Shown here: positions 1 to 64,000 of the stretch, one piece after another | How positions within the stretch are numbered: position 1 is the stretch's first letter | How the letters are laid out: each line of letters starts with the position of its first letter | Assembly: GCF_014284155.1 (NCBI RefSeq) | Contig: NZ_JACOFZ010000001.1 | Span: 186,001-250,000 of the forward strand | Origin: Affinundibacterium nitidum | GTDB taxonomy: Bacteria > Pseudomonadota > Gammaproteobacteria > Burkholderiales > Burkholderiaceae_D | Direction: 5' to 3' | Length of the DNA stretch: 64,000 nt | Made by a program: the position numbers and the translations under genes | Notes under the pieces: model-generated | Told to the model about the DNA's origin: nothing | What the model saw: only the letters and a program-made list of their open reading frames with translations | Database searches by the model: none

Positions 1-78
1 CCGCTAACCGGTCAGGCCGTGTCGCGGAAGGTTAGATTAACCCGCTAATCTCGCGAAGCGCGAAGAAAGGTGAGCAAT

Positions 79-2934
79 ATGATGCAACAATATAACGCCA
101 ACTCGTATCTGTTCGGCGGCAATGCGCCGTATGTTGAAGAACTATACGAAGCGTATCTGAACAATCCAGGCTCAGTTCCTGACAATTGGCGTGCATACTT
201 TGACGCCATGCAACACGTTCCCGCTGTTGACGGTACAAGTAAGCCAGACGTCGCCCACGCGCCGGTTATAGCTTCTTTTGCTGAACGCGCTAAACAAGGC
301 CCAATTCGCACAGTAAGTGCTTCCGCGGATGCGGAAATGGGACGCAAACGTGTCGCCGCTCAACAATTGATTGCAGCATATCGCTTCCTCGGTAGCCGTT
401 GGGCTAACCTCGATCCTTTGCAACGTCAGGAACGTCCAGTCCTGCCAGAGTTGGAGCCAAGTTTTTATGGCTTCACTGACGCTGACATGGATATTCAATT
501 CAATATCAGCAATACCTATTTTGGCTCTGAAACCGCGTCTTTGAGGGACTTAATCAATTCTTTGCGTGATACTTACTGCCGTTCTATCGGTGCTGAATTC
601 ATGTACATCAGCGATCCAGCGGAAAAGCGCTGGATGCAAGAAAAATTAGAATCTATCCGCTCTACGCCTAGCTTCACTGCAGAGAAGAAAAAGCATATTC
701 TTGATCGTTTGACTGCAGCGGAAGGCTTAGAGCGCTATTTACATACCCGTTATGTCGGTCAAAAACGTTTCTCATTGGAAGGCGGAGAGAGTTTCATCGC
801 ATCTATGGATGAGACAATTCAACGTGCTGGTGAGCGTGGCGTAGAAGAGATAGTTATCGGTATGGCACATCGCGGCCGTTTGAACGTGTTGGTGAATACC
901 CTGGGCAAGATGCCGCAAGATTTGTTCGCCGAATTTGAGGGTAAACACGGTGATGATTTACCTGCTGGTGACGTGAAATACCACCAAGGTTTTTCTTCAG
1001 ATATTTCTACCCCAGGCGGTCCAGTACATCTGTCCTTGGCGTTTAATCCATCCCATTTGGAAATCGTTAATCCTGTGGTCGAAGGCTCTGTCAAAGCACG
1101 CATGGACCGTCGTGGCGACAAAGATGGCTCTCAAGTATTGCCAATCTTGGTGCACGGCGATGCGGCGTTTGCCGGTCAAGGTGTTGTGATGGAAACCTTG
1201 AACTTGGCGCAAACACGCGGTTACGGCACAGGCGGCACGGTGCATATCGTGATTAATAATCAAATTGGTTTTACGACATCTGATCCACGTGACGCACGCT
1301 CCACAACTTACTGCTCAGACGTCGTCAAGATGATTGAGGCACCAGTATTGCACGTTAATGCAGACGATCCTGAAGCTGTTGTGTTAGCGACGCAAATTGC
1401 GCTCGACTATCGCATGACCTTCAAAAAAGACGTCGTGGTCGACATTATCTGCTACCGTAAACTTGGTCATAACGAGCAAGATACACCTGCATTGACACAG
1501 CCATTGATGTACAAAAAGATCGGTCAACATCCAGGTACACGTAAGATGTACGCGGATAAATTGGCTGCTCAAGGTACGATCCCTGCAGATGGTGGTGATC
1601 AAATGGTTGCGGCATTCCGTGAGGCGATGGATGCTGGCAAGCACACACATGATCCAGTTATTTCCAACTTCAAGAATAAATACGCAGTCGATTGGATTCC
1701 ATTCCTCAATCGTAAATGGACTGATGCTGCAGATACAGCAGTGCCAACTTCCGAGTTGAAGCGATTGGCCGAGCGCATCACGACAGTGCCTGAAGGCTTC
1801 AAGCCACATAGCTTGGTCGAAAAAGTATTGGGCGATCGTGCAGCAATGGGACGTGGCGACATGAACCTTGATTGGGGCATGGGCGAACATTTGGCTTATG
1901 CCTCATTGGTGTCTTCTGGCTATGCAATTCGCTTGACAGGTCAAGACGCTGGTCGCGGCACTTTTGTTCACCGTCATGCTGTATTGCATGACCAAAATCG
2001 CGAACGTTGGGATGCGGGTACATACATTCCATTGCAAAACATTTCAGACAAACAAGCTCCATTCACCGTTATCGATTCCGTATTGTCTGAAGAAGCAGTA
2101 TTGGGTTTTGAATACGGCTATTCAACGGCAGAACCAAATACACTGACGATTTGGGAAGCGCAGTTCGGCGATTTCGCTAACGGTGCACAAGTGGTTATCG
2201 ACCAATTTATCAGTTCTGGCGAAGTGAAGTGGGGCCGCGCGTCTGGCTTGGTTATGATGCTGCCACATGGTTACGAAGGTCAAGGTCCAGAGCACTCATC
2301 AGCACGCCCAGAACGCTTCTTGCAGCTGTGTGCCGACAATAATATGCAAGTGGTTCAACCAACGACAGCAGCGCAGATTTTCCATCTGCTACGTCGTCAA
2401 ATGATCCGTCAATTCCGCAAACCTTTGGTCATCATGACGCCGAAGTCCTTGTTGCGTAACAAAGATGCAGGTTCACCGTTGTCTGAATTGGCAAAAGGTA
2501 GCTTCCATACCGTGATTGGTGAAGTCGATGAGTCTATCGATGCGAAGAAAGTAAAACGTGTAGTTGCTTGCTCTGGCAAAGTCTATTACGACTTGGTCAA
2601 CGCACGTAAAGAACGCGCGCAGACAGATACAGCAATTATTCGTGTGGAACAGTTGTACCCATTCCCACATAAGAGTTTTGCTGCGGAATTGAAAAAATTC
2701 CCGAATATGGTGGAATTGGTTTGGGCTCAAGACGAACCACAAAACCAAGGTCCTTGGTTCCAAATTCAGCACAATATTTTTGAAAGCTTGGATGAAGGTC
2801 AGAAGCTTGCTTATGCTGGTCGCCCAGCAAGTGCGTCTCCTGCTGTCGGTTACTACGACAAACACTACGCACAACAGAAAGCACTCTTGGACGCAGCCTT
2901 TTCAAAACTTAAAGGCTATATTCTGACTAAATAA
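79..2934 (+). CDS. sucA: 2-oxoglutarate dehydrogenase E1 component
   Basis: Thiamine-diphosphate-dependent E1 subunit of the 2-oxoglutarate dehydrogenase complex (TCA cycle, cytoplasm). It decarboxylates 2-oxoglutarate and passes the succinyl group to the lipoyl arm of SucB. About 951 aa, normal for the family. Visible signatures are the N-terminal [18 protein letters not shown], an AHRGRLNVL segment near residue 262, a [16 protein letters not shown] cofactor-binding segment near residue 360 and HRHAVLHDQ near residue 632 in the C-terminal transketolase-like half. The reading frame is also open from a GTG at 70, but ATG 79 has the AAAGG ribosome-binding site at proper spacing and fits the usual MMQQY start. 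First gene of the sucA-sucB-(pspC-like)-lpdA set. Bases 1-69 contain two small inverted repeats (34-51 and 52-62) close to the ribosome-binding site. Confidence 0.97.
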
Positions 2935-2942
2935 TCTCGGCG

Positions 2943-2963
2943 GCGCAGCAGAAACTGCTGCGC
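2943..2963 (+). promoter_or_regulatory. Stem-loop between sucA and sucB
   Basis: Perfect 9-bp stem GCGCAGCAG / CTGCTGCGC with an AAA loop in the 58-nt sucA-sucB gap. No T-tract follows, so it is not a classical terminator. It is more likely an mRNA processing or stability hairpin. Function inferred. Confidence 0.55.
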
Positions 2964-2992
2964 TCTCAAGCTATCCGAAACGGAGAAATAAC

Positions 2993-4246
2993 ATGGCAAT
3001 TATCGAAGTAAAAGTACCGCAATTATCTGAATCTGTCGCTGAAGCGACTTTGTTGACGTGGCATAAAAAAGTAGGCCAAGCAGTGGCTCGCGACGAGAAC
3101 CTGGTTGACGTTGAAACTGACAAAGTAGTATTGGAATTGCCAGCGCCATCAGCAGGTGTTATTACCCAAATTATCAAAGGTGATGGTAGTACAGTGGTTG
3201 CAGGCGAAGTTATCGCTATGCTCGATACAGAAGCGAGTGCAGGCGCTTCGGCTCCAGCTGCTGCAGCACCTGCTGCGGTAGCATCCGCTCCAGCAGCGGC
3301 TGCAGCGCCAGCAAGCAATTCAGCATCGGGCGTAGCAATGCCAGCGGCAGCGAAGATTTTGGCAGAAAATGGCTTGTCCGCTGGTGCCGTTGATGGCACA
3401 GGCAAAGACGGCCGTGTGACTAAAGGTGATGCACTAGCGGCTGTAGCAAACAAAGCCGCTCCAGCAGTTGCACCTTTAGCGGCACCGGTAGCGACTAAAC
3501 CTGCCTTGCAACAAGTTGCTGCGCCAGTGGCAACGAACTTGGGCGATCGCCCAGAAGAACGCGTACCAATGAGCCGTTTGCGTGCACGTATTGCTGAACG
3601 ATTGGTGCAGTCTCAATCCACGAATGCGATTTTGACGACGTTTAACGAAGTCAATATGGCGCCAGTAATGGACTTGCGTAATAAGTACAAAGACAAGTTT
3701 GAAAAAGAGCACGGCGTGAAATTGGGCTTCATGTCTTTCTTCGTCAAAGCTGCAGTTGCTGCATTGAAGAAATACCCAATCTTGAACGCCTCGGTTGATG
3801 GTAACGATATCGTTTATCACGGCTATTTCGACATCGGTATCGCGGTCGGTTCTCCACGTGGTTTGGTGGTGCCAATCTTGCGTAATGCAGATCAAATGAC
3901 AATCGCTGAAATTGAAAAGAAAATTGGCGAATTCGGCGCTAAAGCAAAAGATGGTAAATTGACTTTGGACGATTTGACTGGCGGTACATTCTCCATTTCC
4001 AATGGTGGTACTTTCGGTTCAATGTTGTCGACGCCAATTATCAACCCCCCACAATCTGCGATTTTGGGCGTGCATGCTACAAAAGACCGCGCTGTTGTTG
4101 AAAACGGCCAAATCGTAATTCGTCCAATGAACTACTTGGCGATGTCTTACGATCACCGCATCATCGACGGTCGCGAAGCGGTATTGGGCTTGGTGGCGAT
4201 GAAAGAAGCGCTGGAAGACCCAGCACGTTTGTTGTTGGATCTGTAA
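2993..4246 (+). CDS. sucB: Dihydrolipoyllysine-residue succinyltransferase (E2 of 2-oxoglutarate dehydrogenase)
   Basis: E2 core of the 2-oxoglutarate dehydrogenase complex; transfers succinyl from the lipoyl arm to CoA. 417 aa. In order: one lipoyl domain (residues about 1-77, lipoylated Lys44 in ETDKV), an Ala/Pro linker, a peripheral-subunit-binding domain (about 113-150), a second Ala/Pro linker, and the catalytic CAT domain with the [10 protein letters not shown] active-site segment near residue 388 (His and Asp catalytic). The start ATG is preceded by GGAGAAATAAC. It lies 58 nt after sucA across a stem-loop, so it is probably co-transcribed with it. Confidence 0.97.
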
Positions 4247-4256
4247 TCGACCAACG

Positions 4257-4607
4257 ATGAATATCGCGGACGAAATCGCACGTTTGCATGAACTTCATCG
4301 GTCAGGTGCTCTGACTGATGAAGAGTTTGCAGCGGCCAAAGAAAAAGTTCTCGCATCTGCCTCGACCTCATCCAGTGGATTTGGTTCGGGAGGCACGGCT
4401 ACAAATGACAATCCATTTGCCAATTTGAATCACTTACGTCGCTCTAAACATAACCAGTGGATCGGTGGTGTGTGTGCGGGTTTAGGTAAATTTTCTGGTT
4501 TGGAAGCGTGGATCTGGCGTTTGATGTTTGTTTTATTTGTAAGCGCCTTCGGTTTTGGTTTCGTCGCGTACCTTCTAGCTTGGGTATTTATACCCGAAGA
4601 AGAATAA
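4257..4607 (+). CDS. SHOCT-like plus PspC-domain membrane protein
   Basis: 116 aa. Residues 1-30 resemble the SHOCT short helical domain (LHELHRSGALTDEEFAAAK). A Ser/Thr/Gly linker follows, then a PspC domain with the typical NQWIGGVCAGLGKF start and a C-terminal membrane segment ending LLAWVFIPEEE. PspC proteins act in phage-shock or envelope-stress responses in enterobacteria; here the role is unknown. It starts only 10 nt after sucB with a poor ribosome-binding site, so translation may be coupled to sucB. A terminator-like hairpin follows directly. Its place inside the suc-lpd operon is odd for an envelope protein. Confidence 0.85.
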   Translation: MNIADEIARLHELHRSGALTDEEFAAAKEKVLASASTSSSGFGSGGTATNDNPFANLNHLRRSKHNQWIGGVCAGLGKFSGLEAWIWRLMFVLFVSAFGFGFVAYLLAWVFIPEEE

Positions 4608-4625
4608 GTCAGGACTAGTAAGAGG

Positions 4626-4654
4626 AGGCTTGAACACCATGTTTGAGCCTTTTT
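4626..4654 (+). terminator. Rho-independent terminator between pspC-like gene and lpdA
   Basis: Ten-base-pair stem AGGCTTGAAC / GTTTGAGCCT (two G-U pairs), 5-nt loop, then TTTTT. It lies inside the suc-lpd gene set, so lpdA is reached by read-through or from its own promoter. Confidence 0.65.
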
Positions 4655-4691
4655 CGTATTGAATTCAGTAAGATAAAGAAGCAGGATAATT

Positions 4692-6119
4692 ATGAGCAAA
4701 CAATTTGACGTCGTTGTAATTGGTGGTGGCCCAGGCGGTTACATAGCTGCAATTCGTGCAGCACAATTAGGTTTTTCTACTGCATGTATAGATGCATGGA
4801 CCAATGAAAAAGGTGGACCAGCACCTGGTGGTACATGTACCAATGTTGGTTGTATTCCTTCAAAGGCATTGCTGCAGTCATCAGAGCATTACGAACACGC
4901 GGGTCACGCATTTGCAGACCACGGTATCAATGTGAGTGGTTTGGCATTAGACGTCAGCAAGATGCTGGCGCGTAAGAATACGATCGTGAAACAGAACAAT
5001 GATGGCATTTTGTATTTGTTCAAAAAAAATAAAGTCACTTTTTTCCACGGTCACGGTTCTTTTGTGAAAGCAGTGGATGCTGGTTATGAAATTAAAGTGG
5101 CGGGTAAGGCAGAAGAAACGATCACTGGTAAACATATCGTTGTCGCCACAGGCTCTAATGCACGCGGCTTGCCTGGCGCAGCATTTGATGAAGAATTGAT
5201 TTTGTCGAACGACGGTGCCTTGAAGATCGGTGAAGTACCGAAAAAGCTCGGTGTGATCGGTGCTGGTGTGATTGGCCTCGAGATGGGTAGTGTGTGGCGT
5301 CGTTGTGGCTCTGAGGTGACTGTATTGGAAGCTCTGCCAACGTTTTTAGGCGCTGTGGATGAGCAGATCGCGAAAGAAGCGCACAAGCTATTTACGAAAC
5401 AAGGTTTGAATATCAACCTCGGCGTGAAGATCGGCGAGATCGTGAAAGGCAAGAAAGACGTGACTGTGAATTACACAGATAACGCTGGTGCTGAGCACAA
5501 AGCAGTATTTGATAAGTTGATTATCTCAATTGGTCGTACACCAAACACCAATGGTCTGAGTGCGGATGCAGTTGGCCTGCAGTTGGATGAACGCGGTTTC
5601 ATCGCAGTCGATGGTGATTGCAAAACTAACTTGCCAAACGTATGGGCGGTGGGTGACGTAGTCCGTGGTCCAATGTTGGCACACAAAGCAGAAGAAGAGG
5701 GCGTTGCGGTAGCAGAGCGTATCGCAGGTCAGCATGGCCACGTGAACTTTGGCACAATCCCATGGGTTATCTACACCTCACCTGAGATTGCTTGGGTTGG
5801 TCGTACGGAGCAGCAATTGAAAGCGGATGGTGTTGCGTATAAAGCAGGTACTTTCCCATTCATGGCAAATGGTCGCGCACGTGCTTTGGGTGATACCTCT
5901 GGTATGGTGAAATTCTTGGCTGATGCTACAACGGATGAAATCTTGGGTGTGCACATTGTCGGCCCGATGGCGTCTGAATTGATTTCAGAAGCCGTAGTGG
6001 CGATGGAGTTCCGTGCTTCCTCTGAAGACATTGCACGTATCTGCCACGCTCATCCATCTTTGTCTGAGGCGACAAAAGAAGCTGCATTAGCGGTTGATAA
6101 GCGCTCCTTGAATTTCTAA
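4692..6119 (+). CDS. lpdA: Dihydrolipoyl dehydrogenase (E3)
   Basis: FAD-dependent E3 subunit; reoxidises the dihydrolipoyl arm of SucB and reduces NAD+. 475 aa, normal length. Visible: the FAD-binding [10 protein letters not shown] near the N-terminus, the redox-active disulfide in [13 protein letters not shown], an NAD-binding [13 protein letters not shown] in the middle, an FAD-binding [17 protein letters not shown], and the C-terminal HAHPSLSEA with the catalytic His. ATG at 4692 is preceded by AGGATAATT. A terminator-like hairpin separates it from sucA-sucB, so E3 supply could be set apart from E1/E2, for example because E3 also serves other dehydrogenase complexes. Confidence 0.97.
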
Positions 6120-6135
6120 TTCAAGCGAATTGCTG

Positions 6136-6207
6136 ATTCAATTTGGTTTAGCTTAAATCACATTTGGCTGCCACTAATGCTGTAGTGAAGAGCTAACCAA
6201 AATGAAT
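6136..6207. repeat. Nested inverted repeat downstream of lpdA
   Basis: Left arm 6136-6152 reads ATTCAATTTGGTTTAGC; right arm 6191-6207 reads AGCTAACCAAAATGAAT. Together they form a near-perfect 16-17 bp inverted repeat. Inside is a second hairpin, CACTA (6172-6176) / TAGTG (6183-6187). There is no long T-tract. It could be the 3' end structure of the suc-lpd mRNA or a small palindromic element. Confidence 0.55.
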
Positions 6208-6234
6208 TGACGAAAGGTAATCTGCTTAGAAATA

Positions 6235-6259
6235 GGGTGAGTACTTGAAGTGCTCACCC
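6235..6259. repeat. GC-rich hairpin upstream of zapE
   Basis: GGGTGAGTACTT pairs with AAGTGCTCACCC (one mismatch or wobble), giving a stem of about 10-11 bp with a tiny loop. No T-run follows. Together with the preceding nested repeat it fills most of the 203-nt lpdA-zapE gap. Confidence 0.5.
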
Positions 6260-6322
6260 GCCATAAAGTAATTTCGGTTTCAGTGTCGATGAAACCATTC
6301 ATATTCCTCCTATCTCGATTCC

Positions 6323-7432
6323 ATGAACGTCCAAGAGTTCTATCAAGAAGCGATCAATCAACGTGGGTTCCAAGTTGATGCGGCTCAAAAGCGCGCCGTC
6401 GATCGTTTGCAGCAAGCTTATGAAGATTGGGTCGAATTCAAATCGAAACGTTCAAATCGACTGGTGCGATTGATTAGTCGCCCTGAAGTGCCACGTGGCG
6501 TGTATATGTGGGGTGGGGTAGGTCGTGGCAAATCGTTTCTGATGGATAGTTTCTATTCCGTCGTTCCTGTTGTTCGCAAAACACGTCTCCACTTTCATGA
6601 GTTCATGCGAGCAGTTCATCGTGAATTAGATGAGTTGAAAGGTGTCTCAGATCCTCTCAATGAGGTCGCGGCGCGCATCGCGAAGAAGTATCGCTTGATT
6701 TGCTTTGACGAATTTCATGTATCCGATGTCGCGGATGCGATGCTATTGTATAACTTGATGAAGGCACTGTTCGACAACGGTGTTTCTTTTATCATGACAT
6801 CTAACTATGAGCCGGATACGCTCTATCCAGATGGTTTGCATCGCGATCGGATGTTGCCAACTATCGCACTGATTAAAGAAAAACTGGACGTCCTGAATGT
6901 TGACTCTGGCAACGACTACCGTAAGCGTGCATTGGAGCAGGTCGAAGCCTATCTAACCCCATTGGGGGCGACGACGGACGAAGCGCTGCGTAAGGCGTTT
7001 CAAAAAATTGCGGAAACAAAAGATGAAGACCCACATGTGGATATCGAAGGGCGTCGCTTAAAAGCGCTTCGTCGCGCAGGTACCACGATTTGGTTTGATT
7101 TTCATACTTTGTGTGGTGGGCCGCGTTCACAAAATGACTATTTGGAAATCGCAAGCCGCTTCCACACCGTGATTCTGTCTTCGATCCCACGTATGTCTGC
7201 CGGGATGTCGTCCGAGGCGCGTCGATTCACATGGCTGATCGACGTATTCTACGACAATAAGGTCAAACTCATTATGTCTGCTGAAGTGATCCCTGAAGAG
7301 CTTTATACACAAGGGACTTTGTCCAACGAATTTCACCGTACAGTTTCGAGGATTATTGAAATGCAGTCGGAAGATTACATGCGTGCAGATCAAAGAGAAA
7401 TCGTCAGTTTGCTCGATCATAGCAAAGACTAA
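6323..7432 (+). CDS. zapE: Cell division protein ZapE (AFG1/LACE1-family ATPase)
   Basis: 369 aa AFG1-family P-loop ATPase. In E. coli ZapE associates with the Z-ring and destabilises FtsZ polymers under stress. Visible: Walker A GGVGRGKSFLMDSF near residues 64-77, the family segment RLHFHEFMR just after it, Walker B LICFDEFHVSDVADA near residue 129, and FDFHTLCGGPRSQNDYL in the C-terminal third. No convincing ribosome-binding site precedes ATG 6323. In many Burkholderiales zapE follows lpdA, as here. The next gene starts 2 nt after its stop codon. Confidence 0.93.
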   Translation: MNVQEFYQEAINQRGFQVDAAQKRAVDRLQQAYEDWVEFKSKRSNRLVRLISRPEVPRGVYMWGGVGRGKSFLMDSFYSVVPVVRKTRLHFHEFMRAVHRELDELKGVSDPLNEVAARIAKKYRLICFDEFHVSDVADAMLLYNLMKALFDNGVSFIMTSNYEPDTLYPDGLHRDRMLPTIALIKEKLDVLNVDSGNDYRKRALEQVEAYLTPLGATTDEALRKAFQKIAETKDEDPHVDIEGRRLKALRRAGTTIWFDFHTLCGGPRSQNDYLEIASRFHTVILSSIPRMSAGMSSEARRFTWLIDVFYDNKVKLIMSAEVIPEELYTQGTLSNEFHRTVSRIIEMQSEDYMRADQREIVSLLDHSKD

Positions 7433-7433
7433 T

Positions 7434-7856
7434 ATGACTAAAGTGTTTTGTTTTTTACGGGTGTTAATCCCGATCTTGTTAGCCTTAGCATTCTCAAGTG
7501 TCGCGAATGCCGACGCTACGGATGGCCTCGCAGAACGTTCTGTAAAATTGGAATCAGAAGTACTCGCATTTCATCAATCCTATCCAGCCCGTAGTATTGA
7601 CTCTGTTACCAAAGCCGAGTTAGCTATTGCTGACGGCGAGAAATTGCAGACAAACATACAAAGCGTGAGTGTCGAGTCAGAAAGTGTCTGCTACGATCGT
7701 TTTTTAGTGAATGCGTGCATCGATGACGTACGCCATTTTCGCCGCAAGCTACAAGACCTTGTTCGACGTGTAACATTTGAGGCGAAGGCTTATTTACGCC
7801 AGCAACGTGGATTAAAGATCCCTCGTGAAATTGCTACACCGGTCGCACAAGACTGA
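7434..7856 (+). CDS. Small exported protein of unknown function
   Basis: 140 aa beginning at ATG 7434, two nucleotides after the zapE stop. Residues 1-27 form a signal peptide (hydrophobic FLRVLIPILLALAFSS, then ANA|DA). The mature part is helical and charged, with a paired-cysteine stretch CYDRFLVNACIDDVR and an R/Q-rich end. I recall similar CYxxFxVNxC small exported proteins in Burkholderiales with no known function. It is likely periplasmic and translationally coupled to zapE. The frame is open further upstream to 7356, but that part lies inside zapE. Confidence 0.75.
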   Translation: MTKVFCFLRVLIPILLALAFSSVANADATDGLAERSVKLESEVLAFHQSYPARSIDSVTKAELAIADGEKLQTNIQSVSVESESVCYDRFLVNACIDDVRHFRRKLQDLVRRVTFEAKAYLRQQRGLKIPREIATPVAQD

Positions 7857-7883
7857 GGTGAAATTTGATCAAAATGGCTCTAC

Positions 7884-9056
7884 CTAAACTCTGAGTTTGG
7901 CTAGTCGTTCCAACGCGGCATCTAGTGTTGAAACTTGCTTCGCAAAGCAGAAACGTACCAACTTGTTTTCCTGCTGGTGCTTGTAAAAGGCGGAAAACGG
8001 TATTGCTGCAACCCCAATTTCTCGCGTCAGCCATGTCGCAAAATCTAGCTCATTCAACTCAGACACTTCCGAGAAATCAACACATTGAAAATAGCTGCCT
8101 TCGACATCTAGTAGCTTAAACGGTGTTTGGCTTAAGCCAGCGCGGAAATAGTCACGTTTTTGTTGATAGAAGTTCGACAAATGTTGATGATGGTCAGAAA
8201 CTCGCATGAATTCGGCGATCCCAATTTGCATTGGTGTGTTGACAGTAAATACATTGAATTGATGTACCTTTCGGAACTCGCGTGTGAGTTCGGCTGGGGC
8301 GAGGACGTATCCAACCTTCCAACCAGTTACATGATAGGTTTTGCCAAAGCTCGATACGATGAAACTGCGTTGGGCTAATTCTGGATGGCCTGCCACTGAG
8401 AGGTGACGTTGACCATCAAACACCATATGTTCATAAACTTCGTCGGATAGCACGATAATGTTGGTGTCGCGCACCAGCTCAGCAAGCGTGCTCAGATCCT
8501 GCTCGTGCAAACAAACCCCTGTTGGGTTATTCGGGGAATTGATCAGAATAAGCCTGGTCTTATTAGAAATGCTATCTTTTAATTTTTGCCAGTCAATCGC
8601 AAAACGTCCGTCTTGGTAGTTCATCGACACCAAAACAGGAATACCACCAGCGAGTTGAATGCTTGGTATATAGCTGTCGTAGGCGGGCTCAATGACGATG
8701 ACTTCATCACCCATATTGACAGTAGCCAAAATCACTGTGAGCAGGGCTTGGGTAGCCCCGGCGGTAACGGTTACCTCTTCATTAACGTCGTATTGTACGC
8801 CGTACAGATTTAATACCTTATTGGCAATTTCCCTGCGTAACGCCAACGTGCCGGTCATCGGTGGGTATTGATTATGCCCATCGCGCATGGCTTGATGGAC
8901 TGCTGCTATCAGTGTTTCATCACAAGCAAAATCTGGAAACCCTTGCCCAAGATTGATCGCTTTTACCTCGTTCGCAATCGTCGACATTGTCTGGAAAATG
9001 GTCGTTTTAATTTCGGGTAGCTTCGATCGGGGGGCGAGATTTAAGTTGCTTGGCAT
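7884..9056 (-). CDS. Class I PLP-dependent aminotransferase (methionine / kynurenine aminotransferase-like)
   Basis: 390 aa fold-type I aminotransferase. The N-terminal NLGQGFPDFACDE, the middle INSPNNPTG and the PLP-lysine segment SSFGKTYHVTGWKVGY (Lys near residue 237) place it near YbdL/MtnE methionine aminotransferase and kynurenine aminotransferases. The likely reaction is transamination of methionine or aromatic amino acids with a 2-oxo acid. It is convergent with the zapE-linked gene (27 nt gap) and divergent from the giant coiled-coil gene, whose start lies 256 nt away. Substrate not determinable from sequence. Confidence 0.9.
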   Translation of the reverse strand: MPSNLNLAPRSKLPEIKTTIFQTMSTIANEVKAINLGQGFPDFACDETLIAAVHQAMRDGHNQYPPMTGTLALRREIANKVLNLYGVQYDVNEEVTVTAGATQALLTVILATVNMGDEVIVIEPAYDSYIPSIQLAGGIPVLVSMNYQDGRFAIDWQKLKDSISNKTRLILINSPNNPTGVCLHEQDLSTLAELVRDTNIIVLSDEVYEHMVFDGQRHLSVAGHPELAQRSFIVSSFGKTYHVTGWKVGYVLAPAELTREFRKVHQFNVFTVNTPMQIGIAEFMRVSDHHQHLSNFYQQKRDYFRAGLSQTPFKLLDVEGSYFQCVDFSEVSELNELDFATWLTREIGVAAIPFSAFYKHQQENKLVRFCFAKQVSTLDAALERLAKLRV

Positions 9057-9312
9057 GTTCTAGCGTATTTGAATGTTAATGAGCACCCATTTTACTTAAA
9101 AAACAATTTTTGCGATCCATTCACTTAGACAATCTGGCAATAAGTTCATGTGTTAGCTTCAAAATTGGGAATTGCGGCTCTTTTACCTTGTTTCTCGAAG
9201 CATCGTTGATTTTGAATTCAAACATAATCCACCTTAGACAAATCCCCCAAGGCCAACGAAATTGCGAAAAAGTAGCGATTCGAAAACTCTGGATTCCGAT
9301 ACTACGAGGTGC

Positions 9313-12300
9313 ATGATGAATGACAATCAAATGATGCTCAACCGCCTGTCCATTGGCAGCTTAGGTGTTGACGAACATGATGCGGTAAGTGACTCACTCA
9401 ACACCGTAGATGATCTTTCTACCAGTTCACGTATAGATGTGAAAGGCATTCGTGCGGCGATCGCCAGAGTTGAAGCAGAAGCGAAGGCAACCGTCGCGGC
9501 AGAAAATCGTCTGCAGGCGGAACTCAAGGCAAAGATTCTTGCAGAAGAACGTGCTCAGACAGATGCTGCGGCAACGGAGATCGCTGAAAGTAAGATGGCA
9601 ACCGAAGAAAAGGAAATTGAATCGAGTCGAGCTCGCCTGGAAGCGGAATTAAGAGCCAAAGTCGGCAGCCAAGAAAGAATTGCGGCGATGACTCGTGAGA
9701 CGCAAGAGTTTCAAGAGCGTAGTTTGATTGATGAAGAAGCACGTGTGCAGGCAGAGCTCAGAGCAAAGAATGAAGCCGAGGCTAAGCTCAAAGCATTGGA
9801 ACAGATCAAACTGGATACTCAAATTAACTTCAAGGCAAAACTTGAAGCCGAAAAGCTTGCTGCAGAAGCCGAAAACGCAAAGCAATGGGCAGCGGAACGT
9901 TCAGCTGCTAACTATGCAGCACAACAGGAAGCAAAAGAACGTGCTCGTGTTGACGCCAAGATGGCGGAACTGGCGAGGGAGCGTGAACGTCAAGAGCGTG
10001 AAGCAAGACTAAACATGGAACGCTTGATCACTGTTCGCTCTGAGGCTCAACAAATTAACCGTGAGCGAGATCAAGCAGAGGCAATGGCACTTGAAGTGTC
10101 ATTGAATCGAACTCCTTTAGAAGTTCGTGCCCGTGAAGAGGCGCGCGGTAGAGCGATGCTAGAGCAGGAGTATCAAGCCATTGCGCAAGCAAGAGCTGAT
10201 TCTGAAAAGCGTGCTGCCGATGCGATTCAACTACGTTTGCAAGCAGAAGAAGAATTGATGGCAGCTGCAACACGACGAGAACAAGCGGAGAAAATAGCAG
10301 CTGCGGCGGCACAAGCACGTAGTGAGGCAGAAGAACAAATTCGATTGGCTACCGAGTCAAGAATTCAAGCAGAGAAAGAGCTGCAATCGAAGGCTCTGAT
10401 GCGCGTTGAGACCGAACAATACGCTGATGCTCATGCTCGTACCCGAATTGAAGCTGAGGAAAAAGCGAACGAAGAAGCGAAGCGCCGTCGTCATGCTGAA
10501 ATTGAAGCGGCGGAGATGGCAAAACAACGTCGTGAGGAGGAAGAACGGGCCAAAAAGTATGCAGAGGAGAAGTCAGCTTTAGAACGCGAGGCGGTGCAGT
10601 TGGCCAAAGATAAAGCGGATGCCGAGCGTAAAGCGTTGACAGCGATGAGCTTGCAAGCCGAGTACCTTAAGCGCGCCAATGAAGCTGCAAACTCTAAAGC
10701 GCAAAGCGTCATCGAATTAGCCAGAGCGGAGAAATTGCGCGCAGAGGCAGAACAAAGAGCCGCAAAAGCGATCGAAGCAAAAGTCCAAGCCGAGAAAAAA
10801 GTCATCGCAGAAAAAGAGATCTTGGCAAAGACGGAAGAGACGCAAGCTGAAGTGTTGGAGATGCAACACCAAGCTCAACAAGCGATCCGCATTGCCCAAG
10901 AAACCAAGTGCGTTGCTGAGAAAATTGCGCTCGAAAACACTGTCGAGAACGTCAAGTTGGGTCAACAATTGGCGATGATGGCGATTCAAAAGAATGAAGA
11001 CAGCAAAGCTCTACTCGAACTACAACAAGCTCGTGTAGAAAGCGAAGGCGAAGCCCTACAACTGATTCAAGAAAAACTGGCGGTAGAAAAACGGCGTGCA
11101 GAGTCCGCCGAAAAGCTCTTACAGGCAACTCAGGAGAAACTCTCTGCGGAGAAGGAGGCTGAATGTGCTGCTGCTGCGCGTCTCAAAGCAGAAGAGGAAG
11201 CCATCGCATTAGCGACAAAAAAAGAGGCCTTAGAACGCCAGCAGCAACGAGCACTTGAAGCAAGCAGCGAAGCAGAACGCCAGGCGATCGAGCAGGCTCA
11301 ACTGCAGTCGGAATTGCAATGCAAAGCAGCATCACTTGCCTTATTGAAAGCGAAGCAAGTGGTCGAAATGCGCAAAGCGGAACAATTACGCCTTGAGGCT
11401 GAACGCGACGCTGCTCTTGCCGCACAAGAAAAATTGGAGGCAGAACGTGAAGCGGCGGAGCAAGTCCTTGAGCGTGCAAAGGCCGATCGTGAACACGCAC
11501 AGATGCTATTTGCTCGTCAAGAAAAGGAAAAAGAAGCAAAACTTGCGCGTCAAGAATTACTCTCTGCTGAGCAGACACGCCTACAAAAGATGACCGAACA
11601 TGCTGAGCTGCAAAAGCAAACGGCTAGTCTTGCAAAGACAAAAGCTGCAGAAGCGATTGAGCTAACACGTCTTATCAAACAACGCGAGGAAGAAGAGCGA
11701 AAAAAAATCGCGCTGATCGAGCAAAAGAAAACATTAGAACAACAACTCATTGCTGAAACAAAAGCAAAATCAGACGCTGAACAAGAGCTGATCCGCTTGA
11801 ATCAAGAGCGCCTCGCATCCGAGCAACAAATGCAGAAAGCGATTGCTGAAAAAGTCACAGCTGAGGAAAAACTAATCGCTCAGAATCAAGAAAAAATCCA
11901 ACTTGAGCAACAAATCAAAGAGGCTGCAGAACTCCGTGCCCAACGTGCATGTGAATTGGCAAACTTGGAAAAAACAAAATTATATGCTCAACAAACGGCT
12001 TTGGCTACGCTCGAAGAAATCACTGAGCTAGAAAAGAAGAAAGTGCATTCTACTGAAGAAGAAGCGCGTCTCCAAGCAGATCGCTTGCAGCAAGAGGTAC
12101 GCGCAAGCAAAGAGGCTGAGGAAAAACGTTTACTGGAAGTTGAAAATGCGCGCCTGGCCACAGAGAGATTGCATGCTGAAGAAGAGGGTAAACGTTTAGC
12201 GCAAGAAAAACTGGATGCGGAGCAAGAGCTTCATGCAAAAGTGCATGCCTATGCTGAGCTACAAGATCAAGCACGTCAGATCTTGGTGCAAAAACGCGCA

Positions 12301-14526
12301 CGCATACAAGAACTCGAAGTCGTAGCACAGGAACGTCTAAATGCAGACGCAATAGTATTGCAAACGACAAATGAGAAGATTCGACTCGAAACAGAAGCTG
12401 TCACTTTACTTAAATCGCAAAACGAAGTGGAAACTGCGGCCTTAAAATTGGCTGAAATTAATGTTGAACAAGCGATCCTAGCAAAGGCGGAGGCAGAGGC
12501 CGCTTTAGTCAAGGAATCTGAACTTCATGCAACTATCAAGGCCAATCTCGACGCTCAAATGCTGTTTAATCGTTTGATGCAAGAAAGGCTCGATGAAGAA
12601 CTAAATCTTCATAAGCTTCATCAGGAACGTATCGAACAAGAACAGCATACTTTAGATTCTCTGAAATGCTCACAAGCAGCGGAGCAGAACGCGCTAGCTG
12701 AAGCTGCTAGGCTCCAGAAAACCGAAGAGGAAAAGCGTGCGCTTGCGATTCAAAAACAAGAATTAGAGCAAGCGACTCGACTTGAACTCGAAAAACTCAA
12801 TGCGGAAGAGCAAGCCTATCTCGCCTTAGCGGAGAAGGAAAAAATCGCCCGTTTGCAAGCAACGGCAGCACTCGAAGCAAAAAATGAATCACTGCAGAAA
12901 ACGATTACTTTGGCCGAAGAAAAGAATCAAGTAGAAACTGCGCTCACACATGAGATCGATCAGAAGCTCGCTGAAGAACAACGCGCAATGGCAGCTTTGA
13001 GTGAACGATTACGTTATGAAGCGATGTTGGCGGAGACTGAGCGCCAACGTGCTGAACAAGAGCGCTTAGCAAAACAAATTATTGAAGAGAAATTTGGGGC
13101 TGAAAATGCTTTGTTTGTTGTTTCACGTGAGCACGCGGAGGCTCAACGCACAGCATTAATGACTATAGAAGCACGGTTATCTGAAGCGCAGGAATTGAAT
13201 CAATTTGAACAACAACGTGCGAAACAAGAGTCTGAAGAATTAAAACTGGTACAGCAAAAGCTGGCAGCGGAACAAGTTTTAATCGACGAAATAGAAAAGC
13301 GTAAAGCGACTGAACAGGCTTATTTGGAAGAATACGAGCGTCGAATCGTTGCTGAACAAGAAGCACGTATTGCCTTACAAAATCGATTGACAGCCGAAAC
13401 CGAAGCACGCGTCTTGGCGGACCAGCAAAAGCAAATTGAAGATGCACTGACAGCGACCGCCCAAGCAAACGCGAATGAATTGTTTCAAGTGCAGCAAGCC
13501 ACAATGACCCGTATGGAGTTTGAAACAAAGCAAGCGGAGCGACTGCAAGAACAATTGGAGATCGAACAACAACTGGCATCTATGCACCAAGCTGCGCTTT
13601 GTGATATTGAAATGAAGTTGGAAGCTGAACGTTTGTTGTTGGAAGAATCCTCAAAACGTGCTGAGCTTGAACGTCAAACACGGTTGCAAGCCGAACTTCG
13701 TTTGCATGCCGAGCAAGAAGCAACGATACAACAACAAGCTAAGTTAGAGTCAGAAGTTGACCTTACGTTAGCAGCAAATGCCTGCACAGAACAAGAACAG
13801 CTTCGCCTGCAAGCCCAGTCAAAAGCCCGTGAAGAGCAAATGGCTTTGCGCGCTGTCGAACTAGAAAATACGGAGATTGAGAAACAGGTGGCGCATTTAT
13901 TGGCAGAACAGATTGTGCAAGCTCAAGAATTGCGTGCTCAAAATACGCTTCGCTTAGAACGTGAGACTGAAGCCGCCCGCTTGTTGCAAGAAAGAGTTGA
14001 TGCTGAACGACAAGCTGCGGAACAAGTCAAACAACAACTGGTGCAGGAGCAAGAGCGTTTGCAGCAAGTGGCGGACCTGAAACAAGAACTGTCACAAACT
14101 GTCGCGGAACAGCATGCACACGCAAATGTCTTGGAACAAGAAATTAATCGTGAAAAACAAGAAGCACAAGCCTTAGCATCTGCCTTAATGCAGCGATTGA
14201 TGTCTGATAAAGCCCAACATCAACAATGGTGTTCTAAAGCGAAAGAGGTGCTGGACGCATCGCCAGTGGAAGCGCCAAGTTTCATGATGCCTGTTTCTAC
14301 CACAAAATCTAAGTGGCGTTCACCAGCGTTGTTTAGCGTATTAGTCAGTATTGGTCTGGTCGGTGCAGCAAGCTGGGGTGTTTTGCAAGCGCAGGAAGCG
14401 CCATCAGCTTTGGCGATGACGAAGACAAATAAAGCGAGTAAAGCGAAAGCACCAATCGTACAACAAGACGATACCTTCAAGATGAGCTACCAATTGAATA
14501 CGGCTGGCACAAATCAAAAAATGTAA
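9313..14526 (+). CDS. Giant tail-anchored coiled-coil protein, unknown function
   Basis: About 1737 aa. After a 50-residue N-terminal segment, residues about 55-1640 are an almost unbroken Ala/Glu/Gln/Arg/Lys/Leu-rich heptad-like coiled coil with short recurring blocks (EKLAAEQ, AEEEAIAL, LEAERxAA types), very few Pro or Gly and few aromatics. One hydrophobic segment, PALFSVLVSIGLVGAASWGV near residue 1680, is followed by about 55 polar residues. If it is a single continuous helix it would be roughly 240 nm long. ATG 9313 or 9316 is preferred because GAGG lies just upstream; the frame is also open from a TTG at 9262. Single gene, ended by a strong terminator. No enzymatic domain seen. It could be a cytoplasmic scaffold anchored to the inner membrane; this is inference. 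Confidence 0.85.
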   Translation: MMNDNQMMLNRLSIGSLGVDEHDAVSDSLNTVDDLSTSSRIDVKGIRAAIARVEAEAKATVAAENRLQAELKAKILAEERAQTDAAATEIAESKMATEEKEIESSRARLEAELRAKVGSQERIAAMTRETQEFQERSLIDEEARVQAELRAKNEAEAKLKALEQIKLDTQINFKAKLEAEKLAAEAENAKQWAAERSAANYAAQQEAKERARVDAKMAELARERERQEREARLNMERLITVRSEAQQINRERDQAEAMALEVSLNRTPLEVRAREEARGRAMLEQEYQAIAQARADSEKRAADAIQLRLQAEEELMAAATRREQAEKIAAAAAQARSEAEEQIRLATESRIQAEKELQSKALMRVETEQYADAHARTRIEAEEKANEEAKRRRHAEIEAAEMAKQRREEEERAKKYAEEKSALEREAVQLAKDKADAERKALTAMSLQAEYLKRANEAANSKAQSVIELARAEKLRAEAEQRAAKAIEAKVQAEKKVIAEKEILAKTEETQAEVLEMQHQAQQAIRIAQETKCVAEKIALENTVENVKLGQQLAMMAIQKNEDSKALLELQQARVESEGEALQLIQEKLAVEKRRAESAEKLLQATQEKLSAEKEAECAAAARLKAEEEAIALATKKEALERQQQRALEASSEAERQAIEQAQLQSELQCKAASLALLKAKQVVEMRKAEQLRLEAERDAALAAQEKLEAEREAAEQVLERAKADREHAQMLFARQEKEKEAKLARQELLSAEQTRLQKMTEHAELQKQTASLAKTKAAEAIELTRLIKQREEEERKKIALIEQKKTLEQQLIAETKAKSDAEQELIRLNQERLASEQQMQKAIAEKVTAEEKLIAQNQEKIQLEQQIKEAAELRAQRACELANLEKTKLYAQQTALATLEEITELEKKKVHSTEEEARLQADRLQQEVRASKEAEEKRLLEVENARLATERLHAEEEGKRLAQEKLDAEQELHAKVHAYAELQDQARQILVQKRARIQELEVVAQERLNADAIVLQTTNEKIRLETEAVTLLKSQNEVETAALKLAEINVEQAILAKAEAEAALVKESELHATIKANLDAQMLFNRLMQERLDEELNLHKLHQERIEQEQHTLDSLKCSQAAEQNALAEAARLQKTEEEKRALAIQKQELEQATRLELEKLNAEEQAYLALAEKEKIARLQATAALEAKNESLQKTITLAEEKNQVETALTHEIDQKLAEEQRAMAALSERLRYEAMLAETERQRAEQERLAKQIIEEKFGAENALFVVSREHAEAQRTALMTIEARLSEAQELNQFEQQRAKQESEELKLVQQKLAAEQVLIDEIEKRKATEQAYLEEYERRIVAEQEARIALQNRLTAETEARVLADQQKQIEDALTATAQANANELFQVQQATMTRMEFETKQAERLQEQLEIEQQLASMHQAALCDIEMKLEAERLLLEESSKRAELERQTRLQAELRLHAEQEATIQQQAKLESEVDLTLAANACTEQEQLRLQAQSKAREEQMALRAVELENTEIEKQVAHLLAEQIVQAQELRAQNTLRLERETEAARLLQERVDAERQAAEQVKQQLVQEQERLQQVADLKQELSQTVAEQHAHANVLEQEINREKQEAQALASALMQRLMSDKAQHQQWCSKAKEVLDASPVEAPSFMMPVSTTKSKWRSPALFSVLVSIGLVGAASWGVLQAQEAPSALAMTKTNKASKAKAPIVQQDDTFKMSYQLNTAGTNQKM

Positions 14527-14552
14527 GCTGGATAGGGGCTAGGGAATGAAAT

Positions 14553-14583
14553 AAAAACGCCGGCGAATAACCGGCGTTTTTTA
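14553..14583. terminator. Bidirectional Rho-independent terminator
   Basis: AAAAACGCCGG, short spacer, CCGGCGTTTTTT. The strong GC stem is flanked by an A-run on one side and a T-run on the other, so it can serve both the giant coiled-coil gene (plus) and the convergent histidine kinase gene (minus). Confidence 0.9.
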
Positions 14584-15936
14584 TTTTCCTATAGGTAAGA
14601 AAATACTTATTTGCAGACCGCCATGCTCATGGTTACGAATCTGAATTTTGCCACTATGGCGCTTAACAATTCGTTCAACGATCGCGAGGCCGAGTCCCGA
14701 GCCATTGGCCTGACCTCGAGCGAGATCCAGACGCGTAAAAGGTTGCAGCATACGACTAAGTTCTGACTCAGGGACGCCAGGTCCATAGTCTCTAATGAAT
14801 AATAGGGTACGCTTAACTCCATCTAACTCTGTTAGCTTACATTCGACATCCAGCTTGAGTTTGCCATCTGTAGTTGAACGGCCATATCGCCTAGCATTCT
14901 CTAATAAATTACTAATACATCGTTTGATTTCAATTTCAATGCCATTAATCCATAAGTTAGAGTCGATGTTGAGATTAATCTCGCAGCTTTCTAGACGTCG
15001 ATACTGAGTAGCGATTTGTTCACAGATCAGACCAAGGTCGACGGAAGTGATTGTATGGTCTTCAAATGGTTTTGCATAATCTAAAAATTGATTAATGATA
15101 CTGTCCATCTGACTTAGATCAGCCTGCATTCCTGATCTCGCACTATCATCTAATGGTGCCATCTCAACTTCTAACTGCATACGTGTAATCGGTGTTCGTA
15201 AATCGTGTGAAATGCCGGCCAAAATTAGTGCACGGTCTTGCTCGATGCGAGCTAAGTCTGACACCATTTGGTTGAAGCTGATATTTGTTTCTTTAATCTC
15301 ACGGGCTCCAGTTTCGGGCAAAGGAGAGGGCTTTCGTCCGTTTGCTAACTCTCTCGCCGTAGCGCTCAAGCGTGATAAAGGATTATTGATCAACTTGGAA
15401 ATAAAGATTGCGCCGATTAATGTCAAAACCAAAGTCACTGAGGCCCAGCCAAGAATTTGCAATCCCGTTTCGTCTTGGATACGATCAGGTTCCAAACGAA
15501 GCCAGTACTGATCCGCTTCAATATTAAAGCTCAGCCAAAAACCTGCCTCGCCATTAACCTCTTTCGCAAATCGCGTTTCAACACCTAGTTTCTGACGTAT
15601 TCTTTGACTGAGTTCGTTGAAGAATGGGTCATTGTCTGGCGTGATAATTTCGTCTTCATCCTCAAGTAGGTAAATTCGGATGCCTTCATTGCTGGCAAGA
15701 TCGATCAGAAGTTGTCGCCGCTTGTCTTCGGCTGAGTGAGTTAATGCAGCGCGGGTAATGGTCACCATGGACACTATCTGTCCGGAAATCTGTTGCGCAC
15801 GAGGCTTTCTTTCGACAACTTTAAAGCTGACAAACCACGTTGCCATGCTAGCAGTCACTAAAACACTTAGCAGAAAGAATGTCCGCCAAAAAAGGCCGCT
15901 TCTAAACCAAGGTAGAGGATTAAATTGGTATTGCAT
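14581..15936 (-). CDS. envZ: EnvZ-type sensor histidine kinase
   Basis: 451 aa inner-membrane sensor kinase. Membrane segment 1 near residues 16-38, a periplasmic domain of about 130 residues, membrane segment 2 near 165-187, a HAMP domain, the dimerisation/phosphorylation box GISHDLRTPITRMQLEVEM (His near residue 243), and HATPase motifs ENARRYGR (N box), RDYGPGVPE (G1) and GSGLGLAIV (G2). The H-box matches EnvZ-class kinases that partner OmpR. It starts 11 nt after the ompR-like gene stop, so the two are one operon. The stimulus is not predictable; calling it envZ is by class, not proven orthology. Confidence 0.88.
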   Translation of the reverse strand: MQYQFNPLPWFRSGLFWRTFFLLSVLVTASMATWFVSFKVVERKPRAQQISGQIVSMVTITRAALTHSAEDKRRQLLIDLASNEGIRIYLLEDEDEIITPDNDPFFNELSQRIRQKLGVETRFAKEVNGEAGFWLSFNIEADQYWLRLEPDRIQDETGLQILGWASVTLVLTLIGAIFISKLINNPLSRLSATARELANGRKPSPLPETGAREIKETNISFNQMVSDLARIEQDRALILAGISHDLRTPITRMQLEVEMAPLDDSARSGMQADLSQMDSIINQFLDYAKPFEDHTITSVDLGLICEQIATQYRRLESCEINLNIDSNLWINGIEIEIKRCISNLLENARRYGRSTTDGKLKLDVECKLTELDGVKRTLLFIRDYGPGVPESELSRMLQPFTRLDLARGQANGSGLGLAIVERIVKRHSGKIQIRNHEHGGLQISIFLPIGK

Positions 15937-15947
15937 TTAATGAAGAT

Positions 15948-16673
15948 CTATTTACCTTGTCCGTCGGAAATAAAGACATAACCTAGACCCCACACTGTTT
16001 GAATGTATTGCGGATTTGTTGGGTCAACTTCAATCAGTTTTCGCAATCTCGAGATCTGAACATCAAGGCTGCGATCGAACACTTCATACTCACGGCCACG
16101 AGCCAATTCCATTAGCTTTTCTCGTGATAGTGGTTGACGTGCATGGCGAGCGAACACTTTTAAGACAGAGAACTCACCGGTAGTGAGATTCACTGTTTCG
16201 CCCTTCCTTTTGAGACTGCGCGTGGAAAGGTCTAAACTGAATTCGCCGAATTCAAAAAGTTGAGATGACTCAGTTGGCGCACCTGGAACTTCGTCTGGCG
16301 CTTTTCGGCGTAATACCGCATTAATTCGAGCAACCAATTCTCTTGGGTTAAAAGGTTTCGGAAGGTAATCATCCGCCCCCATCTCTAGCCCGATGATTCG
16401 GTCCACTTCGTCCCCTTTGGCGGTCAACATAATGATAGGGGTATTATCGCCGGCACCACGCAAGCGACGACAAATCGCCAAGCCATCTTCTCCAGGTAAC
16501 ATTAGATCGAGCACGAGCAAGTCGTAGCGCTCTCTAATCCACAATTTATTCATTGCTACTGCGCTTTCGGCAACGACAACTTGAAAGCCTTGTTCTGTCA
16601 AATAGCGGCGTAGCAGGTCTCTCAAACGAACGTCGTCGTCTACCACTAAGATTTTGGATTTTGAATCACTCAT
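15948..16673 (-). CDS. ompR: OmpR-family response regulator
   Basis: 241 aa from ATG 16673 (MSDSKSKILVVDDD), chosen because GGGAAG sits directly upstream. The frame is open further to 16757, but that stretch looks non-coding. The receiver domain has acidic DDD near residues 13-15, phospho-acceptor Asp in LLVLDLMLPGEDG near residue 57, the conserved Lys in YLPKPFNPREL, and a C-terminal winged-helix trans_reg_C domain ending TVWGLGYVF. Paired with the downstream EnvZ-type kinase. The 282-bp divergent region toward the small secreted gene at 16956 probably carries its promoter. Confidence 0.93.
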   Translation of the reverse strand: MSDSKSKILVVDDDVRLRDLLRRYLTEQGFQVVVAESAVAMNKLWIRERYDLLVLDLMLPGEDGLAICRRLRGAGDNTPIIMLTAKGDEVDRIIGLEMGADDYLPKPFNPRELVARINAVLRRKAPDEVPGAPTESSQLFEFGEFSLDLSTRSLKRKGETVNLTTGEFSVLKVFARHARQPLSREKLMELARGREYEVFDRSLDVQISRLRKLIEVDPTNPQYIQTVWGLGYVFISDGQGK

Positions 16674-16955
16674 GATACTTCCCGAATATTGGATGAAATA
16701 GATGCTCGCAATTGCCTTTAGCGAGATCTTACTTGTAAAGGGATATCCGCAAAACAATTTTTTCTTGGTCTTTACAAACTGTTACAGACCTTACATAAAA
16801 GTGCTGTCATTGATGAGCTTCAAACGGTAGACTCAAGACATAAAAATTAACTTGGTCGTACCCTAGGGACGGCATAAAATAGAGGTAGTCGAAAAACCGC
16901 TGGCGGGAAGAGTGCGATTAACCACTAAAAATTGATTTTACCATCGAGAAGAATT

Positions 16956-17351
16956 TTGAAGACCTTGAAACACCTGCCGCTCGGAATCGGTTTTAGTATT
17001 TGCGCTTTGTTCATTGCGCAAGGGGCGGGCGCATCCCCTCAACAAGGTAAGGGCGGAGGAGTCCATCCCCGCTTTGAGGCGAAACAAAGACAGTTTCAGG
17101 AAATGCGTGCCAATCGTCAGGCTATGCGACAAGCAAAGCAGCAGAATCAAAAAGAGGGGGAGTCAATTCCAGCTCAAGCGGCTGGTGTGCAAGCTCAAAC
17201 ACCGCTTTCAAGTGCAGTGCAACAAAATCAAGGCCAGCTTGAAAGGGAACCTAATGTACGTTTTAATCGCTTGACTCCTGAGGAGCGTCAAGCGCTTCGA
17301 CGTCAAATCAAAGAGGCGCGCCGTGAAATTTATCTTCAGCGTCAACAATAA
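16956..17351 (+). CDS. Small exported Gln/Arg-rich protein
   Basis: 131 aa starting at TTG 16956 with GAGAAGAA just upstream; an in-frame TTG at 16932 is also possible. It has a signal peptide (KTLKHLPLGIGFSICALFIA, cleavage probably after GAGA), then a low-complexity mature part rich in Gln, Arg and Ala. The C-terminus RFNRLTPEERQALRRQIKEA resembles the short C-terminal helix of DUF3106-like or stress-related periplasmic proteins, but no function can be assigned. It is divergent from ompR and could be regulated by it; inference only. Confidence 0.7.
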   Translation: MKTLKHLPLGIGFSICALFIAQGAGASPQQGKGGGVHPRFEAKQRQFQEMRANRQAMRQAKQQNQKEGESIPAQAAGVQAQTPLSSAVQQNQGQLEREPNVRFNRLTPEERQALRRQIKEARREIYLQRQQ

Positions 17352-17379
17352 TAAAGTTTAAAAGTTGCTGGGGCGATGC

Positions 17380-17829
17380 TTAGCGACGATGTTGCTTCAT
17401 AATTTTTTGCTGTTCACGTTGCCAGTCGCGTTCTTTTTCTGTTTCCCGTTTGTCGTGCTGTTTCTTTCCCTTTGCCAACCCAATTTGGCACTTGATTCGC
17501 CCATTGAGGAAATGCAGATTCAAAGGAACCATGGTGTAACCCGAGCGCTCGACTTTGCCGATCAATTTCTTGATCTCTTCGGCATGCAAGAGAAGTTTTC
17601 TCGTTCGCACTGAATCGGGATGAATATGTGTTGACGCTGTTGGTAAGGCACCAATGTGTGCGCCAAACAAATAAATCTCAGCCCCTTTTACAATCACATA
17701 GGCCTCTTTTAGCTGCACGCGCCCAGCACGAATCGCTTTGACTTCCCAACCCTGTAAAACGATCCCAGCTTCGAATTGCTCTTCGATGAAATAGTCGTGA
17801 AAGGCCTTCTTATTATCTGCAATGCTCAT
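17380..17829 (-). CDS. smpB: SsrA-binding protein SmpB
   Basis: 149 aa tmRNA-binding protein needed for trans-translation and rescue of stalled ribosomes. Contains the family signatures [20 protein letters not shown] at the start, [39 protein letters not shown] and the basic C-terminal tail ([20 protein letters not shown]) that lies in the empty mRNA channel. Divergent from ratA with 113 nt between starts, the usual Burkholderiales arrangement. Confidence 0.97.
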
Positions 17830-17942
17830 GGAAAAAATCTTTTTGTTGTATTCGTTTATTTCTCGAAAATGGCTTTGATTTACGGTACTGCCATTGTTTC
17901 GGGTAAAATTTGGTTCGTGATCATATCAAATCAAGACTAATA

Positions 17943-18374
17943 ATGGCAGTCGTTCAAAAAAATGTCCTCGTCTCATTCAGCGCGGCACAAATGTTCGCTT
18001 TAGTAGAAAAGGTCGAAGACTATCCACAGTTTTTACCTTGGTGTGGAGGTGTGCAAGTCGCTGAGCGAACAAATGATCGACTCAAGGCGACATTATCTAT
18101 CAACTACCATGGTATCAAACAGAGTTTTACCACGGAAAACCATAATTCACCGCCAGATTCAATGGAAATGCGTCTAGTTGATGGGCCTTTTAAGCAATTG
18201 CATGGTACTTGGAAGTTCATACCGCTGCGAGATAATGCGTGCAAAATTGAGTTTAACCTAAAGTATGAATTTTCAAGCCGTTTACTTGAACATTTGATTG
18301 GACCAGTCTTCGGAAAAATCAGTAACAGCTTCGTCGATGCCTTTTGTGCTCGCGCTGAAGTAGTGTACAGATAA
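17943..18374 (+). CDS. ratA: RatA / COQ10-like START-domain protein
   Basis: 143 aa from ATG 17943 (MAVVQKNVLVSFSAAQMF). Polyketide-cyclase/START fold with the family features VEDYPQFLPWCGGV and GPFKQLHGTWKF. E. coli RatA was described as inhibiting 70S assembly, while COQ10 homologues bind ubiquinone and support respiration; the second role is the more general one. An in-frame GTG upstream at 17910 has no support. The next gene, an RnfH/RatB-like protein, follows after 22 nt, so the pair is an operon divergent from smpB. Confidence 0.9.
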   Translation: MAVVQKNVLVSFSAAQMFALVEKVEDYPQFLPWCGGVQVAERTNDRLKATLSINYHGIKQSFTTENHNSPPDSMEMRLVDGPFKQLHGTWKFIPLRDNACKIEFNLKYEFSSRLLEHLIGPVFGKISNSFVDAFCARAEVVYR

Positions 18375-18396
18375 ATGCCTTAAGTCCCTGCAAAAA

Positions 18397-18696
18397 ATGA
18401 AAATTCAAATTACATTCGCAGTCAAAATCGGAGACTCAGTGCGCCTGTTGCAAAGTGAGTTCGACCAAGCAACGACGATCGCCACAGCGTTGAGTCATTT
18501 CAGCGTAAGTGTGGAACAGGATGTTGGCACTTTGCTTTCCGAGGGGTGTGCTGTGAGTGTCTTTGGAAAAAAACGATCGCTCGAATCGATCTTGCAAAAT
18601 GGAGATCGAATTGAAGTATGTGCTCCTCTAATCGCGACGCCAATGGATTCAAGACGACGTCGCGCAAAAAGAGAGCACAAAGGCGGGAAAATGTAA
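18397..18696 (+). CDS. RnfH/RatB family ubiquitin-fold protein
   Basis: 99 aa, beta-grasp small protein of the RnfH family (UPF0125). It has the family pattern of an N-terminal strand pair, CAVSVFGKKRSLESILQNGDRIEVCAPL in the middle and a basic, disordered C-terminus with DSRRRRAKREHK. It sits in the conserved smpB-ratA-rnfH cluster. Molecular function in beta-proteobacteria is not established. Confidence 0.88.
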   Translation: MKIQITFAVKIGDSVRLLQSEFDQATTIATALSHFSVSVEQDVGTLLSEGCAVSVFGKKRSLESILQNGDRIEVCAPLIATPMDSRRRRAKREHKGGKM

Positions 18697-18721
18697 TGGT
18701 AATTTCGACTCTTTTGATTTG

Positions 18722-19243
18722 CTACTTACATTCGCTAGTTACTTTTTTTGCATCTGCCAATTCGCGTGCTCTTTGCCCCTCATCGAGAATGACACGCTCA
18801 CCATTTTGATCTCGTGATGAAATTACCATGCCGGCTTCGATGGATTGTTGGTAGGCCCGCGCCCGCGCACAATTTTTCTCCTTATCTTGTGCTTCTTTTT
18901 TGTCGGCTTCCGCTTTCTTCTCTGCCTCTTCTTTCGCTATCTTGCGCTTATTGAAGTCTTCATTCTTCGATGCGAGCGTCGCTGGCTTTTGTAATTTATC
19001 GATTTCACTCTTTGCCGCATTCTGATTGGCAGCGGACTCGGTTGATGACGCCGTCTCTATCACTCTTGTTTGTGAGCCAGGCGCCTTGATGATCTTATCC
19101 CTAGGCACGTTTTTTGGCGGAGGTTGATCTGAATATTGTTTCGAACCTTTTTCATTCAGCCACACATATTGCGCATACGTGCTTTGCATAAAAAGCATGC
19201 AGATCGCAAAAATACTTACTTTAGTTACATGTTGTTTTTTCAT
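18722..19243 (-). CDS. DUF4124-containing exported protein
   Basis: 173 aa. Signal peptide VSIFAICMLFMQSTYAQ, then a DUF4124-type start (YVWLNEKGSKQYSDQPPP), in which a small beta unit precedes a long charged helix. The remainder is a Lys/Glu/Ala-rich helical region (EEAEKKAEADKKEAQDKEK) ending with a Cys-containing segment CARARAYQQSIEAGMVISS. Likely periplasmic. This family commonly precedes guaB in Burkholderiales. Function unknown. Confidence 0.85.
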   Translation of the reverse strand: MKKQHVTKVSIFAICMLFMQSTYAQYVWLNEKGSKQYSDQPPPKNVPRDKIIKAPGSQTRVIETASSTESAANQNAAKSEIDKLQKPATLASKNEDFNKRKIAKEEAEKKAEADKKEAQDKEKNCARARAYQQSIEAGMVISSRDQNGERVILDEGQRARELADAKKVTSECK

Positions 19244-19333
19244 TTTTTATTCCAATTCCCCTAAAGTCGGTCACTTTTTATTAGATTTTAGCAAGAGTTT
19301 TACACGGAACGAGACGTATCGGCAAGTTTTCTG

Positions 19334-20826
<1,493 letters not shown>

Positions 20827-20881
20827 GTGGTTCTCGCAGTGTTAATTGGCGTAGCGAAGTGTTTTTAATACGGAGCAAGCA

Positions 20882-21928
20882 ATGGTGACCCCGCTGGAAC
20901 GGACGAGTCGACTCGACTTATTTTTAGAGACAGCTCAAACTGTAATGTCGGATAGCGAACGTTATGAGGCAAAAGTAGGGCGCTTCGAACGTATCGGGAT
21001 CCGACTGTTCTCAGTCGCAAACTGCCTAGTGAGTTTCGGCAATCTAGTGGCTCGATTTGATCGTAGCGAACTTGCGATGGTGATGCAGGAAGCTAGCTTA
21101 TGCGACGCACTTGGTTTTTGCGATGAAATCAGTGTCATTTCAGATCTGTCATGTGATCCCGAATTATCCCAGCACGTTTTTGTGCAGGCAGATCCATTCA
21201 TTAAATTTTGTGCGCGTCATCCGATCTTCAATGCAGAAGAGCAGTTGGTTGGTTCTATCTTCTTAATCGACTATCGAGTGCGTGACCTTGATGATGAGGA
21301 GCGTCTTTTATTTGCAGATTTGGCTCACATGGTCGAACGTGAGTTGGACATGGGAGCAATGCGTGTTGAGCAAAATGAATTGCGTCGACAAATACGGAGC
21401 TTAAAGCGCGATGCCTTGCTAGACCCTGTTTTGGGGATGTGGAATAGAGGGGCAATTACTCGCTCTTTGGGCTTGGAGATGGAGCGTTGCGAGAAGGCGG
21501 CAAAACCACTTTCCTTACTCTTTATTGGTATTGAACCATATGCTGAAGTAAAAGAAACATTAGGCAGTATGGCTGCCGATACTTTGCTACTGAAGTTGGT
21601 TAGTCGTATGCGCTCATGTATACGTCCATTTGACGCCCTAGGTCGTTTCGAAAACGATGCCTTTATGATCGTTTTGCCGGGCGCCTCGAATTTGGTTGCT
21701 GCCGCGGTCGCGGAGCGTATTCGTTTATCAGTGCTGACACATCAAGAGAAGTTAGGTGATAAAACGATCACAACAAATATTAGCATCGGTGTTTCATCTA
21801 CAGCGGTTTTTCCTCATATCAGTCCTGATGACATGATCAAATTTGCGGAGAAAGCTTTGCGTACGGCACGTGCCGAGCATCAAGGAATTGTTCAAGCAGC
21901 ACCAGAAGATTCTGAAATTATCAATTGA
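20882..21928 (+). CDS. GAF + degenerate GGDEF domain protein
   Basis: 348 aa. Residues 1-160 form a GAF-like sensor domain; residues about 180-335 form a GGDEF-type fold, recognisable from [16 protein letters not shown], the cyclase core and TNISIGVSS. The signature site that should read GGDEF is RFENDAF, so both glycines and the acidic pair are altered. The domain is therefore probably not an active diguanylate cyclase and may bind nucleotide or act as a regulatory partner. It is placed between guaB (55 nt upstream) and guaA (19 nt downstream), where GTP, the substrate of such enzymes, is made. ATG at 20882. Confidence 0.82.
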
Positions 21929-21947
21929 AGTCTTACATTACATTATT

Positions 21948-23540
21948 ATGCATTCAAAAATTCTCATCCTTGATTTTGGCTCACAAGTCACTCAATTGAT
22001 CGCACGTCGTGTGCGTGATGCGGGTGTTTTCTCTGAAGTTTATCCTTACGATGTCAGTGATGAGTTTGTGCGCAATTATGGTGCCTCTGGGATCATTCTG
22101 TCAGGTGGCCCTAGTAGTGTGACTGAAGGCGATACACCGCGTGCTCCTCTGGCGGTCTACGATGCGGGCGTTCCTGTACTCGGTATTTGCTACGGTATGC
22201 AAACCATGGCCGAACAGTTGGGCGGAAAGGTTGAGAACGGCAAGGTGCGCGAATTTGGTTACGCTGAAGTGCGCGCCCGTAGTCACACAAAATTATTAGA
22301 TGGCATTAACGATTTCGTCACAGCCGAAGGTCATGGCATGTTGAAGGTGTGGATGAGCCATGGCGATAAAGTCAATGAGATGCCGCCTGGATTTAAATTG
22401 ATGGCGTCGACAGATAATTGCCCAATCGCTGCGATGGCTGATGAAGATCGCCGTTTCTATGCGGTGCAATTCCATCCAGAAGTAACGCATACCATACAAG
22501 GTGAAGCGATTATCGGCCGTTTTGTGCATGAGATCTGCGGCTGTAAATCTGATTGGAACATGCCAGACTACATCTCCGAGGCGGTCGCATCAATCCGCGC
22601 GCAAGTAGGCACCGATGATGTCATACTCGGCCTGTCTGGCGGCGTAGATAGTAGTGTTGCAGCGGCACTAATTCACCGTGCGATCGGTGATCAATTGACT
22701 TGCGTGTTTGTTGATCATGGCTTGTTGCGCTTGGATGAAGGCAAAATGGTCATGGAAATGTTCGCCAATAACTTGGGCGTGAAAGTGATCCATGTCGACG
22801 CCACAGCTCAATTCATGGGGCATTTAGCCGGTGTAACTGATCCAGAGGCTAAGCGTAAAATTATCGGTCGTGAATTCGTCGAAGTTTTCCAAGCCGAGTC
22901 TGGTAAGTTGAAGAATGCGAAATGGCTGGCACAGGGTACAATTTATCCAGACGTGATTGAAAGCGCTGGTAAAGGCAAGAAAGGTTCGCATACGATTAAG
23001 AGTCATCACAATGTTGGCGGCTTGCCAGACACATTGAATCTAAAATTGCTCGAACCTTTGCGTGAGTTATTTAAAGATGAAGTGCGTAAGCTCGGCGTTG
23101 CGCTCGGTTTGCCACACAGTATGGTGTACCGCCATCCGTTCCCTGGCCCTGGATTGGGCGTTCGTATTCTGGGTGAAGTTAAGAAAGACTTCGCAGATCT
23201 TCTGCGTCGTGCAGATGCGATCTTCATTGAAGAATTACGCAACACTTACGTAGATCCAAATGCAGAGAAACCACAAACTTGGTACGATGCGACAAGCCAA
23301 GCCTTTGCCGTATTCTTGCCTGTGAAGTCTGTAGGTGTTATGGGAGACGGTCGTACTTATGAGTATGTTGTCGCTTTGCGTGCCGTACAAACTCAAGATT
23401 TCATGACTGCACATTGGGCGCATTTGCCTCACGAATTACTTGGTAAAGTTTCCAATCGAATTATCAATGAAGTACGCGGTATCAATCGCGTGGTTTATGA
23501 TATTTCGGGTAAGCCGCCTGCAACAATCGAATGGGAATAA
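21948..23540 (+). CDS. guaA: GMP synthase (glutamine-hydrolysing)
   Basis: 530 aa from ATG 21948. Converts XMP to GMP with glutamine and ATP. N-terminal class I glutamine amidotransferase with Cys in [10 protein letters not shown] near residue 80 and the His/Glu pair in FHPEVTH near residue 175; the ATP pyrophosphatase domain carries [13 protein letters not shown] near residue 228; the C-terminal dimerisation domain ends KPPATIEWE. The frame stays open upstream into the preceding gene, but the start chosen matches the usual [13 protein letters not shown]. It follows the degenerate GGDEF gene by 19 nt. Confidence 0.97.
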
Positions 23541-23568
23541 ATTCTTTGCATTGATAAATCCGTCACTT

Positions 23569-23645
23569 GGGCGCCGCACGTTGTTGCCAATGCTCGCAAT
23601 ATCGACATATTGCTGCGCATGGCGCCTAGCGCGACATCCCAACTG
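23569..23645 (+). other. Structured palindromic stretch between guaA and queE
   Basis: The 173-nt gap contains the perfect hairpin GCAATAT-CGAC-ATATTGC (23596-23613), extended outward by CCAATGC / GCATGG, with TTGGG and CCCAA near the ends of the segment. It could be a guaA 3' hairpin or a leader for the queE gene. It does not show the short pseudoknot of a preQ1 riboswitch as far as I can tell. Confidence 0.4.
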
Positions 23646-23713
23646 ACGAATTTCTCAACGCAAAGTAACGAGATCAAAGAATTGATTTAACTTTTGCAGA
23701 ATGAAAGTTCATT

Positions 23714-24349
23714 TTGAGCTACAGCATTAAAGAGATTTTTTATACGCTACAAGGCGAAGGCACGCATGCTGGTCGTCCGGCGGTGTTCTGCCGTTTTTCT
23801 GGTTGCAACCTGTGGTCTGGTCGTGAAGAAGATCGTAGTTCTGCTGTTTGCCAATTTTGCGATACGGATTTTGTTGGCACTGATGGTGAAGGCGGTGGTA
23901 AGTTTAAAACACCACAAGCCGTCGCTGCTCGAATTAATGCTTTGTGGCCAGAGGCCGATGAGGGGCATAAGTTCGTGGTATTCACTGGTGGCGAACCCTT
24001 ATTGCAATTAGATGAACCTTTACTCGATGCGATGCATGATGCAGGCTTTGAAGTTGCCATTGAAACTAATGGCACCTTGCCTATTCCAGCGGGTGTTGAC
24101 TGGATTTGCGTCAGTCCCAAGATGGGCTCACAGTTGGTAGTAAAAAAGGGTGACGAATTGAAGGTAGTGATTCCACAATTCGGTCAAGATCTTAAAGCGT
24201 ATGAAGCTTTAGAGTTTACCCACCATTATTTACAGGCTATGGATGGACCTTTATTGCAGGATAATCTGCGTATCGCGATTGAATTCTGTAAGGCACATCC
24301 GAAGTGGAAATTGAGTTTGCAGACGCACAAACTGCTGCAGATTCCTTAA
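23714..24349 (+). CDS. queE: 7-carboxy-7-deazaguanine synthase
   Basis: 211 aa radical-SAM enzyme making CDG from CPH4 in queuosine precursor (preQ0) synthesis. Start codon is TTG at 23714; the ATG 13 nt earlier is out of frame. The iron-sulfur cysteines follow the C-x14-C-x2-C spacing known from the Burkholderia multivorans enzyme (C in FSGCNLW, then VCQFCDTDF), instead of the canonical CxxxCxxC. Also seen: FTGGEPLLQLD for SAM binding and IETNGT. Followed by queD after 27 nt. Confidence 0.93.
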   Translation: MSYSIKEIFYTLQGEGTHAGRPAVFCRFSGCNLWSGREEDRSSAVCQFCDTDFVGTDGEGGGKFKTPQAVAARINALWPEADEGHKFVVFTGGEPLLQLDEPLLDAMHDAGFEVAIETNGTLPIPAGVDWICVSPKMGSQLVVKKGDELKVVIPQFGQDLKAYEALEFTHHYLQAMDGPLLQDNLRIAIEFCKAHPKWKLSLQTHKLLQIP

Positions 24350-24376
24350 TATTTATTTTTAGACGTACAGGCACAC

Positions 24377-24820
24377 ATGCTAACCATTACCAGAAAAGTT
24401 GAATTCGATACAGGACATCGGATTCCCGATCACAATAGTCAATGCCGTAATTTGCATGGACATCGCTATACGCTGTTGATCACTTTAACGGGCGATGTGG
24501 TGGATAAAGACGGTGAGTCTGATAATGGCATGATTATGGATTTTGGCGACATCAAAGCCTTAGCCAATAAACACTTGGTTGACCTGTGGGATCATGCTTT
24601 CATCGTGTACGAAAAAGATACCGCTGTACGCCAATTCCTAGAAAGTATGCCAGGTCACAAGACTGTTGTGATTGATCGCGTGCCGACGGTTGAAAATTTG
24701 GCGAAAATCGCCTTCGATATGCTCAAAGATGTCTATCATGATCGCTACGGCCGTCATCTATCCTTGACCAAAATTACCCTCTACGAAACACCGAATTGCT
24801 GGGCTGAAATTGACGGTTAA
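24377..24820 (+). CDS. queD: 6-carboxytetrahydropterin synthase
   Basis: 147 aa. Converts dihydroneopterin triphosphate to CPH4, the substrate for QueE. The zinc-binding histidines lie in DTGHRIP and NLHGHRYTL, with the catalytic Cys in SQCRNLHGH. A C-terminal YETPNCWAEI closes the T-fold. Forms an operon with queE. Confidence 0.94.
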   Translation: MLTITRKVEFDTGHRIPDHNSQCRNLHGHRYTLLITLTGDVVDKDGESDNGMIMDFGDIKALANKHLVDLWDHAFIVYEKDTAVRQFLESMPGHKTVVIDRVPTVENLAKIAFDMLKDVYHDRYGRHLSLTKITLYETPNCWAEIDG

Positions 24821-24879
24821 TTTGGGTACCTAAGAAATTTTTTCAGAAGCTTAACGAAGCCGCTTATCTAAGTAGCGAT

Positions 24880-25434
24880 ATGAATCAGGATATTCCTCCC
24901 GCGAATCGCTCGCAAGAAGAGCTTGATGCCTACTTCATGGGCGAAGCAATTGCCCAGGCTAAGCTAGCGTGGGCATCTGGTGAAGTTCCTGTCGGTGCGG
25001 TGTTGGTCAAAGATGGTGAAATTATCGCACGTGGTTTTAACCAACCAATCGGTGAGCACGACCCCAGTGCACATGCGGAAATCGTCACTTTGCGCCAAGC
25101 AGGTGAAATTCTTGGTAACTATCGACTACCCGACTGCCAACTATACGTTACCTTAGAGCCGTGCGTGATGTGCTCAGGCGCGATGATGCATGCCAGACTC
25201 TCGCGCATTGTTTTTGGGGCCCATGATCATAAGACTGGCGCCTGTGGCTCCATCGTCAATTTATTCCAAGAAGAAAAACTCAATCATCATGCCACTGTGG
25301 TTTCAGGCGTGTTGGCCGAGGATTGCGTGCAGTTGCTCAAGGATTTTTTTGCTGAACGTCGCCGTGCAGCGGTAGAATCGCGAGAGAACGCCAATCTCAG
25401 TAACCGTGATGAGCAACGCGAATCGAGCACATAA
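24880..25434 (+). CDS. tadA: tRNA-specific adenosine deaminase
   Basis: 184 aa. Deaminates A34 to inosine in the wobble position of tRNA-Arg(ACG). Zinc-site motifs DPSAHAEIVTLR (HAE with catalytic Glu) and EPCVMCSGAMMHARL (PCxxC) are intact. The N-terminus has an extra 15 residues, and the C-terminus a polar tail beyond DFFAERR. It probably continues the queE-queD transcript, another tRNA-modification gene. Confidence 0.95.
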   Translation: MNQDIPPANRSQEELDAYFMGEAIAQAKLAWASGEVPVGAVLVKDGEIIARGFNQPIGEHDPSAHAEIVTLRQAGEILGNYRLPDCQLYVTLEPCVMCSGAMMHARLSRIVFGAHDHKTGACGSIVNLFQEEKLNHHATVVSGVLAEDCVQLLKDFFAERRRAAVESRENANLSNRDEQRESST

Positions 25435-25465
25435 TCGGCATCCGCCACCATTTTTGTAGAACGCG

Positions 25466-26392
25466 ATGAAAATTCAATTTCCAGAACTTCCTTCTCAAAT
25501 CGGCATCGCGGTGGTCCCGCTTAGTGGTGCTGCGATTGAAGGCACCGATCTCGCTTTAGGGCTGCGTCAATTGCAAGAGTCTGGTTTTGAAGTCTTCAAT
25601 TATTACGACCATGCTCAACGTTATCAGCGCTTTGGTGCTAGCGATGAGCAACGTATTGGCTTGTTTTACGAGGCTTTAGAAAATCCAGCGGTGCATGTGA
25701 TTATGTCCTTGCGCGGCAGCTACGGCATTTCGCGCTTATTGCCCTTGTTGGATTTTGGAAAAATTGCGGCAAGTGGCAAATTGATCGTCGGCTATAGTGA
25801 TATCAATGCCTTGCAATTGGCTCTATTAAGCAAAGTAAGCGTTGGAAGCCTTTGTGGTCCCATGTTCTGTAGTGACTTTGCGATTCCCGATCTACGTGCA
25901 TTCACTCAGCAGCATTTTCAACTAGCGATGGGTGAGCAGCGCAGCGATGTAGATTTTGTTAGCGACATACCGCAAGAGTTTTCAGTAAAAGGAACTTTGT
26001 GGGGCGGCAATTTGGCGATGATTACGCATTTAGTCGGCACAGAGTTTTTGCCGGAAATAGAGAGTGGTATTTTGTTCGTGGAAGATATTGCCGAGCATCC
26101 GTATCGCGTAGAGCGCATGATGCTACAGCTGCACATGGCAGGCATTTTACAGAAGCAGGAAGCGATCCTCTTCGGCGACTTTTCTGGCTACAAGCTCGCG
26201 CCACACGATAATGGTTATGATTTCTCGGCGATGATTGCTTACCTGCGTAAAACGATTTCAGTGCCAATTATCACAGGTTTACCGTTTGGGCATTGCGAAG
26301 ATAAAGTCAGTTTATTCCAAGGTGCGTCTACAGAAATCACGCATATGGGAACCCAAGTGAGCCTACGCTCAAACATACATCAGAACAAATAA
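25466..26392 (+). CDS. ldcA: Muramoyltetrapeptide (LD-) carboxypeptidase, peptidase S66
   Basis: 308 aa cytoplasmic serine peptidase that trims the terminal D-Ala from murein tetrapeptides during cell-wall recycling. Seen are the nucleophile elbow IVGYSDINALQL (Ser near residue 108), LFVEDIAEHPYRVERML-like segment with the catalytic Glu, and GLPFGHCEDK with the catalytic His near the C-terminus. It follows tadA by 31 nt and lies 18 nt before the thiolase gene. Confidence 0.9.
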   Translation: MKIQFPELPSQIGIAVVPLSGAAIEGTDLALGLRQLQESGFEVFNYYDHAQRYQRFGASDEQRIGLFYEALENPAVHVIMSLRGSYGISRLLPLLDFGKIAASGKLIVGYSDINALQLALLSKVSVGSLCGPMFCSDFAIPDLRAFTQQHFQLAMGEQRSDVDFVSDIPQEFSVKGTLWGGNLAMITHLVGTEFLPEIESGILFVEDIAEHPYRVERMMLQLHMAGILQKQEAILFGDFSGYKLAPHDNGYDFSAMIAYLRKTISVPIITGLPFGHCEDKVSLFQGASTEITHMGTQVSLRSNIHQNK

Positions 26393-26410
26393 GAAAGATA
26401 AGGAGACGCA

Positions 26411-27592
26411 ATGGTCGATGCAGTGATCGTTGCCAGTGCGCGCACAGCATTGGCGAAGTCGTGGAAAGGCGCTTTCAATAATACCCATAGTGCGACGATG
26501 GGCGGGCATGCACTGATGGGGGCGCTGAATCGCGCTGGTATTAAAGCGAAAGAATTGGACGATGTGATTGTCGGCTGTGCTTTCCCTGAAGGTGCAAATG
26601 GCCGCAATATCGCTCGTCAAATTGCTTTACGTTCTGGCTCTCCGGTAGCGGTACCAGGAATGACGATAAATCGATATTGTTCCTCGGGTCTGCAAGCGAT
26701 CGCATTGGCAGCACAAAGGGTAATCACTGGCGAACTAGATATCGTCGCTGCGGGTGGTGTTGAATCGATCTCTTGCGTACAAAACGAGATGAACAAACAT
26801 ATGCTCAATGATCCATGGATCTTGCAGCATAAGCCTGATGTTTATATGCCAATGCTACAGACGGCAGAGATCGTCGCTCGTCGGTATCAGATTTCACGGG
26901 AGCGTCAAGACGAATATGGCGTTCGTAGTCAAACGCTTGCAGCAGCGGCGCAGGCGAAGGGAATATTTGATGCAGAGATCATTCCGGTGACGACGACGAT
27001 GTTAGTGACAGATAAAGAGACAGGCACAGTTTCCGAGTGCGAAGTGACGATTCAAGCAGACGAAGGCATTCGCGCTGGCACTACCCTGGAGGCGGTCGCA
27101 AAGATCAAGCCTGCTATTCCAGACGGTGTCATTAGTGCCGGAAACGCGAGTCAATTTTCTGATGGTGCGGCAATGTCCATCGTGATGAATGCGCGTTTAG
27201 CAGAGCAACGGGGCTTACCGGTTTTAGGTTATTTCAGAGGCTTTGCTGTGGCTGGCTGTGAACCAGATGAAATGGGTATTGGTCCAGTTTATGCCGTTCC
27301 TAAGCTTTTGCAGAAAGCAGGATTAAAGATCGAGGATATTGGTCTGTGGGAGCTCAATGAAGCGTTTGCGGTTCAAGTTTTGTACTGCGCGGACACTTTG
27401 GGGATTCCTTTAGATCGCTTAAATGTAAATGGTGGTGCTATTGCGGTGGGGCACCCTTATGGCGTTTCTGGCGCACGATTAACAGCGCACGCCTTGTTAG
27501 AGGGGAAGCGTCGTGGTGTCAAATACGTGGTTGTCACCATGTGTATTGGCGGCGGACAAGGTGCGGCTGGCTTGTTTGAAGTCGCATATTAA
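26411..27592 (+). CDS. Acetyl-CoA acyltransferase (thiolase family)
   Basis: 393 aa thiolase. Nucleophile Cys in [18 protein letters not shown] near residue 90, the [18 protein letters not shown] segment with the catalytic His, and the C-terminal [10 protein letters not shown] with the second active-site Cys. The pattern ([13 protein letters not shown]) favours a degradative FadA/AcaB-type 3-ketoacyl-CoA thiolase. AGGAGACGC precedes the start. Followed 17-35 nt later by a thioesterase and then an MDR oxidoreductase, suggesting an acyl-CoA metabolic set; substrate unknown. Confidence 0.9.
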
Positions 27593-27626
27593 AACTGCAG
27601 ACCATTAAATGATTGGAAAGCTAAGT

Positions 27627-28073
27627 ATGAGTGAAGTGGTGAGCGGCGTTTCCGCAATTCCGAATCCCTTTTTGGAGCAAATCGGCATCGTTAGTGAGGA
27701 AATGCATGATGGCAGGGCAAGGATTTCACTTGAGTTGCAGGAACAACATATGAATAGCTGGCAGATCACGCACGGTGGAGTACTGATGACTATGCTCGAC
27801 GTCGTCATGGCAATGGCGGGGCGTTCTTTGCATCACGATCAAAAAGGGGTTGTCACGATAGAGATAAAGACGAGTTTCTTGCAACCGGGTGGTGTGATTG
27901 GTGGAAAATTAGAAGCGAAAGCGCAGGCATTCCATCAATCGACAACCATGTGTTTCTGTGATGGTGAAATCTGGAGTGGAGATAAATTAGTGGCAAAAGC
28001 GATGGGCACCTATAAGTATTTAAAAAGTTTAAAGTCGAAAGCAAGCCTACAAAAAATGGGCGGCACTGATTAA
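27627..28073 (+). CDS. PaaI-type hotdog thioesterase
   Basis: 148 aa from ATG 27627, chosen because GGAAAG lies 8 nt upstream; an in-frame ATG at 27609 has no ribosome-binding site. Hotdog fold with the family segment QITHGGVLMTMLDVVMAMAG (active-site region) and VVTIEIKTSFLQPG. Hydrolyses acyl-CoA or aryl-CoA thioesters in this family. Lies in the thiolase operon. Confidence 0.85.
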   Translation: MSEVVSGVSAIPNPFLEQIGIVSEEMHDGRARISLELQEQHMNSWQITHGGVLMTMLDVVMAMAGRSLHHDQKGVVTIEIKTSFLQPGGVIGGKLEAKAQAFHQSTTMCFCDGEIWSGDKLVAKAMGTYKYLKSLKSKASLQKMGGTD

Positions 28074-28089
28074 TTTTTATGAGCAATTT

Positions 28090-29097
28090 ATGACAATTCC
28101 ATCCCATTTTCGCCGTATCGTTTTAGCTTCAAGACCTCAGCAACAGGCGACGCTCGACAATTTTAGATTGGAGACAGTAGCCGTACCTGAGTTAGGTGAG
28201 GGACAAGTCTTAATTAAAAATCATTTTCTCTCGTTAGATCCGTATATGCGCGTGCGTATGAATGCGGAAAAAGGCTATGCCGATCCGCAAGCGCTTAACG
28301 AGACAATGATAGGCGGCACGGTCGGTACCATTGTCGCGAGCAAGAACCCACGCTATGCCGTCGGCGAGCAAGTCATCGGGATGTTGGGATGGGCTGAAAT
28401 GGGCGTGTCGGATGGTCTTTTATTGCGCAAATTGGATACCACGCATATTCCTCTGTCAGCCTATCTCGGCGCTGTTGGCATGCCTGGCATGACCGCATGG
28501 TATGGGCTCACACAAATCATGCAGGCGAATGAAGGTGAGACGGTCTTGGTATCTGCTGCGAGTGGAGCGGTTGGTAGTGTAGTAGGACAACTGGCGAAGC
28601 TTCGTGGTTGCCGAGCAATCGGCATTGCTGGCGGGCCTGAAAAATGCCAGTACGTTCGTGAGGAACTCGGTTTTGATGCGTGTATTGACTATAAAGCCAA
28701 TGATTGGCAAGAACAGTTGCTTGCCGCAACACCAACAGGGATTGATGCTATTTTTGAAAATGTAGGTGGTGAAGTCTTCGATGCTTGTTTATTACGCATG
28801 AACCCATTTGGGCGAATTGCTCTCTGTGGCATGATCGCGGGTTATGAATCTGCCGAACTGCCGATCAAGAATGCCCGAGTTTTACTGACACAGCGCTTGA
28901 GTGTTCGTGGTTTTATCATCTCAGAACACATGGATTTATGGCCGCAAGGCTTGAAAGAATTGGGTTCTTACGTGGCTAGTGGTAAGATCAAGTTCAAAGA
29001 AAGTATTGCTCCCGATCTAGCTGCAGCCCCTGAAGCCTTCCTTGGCCTTCTCAAGGGCAAGAATTTCGGCAAACAATTGGTTCGTTTACTGGACTAA
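28090..29097 (+). CDS. NADP-dependent MDR oxidoreductase (CurA / prostaglandin-reductase-like)
   Basis: 335 aa zinc-free medium-chain dehydrogenase/reductase. Contains FLSLDPYMRVRM, MPGMTAWYGL, the nucleotide-binding SAASGAVGSVVGQLAK and NVGGEVFDACLLRMN. These are the signatures of the CurA/leukotriene-B4 12-hydroxydehydrogenase group, which reduce alpha,beta-unsaturated ketones with NADPH. Last gene of the thiolase-thioesterase set. Confidence 0.9.
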   Translation: MTIPSHFRRIVLASRPQQQATLDNFRLETVAVPELGEGQVLIKNHFLSLDPYMRVRMNAEKGYADPQALNETMIGGTVGTIVASKNPRYAVGEQVIGMLGWAEMGVSDGLLLRKLDTTHIPLSAYLGAVGMPGMTAWYGLTQIMQANEGETVLVSAASGAVGSVVGQLAKLRGCRAIGIAGGPEKCQYVREELGFDACIDYKANDWQEQLLAATPTGIDAIFENVGGEVFDACLLRMNPFGRIALCGMIAGYESAELPIKNARVLLTQRLSVRGFIISEHMDLWPQGLKELGSYVASGKIKFKESIAPDLAAAPEAFLGLLKGKNFGKQLVRLLD

Positions 29098-29230
29098 ATT
29101 CAGTTTGGATGGATTCGGGATAAATAGGCTTTTGCGACTCAACAGTATCTCGCTTGATGTAATGCTCTCACTTCACCATTAGATTGGTTGGCGGGAGAGC
29201 AATTCGAATGCACTCATAAGGAGAGCGGAC

Positions 29231-30142
29231 GTGAAGACATTTGAAGGCAGGGTAGCAGTCATTACCGGCGCGGGGAGTGGCTTTGGTCGTGAATTTGCGC
29301 TCAAGGCAGCCAAGCTCAAAATGAAAGTCGTATTAGCCGACGTTCAAGAAAACTCCCTCTATTTCATTCGCGAAGACCTTGAAGATCAGGGTGTAGAAGT
29401 GTTGGCGGTTCAATGCGATGTCAGCAAAAGAGAACAAGTACAAGCCTTGGCCGATGCCGCGATGGCTCGCTTTGGTGCGGTACATGTCGTGTTCAACAAC
29501 GCGGGCGTATGTAGCTCAGGTTTGGTTTGGGAGCACTCTCATGAAGATTGGGAGTGGGTCATGGGTGTCAATGTCTGGGGCGTCATTCATGGCGTTCGGA
29601 TATTCACAAATTTAATGTTTGAATGTGCGAAGAAAGATCCTCATTTTGAGGGGCACATCGTCAATACCGCATCGATGGCAGGCTTTCTGACGACGCCACT
29701 TTCCAGTATTTACGACACCACAAAACATGCTATCGTGGCTCTCACGGAATGTTTGTATCAGGATTTGCACTTAGTAAACGCACCGATCAATTGTTCGTTA
29801 ATTTGCCCTTATTTTGTTCCCACAGGAATTAGCCAGTCTGCCCGTAATCGCCCAGCCGATTTACCGCAAAGTGAACTGACAGCCAGTCAAAAAGCAGCTC
29901 AGTTTATGATTGAACGTGCGATTGTATCGAGTAAGGTGTCGGCTCGCGATATCGCGAATCTCACTTTTGATGCGATTGCGAATGATCAGTTTTATATTTA
30001 CTCACACCCAAGTGCCTTAGGTTTGGTGAAAGATCGCATGGATGACATCTTGAAACAACAAAATCCCGGCGATCCCTACAAAACTGCGCCACATATCCGT
30101 ACAATGTTACTCAATAAAATGGCTGAAAAAGCCGACAAATAG
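29231..30142 (+). CDS. SDR-family oxidoreductase
   Basis: 303 aa classical short-chain dehydrogenase. Start is GTG 29231 with AAGGAGAGC upstream. Cofactor loop TGAGSGFGREFA, NNAG motif in FNNAGVCSSG, catalytic Ser in NTASMAG with YDTTKHAIVALTE (Tyr and Lys). About 40 residues longer at the C-terminus than minimal SDRs. It is 133 nt downstream of the MDR gene, a gap with a 7-bp TGCTCTC/GAGAGCA inverted repeat. Substrate unknown. Confidence 0.9.
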   Translation: MKTFEGRVAVITGAGSGFGREFALKAAKLKMKVVLADVQENSLYFIREDLEDQGVEVLAVQCDVSKREQVQALADAAMARFGAVHVVFNNAGVCSSGLVWEHSHEDWEWVMGVNVWGVIHGVRIFTNLMFECAKKDPHFEGHIVNTASMAGFLTTPLSSIYDTTKHAIVALTECLYQDLHLVNAPINCSLICPYFVPTGISQSARNRPADLPQSELTASQKAAQFMIERAIVSSKVSARDIANLTFDAIANDQFYIYSHPSALGLVKDRMDDILKQQNPGDPYKTAPHIRTMLLNKMAEKADK

Positions 30143-30174
30143 TTTTTTTTGTTTCGTTTTAATATTTATCCACT

Positions 30175-30636
30175 ATGTCATCTAACCCTAGTCGAAGTAA
30201 GCATTCCTCAGCACCACATTTTCGAATTCAATTAGGCGAGTGGGGAGACCTGCAAGAGGATGCTCAATCTATCCGCACCGAAGTCTTTGTCGTCGAACAA
30301 AAAATTCCTGCAGAACTTGAATGGGACATCATGGATGCGCAATGCTTACATGCGGTGGCCTATGATGAAGAAGATAAACCAATTGGCACAGGGCGTTTAC
30401 TGCCTGATGGACACATGGGGCGTATGGCCGTCTTAAATCGCGCACGTAATTGTGGTGTCGGTGCCGCGATCTTGCGCGCGTTGATGGAGCAGGCAAAATT
30501 GCGCGGCCATCAAGGTGTACAACTCAATGCACAAACTACCGCAGAAAGCTTCTACTTACGCGAAGGTTTCGTACGTGAGGGTGATATTTTCCTCGAGGCA
30601 GGAATTGATCACGTGCATATGGTGAAGTCGCTGTAA
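30175..30636 (+). CDS. GNAT-family N-acetyltransferase
   Basis: 153 aa. Begins with a basic Ser-rich leader, then an ElaA/YjcF-like GNAT domain: IRTEVFVVEQKIP, GTGRLLPDGHMGRMAV, the acetyl-CoA loop RARNCGVGAAILRALM and AESFYLREGF. Substrate unknown. Confidence 0.87.
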   Translation: MSSNPSRSKHSSAPHFRIQLGEWGDLQEDAQSIRTEVFVVEQKIPAELEWDIMDAQCLHAVAYDEEDKPIGTGRLLPDGHMGRMAVLNRARNCGVGAAILRALMEQAKLRGHQGVQLNAQTTAESFYLREGFVREGDIFLEAGIDHVHMVKSL

Positions 30637-30667
30637 CCAACATCCGATTAGCTTAAGAGATTTCTTG

Positions 30668-30892
30668 ATGAAGCTATTTCGTCAGGTTCGCTTATTCGAT
30701 ATTGGAATGTTGACGCTAGGAACATCACCATTTTGGGTCATGTATGGCTTGTCACTTTTTGCAAACTCGGCATGGCAAGGTTCAATCGCAATGGTCCTTG
30801 CGTACTTGATTTTTGTTCCCACATGCCTTGGCTTTCCTATGGTAGCTATTTTGTATTTTGTTTGGCGTTTTAATGGATCGAAATCGACTTAA
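30668..30892 (+). CDS. Small two-helix membrane protein
   Basis: 74 aa from ATG 30668 (MKLFRQVRLFDIG). Two hydrophobic segments, residues about 14-32 and 43-65, with a basic N-terminus and end. No family recognised. Convergent with dnaE2, whose stop is 19 nt away. Confidence 0.6.
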   Translation: MKLFRQVRLFDIGMLTLGTSPFWVMYGLSLFANSAWQGSIAMVLAYLIFVPTCLGFPMVAILYFVWRFNGSKST

Positions 30893-30911
30893 ACTTCAAT
30901 AGTCATAAATA

Positions 30912-33900
30912 TCAACAAAAATTACGACTGCCACTTTCCAACTCTCCCAGTAGATGAGTTAAATCTACCAAGCGCTTCGCTATCAGGTGATGCACTCGAC
31001 CATCGGTTTGCCAAATGCCATAGACACCGAGTAATCTCGCATTCAATACTTCACGTCTTTGCTTTTCCACTAAATCAGGCCAAACGATCACGTTGACTGG
31101 CCCAGTTTCATCTTCTATCGTCACAAACAACACACCTTTGGCGGTACCTGGCCGCTGACGTACTGTGACGATGCCGCAGCCACGTGCGAATTGTTTGTTT
31201 TGGAAAGTATGCAAAACATCTGCGGGTAAAAAACGTTGTTTGAGTAAACGTGAACGTAATAAGGCAATTGGGTGCCTTCCCAAGGTCAAACCTTGGCTAT
31301 GATAATCGCCCACGATCTCTTGCGCTTCACTCGGTGCATGCAGTTGTGGCGTACGTTCTTCTAGTGTCGTTGGATGTAAGAGATCCTTGTCAGGTATCGC
31401 TGCGACAGCCTGCCATAGCGCTTGGCGACGATGCCCGGCTAGTGAGACTAGGGCGTTACCCGCTGCTAAAGCCTCGACATCTTGACGCTTTAACTCTGCA
31501 CGACGCGCAAGATCACTGACATCGCTAAATGGCTGCTGGGTGCGCGCAGCACTGATGCGTATGGCAGCCTCATGCGACATACCACGCAAGAGTGACATTC
31601 CCAGACGTACTGCAGGTTGTCGATAGCGGCCGTGCTCGTCACGTTGCTGTGCTTGCTCGATATTTTCAAGTCGCGCATCCCAATCGCTATATTGCACGTC
31701 GATTGCTCGTATTTCGATACCGTGTCGACGAGCATCTTGCACTAATTGCGATGGTGAATAAAAACCCATGGGTTGCGAGTTTAAGAGTGAACACAAAAAT
31801 ACAGCGGGTTCGTGACATTTGATCCAACAACTAGCATACGTAAGTAAAGCAAAGCTCGCTGCATGACTTTCGGGGAAACCATATTCACCAAAGCCCAACA
31901 TTTGATTGAAGACGCCGCTCGCAAACTCTTCTTCATAGCCATTTTTAATCATGGTATTGATGATGCGGTCTTTATAGTTCGCCAAACCACCTTTACGCTT
32001 CCACGCAGCCATCGCACGTCGCAATTCATCGGCTTCACCGGGACTAAAATCTGCTGCTGCCATCGCAATTTGCATGACCTGTTCTTGGAAGATAGGAACT
32101 CCCAAGGTACGCGATAAAATTTTCTCAATCGCGGGCTTGGGGTAGCTTACCGGCTCTATACCTTGTCGTCGTCTCAGATATGGATGCACCATGCCACCTT
32201 GAATCGGCCCCGGTCTAACGATAGCAACTTGGATGACGAGGTCGTAAAAAGTGCGAGGACGCAAGCGTGGCAACATCCCCATTTGTGCGCGTGATTCAAT
32301 CTGAAAAACACCGACGGTATCGGCTTTGCAAATCATGTCGTAAGTGACGGGGTCTTCCTGTGGAATATCTTGTATGCGTGAAGGTCTACCGGGCAAACTT
32401 GCCATTAAGTTTAAAGAACGTTTCAACGCAGAGAGCATACCTAGGGCGAGCACATCGACTTTCAATAAACCTAAGGATTCGAGGTCATCTTTGTCCCATT
32501 GAATTACGCTTCGCTCTTTCATGCTGGCGTTTTCGATCGGGACTAAGCGAGAAAGTTTGTCGCGGGCGATGACAAAACCACCGCTGTGTTGCGATAAATG
32601 GCGAGGAAAACCAAGTAACTGCGTCACTAGACCTGCCCATTGTTCGGCAATCGGCGAATTCGCATCTAATCCACTCTCGGTAAAGCGTTCTAGTAATGCA
32701 TGTTTACTATCAAACCAGCGATGCGATTTGGCTACCGCATCGATCAATGCTAAATCAACACCTAGCGCTTTGCCGACTTCTCGTAGTGCTCCTCGTGGAC
32801 GATAAGTATGTACCGCAGCCGCTAAAGCGGTACGATGCCGACCATATTTTCGATACAGATATTGAATCACTTCTTCACGTCGTTGATGTTCAAAATCGAC
32901 GTCGATATCGGGTGGTTCCCCACGTTCTTTAGACAAGAAACGCTCAAATAAAAGAATCCCATTTTCAGGGCTGACTTCCGTAATGTGCAAACAATAGCAG
33001 ACGACCGAATTAGCAGCAGAGCCGCGACCTTGACACAAAATATCTTGTGAACGGGCGTATTGCACAATGTCATACACCGTTAAAAAATACGGCTCGTAAG
33101 CGAGGTCGTTAATAAGGCTTAACTCGTGTTCAATCTTGGCGACTACTTCGTGCGACAAACCTCGCGGATAACGTTTTTCCGCCCCAGCATAAACTTCTTG
33201 CCGCAGATAAGACGCAGGTGTTTGCCCAGCTGGAACTAACTCATCAGGATACTCATAACGCAATTCATCGAGCGAAAACTGACAGAGATTGGCGATACGT
33301 ATGGTCTCTTGCAAAGCGCTCGCGGGGTAGATGTTACCGAGACGCAAACGCGAACGTAAATGCTGTTCTGCATTCGGTGCCAAATCATAACCACATTCGG
33401 CAATAGATCTACCTACACGAATCGATGTTAGCGTATCTTGTAAAGGTTTGCGCGAACGGACATGCATGCAGACATGGCCCACCGCAACCACCGGCTGCCC
33501 GAGCTGTTGCGCGATATGCTGTAATTGAACTTGCTGCCAATCGTCCATCGCTTGCATCAAGAGATTTAAACCTAACCATAGTCGCGAACCAAATAACTGT
33601 GATGCCCATATCGCCTGTTGTTCAAATAAGTTGGGATCGATCGGATATTCGGGCAACAAAATGATGAGGCAATGCGGCAGGCCTTGGATATGCGCCAATT
33701 GCAAAGGAGGGTGTGCGAAATCACTGGCAGTAATGGCGTACTCGCCTTTAATCACATCCTTACGCAAACGTGCTAACGTAATTAATTCACATAAATTGCC
33801 ATAGCCTTCGCGGTTTCGCGCAATCGCGATCAGGCGCATTTTTCCAAGCTGCGGATAGCGTGGGTCTTGATCTAATTGAAAATAGCTACCTATAAGTAGC

Positions 33901-34085
33901 GGCAATTGATGTTTTTTAGCTTCTTCATGCGCTCTCACAACGCCAGCTAAGGAGCATTCATCGGTAATTGCTAGCGCTTGGTATCCAAGCTTAACGGCAC
34001 GAGCAACCAATTCCTCCGCATGTGAGGCGCCATGCAGAAAAGTGAAATTAGAAAAACAGAATAATTCAGCGTAGTGGGGGAGCAT
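30912..34085 (-). CDS. dnaE2: Error-prone DNA polymerase (DnaE2 / ImuC)
   Basis: 1057 aa C-family polymerase, the translesion subunit of the SOS mutasome. N-terminal PHP domain (CFSNFTFLHGASHAEEL), catalytic palm with GRGSAANSVVCYCL and the acidic PDIDVDFEHQRREEV near residue 400, QHSGGFVIARDKL, and a C-terminal OB fold (VLFVTIEDETGPVNVIVWP). It lacks the C-terminal extension of the replicative DnaE that contacts the clamp, as usual for this class. Last gene of imuA-imuB-dnaE2; the start lies 66 nt after imuB. Confidence 0.96.
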   Translation of the reverse strand: MLPHYAELFCFSNFTFLHGASHAEELVARAVKLGYQALAITDECSLAGVVRAHEEAKKHQLPLLIGSYFQLDQDPRYPQLGKMRLIAIARNREGYGNLCELITLARLRKDVIKGEYAITASDFAHPPLQLAHIQGLPHCLIILLPEYPIDPNLFEQQAIWASQLFGSRLWLGLNLLMQAMDDWQQVQLQHIAQQLGQPVVAVGHVCMHVRSRKPLQDTLTSIRVGRSIAECGYDLAPNAEQHLRSRLRLGNIYPASALQETIRIANLCQFSLDELRYEYPDELVPAGQTPASYLRQEVYAGAEKRYPRGLSHEVVAKIEHELSLINDLAYEPYFLTVYDIVQYARSQDILCQGRGSAANSVVCYCLHITEVSPENGILLFERFLSKERGEPPDIDVDFEHQRREEVIQYLYRKYGRHRTALAAAVHTYRPRGALREVGKALGVDLALIDAVAKSHRWFDSKHALLERFTESGLDANSPIAEQWAGLVTQLLGFPRHLSQHSGGFVIARDKLSRLVPIENASMKERSVIQWDKDDLESLGLLKVDVLALGMLSALKRSLNLMASLPGRPSRIQDIPQEDPVTYDMICKADTVGVFQIESRAQMGMLPRLRPRTFYDLVIQVAIVRPGPIQGGMVHPYLRRRQGIEPVSYPKPAIEKILSRTLGVPIFQEQVMQIAMAAADFSPGEADELRRAMAAWKRKGGLANYKDRIINTMIKNGYEEEFASGVFNQMLGFGEYGFPESHAASFALLTYASCWIKCHEPAVFLCSLLNSQPMGFYSPSQLVQDARRHGIEIRAIDVQYSDWDARLENIEQAQQRDEHGRYRQPAVRLGMSLLRGMSHEAAIRISAARTQQPFSDVSDLARRAELKRQDVEALAAGNALVSLAGHRRQALWQAVAAIPDKDLLHPTTLEERTPQLHAPSEAQEIVGDYHSQGLTLGRHPIALLRSRLLKQRFLPADVLHTFQNKQFARGCGIVTVRQRPGTAKGVLFVTIEDETGPVNVIVWPDLVEKQRREVLNARLLGVYGIWQTDGRVHHLIAKRLVDLTHLLGELESGSRNFC

Positions 34086-34151
34086 GGTGTTTGTTTTCGT
34101 GGAATTCAGTTTCAGTTTTTAGAGAGGATTAAAGACTGAAAAATCCTAGGC

Positions 34152-35648
34152 TCAGCCAAACACTCCATGCAAATACCAAACCTCATCATCTTGTGCTTGC
34201 TGCGCATGTCCAATTCTTTCGCGGTAAATCCAACATCGAAGATGCTGTGCGTTTTCGGCGATGAAATAATCACGTGTTACTAGTTGGCCATTCCACCAAC
34301 CTGCTTCAATTCTTTCTGCTGGCGACATCAGTTTCAAGGCTGAACGATAATGCGGGCGATGCTGCCGTACCTCCAATAATTGTGGTTGCGGTAGTAACCA
34401 TGTGGGACGATAGGCGTTAGCAGAGATCGCTTCTCTCCTATTGGTTTTTTTCTGCAGAATAGAAACCCATTGATTGGCAATTTCAGGACGATGATCTGCT
34501 TGTGGTGCGGGATATAAAACGTTCTCTGCACCTAAACGCGCCACCAGTAATTCCATTAGCTTACTTTGTTCTTCTCGATTGCCGCCAGGCTCTGGGAACA
34601 AGTCAGCATTGGGGGCGTGCATAGGGCAAACTTGCTGGGCTGTGAGTCTGATCGCAATCGCAGGTGCATTTAACTGCAATCGACCAAGATGTTCTTTTAA
34701 TAGTTTGGATAGATGTTCTTCACGCCAACTAGCTTGTGCTAAGGGAATGTTCATCTGGCTTGGCGCACGAGCTTGTCTACCACGTTCATGTTCAAGTTCG
34801 AATTGCAGGCTAGTGACAGCGAGCTGTCGCTGCATCAGCCAACCACATAACTGCAACAGCAAGGCTTTTGCGAAATGAAAAATGATATCGGTATTTTCTA
34901 GACGATCGGGCAGCTCTAGTCGAGCGCTAAACTGTGCTGGTACTTCTAGCCACTGTTGTAGTTCTTGTTGTTCGCCATAAGCTAAATCTAGGCTGCGTAA
35001 GAGTTCTTTGCCGCAGCGTCTTTGTAAGCCCGCACGTGGCAATAGCCTTAATTCACCTAAGGTTTCGCAACCGATCCCTGTAAGCCAATCTAACCAAGTC
35101 TGTGCTGCTGGTAGTAGGCTAATGTGGAGAAGATTTAAACGTTGATGCAAACGTTTTTGTTTGAGCGCATAACGTAAATTAGGTTGTCGTGGTTGTTGTG
35201 TATGCCGTACTTGTTGCGCTAATAACCATGCACCTTGCGCACTAGCGGCAATACCGATTTGAGGGCTTAGGCCTAACTGTCTGATGGTTTGGATAATTAA
35301 ACGCCGCAAACGGCGAATTCCGCCAAACAAGGTCAGGCTCGCACCAACCCCCATCAAAATACTGGCGTTTTCGAGTAAACAAACTTGTGGGGTAAATTGT
35401 AGGCTGGCCATTGCAGCAGCCGATAAGCTTGCCTGTTCTCTTTCATGGTCTCTATTCTTAATTTCTGCTTCTGGCATCAACATATGCACACTACTCACGC
35501 GCATTCCGGTTTGAATACCGGCTTGGCGAGCGAGTTTAGACATCGTGAAAACACGTTGTTGCTCGACCACGACCAATGCCTTTTCAGCCAACCAAGGTGG
35601 GTGAAAAACTTCTAAGGGCAGATTCGGTAAGTGAATGACGACCCACAT
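34152..35648 (-). CDS. imuB: Y-family polymerase-like protein ImuB
   Basis: About 498 aa. Hub of the mutasome; it resembles Y-family polymerases but is usually catalytically dead and tethers DnaE2 to the beta clamp. N-terminal WVVIHLPNLPLEVF, a helix-hairpin-helix-like region (LDWLTGIGCETLGELRLLPR), and the C-terminal RLGAENVLYP segment. The family start is placed at ATG 35648 (MWVVIHLP); the frame is also open from ATG 35678. Either start lies inside the end of imuA, a 65-95 nt overlap that implies translational coupling. Confidence 0.93.
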   Translation of the reverse strand: MWVVIHLPNLPLEVFHPPWLAEKALVVVEQQRVFTMSKLARQAGIQTGMRVSSVHMLMPEAEIKNRDHEREQASLSAAAMASLQFTPQVCLLENASILMGVGASLTLFGGIRRLRRLIIQTIRQLGLSPQIGIAASAQGAWLLAQQVRHTQQPRQPNLRYALKQKRLHQRLNLLHISLLPAAQTWLDWLTGIGCETLGELRLLPRAGLQRRCGKELLRSLDLAYGEQQELQQWLEVPAQFSARLELPDRLENTDIIFHFAKALLLQLCGWLMQRQLAVTSLQFELEHERGRQARAPSQMNIPLAQASWREEHLSKLLKEHLGRLQLNAPAIAIRLTAQQVCPMHAPNADLFPEPGGNREEQSKLMELLVARLGAENVLYPAPQADHRPEIANQWVSILQKKTNRREAISANAYRPTWLLPQPQLLEVRQHRPHYRSALKLMSPAERIEAGWWNGQLVTRDYFIAENAQHLRCWIYRERIGHAQQAQDDEVWYLHGVFG

Positions 35649-36333
35649 CGATGGTATCGTTTTCGTTGCTGCTGGCATGAGAGGGTAAATGAATCCGAGA
35701 AAGCATAGGGAAGGGCAAAGTCATGGGCAAAAATAGTGCTTCATGCTTTTGTGCACCTCGACGTTTAATAAATGACAGTTGCAATCCACGCTGAGCTAGT
35801 TTGACTTGGATGCGTAAAATAGCAGGCGAGGGGTGATGGGCAAAATTAAGTGGCCTGATTACATAGAACAAAGTTCGCCCATGTTGAGCTACTAAATGTA
35901 AACGACGCAAAGCCTCAACTTTGATTTGGTTTTGCCAAAACAAGAGGGCTGCACAGCTACCACTACGTAAAATTTGCTCCGCCGTCCATAATGCATCGTT
36001 CATTTTGTTACAGCGTAGCCAAAGCAAACGATCTAGGCTGATTCCTGACTGTGCTAAGGCCATCGCCTGAGGTTGATAGGGTGTTTGCAAAAAAGCGATT
36101 TGTCCGTGACTATGCGCATTTAAGGCGGGGCGCAACAGTTGTAGTTCAGCTGACCCGCCATGCTCAATGAACAATTCAGTTAATGCACCCGTTGGCCATC
36201 CTCCTCCTGGTAACTCTTGCGAGAGTTGAGGGAATCCACATTCCACATAATCACCCACACCACGAGCAAGCTGGGAGGCCCGCCAAAGTGAGGGATGTAA
36301 TGTTTCTAATGATGTAGAAAACGCGAGCGACAT
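35584..36333 (-). CDS. imuA: SOS-associated RecA-like protein ImuA
   Basis: 249 aa. RecA/SulA-like accessory protein of the SOS mutasome (also called SulA2 in beta-proteobacteria). The N-terminal ASQLARGVGDYVECGFPQL and GGGWPTGALTELFI correspond to the degenerate RecA-type P-loop region, and LQLSFIKRRGAQ lies near the C-terminus. First gene of the operon; a consensus LexA operator ends 33 nt upstream of its start. Confidence 0.92.
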   Translation of the reverse strand: MSLAFSTSLETLHPSLWRASQLARGVGDYVECGFPQLSQELPGGGWPTGALTELFIEHGGSAELQLLRPALNAHSHGQIAFLQTPYQPQAMALAQSGISLDRLLWLRCNKMNDALWTAEQILRSGSCAALLFWQNQIKVEALRRLHLVAQHGRTLFYVIRPLNFAHHPSPAILRIQVKLAQRGLQLSFIKRRGAQKHEALFLPMTLPFPMLSRIHLPSHASSNENDTIDVGRHSLTESALRSFSPTLVG

Positions 36334-36365
36334 AAACCTAAAAGAGAAGAATTACGCTAAAAATA

Positions 36366-36381
36366 CTGTATGCATGTACAG
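36366..36381. promoter_or_regulatory. LexA (SOS) operator, imuA proximal
   Basis: CTGTATGCATGTACAG matches the CTGT-N8-ACAG consensus of the gamma/beta-proteobacterial LexA box exactly and sits in an AT-rich promoter region just upstream of imuA. Confidence 0.88.
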
Positions 36382-36442
36382 TATATTGCTTTCTTTGAGG
36401 AATTTCAAAGCTTAAACAACAAATTTAAAATATTTAAAAATA

Positions 36443-36458
36443 CTGATTGCATACACAG
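36443..36458. promoter_or_regulatory. LexA-like operator 2
   Basis: CTGATTGCATACACAG has the right spacing and intact ACAG half; the first half is CTGA. It shares the central TGCAT with operator 1. Confidence 0.5.
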
Positions 36459-36483
36459 TGTTTTTGATTTACATTATCAATCA

Positions 36484-36499
36484 CTGGATGCACATACAG
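36484..36499. promoter_or_regulatory. LexA-like operator 3
   Basis: CTGGATGCACATACAG has an intact ACAG half and CTGG in place of CTGT. It is about 100 nt upstream of the 75-aa gene at 36602, so it may control that gene. Confidence 0.5.
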
Positions 36500-36601
36500 T
36501 ATTTCATCCAAGCAGTGAAGTTGAAGAAAACAGCATTTGGTCTGGCATGAGTCCAGAAACATGAGATAAGCGCAGTACTACTGAAATTATTGGAGATAAG
36601 C

Positions 36602-36829
36602 ATGACTAACTTAGAACAAACTTTTGAGCCACGTTTTAGCGTTCAATTTTCACCAAGCACATTCTTAATGCGCTTAGGTAGTCGTGAGATATTCGTCTGC
36701 TTAGACTTCAGAAAGCGTCACTATCGCGTGAACCCTATCATTGACTGCTCAACAGGCATTCAAGCAGGGCACTTAGAAATCCTGTTATTCCGCAAATGGC
36801 TAGTTATTTTGTCTAAAGCACGCTGGTAA
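36602..36829 (+). CDS. Small orphan protein, divergent from imuA
   Basis: 75 aa from ATG 36602, with GGAGATAAGC upstream. Sequence begins TNLEQTFEPRFSVQFSP, has a central LGSREIFVCLDFRKRHYRV and ends in basic KWLVILSKARW. No family recognised. It faces away from imuA-imuB-dnaE2 across a 268-bp region with three LexA-like boxes, so SOS control is plausible. The clean ribosome-binding site supports it as a real gene; no homology is claimed. Confidence 0.6.
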   Translation: MTNLEQTFEPRFSVQFSPSTFLMRLGSREIFVCLDFRKRHYRVNPIIDCSTGIQAGHLEILLFRKWLVILSKARW

Positions 36830-36952
36830 TCATTAGGACGCCTTTGCTTTTAACGTATGTATGGCAAAAGTGGAGGGAAAGTCATTGGATAATGAGGAGA
36901 TGGGCTAAGAAAATAAAGATATGCTTGGCTGAAAATGTGGATAAACACATGC

Positions 36953-36991
36953 AAAAAAAGACTTAGTGGCAAGCGCACTAAGTCTTTTTTT
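36953..36991. terminator. Bidirectional terminator
   Basis: A-run, GACTTAGTG, 7-nt loop, CACTAAGTC, T-run. A perfect 9-bp stem flanked by A7/T7 can end both the small gene at 36602 (plus) and cheZ (minus). Confidence 0.9.
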
Positions 36992-37083
36992 AAATTCTTT
37001 TCTGTAGCAAGTGCAATTGAGACGAATTGATGAAGAGACCAACTTAAAATCACATTGATATACAGAACATCGATGTGAGAACT

Positions 37084-37722
37084 CTAGAATCCCAAGTCGG
37101 ATAGTAAATCGTCGACACTTTCTTGATTCAACTGAATACCGCCAACTGCGCCAGGACCCGCCAATAAATCATCTTTCTTGCGAGCAGAAATGGCACCATC
37201 CGGCGCGCCACTGATGAGCAAACCTAATAAGTCTTTTTCCGTACGTTCAAGTAAGGTCACGACTTTCTTAATCAATTGTCCAGTTAAATCCTGAAAATCT
37301 TGTGCCATCATAATTTCAGACAAGGCTTTTTCAGTCGTTGCGCTAGATGAATGCGCACTGGCAATAAACTCACGAGTTGATGCGGCCAGATTAAGTAGAT
37401 CTTCTTTAGAAAGAGCTTCAATATTGCTTGCATCCCATTGTTGCAGCAGGATGTTTGAATATTTGCTCAAGTTTTGTTGAATCGGCAGGGTATTTTCTAC
37501 CGTCGTCAGAACAGAGTTAGCAGCCTTTTCCGTTAATACTGCGACATGGTTTAAGCGCTCTCGAGCAGAAGGAAATTCATTAGATGCTTCTGCCAAAATT
37601 TCATCTGCACCAACCCAAGTGAGGGCATCATGCAAGGCACGAACCACGTGACCAAGCCCTTTATACATAAGCTCGGGATTATCGTCTTGCGCGTTGGTTG
37701 CAGCTGGGTTGGCATCCATCAT
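37084..37722 (-). CDS. cheZ: Protein phosphatase CheZ
   Basis: 212 aa. Dephosphorylates CheY-P to reset flagellar switching. It contains the catalytic motif MMAQDFQDLTGQLIKKVV with the Asp/Gln pair, a four-helix-bundle N-terminal part, and the CheY-binding C-terminal tail ESVDDLLSDLGF. AAGAAAGGACAG precedes the ATG pair. No chemotaxis or flagellar gene is nearby in this window, so it is an orphan or separated copy. A terminator lies just downstream. Confidence 0.92.
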   Translation of the reverse strand: MMDANPAATNAQDDNPELMYKGLGHVVRALHDALTWVGADEILAEASNEFPSARERLNHVAVLTEKAANSVLTTVENTLPIQQNLSKYSNILLQQWDASNIEALSKEDLLNLAASTREFIASAHSSSATTEKALSEIMMAQDFQDLTGQLIKKVVTLLERTEKDLLGLLISGAPDGAISARKKDDLLAGPGAVGGIQLNQESVDDLLSDLGF

Positions 37723-37912
37723 CTGTCCTTTCTTGCTTTTCTTGATTTATGGATACTAAATGAGAAAAATGAATCATTCAATATAAAAACTTGCTTTTAG
37801 AAAAAACTTTCTTATTTTCACTAATTCTCATCAAAAAAATGCGTCAATAAGGAGACACCATTCGTGTATTTCAAGGTGCTGTGTTACAGTGCTCAAAACT
37901 AAAAGGATAACT

Positions 37913-38086
37913 GTGGCCACACCAAATTACGGATACGAAAAACGTCAAAAAGAACTGGCGAAAAAAAAGAAAAAAGAGGAAAAGCTGAAAAGCCGAGCCG
38001 AACGAGTTCCTGGACAATCAGAATCTGACGAATCCCATAAAGACGAGTCAGATAACAATGACCCAAGTCATGAAGCGATCGAATAA
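37913..38086 (+). CDS. Small Lys/Glu-rich conserved protein
   Basis: 57 aa starting at GTG 37913, with AAAGGATAACT upstream; the in-frame TTG at 37889 is rejected for lack of a site. The N-terminus MATPNYGYEKRQKELAKKKK resembles a small protein found widely in proteobacteria, followed by a low-complexity Ser/Asp/Glu tail. Probably nucleic-acid or ribosome associated by charge; function unknown. Ended by a strong terminator. Confidence 0.72.
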   Translation: MATPNYGYEKRQKELAKKKKKEEKLKSRAERVPGQSESDESHKDESDNNDPSHEAIE

Positions 38087-38126
38087 ATTACCTTAGCAAT
38101 TGATTCTAAATCTATGATTTAAAAAT

Positions 38127-38154
38127 AAAAAGCGAGATAATTCTCGCTTTTTTT
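38127..38154. terminator. Bidirectional terminator
   Basis: AAAAAGCGAGA, TAAT loop, TCTCGCTTTTTTT. It lies between the convergent small gene at 37913 and the NTF2-like gene. Confidence 0.88.
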
Positions 38155-38180
38155 ATGCCGATTTACTTAATAAGGTTAAG

Positions 38181-38771
38181 CTATTTTGACGCTTTGTTGA
38201 GTCCATCAGGCAATTGTAACTGCGGTCTTTCCGCTTCAAAAAGTAAGGAAATAATCCACCAACGTGTACCGTCATGCATCAACTGCACGCTATTAATGCC
38301 ACGACGTGTCACGTTATCTTTCTCTTCGAATGTTTCGTAGCTAGTAAAAACCTGGGCCAATTCTCCCCATTGCTCGGTTTTTCGAGCCAACTCTTTTTCG
38401 CGGAATCCAATTTCGATCAAACGAGGGCCTGAATTAGCAATGTAGTCGCTAATGCTCAGAATTCGTAAGCCTAGATCTTTACTGTCTTTTTTAGGAAAGA
38501 TAGCCATAATACGAGCCTCAGGAATGAAAAGAGAACGCATGCGATTCCAATTCCTTTGCTCACCGATACCTCCAGAGATGACGTCATAGAGAGCGGCAAT
38601 GATGCCATCAATCGATTGAACGTCAGCCGCGCGCGCTGGCGGTTGAACAACGCTAACAGGAGATGCTTGAGTGAGCATCGTTGGATTATCAACAGCCATG
38701 GCTGGATTAGTTAAAGCACTAACGAATAAACCAAGAGCAACGCAACAAGCAGATACGGATAATTTGTTCAT
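38181..38771 (-). CDS. Exported NTF2-like/SnoaL-fold protein
   Basis: 196 aa. Signal peptide (residues 1-26, CCVALGLFVSALTNPAMAVD). The mature part has the layout of the NTF2-like superfamily: helix IDGIIAALYDVISG, NWNRMRSLFIPEARIMAI, SISDYIANSG, and a final sheet with WGELAQVFTSYETFEEKD and GINSVQLMHDGTRWWII. No catalytic residues can be assigned. Likely periplasmic; it lies at the edge of an AT-rich non-coding region. Confidence 0.75.
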   Translation of the reverse strand: MNKLSVSACCVALGLFVSALTNPAMAVDNPTMLTQASPVSVVQPPARAADVQSIDGIIAALYDVISGGIGEQRNWNRMRSLFIPEARIMAIFPKKDSKDLGLRILSISDYIANSGPRLIEIGFREKELARKTEQWGELAQVFTSYETFEEKDNVTRRGINSVQLMHDGTRWWIISLLFEAERPQLQLPDGLNKASK

Positions 38772-38942
38772 GATGGTCCTTAAAATTGAAAGCTCTTGTT
38801 TGACAGCGATAAATAGTAAAGTTCAAAAGTCCATTATTGAGATTCGCAAAAAAGAACGCGTCAAAGGGCTTACAGCTGGATTAAAAATTCAAATGAAATA
38901 TCAATCGAAATACAGAAATCCCCTCTATAAGACACTTTCTAT

Positions 38943-38970
38943 ATTTCGCATAATTTATATTATGTAAAAT
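38943..38970. other. dif-like XerC/XerD recombination site
   Basis: 28 bp: left arm ATTTCGCATAA, centre TTTATA, right arm TTATGTAAAAT. Against E. coli dif (arms GGTGCGCATAA and TTATGTTAAAT, centre TGTATA) the right arm matches in 10 of 11 positions and the inner seven bases of the left arm (CGCATAA) match fully; 6-bp spacing is identical. Such a site resolves chromosome dimers at the replication terminus. Confidence 0.85.
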
Positions 38971-39151
38971 CGGTAGGCCTATTAAAAAGAGACCTTGCAA
39001 TGTTCGTTCGTTTGCACAAAATTGTTCTTTTTTTTTGCATAAATTTGTTCCTTAGTGCCTACGCAGTTGTTTAACTAGATCTAACTTTTACCTCGGTTAA
39101 TCAATAACACCTTCCAATCATTAATGAACTAGAACCTATGACATGACTACT

Positions 39152-39171
39152 ATAATGTCGATTTAAATTGG
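39152..39171. repeat. Left short inverted repeat flanking DUF4238 gene
   Basis: ATAATGTC, 6 nt, AATTGG. Its partner in opposite orientation lies at 40632-40650. In the direct orientation both regions also share ATGACAT-N6-TATAATGT (39139-39158 and 40641-40661), so both are partly palindromic. Confidence 0.45.
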
Positions 39172-39398
39172 TTGGCAAAGATCCTTTTGATCCAGAGGTT
39201 CGTTGACCTGTATCTTTCTCACTGCTGCTCTAGAGATAACATGTTTATCTTCGTTGATGTAAGTCGAATTTACATTCCCTTATTCATTACACTAATTTCG
39301 CTGCACTATTTTCTGTACTGTCGAAGAGTAGTCTAAAATTAGTTGCTAATAGAATATTTGAATAACAGGGATCGAGAAATACCACTTTAAGGATAAGA

Positions 39399-40364
39399 AT
39401 GACAGGCGAAGCGCGCATACATCATTGGGTTCCCCAGTGCTATTTGAAAGGTTTTGCTAAGAGTCACAGTAAAAAAGCACAATTAAATGTTATCGATATC
39501 AGCGCACGCAAATCGTTTATTGCAAATCCGCGAAATATAGCCTCCGCGCGTGATTTCAATCGTATTTCAGTTAAAGGGTTCGCTGCGAATCAGATTGAAG
39601 AAAATTATGCGGTATTTGAGGGTAAATTAGCTCGTGCACTACAGTGGATGTGGGTGCAGCGTCAACTGGGTAAAGCTAATGACTTTAATCTGTTACTCAA
39701 TTTGATAGCGTTGCTTGCGGTACGCAATCCAAGGATGAGGGAAAATGTCCGTGATTTTCATGAGCGAGTAATTAAAAAGATGATGCACATGACTGTAGAC
39801 TCTGAGCAAATGTACGAATCCACTTTTAATCGCGCCGCAAAGGATGGCTATGTCGCTTCAGATTCCAAGATCGACTATTTCCAGATGAAGGATTTCATTG
39901 GTAGCGAAAAATACTCGATTGCTATGTCTACCAGTGGCCATGTTGAGCGTGAATTAAAGTTGATTGACACCGTGTTGCCTCTGCTAGGCCGGCGGCATTG
40001 GATGCTTATGCGCGCGTCACCAGATAGTGGCGGGTTCATAACATCTGATCATCCCGTTTGTCTAATATGGAGCGAGCAACGAAAACGAAGCCTTTTCGAT
40101 TCACCAGGCTTTGGTTTAAAAGGAACAGAGGTGGTGTTTCCTGTATCACATGACCTAGCGGTAGTTGGAACATTTGAAATGCAGCTAGGCGAAATCGACA
40201 TAACTTTAGATCAAGTTGCTCTGGTCAATGGCATCATCGTCGCTCATGCCGAGCGTCAGGTTTACTCCCGAGACGATAAATTTTTCTATACGTTAGCCGA
40301 TAGAAGCGTGCACCGCGGCGCAGACCTACTTCGAAATTTCACCCGCCTATCCAAGAAATATTGA
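39399..40364 (+). CDS. DUF4238 protein
   Basis: 321 aa. Begins with the family signature HHWVPQCYLKGFA and continues NVIDISARKSFIANPRNIASARDFN and ITSDHPVCLIW. DUF4238 proteins are of unknown function and often sit on mobile elements or near defence genes. AAGGATAAG precedes ATG 39399. It is flanked by short inverted repeats and by an AT-rich spacer on both sides, which fits a transferred cargo gene. Confidence 0.85.
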   Translation: MTGEARIHHWVPQCYLKGFAKSHSKKAQLNVIDISARKSFIANPRNIASARDFNRISVKGFAANQIEENYAVFEGKLARALQWMWVQRQLGKANDFNLLLNLIALLAVRNPRMRENVRDFHERVIKKMMHMTVDSEQMYESTFNRAAKDGYVASDSKIDYFQMKDFIGSEKYSIAMSTSGHVERELKLIDTVLPLLGRRHWMLMRASPDSGGFITSDHPVCLIWSEQRKRSLFDSPGFGLKGTEVVFPVSHDLAVVGTFEMQLGEIDITLDQVALVNGIIVAHAERQVYSRDDKFFYTLADRSVHRGADLLRNFTRLSKKY

Positions 40365-40712
40365 AGTCAAGTTATGAAGAAGTTTTACGCGGCGATTCGG
40401 GTTCATAATCAGTTCTCCCCAAAGACATCACAGGTTGGTCTAAAGTAATTGTTTCGCATTAGCCGATGTACATCCTCGCTGGTTTCGGATTCGATTGCGC
40501 CGCAAACTGCAAGTGGTTTACATCAGCCACTAGGAAAATCCTTTCAAATAATTGCGCTAGCTTGAATGTTGAAGGGAAATTATTTACATGAGTGGGCAAA
40601 TCACTCGACTATGTGGAAGTTTTTTGAGTCGCCAATTATTATGACATTATCGCTATAATGTTGACACATGTCTTTACGACCGATAGTCCATTTTAAAAGC
40701 ATTCATTACCAA
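40365..40712. other. Non-coding spacer downstream of DUF4238 gene
   Basis: 348 bp without a supported gene. Contains a sequence at 40382-40420 ending CTCCCC on the plus strand, with weak resemblance to a Tn3-type terminal repeat, and the right short inverted repeat at 40632-40650. Confidence 0.6.
40632..40650. repeat. Right short inverted repeat flanking DUF4238 gene
   Basis: CCAATT, 5 nt, GACATTAT: the reverse complement of the left repeat pattern. It is immediately followed by CGCTATAATGT, giving the local palindrome ACATTAT-CGCT-ATAATGT. Confidence 0.45.
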
Positions 40713-41732
40713 TTAGCCCTTCTTTTTATCTGCAAAATGTCCCTGAAATTCGGCCAGGATCATTTTTTGAGTTTCAATCACGGCTACGGATTTGACCAGT
40801 TCCATTTTTTGCGCATGGACCTCTGCTTTCAGTTCATTGTTTTGCGCAGAGATTTCCGATTGTTGATTTCTTAATTCAAATATAGCCACTTCTTTTGTTG
40901 CCAAGTCAGACTCCAGCAGAGGTATACGACCTGTTGCGACCTTGAGTGATTCAATCTCAGTAACATGTTTGCGCTCAACATTTTGCAGCTCGTAAAGGAC
41001 CTTCTGTGTCTGCGAAAGCTCCGCAACGAGCCTAGCGCCATCCTGATTGAGTCCTGTAATCTCATTCTGCTTATGCACCAGGCTTTGCTGTAGGTGGCGA
41101 ATTTCGCCTTGTAGCTGCTGTACCTGGTGTTCGTGGCGCCGGATATCTTGGTCGCGTTGCGCCTTTACTGACTCGCGATAATGTTCTAATGCCTCCCGAG
41201 CATGGGTGTGCTTGGTTTCCAAAGATTGCCGGTGCGCCTCGTTTTCGCCTAGGCGTTCTTTCAAGTCAGCTACCTGTTGTTCCAGCGTGTGGCGCAAAAT
41301 CGTTTCGCGTTGCAACGACTCTGCGGTTCTGGTGTGTGCTGCCACTTCGCTTTGAATTCTGGAATCGACAGCGCTTAATTTGTCGCTTAGTTCCTCATTG
41401 GCGGTGGTTAATGCTGCAATTGATGCATTGAGCTGTCGTTCCTTCTCTGTACTTTGCGTCTGCACTTCGCAAATCCGCACGTTTGCCTCATCCTCCAACC
41501 GGATAGCCAAGCTTGCAACCAGATCATGCAAGGCTTCGCTGATAGAAGCTTTTCGATCAGTAATTCCGCCATCTTCAACCTCGAGTTCTTTGAGGTATTT
41601 ATGGATAGTCGATTTGGATCCTGTGTTTCCGAGCTCAATGCGAACAGCATCAACTGAAGGATGTCGCCCCTGCGCAATCAAGGATTCACGTGCCCTTTTC
41701 ACTTCGGATTTGTATAAGCCAGTTCGCGCCAT
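40713..41732 (-). CDS. tnpT: KfrA-like coiled-coil DNA-binding protein (TnpT-like)
   Basis: About 339 aa from ATG 41732 (MARTGLYKSEV), with GAAGTGATGAT upstream; an in-frame upstream ATG at 41762 is possible. N-terminal KfrA_N-type DNA-binding domain (GRHPSVDAVRIELGNTGSKS, residues about 10-60) followed by a long coiled coil to the end. It is divergent from a tyrosine recombinase, 173 nt away. This pair matches the tnpT/tnpS cointegrate-resolution genes of Tn4651-like Tn3-family transposons, where TnpT binds the resolution site and helps TnpS. Plasmid KfrA is the alternative reading. The symbol is inferred from domain content and gene arrangement. Confidence 0.75.
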   Translation of the reverse strand: MARTGLYKSEVKRARESLIAQGRHPSVDAVRIELGNTGSKSTIHKYLKELEVEDGGITDRKASISEALHDLVASLAIRLEDEANVRICEVQTQSTEKERQLNASIAALTTANEELSDKLSAVDSRIQSEVAAHTRTAESLQRETILRHTLEQQVADLKERLGENEAHRQSLETKHTHAREALEHYRESVKAQRDQDIRRHEHQVQQLQGEIRHLQQSLVHKQNEITGLNQDGARLVAELSQTQKVLYELQNVERKHVTEIESLKVATGRIPLLESDLATKEVAIFELRNQQSEISAQNNELKAEVHAQKMELVKSVAVIETQKMILAEFQGHFADKKKG

Positions 41733-41760
41733 ATCATCACTTCGTTGAATATCGTACTTC

Positions 41761-41782
41761 ATTACGTAATATGTAATTACAT
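41761..41782. promoter_or_regulatory. Palindromic operator candidate for the KfrA-like protein
   Basis: Contains the perfect palindrome ATGTAATTACAT (41771-41782) overlapping ATTACGTAAT (41761-41770). It lies directly upstream of the KfrA-like start. KfrA-type proteins are autoregulators that bind such operators. Confidence 0.5.
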
Positions 41783-41829
41783 ACTAAAAATATTGAAAAT
41801 TCAAGCTTAATTTTCTTAATATTAATAAC

Positions 41830-41848
41830 GGATAATATAGAGTTATCC
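41830..41848. other. Candidate recombination core (rst-like) for tyrosine recombinase
   Basis: GGATAA, 7-nt spacer TATAGAG, TTATCC. Perfect 6-bp inverted arms with a spacer length typical of tyrosine recombinase cores, placed in the divergent tnpT-tnpS-like intergenic region, where Tn4651-type elements carry rst. Confidence 0.5.
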
Positions 41849-41905
41849 TGTGTTATCGGTCAAAAATAAGGTAAATTACTGATTTCAAGTGTAATAATCA
41901 AAATT

Positions 41906-42853
41906 ATGAGTAAGATTGATCAATACATTCAAGCGGCTACCCGCGACAATACACGGCAAAGTTACCAGGCGGCAGTTCGTCATTTTGAGTTTGAGTGGGG
42001 AGGCTTTTTACCCGCTACTGCTGACAATATCTCGAATTATTTGGCGGCTTATGCGGAAACGCTTTCAATCAATACATTGCGGCAGCGTCTAGCAGCTCTT
42101 GCGCAGTGGCATATTTCCCAAGGATTTCCCGACCCCACTAAATCGCCTGTCGTTCGCAAGGTATTTCGGGGCATACAAGCTCTGCATCCGGCCAGAAAGA
42201 AACAAGCAAGGCCACTGCAGCTTGATCAACTTGAGCAGGTAGTTAAATGGTTGAACGGTTCAATTGACGCGGCATGCCACAGTGGTGATCGTCAAAAGGA
42301 GCTTCGTTATGTTCGTGACAAAGCGCTTTTATTAGTTGGTTTTTGGCGCGGCTTCCGTGGCGATGAGCTAGTACGATTGCGGATTGAGCATATTGAGGTC
42401 GAACATGGCAAAGGAATGACCTGTTATCTTTCTCAGACCAAAGGTGATCGCCATTACAAGGGAACTAGTTTTAAGACCCCTGCTCTTTCCAGGCTTTGTC
42501 CCGTAGAAGCTTATTTGGAATGGACTAAGGTTTCACAGTTGACCTCTGGACCAGTATTTCGTGCCATTGATCGATGGGGCCATATTGATAATCGTGGTTT
42601 GCATCAAGATAGTCTTGTGCCAATTTTTCGAACTATATTGCAAAATGCTGGAATCACAGATGTTGAGCGTTACAGTGGGCATTCTTTACGTCGAGGGTTC
42701 GCCAATTGGACAAATTCAAATAACTGGGACATTAAGACTTTGATGGAGTATGTTGGTTGGAAAAATATTCAGTCTGCAATTCGCTATATAGACTCTGCAG
42801 ATCCATATTCTCAAAGACGTATAGAGTCAGGCTTAAAGAAAGGCGATAAATAG
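41906..42853 (+). CDS. tnpS: Tyrosine recombinase (TnpS-like cointegrate resolvase)
   Basis: 315 aa. N-terminal SAM-like core-binding domain (residues about 1-90), then the catalytic domain with Arg in GFWRGFRGDELVRLR, Lys in SQTKGDRHYKG, H-x-x-R in SGHSLRRGFANW, Trp (in place of the second His) in YVGWKN and nucleophile Tyr in SAIRYIDSA. All catalytic positions are present, so it may be active. No transposase gene is visible around it. Gene pairing with a KfrA-like gene and the intervening rst-like core suggest a Tn4651-type resolution module. Weak ribosome-binding site. Confidence 0.8.
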   Translation: MSKIDQYIQAATRDNTRQSYQAAVRHFEFEWGGFLPATADNISNYLAAYAETLSINTLRQRLAALAQWHISQGFPDPTKSPVVRKVFRGIQALHPARKKQARPLQLDQLEQVVKWLNGSIDAACHSGDRQKELRYVRDKALLLVGFWRGFRGDELVRLRIEHIEVEHGKGMTCYLSQTKGDRHYKGTSFKTPALSRLCPVEAYLEWTKVSQLTSGPVFRAIDRWGHIDNRGLHQDSLVPIFRTILQNAGITDVERYSGHSLRRGFANWTNSNNWDIKTLMEYVGWKNIQSAIRYIDSADPYSQRRIESGLKKGDK

Positions 42854-42998
42854 TAGTATAAAGTTAATTTATTGCATAGCGTCGCGGAAGGCTTCTTACC
42901 ATTCACATGGTATAGATGCCGCAGTATTATATTTACCCCTATTGATTGCTACACGTAACCACAAATAGCTTCTCGACTGCGCCTACCGATATCACTAC

Positions 42999-43520
42999 TT
43001 ATAACAATTTCGCTTTAATCTCGAACGAAATCGTTTCTAATCGCTCCCTTTGGATCAGCTCCTGATGGCTCAAATGGACTCCACTCAATCCTTCTTGCGC
43101 ACTGAGTCTATCCAAAAAATCAGTAAGAGCATTTATACTTTTTGCTTCTCCTCTTAGAATAATCAAGCGACTATTTTTATCAGGCGCAAGTTCTAACAAT
43201 TCAATTTCCTTATTGCTCGAACGCTCGATGGCTTGAAATAAACGAGTCCATGGAAAATCACGCTCCGCTGATAGTTGCGCCCATTTCTTTTGGAATTCAA
43301 GATCCTTACTCGATACCTTTATTTTTTCCGGCAAATTCGAGGCTCTTGAAAGTCTTTCGAGTTTTCGATTCAAATTGGCAACATCATTCTCACGCTCCAT
43401 CAAGTCGGCGACAAAGTAACTTGCTCCAGCAAGAAAACTCAACAACAACACCAACAAAATCGGCGATCGATGCGATTGCGGCTTGAGGTAGTTTTTTGTT
43501 TTTACGGTTTGTTCCAACAT
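42999..43520 (-). CDS. PilN/GspL-C-like assembly protein
   Basis: 173 aa, bitopic: membrane segment near residues 19-38, a short coiled coil, then a PilN-type ferredoxin-like fold ending IKAKLL. Last gene of the secretion operon; overlaps the end of the PilM-like gene by 19 nt. Works with the PilM-like, PilO-like and PilP-like proteins as the inner-membrane platform. Confidence 0.78.
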   Translation of the reverse strand: MLEQTVKTKNYLKPQSHRSPILLVLLLSFLAGASYFVADLMERENDVANLNRKLERLSRASNLPEKIKVSSKDLEFQKKWAQLSAERDFPWTRLFQAIERSSNKEIELLELAPDKNSRLIILRGEAKSINALTDFLDRLSAQEGLSGVHLSHQELIQRERLETISFEIKAKLL

Positions 43521-44284
43521 TCCCGCTCCAATTTATTGACCGACTTCACAAGAGGAAAATGATCTCGCATTTCACTAGGCACGCGGTCCTTGGCCACACC
43601 CCAGAAATCGAGTATCTCAAGCTCGGTGTAACGTAGGCTAATTCTCGAGAAGAGACGCTTTATCGCTTGATCCTGGCTGGCTGTGACGGGTTCGATTTCG
43701 TAATGAATGTTTCCCTCTTGATCAAAAATCCAGGCACTTAATGAGTTCGTCTCCTCGCAAACCACAACTGTCGAAGAGCGCACTTTCTTAAAATAAGTAC
43801 TAAAAAATACTTCAGCGGATAATGGGATTACCCGTTTCAATTTAAGTTGTGCACTATCTACCGTAGAAGCTAAGGTTTCAACAAAAACCTTCGGCAACGC
43901 GTATGCCAAACCAACGGCTTGATAGCGCGGATAATTTGCAAAAAGTAGTTGGGACTCATCTACTTTCATGCCAAACTTAGCTAGCCAGAAAATCGCGAAG
44001 CTCTCCAATTCAGATTGCGACATCGCTGTCTCTTGCCATGGGAGGGTTGAGATCATTGCAAGGCGATCCGAAACCGTAATGCTGACGGTACTCCTTGGCT
44101 TAATTTTGCTCCTCACTTCGGCTAACATGCTACTCAAGGCCTGCACAAAAAATTCTTGTAGCGCTGTCAGATCAGCATCAACATCGATTTCAGTCGTACG
44201 CTCAACTTGGAGCTCGCCCACTTTCAGCCAGCATTTCCCACAACACAAACCAACATGAATTCTCTTAGGCGATAAAAGTGACAC
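43502..44284 (-). CDS. PilM/GspL-N-like actin-fold protein
   Basis: 260 aa cytoplasmic protein in the operon position of PilM. It has segments such as VSITVSDRLAMISTLPW and VVVCEETNSLSAWIFDQEG. Sequence is diverged; assignment rests on gene order between GspE and a PilN-like protein. It may substitute for the N-terminal domain of GspL that docks the ATPase. Confidence 0.62.
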   Translation of the reverse strand: MSLLSPKRIHVGLCCGKCWLKVGELQVERTTEIDVDADLTALQEFFVQALSSMLAEVRSKIKPRSTVSITVSDRLAMISTLPWQETAMSQSELESFAIFWLAKFGMKVDESQLLFANYPRYQAVGLAYALPKVFVETLASTVDSAQLKLKRVIPLSAEVFFSTYFKKVRSSTVVVCEETNSLSAWIFDQEGNIHYEIEPVTASQDQAIKRLFSRISLRYTELEILDFWGVAKDRVPSEMRDHFPLVKSVNKLERECWNKP

Positions 44285-45911
44285 GATTCACCTCTTGTAG
44301 TGTTGTATGGCCTTCACGCACCAATTCGAGCGCCACATCGCGTAAGAAACGCGTTCCTTCTTTTCTGGCTTGTTCTTTCATCGCACGAATTGAGGCGCGG
44401 GCGATAATCATTTCACGTATCTCATCTGTCAATCGCAATACCTCAGCGATTGCACGTCGTCCCTTGTAACCAGTATTACGGCATTGCTGACAGCCACGTC
44501 CTGCATGGAATCGATAATTCTGCGGATCGTCAATGCCAGACTCTCGCAATAGCTCTTCCGAGACTTGAACTGGTTCGTTACAGTGTGGGCAGTTTTGACG
44601 TAACAAGCGCTGCGCAACGACACCCGTAAGTGAAGAAACAAAGTTATAGGGGTCGACACCCATGTGCATAAAGCGACCAATGACATCGAAGGTATTGTTT
44701 GCATGCACAGACGTGAACACCATGTGACCAGTCAAGGCGGATTGCACTGCAATTTGCGCAGTTTCTGGGTCGCGAATCTCACCGACCAAAATTTTGTCAG
44801 GATCATGACGCAAAATAGACCGCAAACCAACGGCAAAGGTCAGCCCTTTTTTTTCATTCACAGGGATCTGCAAAACGCCAGGCAATTGGTATTCAACAGG
44901 GTCTTCAATGGTGATGAATTTGTCTTCGCCATGATTAATCTCGGTGAGCGCCGCATACAAGGTGGTTGTCTTACCGCTCCCGGTGGGCCCAGTCACTAGC
45001 ATCATCCCATAAGGCTCGGCAGCCAAGCGTCGCAAGCTCTGTATGGTTGGGCGATCAAAGCCCAATGAATCGAGCGTCAGTTTTTGTACGCTATCAATTA
45101 AGGCCTTTTTATCGAGAATACGAAGGACGGCGTCCTCGCCATGGATACTCGGCATGATCGAAACCCGAATATCAATATCACGGCCTTTGGTCGCCACGCG
45201 GAAACGGCCATCTTGCGGAATACGTTTTTCAGCGATGTCGAGCTCAGCCAATACTTTGATCCTAGCGATGGCCTGCTCAGCCAAGCCTAGATTATTCACG
45301 CCAGCAATTTTGTTTAACACGCCGTCGATACGAAACTTAATCACCAGCCCTTGAGGCAAAGATTCAATATGAATGTCACTTGCTTCTAAACGCAGCGCAT
45401 CGAATAGCGTTGAATTGATCAAGCGCACAGCTGGGCTAGATTCGCCCTGAATCGACGTCAACGTCATATCATCGCTGGCATCTCGCTCAATTTCTTCGAC
45501 AGCATCTAAACCAACAGCGTCTGCCACCGCGCTATAGCTCGATTCATATTGTTCGAGTTTCTCGAGAATGAGTTGTGGGTTCGCAAGGTAAATTTCATGT
45601 AAAGCGAAGGACTTCAGTCTTAGCCCTAATCCTGCTTCAAACGGATTGCCAATCACCGCAGACAAGCGTTTTTGATCATCGTAGCCAAGCACAAGCGTGC
45701 GCTCAACCATCTCCGCATAGGACATATGATCGAACGATGGCTCAAAGTCGGTGCTAGAGAAATCATGCAAAACTGGATAGCACATCAACTCACCAGCTTG
45801 GCTCAGCGCATCTCGTTCAGACAAATTCAGCTGCGCGCACAATTGACGAAGCCAGTCATGCGCTGGCACCGCAGATTGCACTACTTGATTGAGAGTTTGA
45901 GCATTCAACAT
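44265..45911 (-). CDS. gspE: Type II secretion system ATPase GspE
   Basis: 548 aa from ATG 45911 (MLNAQTLNQ); an in-frame TTG at 45920 is less likely. Hexameric ATPase powering pseudopilus assembly. Walker A GPTGSGKTTTLYAAL, Asp box and Walker B LRHDPDKILVGEIRDPET, His box GHMVFTSVHANN, and the zinc-binding C-x2-C pairs CPHC and CQQC. Overlaps the PilM-like gene by about 20 nt; gspF lies 16 nt upstream. Confidence 0.95.
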   Translation of the reverse strand: MLNAQTLNQVVQSAVPAHDWLRQLCAQLNLSERDALSQAGELMCYPVLHDFSSTDFEPSFDHMSYAEMVERTLVLGYDDQKRLSAVIGNPFEAGLGLRLKSFALHEIYLANPQLILEKLEQYESSYSAVADAVGLDAVEEIERDASDDMTLTSIQGESSPAVRLINSTLFDALRLEASDIHIESLPQGLVIKFRIDGVLNKIAGVNNLGLAEQAIARIKVLAELDIAEKRIPQDGRFRVATKGRDIDIRVSIMPSIHGEDAVLRILDKKALIDSVQKLTLDSLGFDRPTIQSLRRLAAEPYGMMLVTGPTGSGKTTTLYAALTEINHGEDKFITIEDPVEYQLPGVLQIPVNEKKGLTFAVGLRSILRHDPDKILVGEIRDPETAQIAVQSALTGHMVFTSVHANNTFDVIGRFMHMGVDPYNFVSSLTGVVAQRLLRQNCPHCNEPVQVSEELLRESGIDDPQNYRFHAGRGCQQCRNTGYKGRRAIAEVLRLTDEIREMIIARASIRAMKEQARKEGTRFLRDVALELVREGHTTLQEVNRVTFIA

Positions 45912-45927
45912 GGGAATCAATAAATCA

Positions 45928-47115
45928 CTAAGCGATATTCGCTAATTCAAAAATCGGGCTATACAACATCAACACAATCAAGCCAATGATCAAACCTATA
46001 CTCACCATTAACACGGGTTCAATGAAGCGACCAGCTGTGTCAATCCAAATCGAGGTTTCTTGATCATAAAAATCGGCAATTCGTTCCATCATTTCATCAA
46101 GATTGCCAGAAGACTCACCCGCTACTAATAAGCGTTGCGCAATTTCAGTACTCAGTCCGTGGGTTGAAAACGATTCGGAAAATGGCTTGCCTTCACTCAC
46201 ATCTCGAATCGCTGATTCCATATTCTCATGCATCTGAACGGGCAAAGATGCTTTAGTCATTGTCATCGCGGCGATTACACTGACACCGCTCTTCAGTAAC
46301 ATGCCCATGGTGCGATACATACGAGCCAGTTGCAGCAGCCACACACGCTCACCTATCCACGGCGTTTGCAAAACCTTATTCGCCAGCCATGCACGTGTTT
46401 TTGGATGGGTTGCGATGATCAACACGGCACTCACCAAAATCACCAGCACCGATAGCAAACTCAAAGTATGCTCACGCACCAATTTGCCCCACCATTGCAC
46501 AAAGCCATGCTTCGCCGCTTGCGAAGACATCGTATCTTCATAGATAGCACTGAAGCGAGGCAGCACATAAAACATCAAAAACGATACCACCAGAAAACCC
46601 ACGCCTAACAAGATCGCCGGGTACGTTGCTGCAGCCACTAGCTTATTACGAATCTCATTGACCTGACTTTGATACTGCATAAAGCGCTTGATCGAGGCCT
46701 TAATGCTGCCTGTGGTTTCACTCGACTTGACCATTGCCACATACAATGAAGGAAACGTCGACGGCAACTTGGCCATTGCCTCTGACAATTGATTACCTTC
46801 GCGCAGCGCATGCAATAAAGTGTCAAATGTCGCACGGTACTGACCACGTTTATCGTTCTTACCAAGTACTTCGATCGAATCAACTACTGTTTGTCCAGCT
46901 TCAAGCAAAGACAACAACTGCTGGTTAAACACAGGCAAGTTGAAAGCCTTTTTCGACTGGCGACGGAACTGTCCGCCTCCCACATCCTTCAAGCCAAGCA
47001 GATGCTGGCCAGAAAGTTCGACAAACTTTCTCGCCTCAATATCGTTTTCTGCTTCCACCTCAACAAAATCTATTTGCCCTGAGGATGAAACAACTTTTGC
47101 TTGAAACCGCTTCAC
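45928..47115 (-). CDS. gspF: Type II secretion inner-membrane platform protein GspF
   Basis: 395 aa polytopic PilC/GspF protein with two GspF domains: KSSETTGSIKASIKRFM and GESSGNLDEMMERIADFYD, and three membrane segments (about 165-190, 220-245, 370-390). Forms the membrane base that GspE turns. Confidence 0.94.
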   Translation of the reverse strand: MKRFQAKVVSSSGQIDFVEVEAENDIEARKFVELSGQHLLGLKDVGGGQFRRQSKKAFNLPVFNQQLLSLLEAGQTVVDSIEVLGKNDKRGQYRATFDTLLHALREGNQLSEAMAKLPSTFPSLYVAMVKSSETTGSIKASIKRFMQYQSQVNEIRNKLVAAATYPAILLGVGFLVVSFLMFYVLPRFSAIYEDTMSSQAAKHGFVQWWGKLVREHTLSLLSVLVILVSAVLIIATHPKTRAWLANKVLQTPWIGERVWLLQLARMYRTMGMLLKSGVSVIAAMTMTKASLPVQMHENMESAIRDVSEGKPFSESFSTHGLSTEIAQRLLVAGESSGNLDEMMERIADFYDQETSIWIDTAGRFIEPVLMVSIGLIIGLIVLMLYSPIFELANIA

Positions 47116-47133
47116 TGTTTAACCAAATAGCTT

Positions 47134-47568
47134 TTATTGACCCCAGTTGGTGATATCTGCATCTTCACCAGAGCCGCCAGATTTGCCATCCGCACCATAC
47201 GATACGATTTCGTAATCACGGCCTTCTGTGCCAGGAGAACGGAAAACATAGGCAGCATTCCATGGGTCTAATGGAATCACTTTTTTCAAATAAGGGCCGC
47301 GCCATAATGGCTCGTTCGCAGGCTGAGCAAACAAGGCATTCAAACCTTGCTCGGTTGTTGGGAAGTGGCCAGTATCGAGGCGATATTGATCGATACCTTT
47401 ATCAAATGCATCAATTTGTGCTTTCGCTGATTGAATTTTTGATTTGCCGATTTGACCAAAATATTTTGGTGCCACAAATGCCGCCAACAAACCGAGGATG
47501 ACAATCACCACCAGCAATTCCAATAGCGTGAAACCGCCTTGTTTCTTAGTCTTCTGTTGCATACCCAT
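47134..47568 (-). CDS. gspG: Major pseudopilin GspG
   Basis: 144 aa. Prepilin cleavage site QGG|FTLLELLVVIVILGLLAA with Glu5 intact, then the GspG fold PTTEQGLNALF, GPYLKKVIPLDPWN and the calcium-binding loop SPGTEGRDYEIVSYGADGK. It is the clearest member of the pseudopilin set. Confidence 0.95.
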   Translation of the reverse strand: MGMQQKTKKQGGFTLLELLVVIVILGLLAAFVAPKYFGQIGKSKIQSAKAQIDAFDKGIDQYRLDTGHFPTTEQGLNALFAQPANEPLWRGPYLKKVIPLDPWNAAYVFRSPGTEGRDYEIVSYGADGKSGGSGEDADITNWGQ

Positions 47569-47583
47569 CTGAATCTCTCCTCA

Positions 47584-48057
47584 TTACTTGGGTTGATAAA
47601 CAAAGCGCCAATCTGTGTAGTGCTTTGCATTTTTAAAACTTACTTCATCGATATCAAAACCATCTACTTTAAACGGTGCATTTTTCGACAAGGAAAAAAC
47701 ACCCATTACACCACCACTCTCGTGATAAACCACACCCCACTCTTCACCGTTCGTGATCGGGTCACGATATAAGCGTCGCAGTGGTCGACGAATGCGTGTT
47801 GCTCGTGCATCCGTCAGTAATGCTTGTAAATCGGGCGGATAGGTTTTCAAGGTCCCTGGTGAATTTTCGTAATAACTCTTGATCGCATCACGATACGCAC
47901 GTCCCACCCACATCAGCTGGGCTTCCTTCTCCCGCTTTGCCTTGGTCAACATATTTCCCACACCATGCATGGCTGCGGCAGACACCACTGCCACCACAAA
48001 CATGGTGATCACATAATTAAAGCCGCCCTGACGACGCCTTACCAGTCTTTGAACCAT
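47584..48057 (-). CDS. Atypical minor pseudopilin-like protein
   Basis: 157 aa. N-terminal GGFNYVITMFVVAVVSAAAM has the prepilin Gly-Phe but no Glu at position 5, as in tip pseudopilins such as GspK. It carries a helix, a YP/PxxLQALL segment and LYRDPITNGEEWGVVY like other minor pseudopilins in this cluster. A tip position is inferred. Confidence 0.72.
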   Translation of the reverse strand: MVQRLVRRRQGGFNYVITMFVVAVVSAAAMHGVGNMLTKAKREKEAQLMWVGRAYRDAIKSYYENSPGTLKTYPPDLQALLTDARATRIRRPLRRLYRDPITNGEEWGVVYHESGGVMGVFSLSKNAPFKVDGFDIDEVSFKNAKHYTDWRFVYQPK

Positions 48058-48419
48058 GTGCCATCTATCGCTTTATTCGGCGCAGCGGAACGTACATTCG
48101 CTATTGCCCCTAAACTCCCATCCTCTGGCGGCAACACCACCCAACTGTTTGAGCTTCGCGTATAAGGATCAACAGGAATACTACGCAAATACTTTTCCGT
48201 GACGAGGTCGGCAAGCTGCTCAGGATATTTATTCTTATCTGCATAAAACTTATCAATCGCGTCACGCAAGATATAGAGATCCTCGCGTAGCACAGCTTCT
48301 TTCGTTTTATCAATGTTCGAAAAGTAGCGCGGTGCCGCGACCGTCAGCATGACGGCAACTATCGCCATCGCCACCATCAGTTCAATCATCGTAAAGCCAG
48401 ATGCCTTCTTCATCACCAC
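48039..48419 (-). CDS. Minor pseudopilin
   Basis: 126 aa. Prepilin start ASG|FTMIELMVAMAIVAVM with Glu5, then DLYILRDAIDKFYADKNKYP and a C-terminal SIPVDPYTRSSNSWV. Overlaps the following gene by 19 nt and the preceding one by 7 nt, indicating translational coupling. Confidence 0.85.
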   Translation of the reverse strand: MVMKKASGFTMIELMVAMAIVAVMLTVAAPRYFSNIDKTKEAVLREDLYILRDAIDKFYADKNKYPEQLADLVTEKYLRSIPVDPYTRSSNSWVVLPPEDGSLGAIANVRSAAPNKAIDGTWFKDW

Positions 48420-48895
48420 TCCGAATACGGAACACCGTTCAATCCCATTGCACTCGATTTCGAGTACACATCAAACACATCAGCACCTGCACTGGGCCTA
48501 TCAAAGTCTGAAGCGAAACTACGCAAGCCCCAAGTATCGACCGCAGGCACAGACGCATCCGCAAAGAATGGATCACGCGGCACCCTACGCAAAAACTTCA
48601 ACTTCGGCCCTCCTGGCCGGGTCGTATCGTCCATGCCAATCACCAAGTCCAACAATGTCGCTGGGTATCCACTATCTTCAGGGCGCGTCAAAATTTTTCC
48701 TTGCGCACTCGCTGCTTTGTACGCATCCAAAGCGGTGCGGATTTCATTCAAAGCCGAACGTAACTCGCGTTCTTTTCCTCTGCGCACTGCATTCTCCATC
48801 ACAGGCACAGCCACTGTCGCCAAAATCGCCAAGATGGCGACTGAGGCTAACAGCTCAATAAAGCTAAATCCGCGTTGTGATGCTTGCTTAGTCAT
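48413..48895 (-). CDS. Minor pseudopilin
   Basis: 160 aa. Prepilin start QRG|FSFIELLASVAILAILA with Glu5 intact, then ELRSALNEIRTALDAYK, RPEDSGYPATLLDL and VPRDPFFADAS. Preceded by two tandem start-codon copies (see the repeat at 48888-48923). Confidence 0.85.
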   Translation of the reverse strand: MTKQASQRGFSFIELLASVAILAILATVAVPVMENAVRRGKERELRSALNEIRTALDAYKAASAQGKILTRPEDSGYPATLLDLVIGMDDTTRPGGPKLKFLRRVPRDPFFADASVPAVDTWGLRSFASDFDRPSAGADVFDVYSKSSAMGLNGVPYSEW

Positions 48896-48923
48896 TCACT
48901 TAGTCATTCAATTGGTCATGAAC
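48888..48923 (-). repeat. Three tandem 12-bp repeats over the pseudopilin start
   Basis: Reading the gene strand: ATGACCAATTGA, ATGACTAAGTGA, then ATGACTAAGCAA, which opens the real gene. The first two units are complete three-codon mini-ORFs ending in TGA directly followed by the next ATG. No strong ribosome-binding site is seen. Confidence 0.75.
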
Positions 48924-48944
48924 TTAAGATTCGAGATGAAGGTC

Positions 48945-51323
48945 TTATTTTTCTGCAGAAACCTTAAACAACAAAGGTAAGGCTGGTCGATCTACTGCTT
49001 GCTTCAATCCGATAGGTGTCATGCTAATGAGGCTCAAATCGCTATCCCCACTGTTCTTCAACATCTTATAAGTGATTTTGGCGATCGGCCCTTTTTGATT
49101 CACTGGAGTTCCTTCAGCACCGCTCACACCGATCGAAACACGGCCACTGGCAACGTCTATCGTGTGTCCAAAATTTGCCTTGCCTTCTTTACCGAAAAAT
49201 TGGCCATCGACCACACTCACGATTTCAATCTCGCCAGGCACAAATGCCAACTGCAAGGAAGCACCGCGCAAGGAATAAGGGCTGCTTAACTCTAAGTCCA
49301 ATACGCCAAGCTCGCCCTTCTTCAATTTATTGTTGCCTGCCCAGCTCATCTTTGGTGCATTTGGATTTTCTGGAACGACAGTTTGTACATTGCGGTTATC
49401 CGGTGTAAAAGTCGATGGCTTAGTAGCATTAGTATTAGCATCCGCTTTTCCGCCAGTTGCTTTAGTCGGCTCAACTTCTTCGGCATTACGTAACATGATG
49501 GGCTTGCTACGTAGATTTTGCTCCGTGCCCGACCAGAAAGCCTCGCTCGATGCTTCAATACGACGCATATTGCGCACCAAGTGCGGCGTAATCGACAAGA
49601 CAATTTCCGTTTTCTGTGTGGAATCGGTTTGGTTCGAGAACAAACGGCCCAAAATCGGGAGGTCGCCCAAGAAAGGAATGCGATTTGCTGATTTACGATC
49701 TTCGTCGCTAATCAAGCCTCCCAAGATTTGTGTCTCGCCATCTTTCAAGCGCAAGGCACTTGAAAAATTACGCGTACCAATTTGATAGGCTTGAGATCCA
49801 TTGTTCGTTTTCGTCGTAGAAACGATAGAACTCACTTCCAGATTAATCTTTAGGCCGATTTCATCACGTAAATGGATGTCCGGTTCTACATCTAATTTCA
49901 AACCAACGTCGACGTAATTGATGTTTTCAGAAACATAGGTACCGGTACTGGTCGTAGTGACCACAGGCACTTTGTCGCCGACCATGAACTTCGCTTTTTC
50001 ACGGTCACGCACACGAATACTTGGGTTTGCTAACAACTTAGCGTCGCCATCTGTCTTACGCAAACTGAGCGTCGCGCTTGGTAGCGTCACCCCGAGCAAA
50101 TTCGAGTTAATATTTTTAAAATCGTTAAGCTTGATGGTTTGGCCACCGCCTGTACTCGCGGTACTACCAGTGCCACTGCCGGTGTTAGAGACTAAATCGT
50201 TCAAAGGTGCCACAGTAAATTGGCTATTCACTTGCAAGCCCAAATTGAGCAAGTTAGAGCGATTGATTTCAAGCACTTCGACTTCCAACATGACTTCAGG
50301 CTCCTCCAGATCGTGCAGTGCCACTAATTTCTCCGCCAAGGCAATCGTCTGGGGGCTTTCGCGCAAGACGAACATATTGTATTTTTCATCGATGTAAATA
50401 TCTTTAACTTTCAAGATCGTCTTTAACATCTCCGCGCCCCGCTTGGCATCGATATTGGCCATGTAAAAAGCCTTGACCACTAAATCTTGATACTCTTTTT
50501 GCTTTTGTGAATTATTTGGATAAATCAACACACTGTTAGCATTCAAGATTTTTTTATCAAGCGCATTGGTCGACAACACCACATCAATCGCATCATCAAG
50601 CGTCGTGTTTTTGAGAGAAATTGTCGTACGTTGATCAAAGCGCACATCACGATCAAAAATAAAATTAATGCCCGTCGTACGAGACAGCGCATCAAAAATC
50701 ATTTTTACGTTAGATTCGCGAAATTCAAGATTAATCGGCTTTTTATACATCGCACCTAAGCGCGGCACCGTGATCGCGTCTTTATTTTGCTTTGCATCCA
50801 GCTCTCGCTTGAGTAGCTTCGCCGGTTGCAAATCTGGGCTGTTTTTGAGTGCGCGATCAACGGCTTCTGTCGCTTGTTCTATATCGCCCTCTTGCAATGC
50901 TTCTTTCGCTTTCGCCACGTCGGCCAAAGACAGTTCAAGGCGACGCAATACTTCAAGTCCAGAGCGCGCCATTGCATTGTTTTGGTCATATTGCAGAATG
51001 GAATAATAAGCGCGCTCTGCGTCTTTGCTACGCCCAAGTGCAAATGCATCTGTTGCTTGTTTTAACAAACGGGCGGTCGCTTGCTCACGGGCGCGCAGCC
51101 AGTCGTTACGTATTTCCAAATCATTTGGGCGCAAACGTGCGGCTTCAGCGAGATGACGAATACCGGCTTCGTAATCTTGTTTCTTCATCGCGTATAAGCC
51201 ATCACGATGATGAAACTCGGCCGCACAAGCGCCTAATAACAAGGCGAGCAAGACCATGGTCGTGGTGGCGAATGTTTTGCGTAAAGCCAAAGTTGGCAGA
51301 GAAGTGAACCAATTAGTTATCAT
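48945..51323 (-). CDS. gspD: Secretin with TPR N-terminus and cohesin-like C-terminus
   Basis: 792 aa. Signal and lipobox LLLGAC near residue 33, then tetratricopeptide-type helices (residues about 40-180), N0/N1-type domains (FRESNVKMIFDALSRTTGIN), and a secretin core (VPVVTTTSTGTYVSE, VGLKLDVEPDIHL, LLGGLISDE-like, LGDLPILGRLFSN). After the secretin, a cohesin-like domain (GELGVLDLELSSPYSLRGAS; about residues 670-780) that is not part of canonical GspD. Overlaps the PilP-like gene in an ATGA. It makes the outer-membrane pore of this system. Confidence 0.9.
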   Translation of the reverse strand: MITNWFTSLPTLALRKTFATTTMVLLALLLGACAAEFHHRDGLYAMKKQDYEAGIRHLAEAARLRPNDLEIRNDWLRAREQATARLLKQATDAFALGRSKDAERAYYSILQYDQNNAMARSGLEVLRRLELSLADVAKAKEALQEGDIEQATEAVDRALKNSPDLQPAKLLKRELDAKQNKDAITVPRLGAMYKKPINLEFRESNVKMIFDALSRTTGINFIFDRDVRFDQRTTISLKNTTLDDAIDVVLSTNALDKKILNANSVLIYPNNSQKQKEYQDLVVKAFYMANIDAKRGAEMLKTILKVKDIYIDEKYNMFVLRESPQTIALAEKLVALHDLEEPEVMLEVEVLEINRSNLLNLGLQVNSQFTVAPLNDLVSNTGSGTGSTASTGGGQTIKLNDFKNINSNLLGVTLPSATLSLRKTDGDAKLLANPSIRVRDREKAKFMVGDKVPVVTTTSTGTYVSENINYVDVGLKLDVEPDIHLRDEIGLKINLEVSSIVSTTKTNNGSQAYQIGTRNFSSALRLKDGETQILGGLISDEDRKSANRIPFLGDLPILGRLFSNQTDSTQKTEIVLSITPHLVRNMRRIEASSEAFWSGTEQNLRSKPIMLRNAEEVEPTKATGGKADANTNATKPSTFTPDNRNVQTVVPENPNAPKMSWAGNNKLKKGELGVLDLELSSPYSLRGASLQLAFVPGEIEIVSVVDGQFFGKEGKANFGHTIDVASGRVSIGVSGAEGTPVNQKGPIAKITYKMLKNSGDSDLSLISMTPIGLKQAVDRPALPLLFKVSAEK

Positions 51324-51838
51324 GGTCTTGCCGTATTCATATTCAATATTTGTTTTTCGCCAGTTGGCAAATGAAGAAATTCAATCTCGTTGGCGGACAT
51401 CTTCAGCACTTTGTAAACACCTTCAACCGTGTCTTCTGCGCGCACCAAAATTAACTGTTCACCGCGGCCAAGATAAACCACTTGCTCACCACCATCATTG
51501 AGCTGGCCCATGTAGTTAAACGGCAGTGGCGGCGCACTAACGACAACGGGTGCTACCGGCTCTTGCCGTTGCACAGCAATTTGTTTTGGTGCGGGCGGCG
51601 GTGGAGGTGGCGGCGGCTCCCAGCCACGTGGTGCAAAAGGATCTGCCTCATCATAGTCATCTGCAGAAGCAGCAGAGGCGACTTGCATTGCCTCCGTTTT
51701 TTTCTGTGCAGTGTCACGTGGCTTTGCCGCTGATACTTGTTCTTCCTCCGGCCCCGGCGCGAATATCGCTGCGACTGTCACCGACAATAACAACAGCCAA
51801 ATCGCCCACCGTTTTTTCGACGCCTTATCCACGCTCAC
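51320..51838 (-). CDS. PilP/GspC-like periplasmic protein
   Basis: 172 aa. One N-terminal membrane segment (AIWLLLLSVTVAAIFA), a Pro-rich stretch with eight prolines in a row, and a small beta domain (NYMGQLNDGGEQVVYLGRG) resembling the PilP/HR domain that contacts secretin N-domains. Overlaps the PilO-like gene by 14 nt. Confidence 0.65.
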   Translation of the reverse strand: MSVDKASKKRWAIWLLLLSVTVAAIFAPGPEEEQVSAAKPRDTAQKKTEAMQVASAASADDYDEADPFAPRGWEPPPPPPPPAPKQIAVQRQEPVAPVVVSAPPLPFNYMGQLNDGGEQVVYLGRGEQLILVRAEDTVEGVYKVLKMSANEIEFLHLPTGEKQILNMNTARP

Positions 51839-52376
51839 CTCGAGCGAAGAAAGCGGTGAAACTCAAATCACAATTGAGTTCAGCAAACGTAATGTCTTCA
51901 CGCGAGCACGACATAGAATCGAGCGTCACATGCCCAAACTCGGCATGCATATCTTTAATGAAACGGCGTAGCGACGGATAATTGCTCAACACCGAAAACT
52001 GAATGCGATAGCGTAAGTATGGTTGCGTTGGCGCTTCGTCGAGTACATAACTCATCTCGTTCAATGCCAAGTGCGAACGCCCTGCCACCTTGTGCAAAGA
52101 GCGAATAAAACTCGCATTGTGAAACGCAGGCAACACAATAGGCGCTTGAATTTTCTTGGCCGTTTCTGCATTCTCTTGCTGGCGCTGCACCACGGCCGTC
52201 TGTAGTCGCGATGCTTCTTGCTTCAGGCTATACAACTGATTCCACTGCCACGTCCACAACACGATGGCCACCACTAAGATTACAAACGCAGCCAAGCACG
52301 CCAACAACCACCCCAATTGCGTATGCAAGGCGCGGCGAAAATGAAATCGCAGATAAGGAAAAAAGTGGCGGAGCAT
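51825..52376 (-). CDS. PilO/GspM-like assembly protein
   Basis: 183 aa. Membrane segment near residues 21-43, a coiled coil, then a ferredoxin-like domain (PYLRYRIQFSVLSNYPSLRR). First gene of the minus-strand secretion operon. Assigned by topology and gene order. Confidence 0.65.
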   Translation of the reverse strand: MLRHFFPYLRFHFRRALHTQLGWLLACLAAFVILVVAIVLWTWQWNQLYSLKQEASRLQTAVVQRQQENAETAKKIQAPIVLPAFHNASFIRSLHKVAGRSHLALNEMSYVLDEAPTQPYLRYRIQFSVLSNYPSLRRFIKDMHAEFGHVTLDSMSCSREDITFAELNCDLSFTAFFARGERG

Positions 52377-52589
52377 GGTGTGAAGAATAGACCAGCGAGC
52401 AATCGCTCAACTGTTTCAGTGTGGCAATTTAATCAACAAAATAAAGTGCCGTATGATAGCAGAAAAACAGTGTCGAAAAACCTATTGTGAAATCTATTTT
52501 TCATCAGGCTAAAGGCAAGGAAAACAAAGCGCAACAATGTTTTCAAGGCAACTTGGATGGTATTCAATGTGATACCAAGCACCCGCCAT

Positions 52590-53677
52590 TTACGCTACTT
52601 GCATCTGTACACGAACATTCACGCCAACGACACAGCGTTTCTTCAGATGACAGGCATAAGCACGGATACGGTGTAGTTGTCCAATCACAGTACCTCTTCG
52701 CATCGCTTTCGCTTGCATGTGCTCTTCGAAGTTCTCTCGCGTGAACCCGAGGCGGCTAAGTATGGGAGGTAATTTCTCATCGACCGCATGCTTTTTATCT
52801 TTACGCACAACACGTGAAGTCCAATCGACCAGCACAATGTAGTCTACTAAGCGAAATGGCATGCCTTTGGCTGGATCTGCATTTAGATCATTAGCAAAGC
52901 GATGCAGTTTTGGGAAATGCCGGTGAGAATTCCAGCCTGATTTCGCCTTCGACAGCGCCGAAAACCTATGTGAGATATCACTATTTTTTTCGCTGGTAGG
53001 TGCTCTCTCTGTATCCTCTTTGCGAGGTAAACGTCGAATACGTTTTTGCATTAACCGCTGTTGTATCGAAGTGAAATCGGAAAGCTCTGGCGTCTTGGCA
53101 ATTCCAGCACGCACCGGATTCAAATCGACATAGACGCAACATGCCAACAAGCCCGCTTCATCTAAGACCGCCTGACTCTTAAATCGCCCTTCCCAAAAAC
53201 GCCCAGTGCATTGATCTTCTTCATTGGCACGACGTGCGATCGGCTCATTGAGTGCACGCATAAACCAGAACAAATCACGCAATCGATCACGCCATAGTCT
53301 AAGCGTTTTCTGCGCAACAGAAATTTCAGCTTGAATGACTAGCTCGCCGTTCAGATATCGATCTACAAGTAGAGGCAAAGAAAAGATCTTAGCCCACCGA
53401 CGTCCTACTTCTTGATCTAACCATGACCGCGCTCGTGAAACATCCACATGCACCACAAGATGGTAGTGATTGGACATTACTGCGTATGCACAGACATTAA
53501 TCGCAAAGCTACGACTTAATTCAGATAAACGCTCGGTGACCCAAGCTTTGCGATGAGAAAATCTTGCCCAGAACAATCATCTTTACCCCACAAGAAGGCC
53601 CTGCGTACGCAGCGGCCTATGCAGTGATAGTAAGGCGTGGCAGACATTGCCACCAAATTCTTTCTGGCTGTTGGCAT
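52590..53677 (-). pseudogene. REP-associated-type Y1 transposase, frameshifted
   Basis: The reading frame starting at ATG 53677 ([20 protein letters not shown]), with GGAAG upstream, breaks near 53558-53561. The remainder continues in another frame from FSHRKAW to the end at 52590. Adding one A/T to the run there rejoins the frames, giving [13 protein letters not shown] and a protein of about 362 aa. HUH-type motif NHYHLVVH and LNPVRAGI are intact. It belongs to the IS200/RAYT-like transposase group used for REP mobilisation. Confidence 0.82.
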
Positions 53678-53764
53678 ATGACTTCCTTTCGAAAGTAACC
53701 AATAACAACAGCTTAGATAAAAGTATTTAAATGACAAGAAAAATTTATATGATAGATGGGTGTC

Positions 53765-54184
53765 TTATTTGGTGCTTTGTCTACTACTGGTGCCCCTATT
53801 CAAAGCTAAACACATAATGTAGGCCAACAGAGCTACAAGTAAGTGTCCAAGTGAAAAATAGCTAAAGACGTCTGAAAAGTTGACACCACCAAAAAACAAG
53901 TCGGGGACAAAGCTTACGGTAAGTGAAACCAAAAAAAGTATTAGTAAATCCATAATTGACTTCTTTTGAGCCCCTACCAAATACCAGATGTAAAAAGCAA
54001 ACCCTATTACTACAAGAATCGACCAACGAACATACCGTACATTCATCGCTGCATCAGCTGGTGATTTATAAAAACCATATGCCTCAAAAAAAATTGACAT
54101 TGATAGACCTTGAAGAAAACCCACTGCGAAAGGTGCCATACCAATTAAAAGTGCGAAAAGAAAGAATCTCTTTTTATTAATCAT
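53765..54184 (-). CDS. Four-helix membrane protein, unknown
   Basis: 139 aa from ATG 54184 (MINKKRFFLFALLIG). Four hydrophobic segments at about residues 8-28, 50-70, 78-95 and 108-128, with short polar ends. No family recognised. Between a degenerate transposase and a toxin locus, so it may be cargo. Confidence 0.6.
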   Translation of the reverse strand: MINKKRFFLFALLIGMAPFAVGFLQGLSMSIFFEAYGFYKSPADAAMNVRYVRWSILVVIGFAFYIWYLVGAQKKSIMDLLILFLVSLTVSFVPDLFFGGVNFSDVFSYFSLGHLLVALLAYIMCLALNRGTSSRQSTK

Positions 54185-54477
54185 TCTCAACCCAAACAAA
54201 ATAAGATATTTATGATACTAAGTCTCGGAGGCACACACCACCAATTTTACACTGACTTCCTTACCAATAACTTTGATACACGAATATGGGGCGCTCATGT
54301 TGATGCTCGATTTTACGGGAGGGTTACAACACGAAATATGGGTGTCTTAGTTAGTAGATTTTCGCCAAACTAATCCTCTGAAAAAAACCACCAAACATTC
54401 AATATGGGTACTTTTGCAAAACCTCCACTGTACCAGCAAACATAAAAAAAACAGAAACAAAACAAACTATTGCTCTG
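54185..54477. other. Non-coding spacer downstream of the candidate immunity gene
   Basis: 293 bp without a supported gene. The word ATGGGTGTCTTA (54338-54349) recurs at 53756-53767, at the 3' end of the neighbouring membrane-protein gene. Confidence 0.5.
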
Positions 54478-54951
54478 TCAAAATTCTATGTTAGTCCATT
54501 TATCACCGAGAACCTCCAGTGTAAGCATCTGTCCCTCATCGGGATCAACCTCCCAATCCAGTAAAATTTTGCCTGATCCACTTTGATTGACAATTACAAC
54601 GATGCCCTCAGGGAGAGTACCAAACGGAAAATCAAAATCAACATCCAATAACGATTTTAACTTCGCTGGGCCAAACTCATTTGAAAGTTCTGTCCAAATT
54701 AATACAGACTCATTCTGAGCACGTGCTAAGCTCAGCACAAACTTTTCGAATCGAGGGGAACTTTTCTCGCAAAAAGGAAGCTGATAAACTTTTTTGGATA
54801 TGACTTCTATTGATTTGACTTTATCTCGCAATGCACCAATATCAGCAAAAGACAAGAGGTCAGGAACAGCCAACTTGTCCTTTACTAAATTCTGCAATTG
54901 TGTGTAATACTGAGCCAAGCGCTCGCTACCATTATTTTTCGTTGTTGTCAT
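54478..54951 (-). CDS. Candidate immunity protein for RHS toxin
   Basis: 157 aa from ATG 54951 (MTTTKNNGSERL), with GAAGGTTAACT upstream; the start overlaps the 3' end of the RHS gene by 20 nt. Acidic, globular, no signal peptide; features include RFEKFVLSLARAQNESVLIW and DWEVDPDEGQMLTLEVLG. No family recognised. Its position directly after the C-terminal toxin-like region is the usual place for a cognate immunity gene; not proven. Confidence 0.6.
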   Translation of the reverse strand: MTTTKNNGSERLAQYYTQLQNLVKDKLAVPDLLSFADIGALRDKVKSIEVISKKVYQLPFCEKSSPRFEKFVLSLARAQNESVLIWTELSNEFGPAKLKSLLDVDFDFPFGTLPEGIVVIVNQSGSGKILLDWEVDPDEGQMLTLEVLGDKWTNIEF

Positions 54952-57900
54952 AGTTAACCTTCGACTTGTCATTTGTCAATTTTGGGCGATCATGTTTGGT
55001 CATCCGCACTTCACCAGTAGCTGGATCAGTTCGAACCTTACCAGCCTCCCAATGCGGATCATTTTCATGACCACGGTCCATAGTTTGTTGCTGTACGGAC
55101 TTAATTTGAAGACCTCCACCTTCCTTCGGGACCTCGTACTGATATTCACGGCCTGAATCATTCTTGGATTGTGATTTTGGTTGTTGACTCGTTGGGATCC
55201 CTTCATCCCGCATCGCTTCGCGCCGCGCTGCTCGAGACGTCTCTTTTCTTTTCTCACCATCAGTACCTGAATTCTTAGCGCGCTCAGATCCGGTGGGCGC
55301 AGCTTTAGTATCCTGAGATTTGTCACTCGTCGCTACATTCTTGGACTGTGATTTTACCGCATTCAATGAGCTTTGCTCAGAAGGCGACGCGTCCTTACCA
55401 ACGGACGCCCTTTCAGCTTGACGGTTTTGTTTGGCTTCCACCAACGCGACTACAGCTTGCGCGCCAGTTTCTGGACTGATTCTTCCTGTTGTCGCTAGCT
55501 CTCTTATAGCGGAACCGACCGCATGTCCTTTCAAAGCATCATTTCCACCCCATCGACCTGCAGCAGCTTCACCTGCCATCCAAATTTGACGTTGTTCAGG
55601 GGTTAAATTCATCATGCCAACGGCCGCCCCATAGGCTCGATCTGCCGCGTCTGGTTCAAACCCAGTCGGATCCGTCAAATTAGTAGGATTATTGAGCACA
55701 TAAGCAAATCGATTATAACTCTGCCCATTCATCGGATCTTGCAAGATCGGATCCGCACTCACAAACCGCGCCACCAACGGATCATAAACCCGCCCATTCA
55801 TATGCACCATATCCAGCGAATCCAACATCTCATGCCCGGTATACCCGCGATGATCGACATTAGAGCCTAATGTCGTTGGTTCTGGCGTCGCACCACCATT
55901 CAAAGTAAAGCGATGTCCCCAACTATCAAAGGCAAATTTATGCGCTTTGCCATCACTCACGAGGTATTGACCATTGACGTCAGTTTGCGCCACGATACTA
56001 CCTAAGCGCTCGCTATGGTTCCAAACCAATTGCGTCGCTTTGCTGCCTTCTTCGAACTCAAAACCGATACCCATCGGCCAGTAAGTACGGATGGTCTTGA
56101 CACCTGATCTGGTTTCGACTTCTTGCACGCCAGCATAGACGATGTTGCCGGTATCACTGGTATGCAGTGTGCGTTGATGTTCTGGACCGTACTTGAACTC
56201 GTTATAGACCGCACCTTTACTGATACGCAAAGGCATATCAAAACTCATCCACGTGATAGTGCGACCATTTCCACTCGTTTGATTACCGTTGTCGTCGTAA
56301 GTGAAGCTGCCTACACCAGGAATGCTCTGTACCGCATGGGGGCGAACGCTTGTTGGTCCCTGAGCAGGATACTCATAGTTACCGCTACTGACATTGGTCT
56401 TAAATGTCAAATTACCGGTTGCATCGTAGCGATATTCTTGGACTGGGAACGTCGACAAATCGATTGTTGACTTGACCAAGCGATTGAGTTTGTCATACTC
56501 ATATTTCTCAATAAACCCATCGGCACTGCCGCTCCAATACAAAGTACGTTTATTGACACTACCAATGGCATCATACTCATAGCCTTGCTGCACGCGTGCT
56601 TCATTGGTGCTGGTCGTTTTCACATTCCCTGATTCAAGCAAAGCTGAATAAGCGTTGTACGCATGCGTATCGTTGAGGCCATTACCTAAGGCTGCTTCAC
56701 GTACACGATTCGCCGCATCTTGTACTTTGACTTGCCACAATTTCAGAGCACCGCGCTCAACACGATCTAAATAACCAAAGCGGTTATAACGCTGATCAAA
56801 GACTTTAGAGGGATCAGCGCCACGATTATGTTTGTTTGTAATCAAACGCCCCCATGCATCGTACTGTGACAGCGATTTGTACACACCGTCAGTCAATAAC
56901 TGTGCTGTTTCTTGCGGGCGACCGAAACTATCAAACGTATGCGTACGGCTATAGGTTTTGTTTGTAGCTGTGCCGGTATAGGCTTCTTGCAATTGCCCAA
57001 TCGCTTTATTACCGACGTCATACACCCAGTGGCTTTCCAAATCTGTTTCATAGCGTGCTGTCATACGTCCCAGCATATCGAACACAGTGCGTGTTTGCTG
57101 GCCTGCTAGGCGTTGCTTAGGACTAATCTGCGCCCAAGTTTGGCCTAATGGGTTAACTTTATATTCGATAAAACCTAAGTCAGGATCACGCAATGCCGTT
57201 TTACGACCGAGACTATCGTACTCGACCTTAATCACATTGCCTGAGGGGTCCGTCGTTTTGATCAAGTTACCAAAGGCGTCGTAGTTAAACGCTGTTTTAC
57301 CACCGATGGGGTCTGTTACCTCAATCAATTGTTGCTGCGCATTGCGCAATTCACGTCGCACTTGATTGAGTGCGTTTGTGGTCGTAATTAGGTAACCATT
57401 GTATTGGGTCGTTGTCACCTGAGGTGCGCCACCAGCGCCATAGTTCTGCAAACTCCTCACTCGGCCAAGTTCATCGTATTCGTTGATACGATTCGCTAAG
57501 TAACGTGTTTCATTCACAAAGTATGGTTGGCTCGTTTCGACCACTCGACCCAAACTATCGTAGGTTTTATCTGCGTACACGATAGTGCCGTTGAAGCCGA
57601 AACTTTGCGTACCGACTTGATGTCCCACGTTATCACTAAAACTTAATTGTGGAACGGTGGTACGAGCACTACCGTTGAATGAATCTACGATTTGCACGAC
57701 ACTGCCACCAAACGGACAAGTCCCTTGGCAGTCTTTGACGTAATTGCGAGTCTCGTTGCCATCGGCGCGCAACTCGTGGGTGATACGACCGAAGCCATTG
57801 ACCGTCCACGTTGTGGTCAATAGATTTGGACCTGTGAGGCTAATTCGCGCACCTGTGCCTGCATGGTAGCTCGAATTTTCTGTGTGACCTAAGGCATTCG

Positions 57901-60900
57901 TGACAGCGGTTGCAAATCGGCCATTAGCATCAAAACTAGAACTTGTGCTGCGCGTTTTAGCCAACTGGCTATCGGGATCAAACCATGATTCAGTGACGAC
58001 ATTGACCAAACCAAAGGTATTACTGGAACGATCGAACGTGCGCTTCAATGCTAAAGCTTGATTGCCTTGCTCTGCTTCTTCCCATTTCATCAAACCAGTG
58101 GTTCCATCAAAATCACGTGATATTTTTCGCGTGATCGTACTGATTGGTGTTGCATCATCAGTTTTTGTGACTTGACTCGTCAGTGGCAAACCAATTAACC
58201 ATCGGGCCACGTCATTGCGGAAGTCGGTCGTATTTGTAGTGGTGATTTTCTTACCACCACCGACGACTTCACTTACTTGCTTGGTCAAATTCCCCCAGTC
58301 CTTACCAAGAGAGTCGAGGCCATATGTATTGACGACTGAACTGGTTCCTAAACTATTACCATCAAGATCTCGATGCTCACTGTTATTGTCGGACTCGTAC
58401 ACAAACATCGTACAACCCAGAGTTTGCGCAATGCAACGTGAACTGTAGTTGTGCTTGGTGTAATGGAGTTGCACTCCACCGCTCGAGTAATTGGTGACCG
58501 TATCCACCATACCCGTATAAGGATAGCCTTGCTTGAATGTGGTCACCGACTTACTACCAAGCTGTTCATCCGTCACGGTAAATTTAGCAAAACCGAGCGA
58601 ACCTCGACCAGCCACATCAATCGCCGCATCTTCATAGCGGAAGTTCGTTGAACGTGACAGAGCCACGCCATTAGAATGAATTAGGCGGCTCGCGATTTTG
58701 CCTTGGTTTGGCGAGGAACGCAGCGGATAAGTTAGGTTCGCAGTACTACTACGCGTAACGATGCCACTGGCGATACCGTCCGCATATTCAACACGTGAGC
58801 TTGCGCCGAGGCCGTTAGTTACGCTGACGATGCGGTCGAGTGCTTCTCCCGTTTTAGCGCGATCAATAGGCTCAAATACCTCCCAACGACCATTTTCCTG
58901 CCACACATTGCCATTATTTGGGAAAGTGCCACTATGGTAGTACACGATTTGCATGCGACCTGTGCCTAACAAGTCCATCAAATAGACTTGATCGTATGGC
59001 CAACGTGAATCAGTTGGGCCTGGCATTGGAATACCTGGCCACGATTCACACACTAGGTTGCTGTCATTAACGCCAGTACCATTGGTCGTGTCATCACCGG
59101 TGACTCGGCACATTTGTACAGAGTTTTTAGCTTGTGGTGGCAAAGTACTGCTGTACTCCATATTTTGAACCAAAATCGACGGAGCGCCGTCACCAACAAA
59201 GTTGCCAACCGCACGAACCCAAGGGTAGTTTGCGCCACTGAGCTTCTTGCGTGGACGACAGTCGAGTGCTCTACCAGTAGACAAGCAGAGCCAAACCGAT
59301 GGGTCTTTGTATTGCATGATGCCAGTGGAACGATCTTTACCGAAGTAACCAAAAGCCAAACCAGAATAGCCAGAACCATTAAAATCAGCCGAGCTACCTG
59401 CACTTGGAATTGGTGCGTCAAAACCATACGGCGCGCAAGCTGCTGCCAAACATGGTGTGGCATAGGCTGGGAATTTATAATCAGCCATGCGATTCGGTGT
59501 ACCGGCGGCACTTGGCAGATTAAAACTGTTGATGACGATGGTCGGTTGTAGATTCTCCCAGGTCTTCACGTTGACACGTGTTCCATCACGCTCGTAATAG
59601 AAGTCATTGAAGTGTGGACGCAACCAGCGAACATCTTCCGATTTACCTGTGCCACTGAAATCCACCATTTGTTCGAAGCTTAAGTAGTCACGCTCTGGCT
59701 CTTGCGACGTACCGTCTGCGAAATTTCGTGAACTCAAGATGTTCAGCGGTGGATTCGCATCTGTAATGCAGCTTCCTTGTGAGCAGAACTGTGCTTGGAA
59801 CGAATCGGTACCAGGCATATATTTCGTTGGACCCCAATGGACAGATCGTCCATCACCGATAATATCGACCACGTAAGGTGCACCACTGGCAGTGTTTTTG
59901 CCATCAGCAGGGTAAACAGAGCTGCACGTAAAAGTAATGAGGCTTCCTGCGTTCAGGGCGCTAGGATTTCCTAACGGAGACAAGCATGTTTTAGCGCCAC
60001 TTGCGGTCGACACCAACAAATCTTGCGCACCGTCGCCATTAAAATCACCCGTCGACAAGACAACGAATGCCTCACCAGTGCTGATTTGGTATTGATACAG
60101 TGTAAAGCCAGAACCATTGTTATGGAAATAGCGATACTGGGTGTGCATTGTTCCAGGAGGTATGGAATTACCCTGCTCGATCGTCACATTGCCGGTACTA
60201 GTTGGCACAGCCACGCGTTTTTCGAGCACGTCGGTACGACCGTGGTTTTCAAAATCGCTGAAGGCAAAGAAGTCAGCGTGATTCTTCGCAACCATCATGG
60301 ATTGGCCATCACTACCTGTAGTGGTCAATACAGGCGCACCATTCCAATCACCACGACTCACAAATCCCGGTGCTTTACTTGGATCTGGTTTACCCCAGTT
60401 GAACGTTGTTTTTGGCAAGCATTCAGTGACTCCAGTTGATGGATGGCGTGCGCACGCGCGAACGCTTTGTAATAGGCTGCGTCCACTGGTTGGGCTGTAT
60501 TCATAACTGAGATCGGTTGTGCGTGTAGGCGCAAATGGTCCTGTTACATTACCGTCAAAATTACTACCAACAAAAGTAGAAATAGACTTTAATCGCAAGC
60601 GTAAATCATTGCGTGTCTCATCGATGTAACGAGTCCAAGCATCTTGGCGCGTCTCATAATCAAAACTTACCATGGCATGTGAAGGCTTACCATTCCCGCC
60701 ATAACGAATCATTGTTGGACGATGTTCACCTGTCACACTATCTTGATCGTAACTATAACGAATAAAGTTACCACTACGATCTTTGACTTCATTAATCGCC
60801 CAAGACTGCGCTCCATTTTTCTGCATTGGAGCTTTAGCACCTTCACCACTTTGCGGTGTACCTAAGATTGCAGCGACGGTTGATGTTCCACCACCATAGG

Positions 60901-63900
60901 TAGTGATACGTCCATCTTTGGTGTACACCGTGAAGGTACGATTGGCGATATCACCATTTGCCACAATCTTCGTAAACGAATCGATCTCAGTGCGGAATTC
61001 AGTGCCCGCTGCCCAATAGGTAGCGCTACTGATAACATTACTATTAACATAGACTAAACGTTGGCCATCGAGACACAGTCGATCTTCAAGATCAAATGAG
61101 ATACGTCCATTAATGCCATCTTGGGCGATCGTCTTGCCGCAACGGTGGATACTTGAGAACCCACTTAAATTCCAACCTAGGCCAACGCGGCTGTTTTGCG
61201 ATTGACTGCTGTAGTCCAAAGACAGCTTCGGTTGCATCCCTGCTGTTCCCGGCGGAACATCCATAGGAATACTGTAGGTAGCAGCTCCACTTGGTGCAAC
61301 AGACAAACTACCAGGCAAACTACCTGCATCTGGCAGATTCAAAAATTGACTAATATTGACATCAACAGGTATTGGAGTCGGGTCGCTTGCAGTTTGATTA
61401 TCAGCCACAGTCACCAAGGCCGAGCCTGATCTACCTAAAGATTGGCCGTTAGCATCAAAAGCTTCCGATGAAATCGAAAAAGAACCCGATGCATTCGCAA
61501 GCCATTGCCCGCTTGCGTTACCACCCAACACTGGCACAGATGCAATCAAACTATTACCAGAATAGAAGCGTACTGTTGACGCGACAGCGGTGCTAGCCTG
61601 CTTCGCAATCGCCGTCGCTTTTAAATTTACTGAAGAACCAATTAAAACACTAGTTCCATTGGTTGGGGCCACCAAAGCAACGTCGGTAAGCAAATTTACT
61701 GCGTCGACGTAAATCAAACTGTCAGTGGAATAAATCGTCACATCGCCTTTACGCAGCTTCGCAAACACGCGATAAGGCGTCGCTTTCGATACAAGGTTTG
61801 CCTTGCTTGCTTTCCACAAACCAGGTCCAGTGCTGTCAGCCTGCGCGGAAATCCATTCACCATCGATATTGAACGCTACTTCATCGGCTGCCCCAGTAAT
61901 GTTTTGCAATCTCGCTTGCATAAACACGGTGGCCGGGCCCGTGTAACGCGCTGCGTCTGCTGGCGTAGTAATGCCGATGCGCATCGCATCGGGCAAAGTG
62001 CAGCTAAAGTCAGCACATGGCAAAGTAATCGATTTATTTGTAGCTGGCACGGAAGCCTCGACAAACAATCGGCTTCCACCAAAAGCTAATGCAACTGAAG
62101 TCAAATCGTACTTGAAGTGGTGTGCGACCCCAGGCGTATGACAATTTGCTTGAACTGTCGTGCTCGTATTCTCTGTAGCTACGTTTGCGATGCTTGAGCC
62201 AATCTGCGTGCCGCCCAGTTTACTCGGTGCATTCGCGTAGATTGTGTAATTTAAGGCTTGGGGGTTAGTGTCTTCACATGTCCAACCGAACAACTCCAAG
62301 CCACCCGTTGCTGTTGAACGAATACCGCTGATTTCGCCGAGCAACGTACTATCAGTAACGTTCAACACCACCGGATTACTTAGCTTGCTTGAACCGTTGT
62401 CGCCGTAGGCTCTGACGGTAAAACGATAGATTCCCGCAGCTAAAGGTGCTGCGTAGTTGAGCGGCAAAGAAGAAGCTGGACCAACAATACTTTTTACTAC
62501 AGTATTTGAAGAACCATTGTCTTGATAGAGTTCAATCTTCGAGACTTGCCCACTGCCATTCGTAGCACTAGCATTCACTTCAACGTTGGCCTTTTGGCCG
62601 CTTGGGACTCGTATGCTTGTACGAGCTGTAGCGAGACTCAAACTTAAGGCGCCAGCTTCCTCTTTTACTTGAAATTTAATTACATCACTTTGTAAGATCA
62701 GCCCCAATTTATCGAAAACTCTAACGCTCAAATTGAACGATCCAGCTTTAGATGGGGTCCATTGGGCAGTCCAATTGCCACTACCAGCGTTACTACCGTT
62801 CGCTACGAAGGCATCGCTCACATAGAACTTAACATCGGCGATTTGAGCTTGGCTTCCTGGAAGTAATGCCACTGCAACAGCAAGATCGATCGTTTTCCCA
62901 AGCGGGACAACTTGGTCTTTATTAGGCTTAGAAATATTTGCCGATACTCCCATGTTGATCGGGTCAACATAGAAACGAGTTTCGGTTGAAACAATCGTCG
63001 TACCACCCTTCCGTAGACGAACTGACACAGGATAAGGGATAGGATTACCGGGCAAGCCAGACTTGAGTGCGGTAAATACACCAGAAACAGCTGTCGGTAC
63101 CGCTTCTATCGTCTCGCCGTTGACAATAAAGGCAACCTCATCATAAAGACCAGAGCCATTGTCAATCTTGGCTTGAAATGGAACAACGGCTGGATATTGA
63201 AAGTGGTCATAATTTTGTGGGCTCGTTACACTGACACGAAGTGCGCCCGGCATCGTGCAACCGTTACTTGCGCATGACAAAGTCGTATTCATCGTGCTAT
63301 CAGAACTCGATGCTTCCACATACAAACGTTTGCCACTGTACATTAATGAGTACGGCGCCAAATTCACCACAAAATGATGACCCGCGTTCGGTGTGTGACA
63401 TAATTCTTGAACCTGCACCTGGTTGCTTTCCGAAGCAATATTCGCAATACCCGATTCGATTCTTGTACCGCCTAGACGTGACGGTGCATCGACATAGACC
63501 GCATAATTAAATGCTTGATCATTCTGATCTTGACACACCCAACCCACAAGCTCTAACTTACCTGTGGCATTACCACGTAAGCCAGTCACCTCACCGATAA
63601 CTACGCCATCAACAATGCTAACAACGAGGGCGCTAGACTCCACCACTTTTCCGTCTTGGTCTGTCGCAATTAATTTGAAACGATAATTTCCTGATTTTAG
63701 ATTGGTGACGTAGCTAATCGGAAGTTTGGCAGCATTGCCTGTAACCGTTTTCACCGGTGCCGCAGAATAGCCTGCACCATCGTCTTGATACAAATCGACT
63801 TTACGGACTTTGCTACTTGGATAATTCGCCCAACCGCTGACAGTGACCGCAGCTGTTTGACCTTGTGAAACACGGATATAACGAGAGTTTGCGTCCAACG

Positions 63901-64000
63901 ATACCGTCATCGCCGAAGCAGATATCGTTGCAACTGTTTCCTTAAGCTCACGCTCACCGCCTGGTCCACTTGCAGTCCATGTACATAATGAAGGTGAACT
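54932..64000 (-). CDS. Giant SpvB/TcdB/RHS polymorphic toxin-like protein (5' end beyond window)
   Basis: The frame is open from the right edge: the stretch 63911-64000 encodes in-frame residues with no stop (SSPSLCTW...TISASA), so the ATG at 63910 is internal and more than 3000 residues are encoded. In order: two tandem modules of about 420 residues (about 61400-64000), an SpvB-like domain (SLSVAPSGAATYSIPMDVPP, about 60500-61360), an FG-GAP/TcdB-middle-like propeller (about 58500-60500), RHS/YD repeats (about 55900-57900), and the RHS core with FVSADPILQDP and NNPTNLTDPTGF near 55650-55860. After it a polar Lys/Gln/Ser linker and a short C-terminal unit (DPHWEAGKVRTDP, KHDRPKLTNDKSKV) that may be a toxin domain. 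Followed by a candidate immunity gene. Confidence 0.9.
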   Translation of the reverse strand, partial: SSPSLCTWTASGPGGERELKETVATISASAMTVSLDANSRYIRVSQGQTAAVTVSGWANYPSSKVRKVDLYQDDGAGYSAAPVKTVTGNAAKLPISYVTNLKSGNYRFKLIATDQDGKVVESSALVVSIVDGVVIGEVTGLRGNATGKLELVGWVCQDQNDQAFNYAVYVDAPSRLGGTRIESGIANIASESNQVQVQELCHTPNAGHHFVVNLAPYSLMYSGKRLYVEASSSDSTMNTTLSCASNGCTMPGALRVSVTSPQNYDHFQYPAVVPFQAKIDNGSGLYDEVAFIVNGETIEAVPTAVSGVFTALKSGLPGNPIPYPVSVRLRKGGTTIVSTETRFYVDPINMGVSANISKPNKDQVVPLGKTIDLAVAVALLPGSQAQIADVKFYVSDAFVANGSNAGSGNWTAQWTPSKAGSFNLSVRVFDKLGLILQSDVIKFQVKEEAGALSLSLATARTSIRVPSGQKANVEVNASATNGSGQVSKIELYQDNGSSNTVVKSIVGPASSLPLNYAAPLAAGIYRFTVRAYGDNGSSKLSNPVVLNVTDSTLLGEISGIRSTATGGLELFGWTCEDTNPQALNYTIYANAPSKLGGTQIGSSIANVATENTSTTVQANCHTPGVAHHFKYDLTSVALAFGGSRLFVEASVPATNKSITLPCADFSCTLPDAMRIGITTPADAARYTGPATVFMQARLQNITGAADEVAFNIDGEWISAQADSTGPGLWKASKANLVSKATPYRVFAKLRKGDVTIYSTDSLIYVDAVNLLTDVALVAPTNGTSVLIGSSVNLKATAIAKQASTAVASTVRFYSGNSLIASVPVLGGNASGQWLANASGSFSISSEAFDANGQSLGRSGSALVTVADNQTASDPTPIPVDVNISQFLNLPDAGSLPGSLSVAPSGAATYSIPMDVPPGTAGMQPKLSLDYSSQSQNSRVGLGWNLSGFSSIHRCGKTIAQDGINGRISFDLEDRLCLDGQRLVYVNSNVISSATYWAAGTEFRTEIDSFTKIVANGDIANRTFTVYTKDGRITTYGGGTSTVAAILGTPQSGEGAKAPMQKNGAQSWAINEVKDRSGNFIRYSYDQDSVTGEHRPTMIRYGGNGKPSHAMVSFDYETRQDAWTRYIDETRNDLRLRLKSISTFVGSNFDGNVTGPFAPTRTTDLSYEYSPTSGRSLLQSVRACARHPSTGVTECLPKTTFNWGKPDPSKAPGFVSRGDWNGAPVLTTTGSDGQSMMVAKNHADFFAFSDFENHGRTDVLEKRVAVPTSTGNVTIEQGNSIPPGTMHTQYRYFHNNGSGFTLYQYQISTGEAFVVLSTGDFNGDGAQDLLVSTASGAKTCLSPLGNPSALNAGSLITFTCSSVYPADGKNTASGAPYVVDIIGDGRSVHWGPTKYMPGTDSFQAQFCSQGSCITDANPPLNILSSRNFADGTSQEPERDYLSFEQMVDFSGTGKSEDVRWLRPHFNDFYYERDGTRVNVKTWENLQPTIVINSFNLPSAAGTPNRMADYKFPAYATPCLAAACAPYGFDAPIPSAGSSADFNGSGYSGLAFGYFGKDRSTGIMQYKDPSVWLCLSTGRALDCRPRKKLSGANYPWVRAVGNFVGDGAPSILVQNMEYSSTLPPQAKNSVQMCRVTGDDTTNGTGVNDSNLVCESWPGIPMPGPTDSRWPYDQVYLMDLLGTGRMQIVYYHSGTFPNNGNVWQENGRWEVFEPIDRAKTGEALDRIVSVTNGLGASSRVEYADGIASGIVTRSSTANLTYPLRSSPNQGKIASRLIHSNGVALSRSTNFRYEDAAIDVAGRGSLGFAKFTVTDEQLGSKSVTTFKQGYPYTGMVDTVTNYSSGGVQLHYTKHNYSSRCIAQTLGCTMFVYESDNNSEHRDLDGNSLGTSSVVNTYGLDSLGKDWGNLTKQVSEVVGGGKKITTTNTTDFRNDVARWLIGLPLTSQVTKTDDATPISTITRKISRDFDGTTGLMKWEEAEQGNQALALKRTFDRSSNTFGLVNVVTESWFDPDSQLAKTRSTSSSFDANGRFATAVTNALGHTENSSYHAGTGARISLTGPNLLTTTWTVNGFGRITHELRADGNETRNYVKDCQGTCPFGGSVVQIVDSFNGSARTTVPQLSFSDNVGHQVGTQSFGFNGTIVYADKTYDSLGRVVETSQPYFVNETRYLANRINEYDELGRVRSLQNYGAGGAPQVTTTQYNGYLITTTNALNQVRRELRNAQQQLIEVTDPIGGKTAFNYDAFGNLIKTTDPSGNVIKVEYDSLGRKTALRDPDLGFIEYKVNPLGQTWAQISPKQRLAGQQTRTVFDMLGRMTARYETDLESHWVYDVGNKAIGQLQEAYTGTATNKTYSRTHTFDSFGRPQETAQLLTDGVYKSLSQYDAWGRLITNKHNRGADPSKVFDQRYNRFGYLDRVERGALKLWQVKVQDAANRVREAALGNGLNDTHAYNAYSALLESGNVKTTSTNEARVQQGYEYDAIGSVNKRTLYWSGSADGFIEKYEYDKLNRLVKSTIDLSTFPVQEYRYDATGNLTFKTNVSSGNYEYPAQGPTSVRPHAVQSIPGVGSFTYDDNGNQTSGNGRTITWMSFDMPLRISKGAVYNEFKYGPEHQRTLHTSDTGNIVYAGVQEVETRSGVKTIRTYWPMGIGFEFEEGSKATQLVWNHSERLGSIVAQTDVNGQYLVSDGKAHKFAFDSWGHRFTLNGGATPEPTTLGSNVDHRGYTGHEMLDSLDMVHMNGRVYDPLVARFVSADPILQDPMNGQSYNRFAYVLNNPTNLTDPTGFEPDAADRAYGAAVGMMNLTPEQRQIWMAGEAAAGRWGGNDALKGHAVGSAIRELATTGRISPETGAQAVVALVEAKQNRQAERASVGKDASPSEQSSLNAVKSQSKNVATSDKSQDTKAAPTGSERAKNSGTDGEKRKETSRAARREAMRDEGIPTSQQPKSQSKNDSGREYQYEVPKEGGGLQIKSVQQQTMDRGHENDPHWEAGKVRTDPATGEVRMTKHDRPKLTNDKSKVNYDNNEK

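Follow-up and report, generated by a model that had tools for sequence, protein, structure and literature searches.

The window, i.e., the whole stretch of 64,000 nucleotides analyzed here, corresponds to positions 186001–250000 of contig C11 (1,785,884 bases), which belongs to a draft genome of 4,383,866 bases in 80 contigs with 99.69% completeness. It contains, exactly at 38943–38970 (224943–224970 of the contig), the 28-base sequence ATTTCGCATAA-TTTATA-TTATGTAAAAT, which lies among the following features.

37084–37722, minus strand: CheZ chemotaxis phosphatase (PF04344, E 2e-53); beside dif in 2 of 20 loci of relatives
38181–38771, minus strand: 196-aa protein with no Pfam or NCBIfam match, on the XerC side; a related gene lies beside dif in 4 of 20 loci of relatives
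38943–38953, plus strand: XerC-binding arm of dif, ATTTCGCATAA; inner seven bases as in E. coli dif, outer bases differing between relatives
38954–38959, plus strand: central hexamer TTTATA; T at dif position 13, as in all 37 sites found in the genus (own included)
38960–38970, plus strand: XerD-binding arm of dif, TTATGTAAAAT; 10 of 11 bases as in E. coli dif
39399–40364, plus strand: candidate anti-phage gene encoding a DUF4238 protein, on the XerD side (PF14022; PADLOC DUF4238-Pers, E 6.5e-58)
40713–41762, minus strand: KfrA_N DNA-binding protein, divergent partner of the recombinase (PF11740, E 3.3e-24; weak SMC matches)
41906–42853, plus strand: tyrosine recombinase (PF00589; 28.6 bits against the XerD cut-off of 329.6, 26.3 bits against the XerC cut-off of 335.15)

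The dif site and its neighborhood

The preliminary description had proposed a dif-like site with 11-bp arms and a 6-bp center, matching E. coli dif in 10 of 11 positions of the XerD arm and in all seven inner bases of the XerC arm, and base-by-base comparison bears this out. Against the E. coli K12 dif printed as GGTGCGCATAATGTATATTATGTTAAAT in Carnoy and Roten (2009; PMC2731167), a study of dif/XerCD in proteobacteria of which we used the available portions, 23 of 28 positions are identical (XerC arm, 8/11, including all of the inner seven; center, 5/6; XerD arm, 10/11). The departures from the E. coli site are a T for G at position 13, an A for T in the XerD arm, and ATTT as the outer XerC arm; T at position 13 also occurs in the Ralstonia solanacearum dif tabulated there (PMC2731167). 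The site is placed between the ORFs at 38181–38771 (minus) and 39399–40364 (plus), overlapped by a mechanically called 98-aa ORF at 38671–38967, and only 4 of its 28 bases are G or C, a non-coding position and a low G+C content being listed features of dif (PMC2731167).

A window search with a degenerate dif pattern, allowing up to 3 mismatches, returned this single match (0 in 100 shuffles), and a pattern of 20 specified letters with the same tolerance gave one match in the 80 contigs of the draft (control pattern, 0). A second dif was therefore found neither in the window nor in the genome at ≤3 mismatches, and the better match elsewhere that was to be sought against the preliminary description did not appear among the 80 contigs.

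To the right of dif, the DUF4238 gene is followed by the divergent KfrA_N and recombinase genes and then by a secretion or pilus operon, a minus-strand run at 42999–51323 with PilN, T2SSE, T2SSF, T2SSG, N-methylation-motif, and secretin proteins. PADLOC applied to ten chosen proteins matched the DUF4238 protein only. To the left lies a minus-strand run at 30912–36333 with a DNA polymerase III alpha-type gene (1057 aa), an IMS-domain gene, and a third gene, which resembles an ImuA-ImuB-DnaE2 mutagenesis cassette; ImuB-like genes occur within 10 kb of dif in 3 of 20 loci of relatives. The recurrences of the CheZ gene (80% match to Undibacterium seohonense) and of the 196-aa gene are both on the XerC side of the relatives' dif. 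The 39–43 kb island was also considered as a Xer-integrated element; a core-pattern search for the dif-like partner site this would require turned up, apart from dif itself, a single 3-mismatch match, at 12650 (chance mean, 0.30). No convincing repeats bounding the island were seen in 30–60 kb, and no tRNA genes were found in the window.

Strand bias and the Xer machinery

Cumulative GC skew over the first 400,000 bases of contig C11 shows an overall rise to the left, a maximum at window position 42891, and an overall fall to the right, so that the maximum lies 3.9 kb from dif within these 400 kb of an 80-contig draft, as compared with a skew-to-dif distance of 39,100 bases given for E. coli (PMC2731167). 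Within the window, positive GC skew predominates on the left and negative skew on the right, with values close to zero at about 31–43 kb. The octamer GGGNAGGG occurs on the contig 9 times on the plus and 3 times on the minus strand to the left of dif, and 2 and 50 times, respectively, to the right. On this contig, the change of polarity is best placed at 221708–239187, an interval that includes dif. A reversed control octamer is equally polar genome-wide (63 and 104, versus 55 and 104 for GGGNAGGG), its counts over the 400 kb being 10 and 4 on the left and 1 and 6 on the right, and the polarity of GGGNAGGG thus mainly reports the strand bias and is no specific proof of FtsK signals. A change of skew or of KOPS polarity near 38.9 kb had been set beforehand as a test of the terminus assignment, and both changes are present, that of GGGNAGGG being no stronger than that of the control octamer.

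The orientation of the genes had been described as mostly plus on the left and mostly minus on the right, with 30.9–38.8 kb as an exception, and a mechanical longest-ORF cover agrees with this: 21 plus and 5 minus to the left of 30.9 kb (21/26 plus), 0 plus and 5 minus in 30.9–38.9 kb (all five minus), and 3 plus and 15 minus to the right of dif (15/18 minus). The site is positioned at the switch of both GC skew and strand polarity. That the chromosome terminus falls within this window, as first suggested, is supported by the unique dif match, the skew peak 3.9 kb away, and the interval of the polarity switch; dif indicates the terminus region, not the exact point at which the forks meet.

The genome encodes the three proteins expected to act at dif. 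XerC scores 346.8 bits (cut-off 335.15) and XerD 375.8 bits (cut-off 329.6), and FtsK_gamma has one match in the genome (E 2.9e-27), the FtsK piece of 567 aa reaching 733 bits, below the equivalog cut-off of 1566. Seven integrase-domain matches are present in the genome, four of which were scanned against the curated XerC/XerD cut-offs; the recombinase in the window and the fourth scanned integrase (L053) fall below both.

By analogy with the known system, XerC and XerD would bind the site, exchange strands, and resolve dimers in the following way. An odd number of crossovers would join the sister chromosomes into a dimer, and FtsK at the septum would pump the DNA along the strand bias toward dif. 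The gamma domain of FtsK would then activate XerD, whereupon XerC and XerD bound to their arms would swap strands at the 6-bp center, thereby restoring the monomers.

In its 28-bp length with the 11-6-11 layout, intergenic position, low G+C content, location at the skew switch, and occurrence as a single site in the draft, the sequence resembles E. coli dif and the dif/XerCD systems of proteobacteria, as described in the available portions of PMC2731167. We conclude, with a probability of about 0.96, that it is the ordinary chromosomal dif of an Undibacterium species. The kind of site is already known, and the present one is a further example.

dif in relatives and its filamentous prophages

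Of 35 other genomes of the genus, 32 matched the 20-letter pattern with no more than 1 mismatch, and a shorter pattern found dif in all of four further ones, giving a site in 37 of 40 sampled genomes, own included. When 27 loci of the genus (own included) were placed side by side, the flanks were mostly divergent and the site constant, i.e., dif is conserved in relatives amid differing surroundings. In eight of these 27 loci (L004, L006, L007, L010, L019, L024, L027, and L029), GCAACA stands about 23 bases before the XerC arm; it is absent from the locus in the window. All 37 sites of the genus have T at dif position 13. Of 24 genomes belonging to other families in the order, 19 gave a match, those with 2–3 mismatches possibly arising in part by chance, and the commonest center was TGTATA (9/19). 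A special meaning of the TTTATA center was considered and rejected, since no other position of the dif center is said to vary as much as position 13 (PMC2731167); the T is ordinary variation.

Among the 35 genomes, no dif match was found in G014 and G018, and G032 gave a 3-mismatch match only. Three of 40 genomes of the genus without a convincing site, one of them a single contig (G014), could be taken to mean that the site, although real, is a relic without function and that dimers are resolved by another route. The arms and center are, however, kept amid divergent flanks, XerC, XerD, and FtsK are all encoded in the genome, and the case of G014 points elsewhere: its sequence (L217) is 99.98% identical to that of its sister G016 (L152) over 8.3 kb, but the dif segment is absent, and the match is confined to the far side of dif, where a 79-base piece lies at 1.26 kb and the long one begins at 1.65 kb. 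Since near-identity resumes only there, the comparison indicates that the segment was deleted or misassembled in G014 rather than decayed. We consider a relic highly improbable.

In two genomes of the same genus, filamentous prophages are seated in dif (at about 8756–17170 of locus L147 and about 6030–16177 of locus L148). These relatives (G004 and G027), genomes other than that of the window, carry a second site, CGAAAAC-TTTATA-TTATGT(T or A)AAAT, located 8,387 and 10,120 bases downstream of dif, respectively, so that the prophages are flanked by dif-like sites, the XerC arm being degenerate in both second sites. The phage genes between the sites encode a Zot-like protein (phrog_197), a replication protein, and a regulator (phrog_638) in both genomes; those of G027 additionally encode a protein related to M13 protein IV. 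Judging from this arrangement, the elements are probably prophages that entered dif via the host XerCD, a route already known for such phages, with a degenerate XerC arm on the phage side. They resemble the dif-integrated filamentous prophage of another betaproteobacterium, Cupriavidus taiwanensis STM 6018, also flanked by dif-like sites according to the available part of PMC10011098, and differ from it in belonging to another genus; the window itself has no such prophage beside dif.

Because prophages are seated in dif of these two relatives, the host Xer recombinases probably used dif there, and the genus-wide set of dif sites together with the two natural phage insertions suggests that the TTTATA center is compatible with Xer use. 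For the genus, the insertions provide indirect evidence of a working dif. The same insertions, along with the accessory genes on the XerD side of dif, would also suit the reading that the 28 bases in the window are a dif-like attachment site remaining from a phage or another Xer-using element, the true dif lying elsewhere. Opposed to this are the lack of a second site with ≤3 mismatches in the genome, the coincidence of the strand-bias switch with this very site, and its two intact arms, unlike the degenerate XerC arm of the second sites in G004 and G027. The attachment-site reading is thus largely refuted already and has very little chance of being correct.

The KfrA–recombinase pair

The recombinase at 41906–42853 is, by the curated cut-offs, neither XerC nor XerD. 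Its divergent neighbor shares the KfrA_N domain with the KfrA proteins of plasmids and differs from these in being encoded on the chromosome, divergently from a recombinase gene and near dif. In a partial literature search, no report joining KfrA, a recombinase, and dif was found, the mentions of KfrA being on plasmids as judged by title. Relatives of the recombinase are present in 25 of 40 genomes of the genus (own included), and a KfrA-like gene adjoins it divergently in 16 of 20 fetched loci (L197–L216), the four exceptions being one locus cut by the contig end (L202), one with a shortened recombinase (L198), and two with another gene in that place (L200 and L201). Among 13 copies compared, the similarity common to many covers the two genes and the gap between them, some pairs sharing more, and no common terminal repeat was recognized at the module ends; the module may be regarded as a candidate mobile element only. 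The large conserved neighbors were considered as a restriction system, but Pfam on ten chosen neighbors in relatives showed other families, namely RND efflux parts, a metal-type ATPase, an FeoB-like protein, an ABC protein, and a Tn3 transposase. The efflux genes and the transposase are what one would expect to see in an accessory hotspot.

The search of the genus lists 42 matched recombinase stretches, of which 19, in 13 genomes, are on dif-bearing contigs. Eighteen of these lie within 60 kb of dif (2.5 expected under uniform placement), including the copy in the window, which prompted the question; two of the four G028 stretches are not full-length and could both derive from a single gene. 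Five further stretches (G002, G031, two on C10 of G030, and C23 of G013) sit so deep inside long dif-less contigs that 149 kb or more must separate them from dif, with stops within those of G031 and G013 and the second of G030. Thus, 18 of 24 judgeable stretches of the genus, or 17 of 23 without the window's own copy, are within 60 kb of dif, as compared with 6 of 52 other integrase-domain matches (2.7 expected), a control that includes the housekeeping xerC and xerD, is confined to dif-bearing contigs, and was drawn from among the matches listed, a set lacking the weakest ones. G004 and G023 contribute recombinase stretches and no controls. Fisher's test gives p values of 8e-8 (18/24), 2e-7 (17/23), and 7e-11 (uncorrected 18/19), all of which overstate the case because related genomes are not independent. 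The count leaves aside the stretches of G014 and G032, genomes that yielded no dif, as well as stretches located on short contigs or close to the end of a contig (G004:C26, G007, G010, G011, G013, G017, G030, and G026, the last at least 57 kb from dif). In two genomes whose dif was found later, the recombinase and dif are 27 kb apart (G062), and four would-be extra controls include none within 60 kb (G063). Other integrases are also near dif in some genomes; in G005 and G033 (L218 and L219), two other integrase genes lie on one strand within 2.5 kb of dif.

In a sample of the order, 30 of 250 genomes gave a recombinase match at E ≤1e-25 (own and two other members of the genus included), and dif was searched for in 19 of the 30 (one a genus member), nine weak ones being left out. 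The start-to-start distance from the recombinase to a dif-like site on the same contig is 21 kb in G204, 14 kb in G287, 4.4 kb in G213, and 104 kb in G269. Other copies must be far away, at least 170 kb in G148, at least 313 kb in G160, and at least 73 kb from a candidate site for one of two copies in G223, and G049 has ambiguous dif candidates at 435 and 624 kb. A clear dif site was sought in G066, G077, G079, and G123 and not found, and in the remaining outside genomes the contigs do not allow the distance to be judged. An order-wide link between the recombinase and dif was accordingly weakened once the contig extents were checked; with 3 of 8 outside the genus within 60 kb, the link is weaker there than within it.

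One interpretation is that the KfrA–recombinase pair represents a module family tied to the terminus in Undibacterium and some relatives, being either a mobile element drawn to insert there or a locus kept for an action on terminus DNA. We put this forward tentatively, as somewhat more apt to fail than to hold, its odds being lowered because some copies must lie far from dif. The alternatives for the pair near dif are that it inserts near the terminus, that it is kept there, or that the terminus simply tolerates the module. The pair beside dif is less expected than dif itself and, as a lead, may deserve more study; if the link holds, it can be asked, and tested, by what means a recombinase module locates the terminus or remains there. 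The dif site, for its part, locates the terminus of the chromosome, within which the neighboring accessory genes fall, and in this genus the terminus is also the place where filamentous phages enter.
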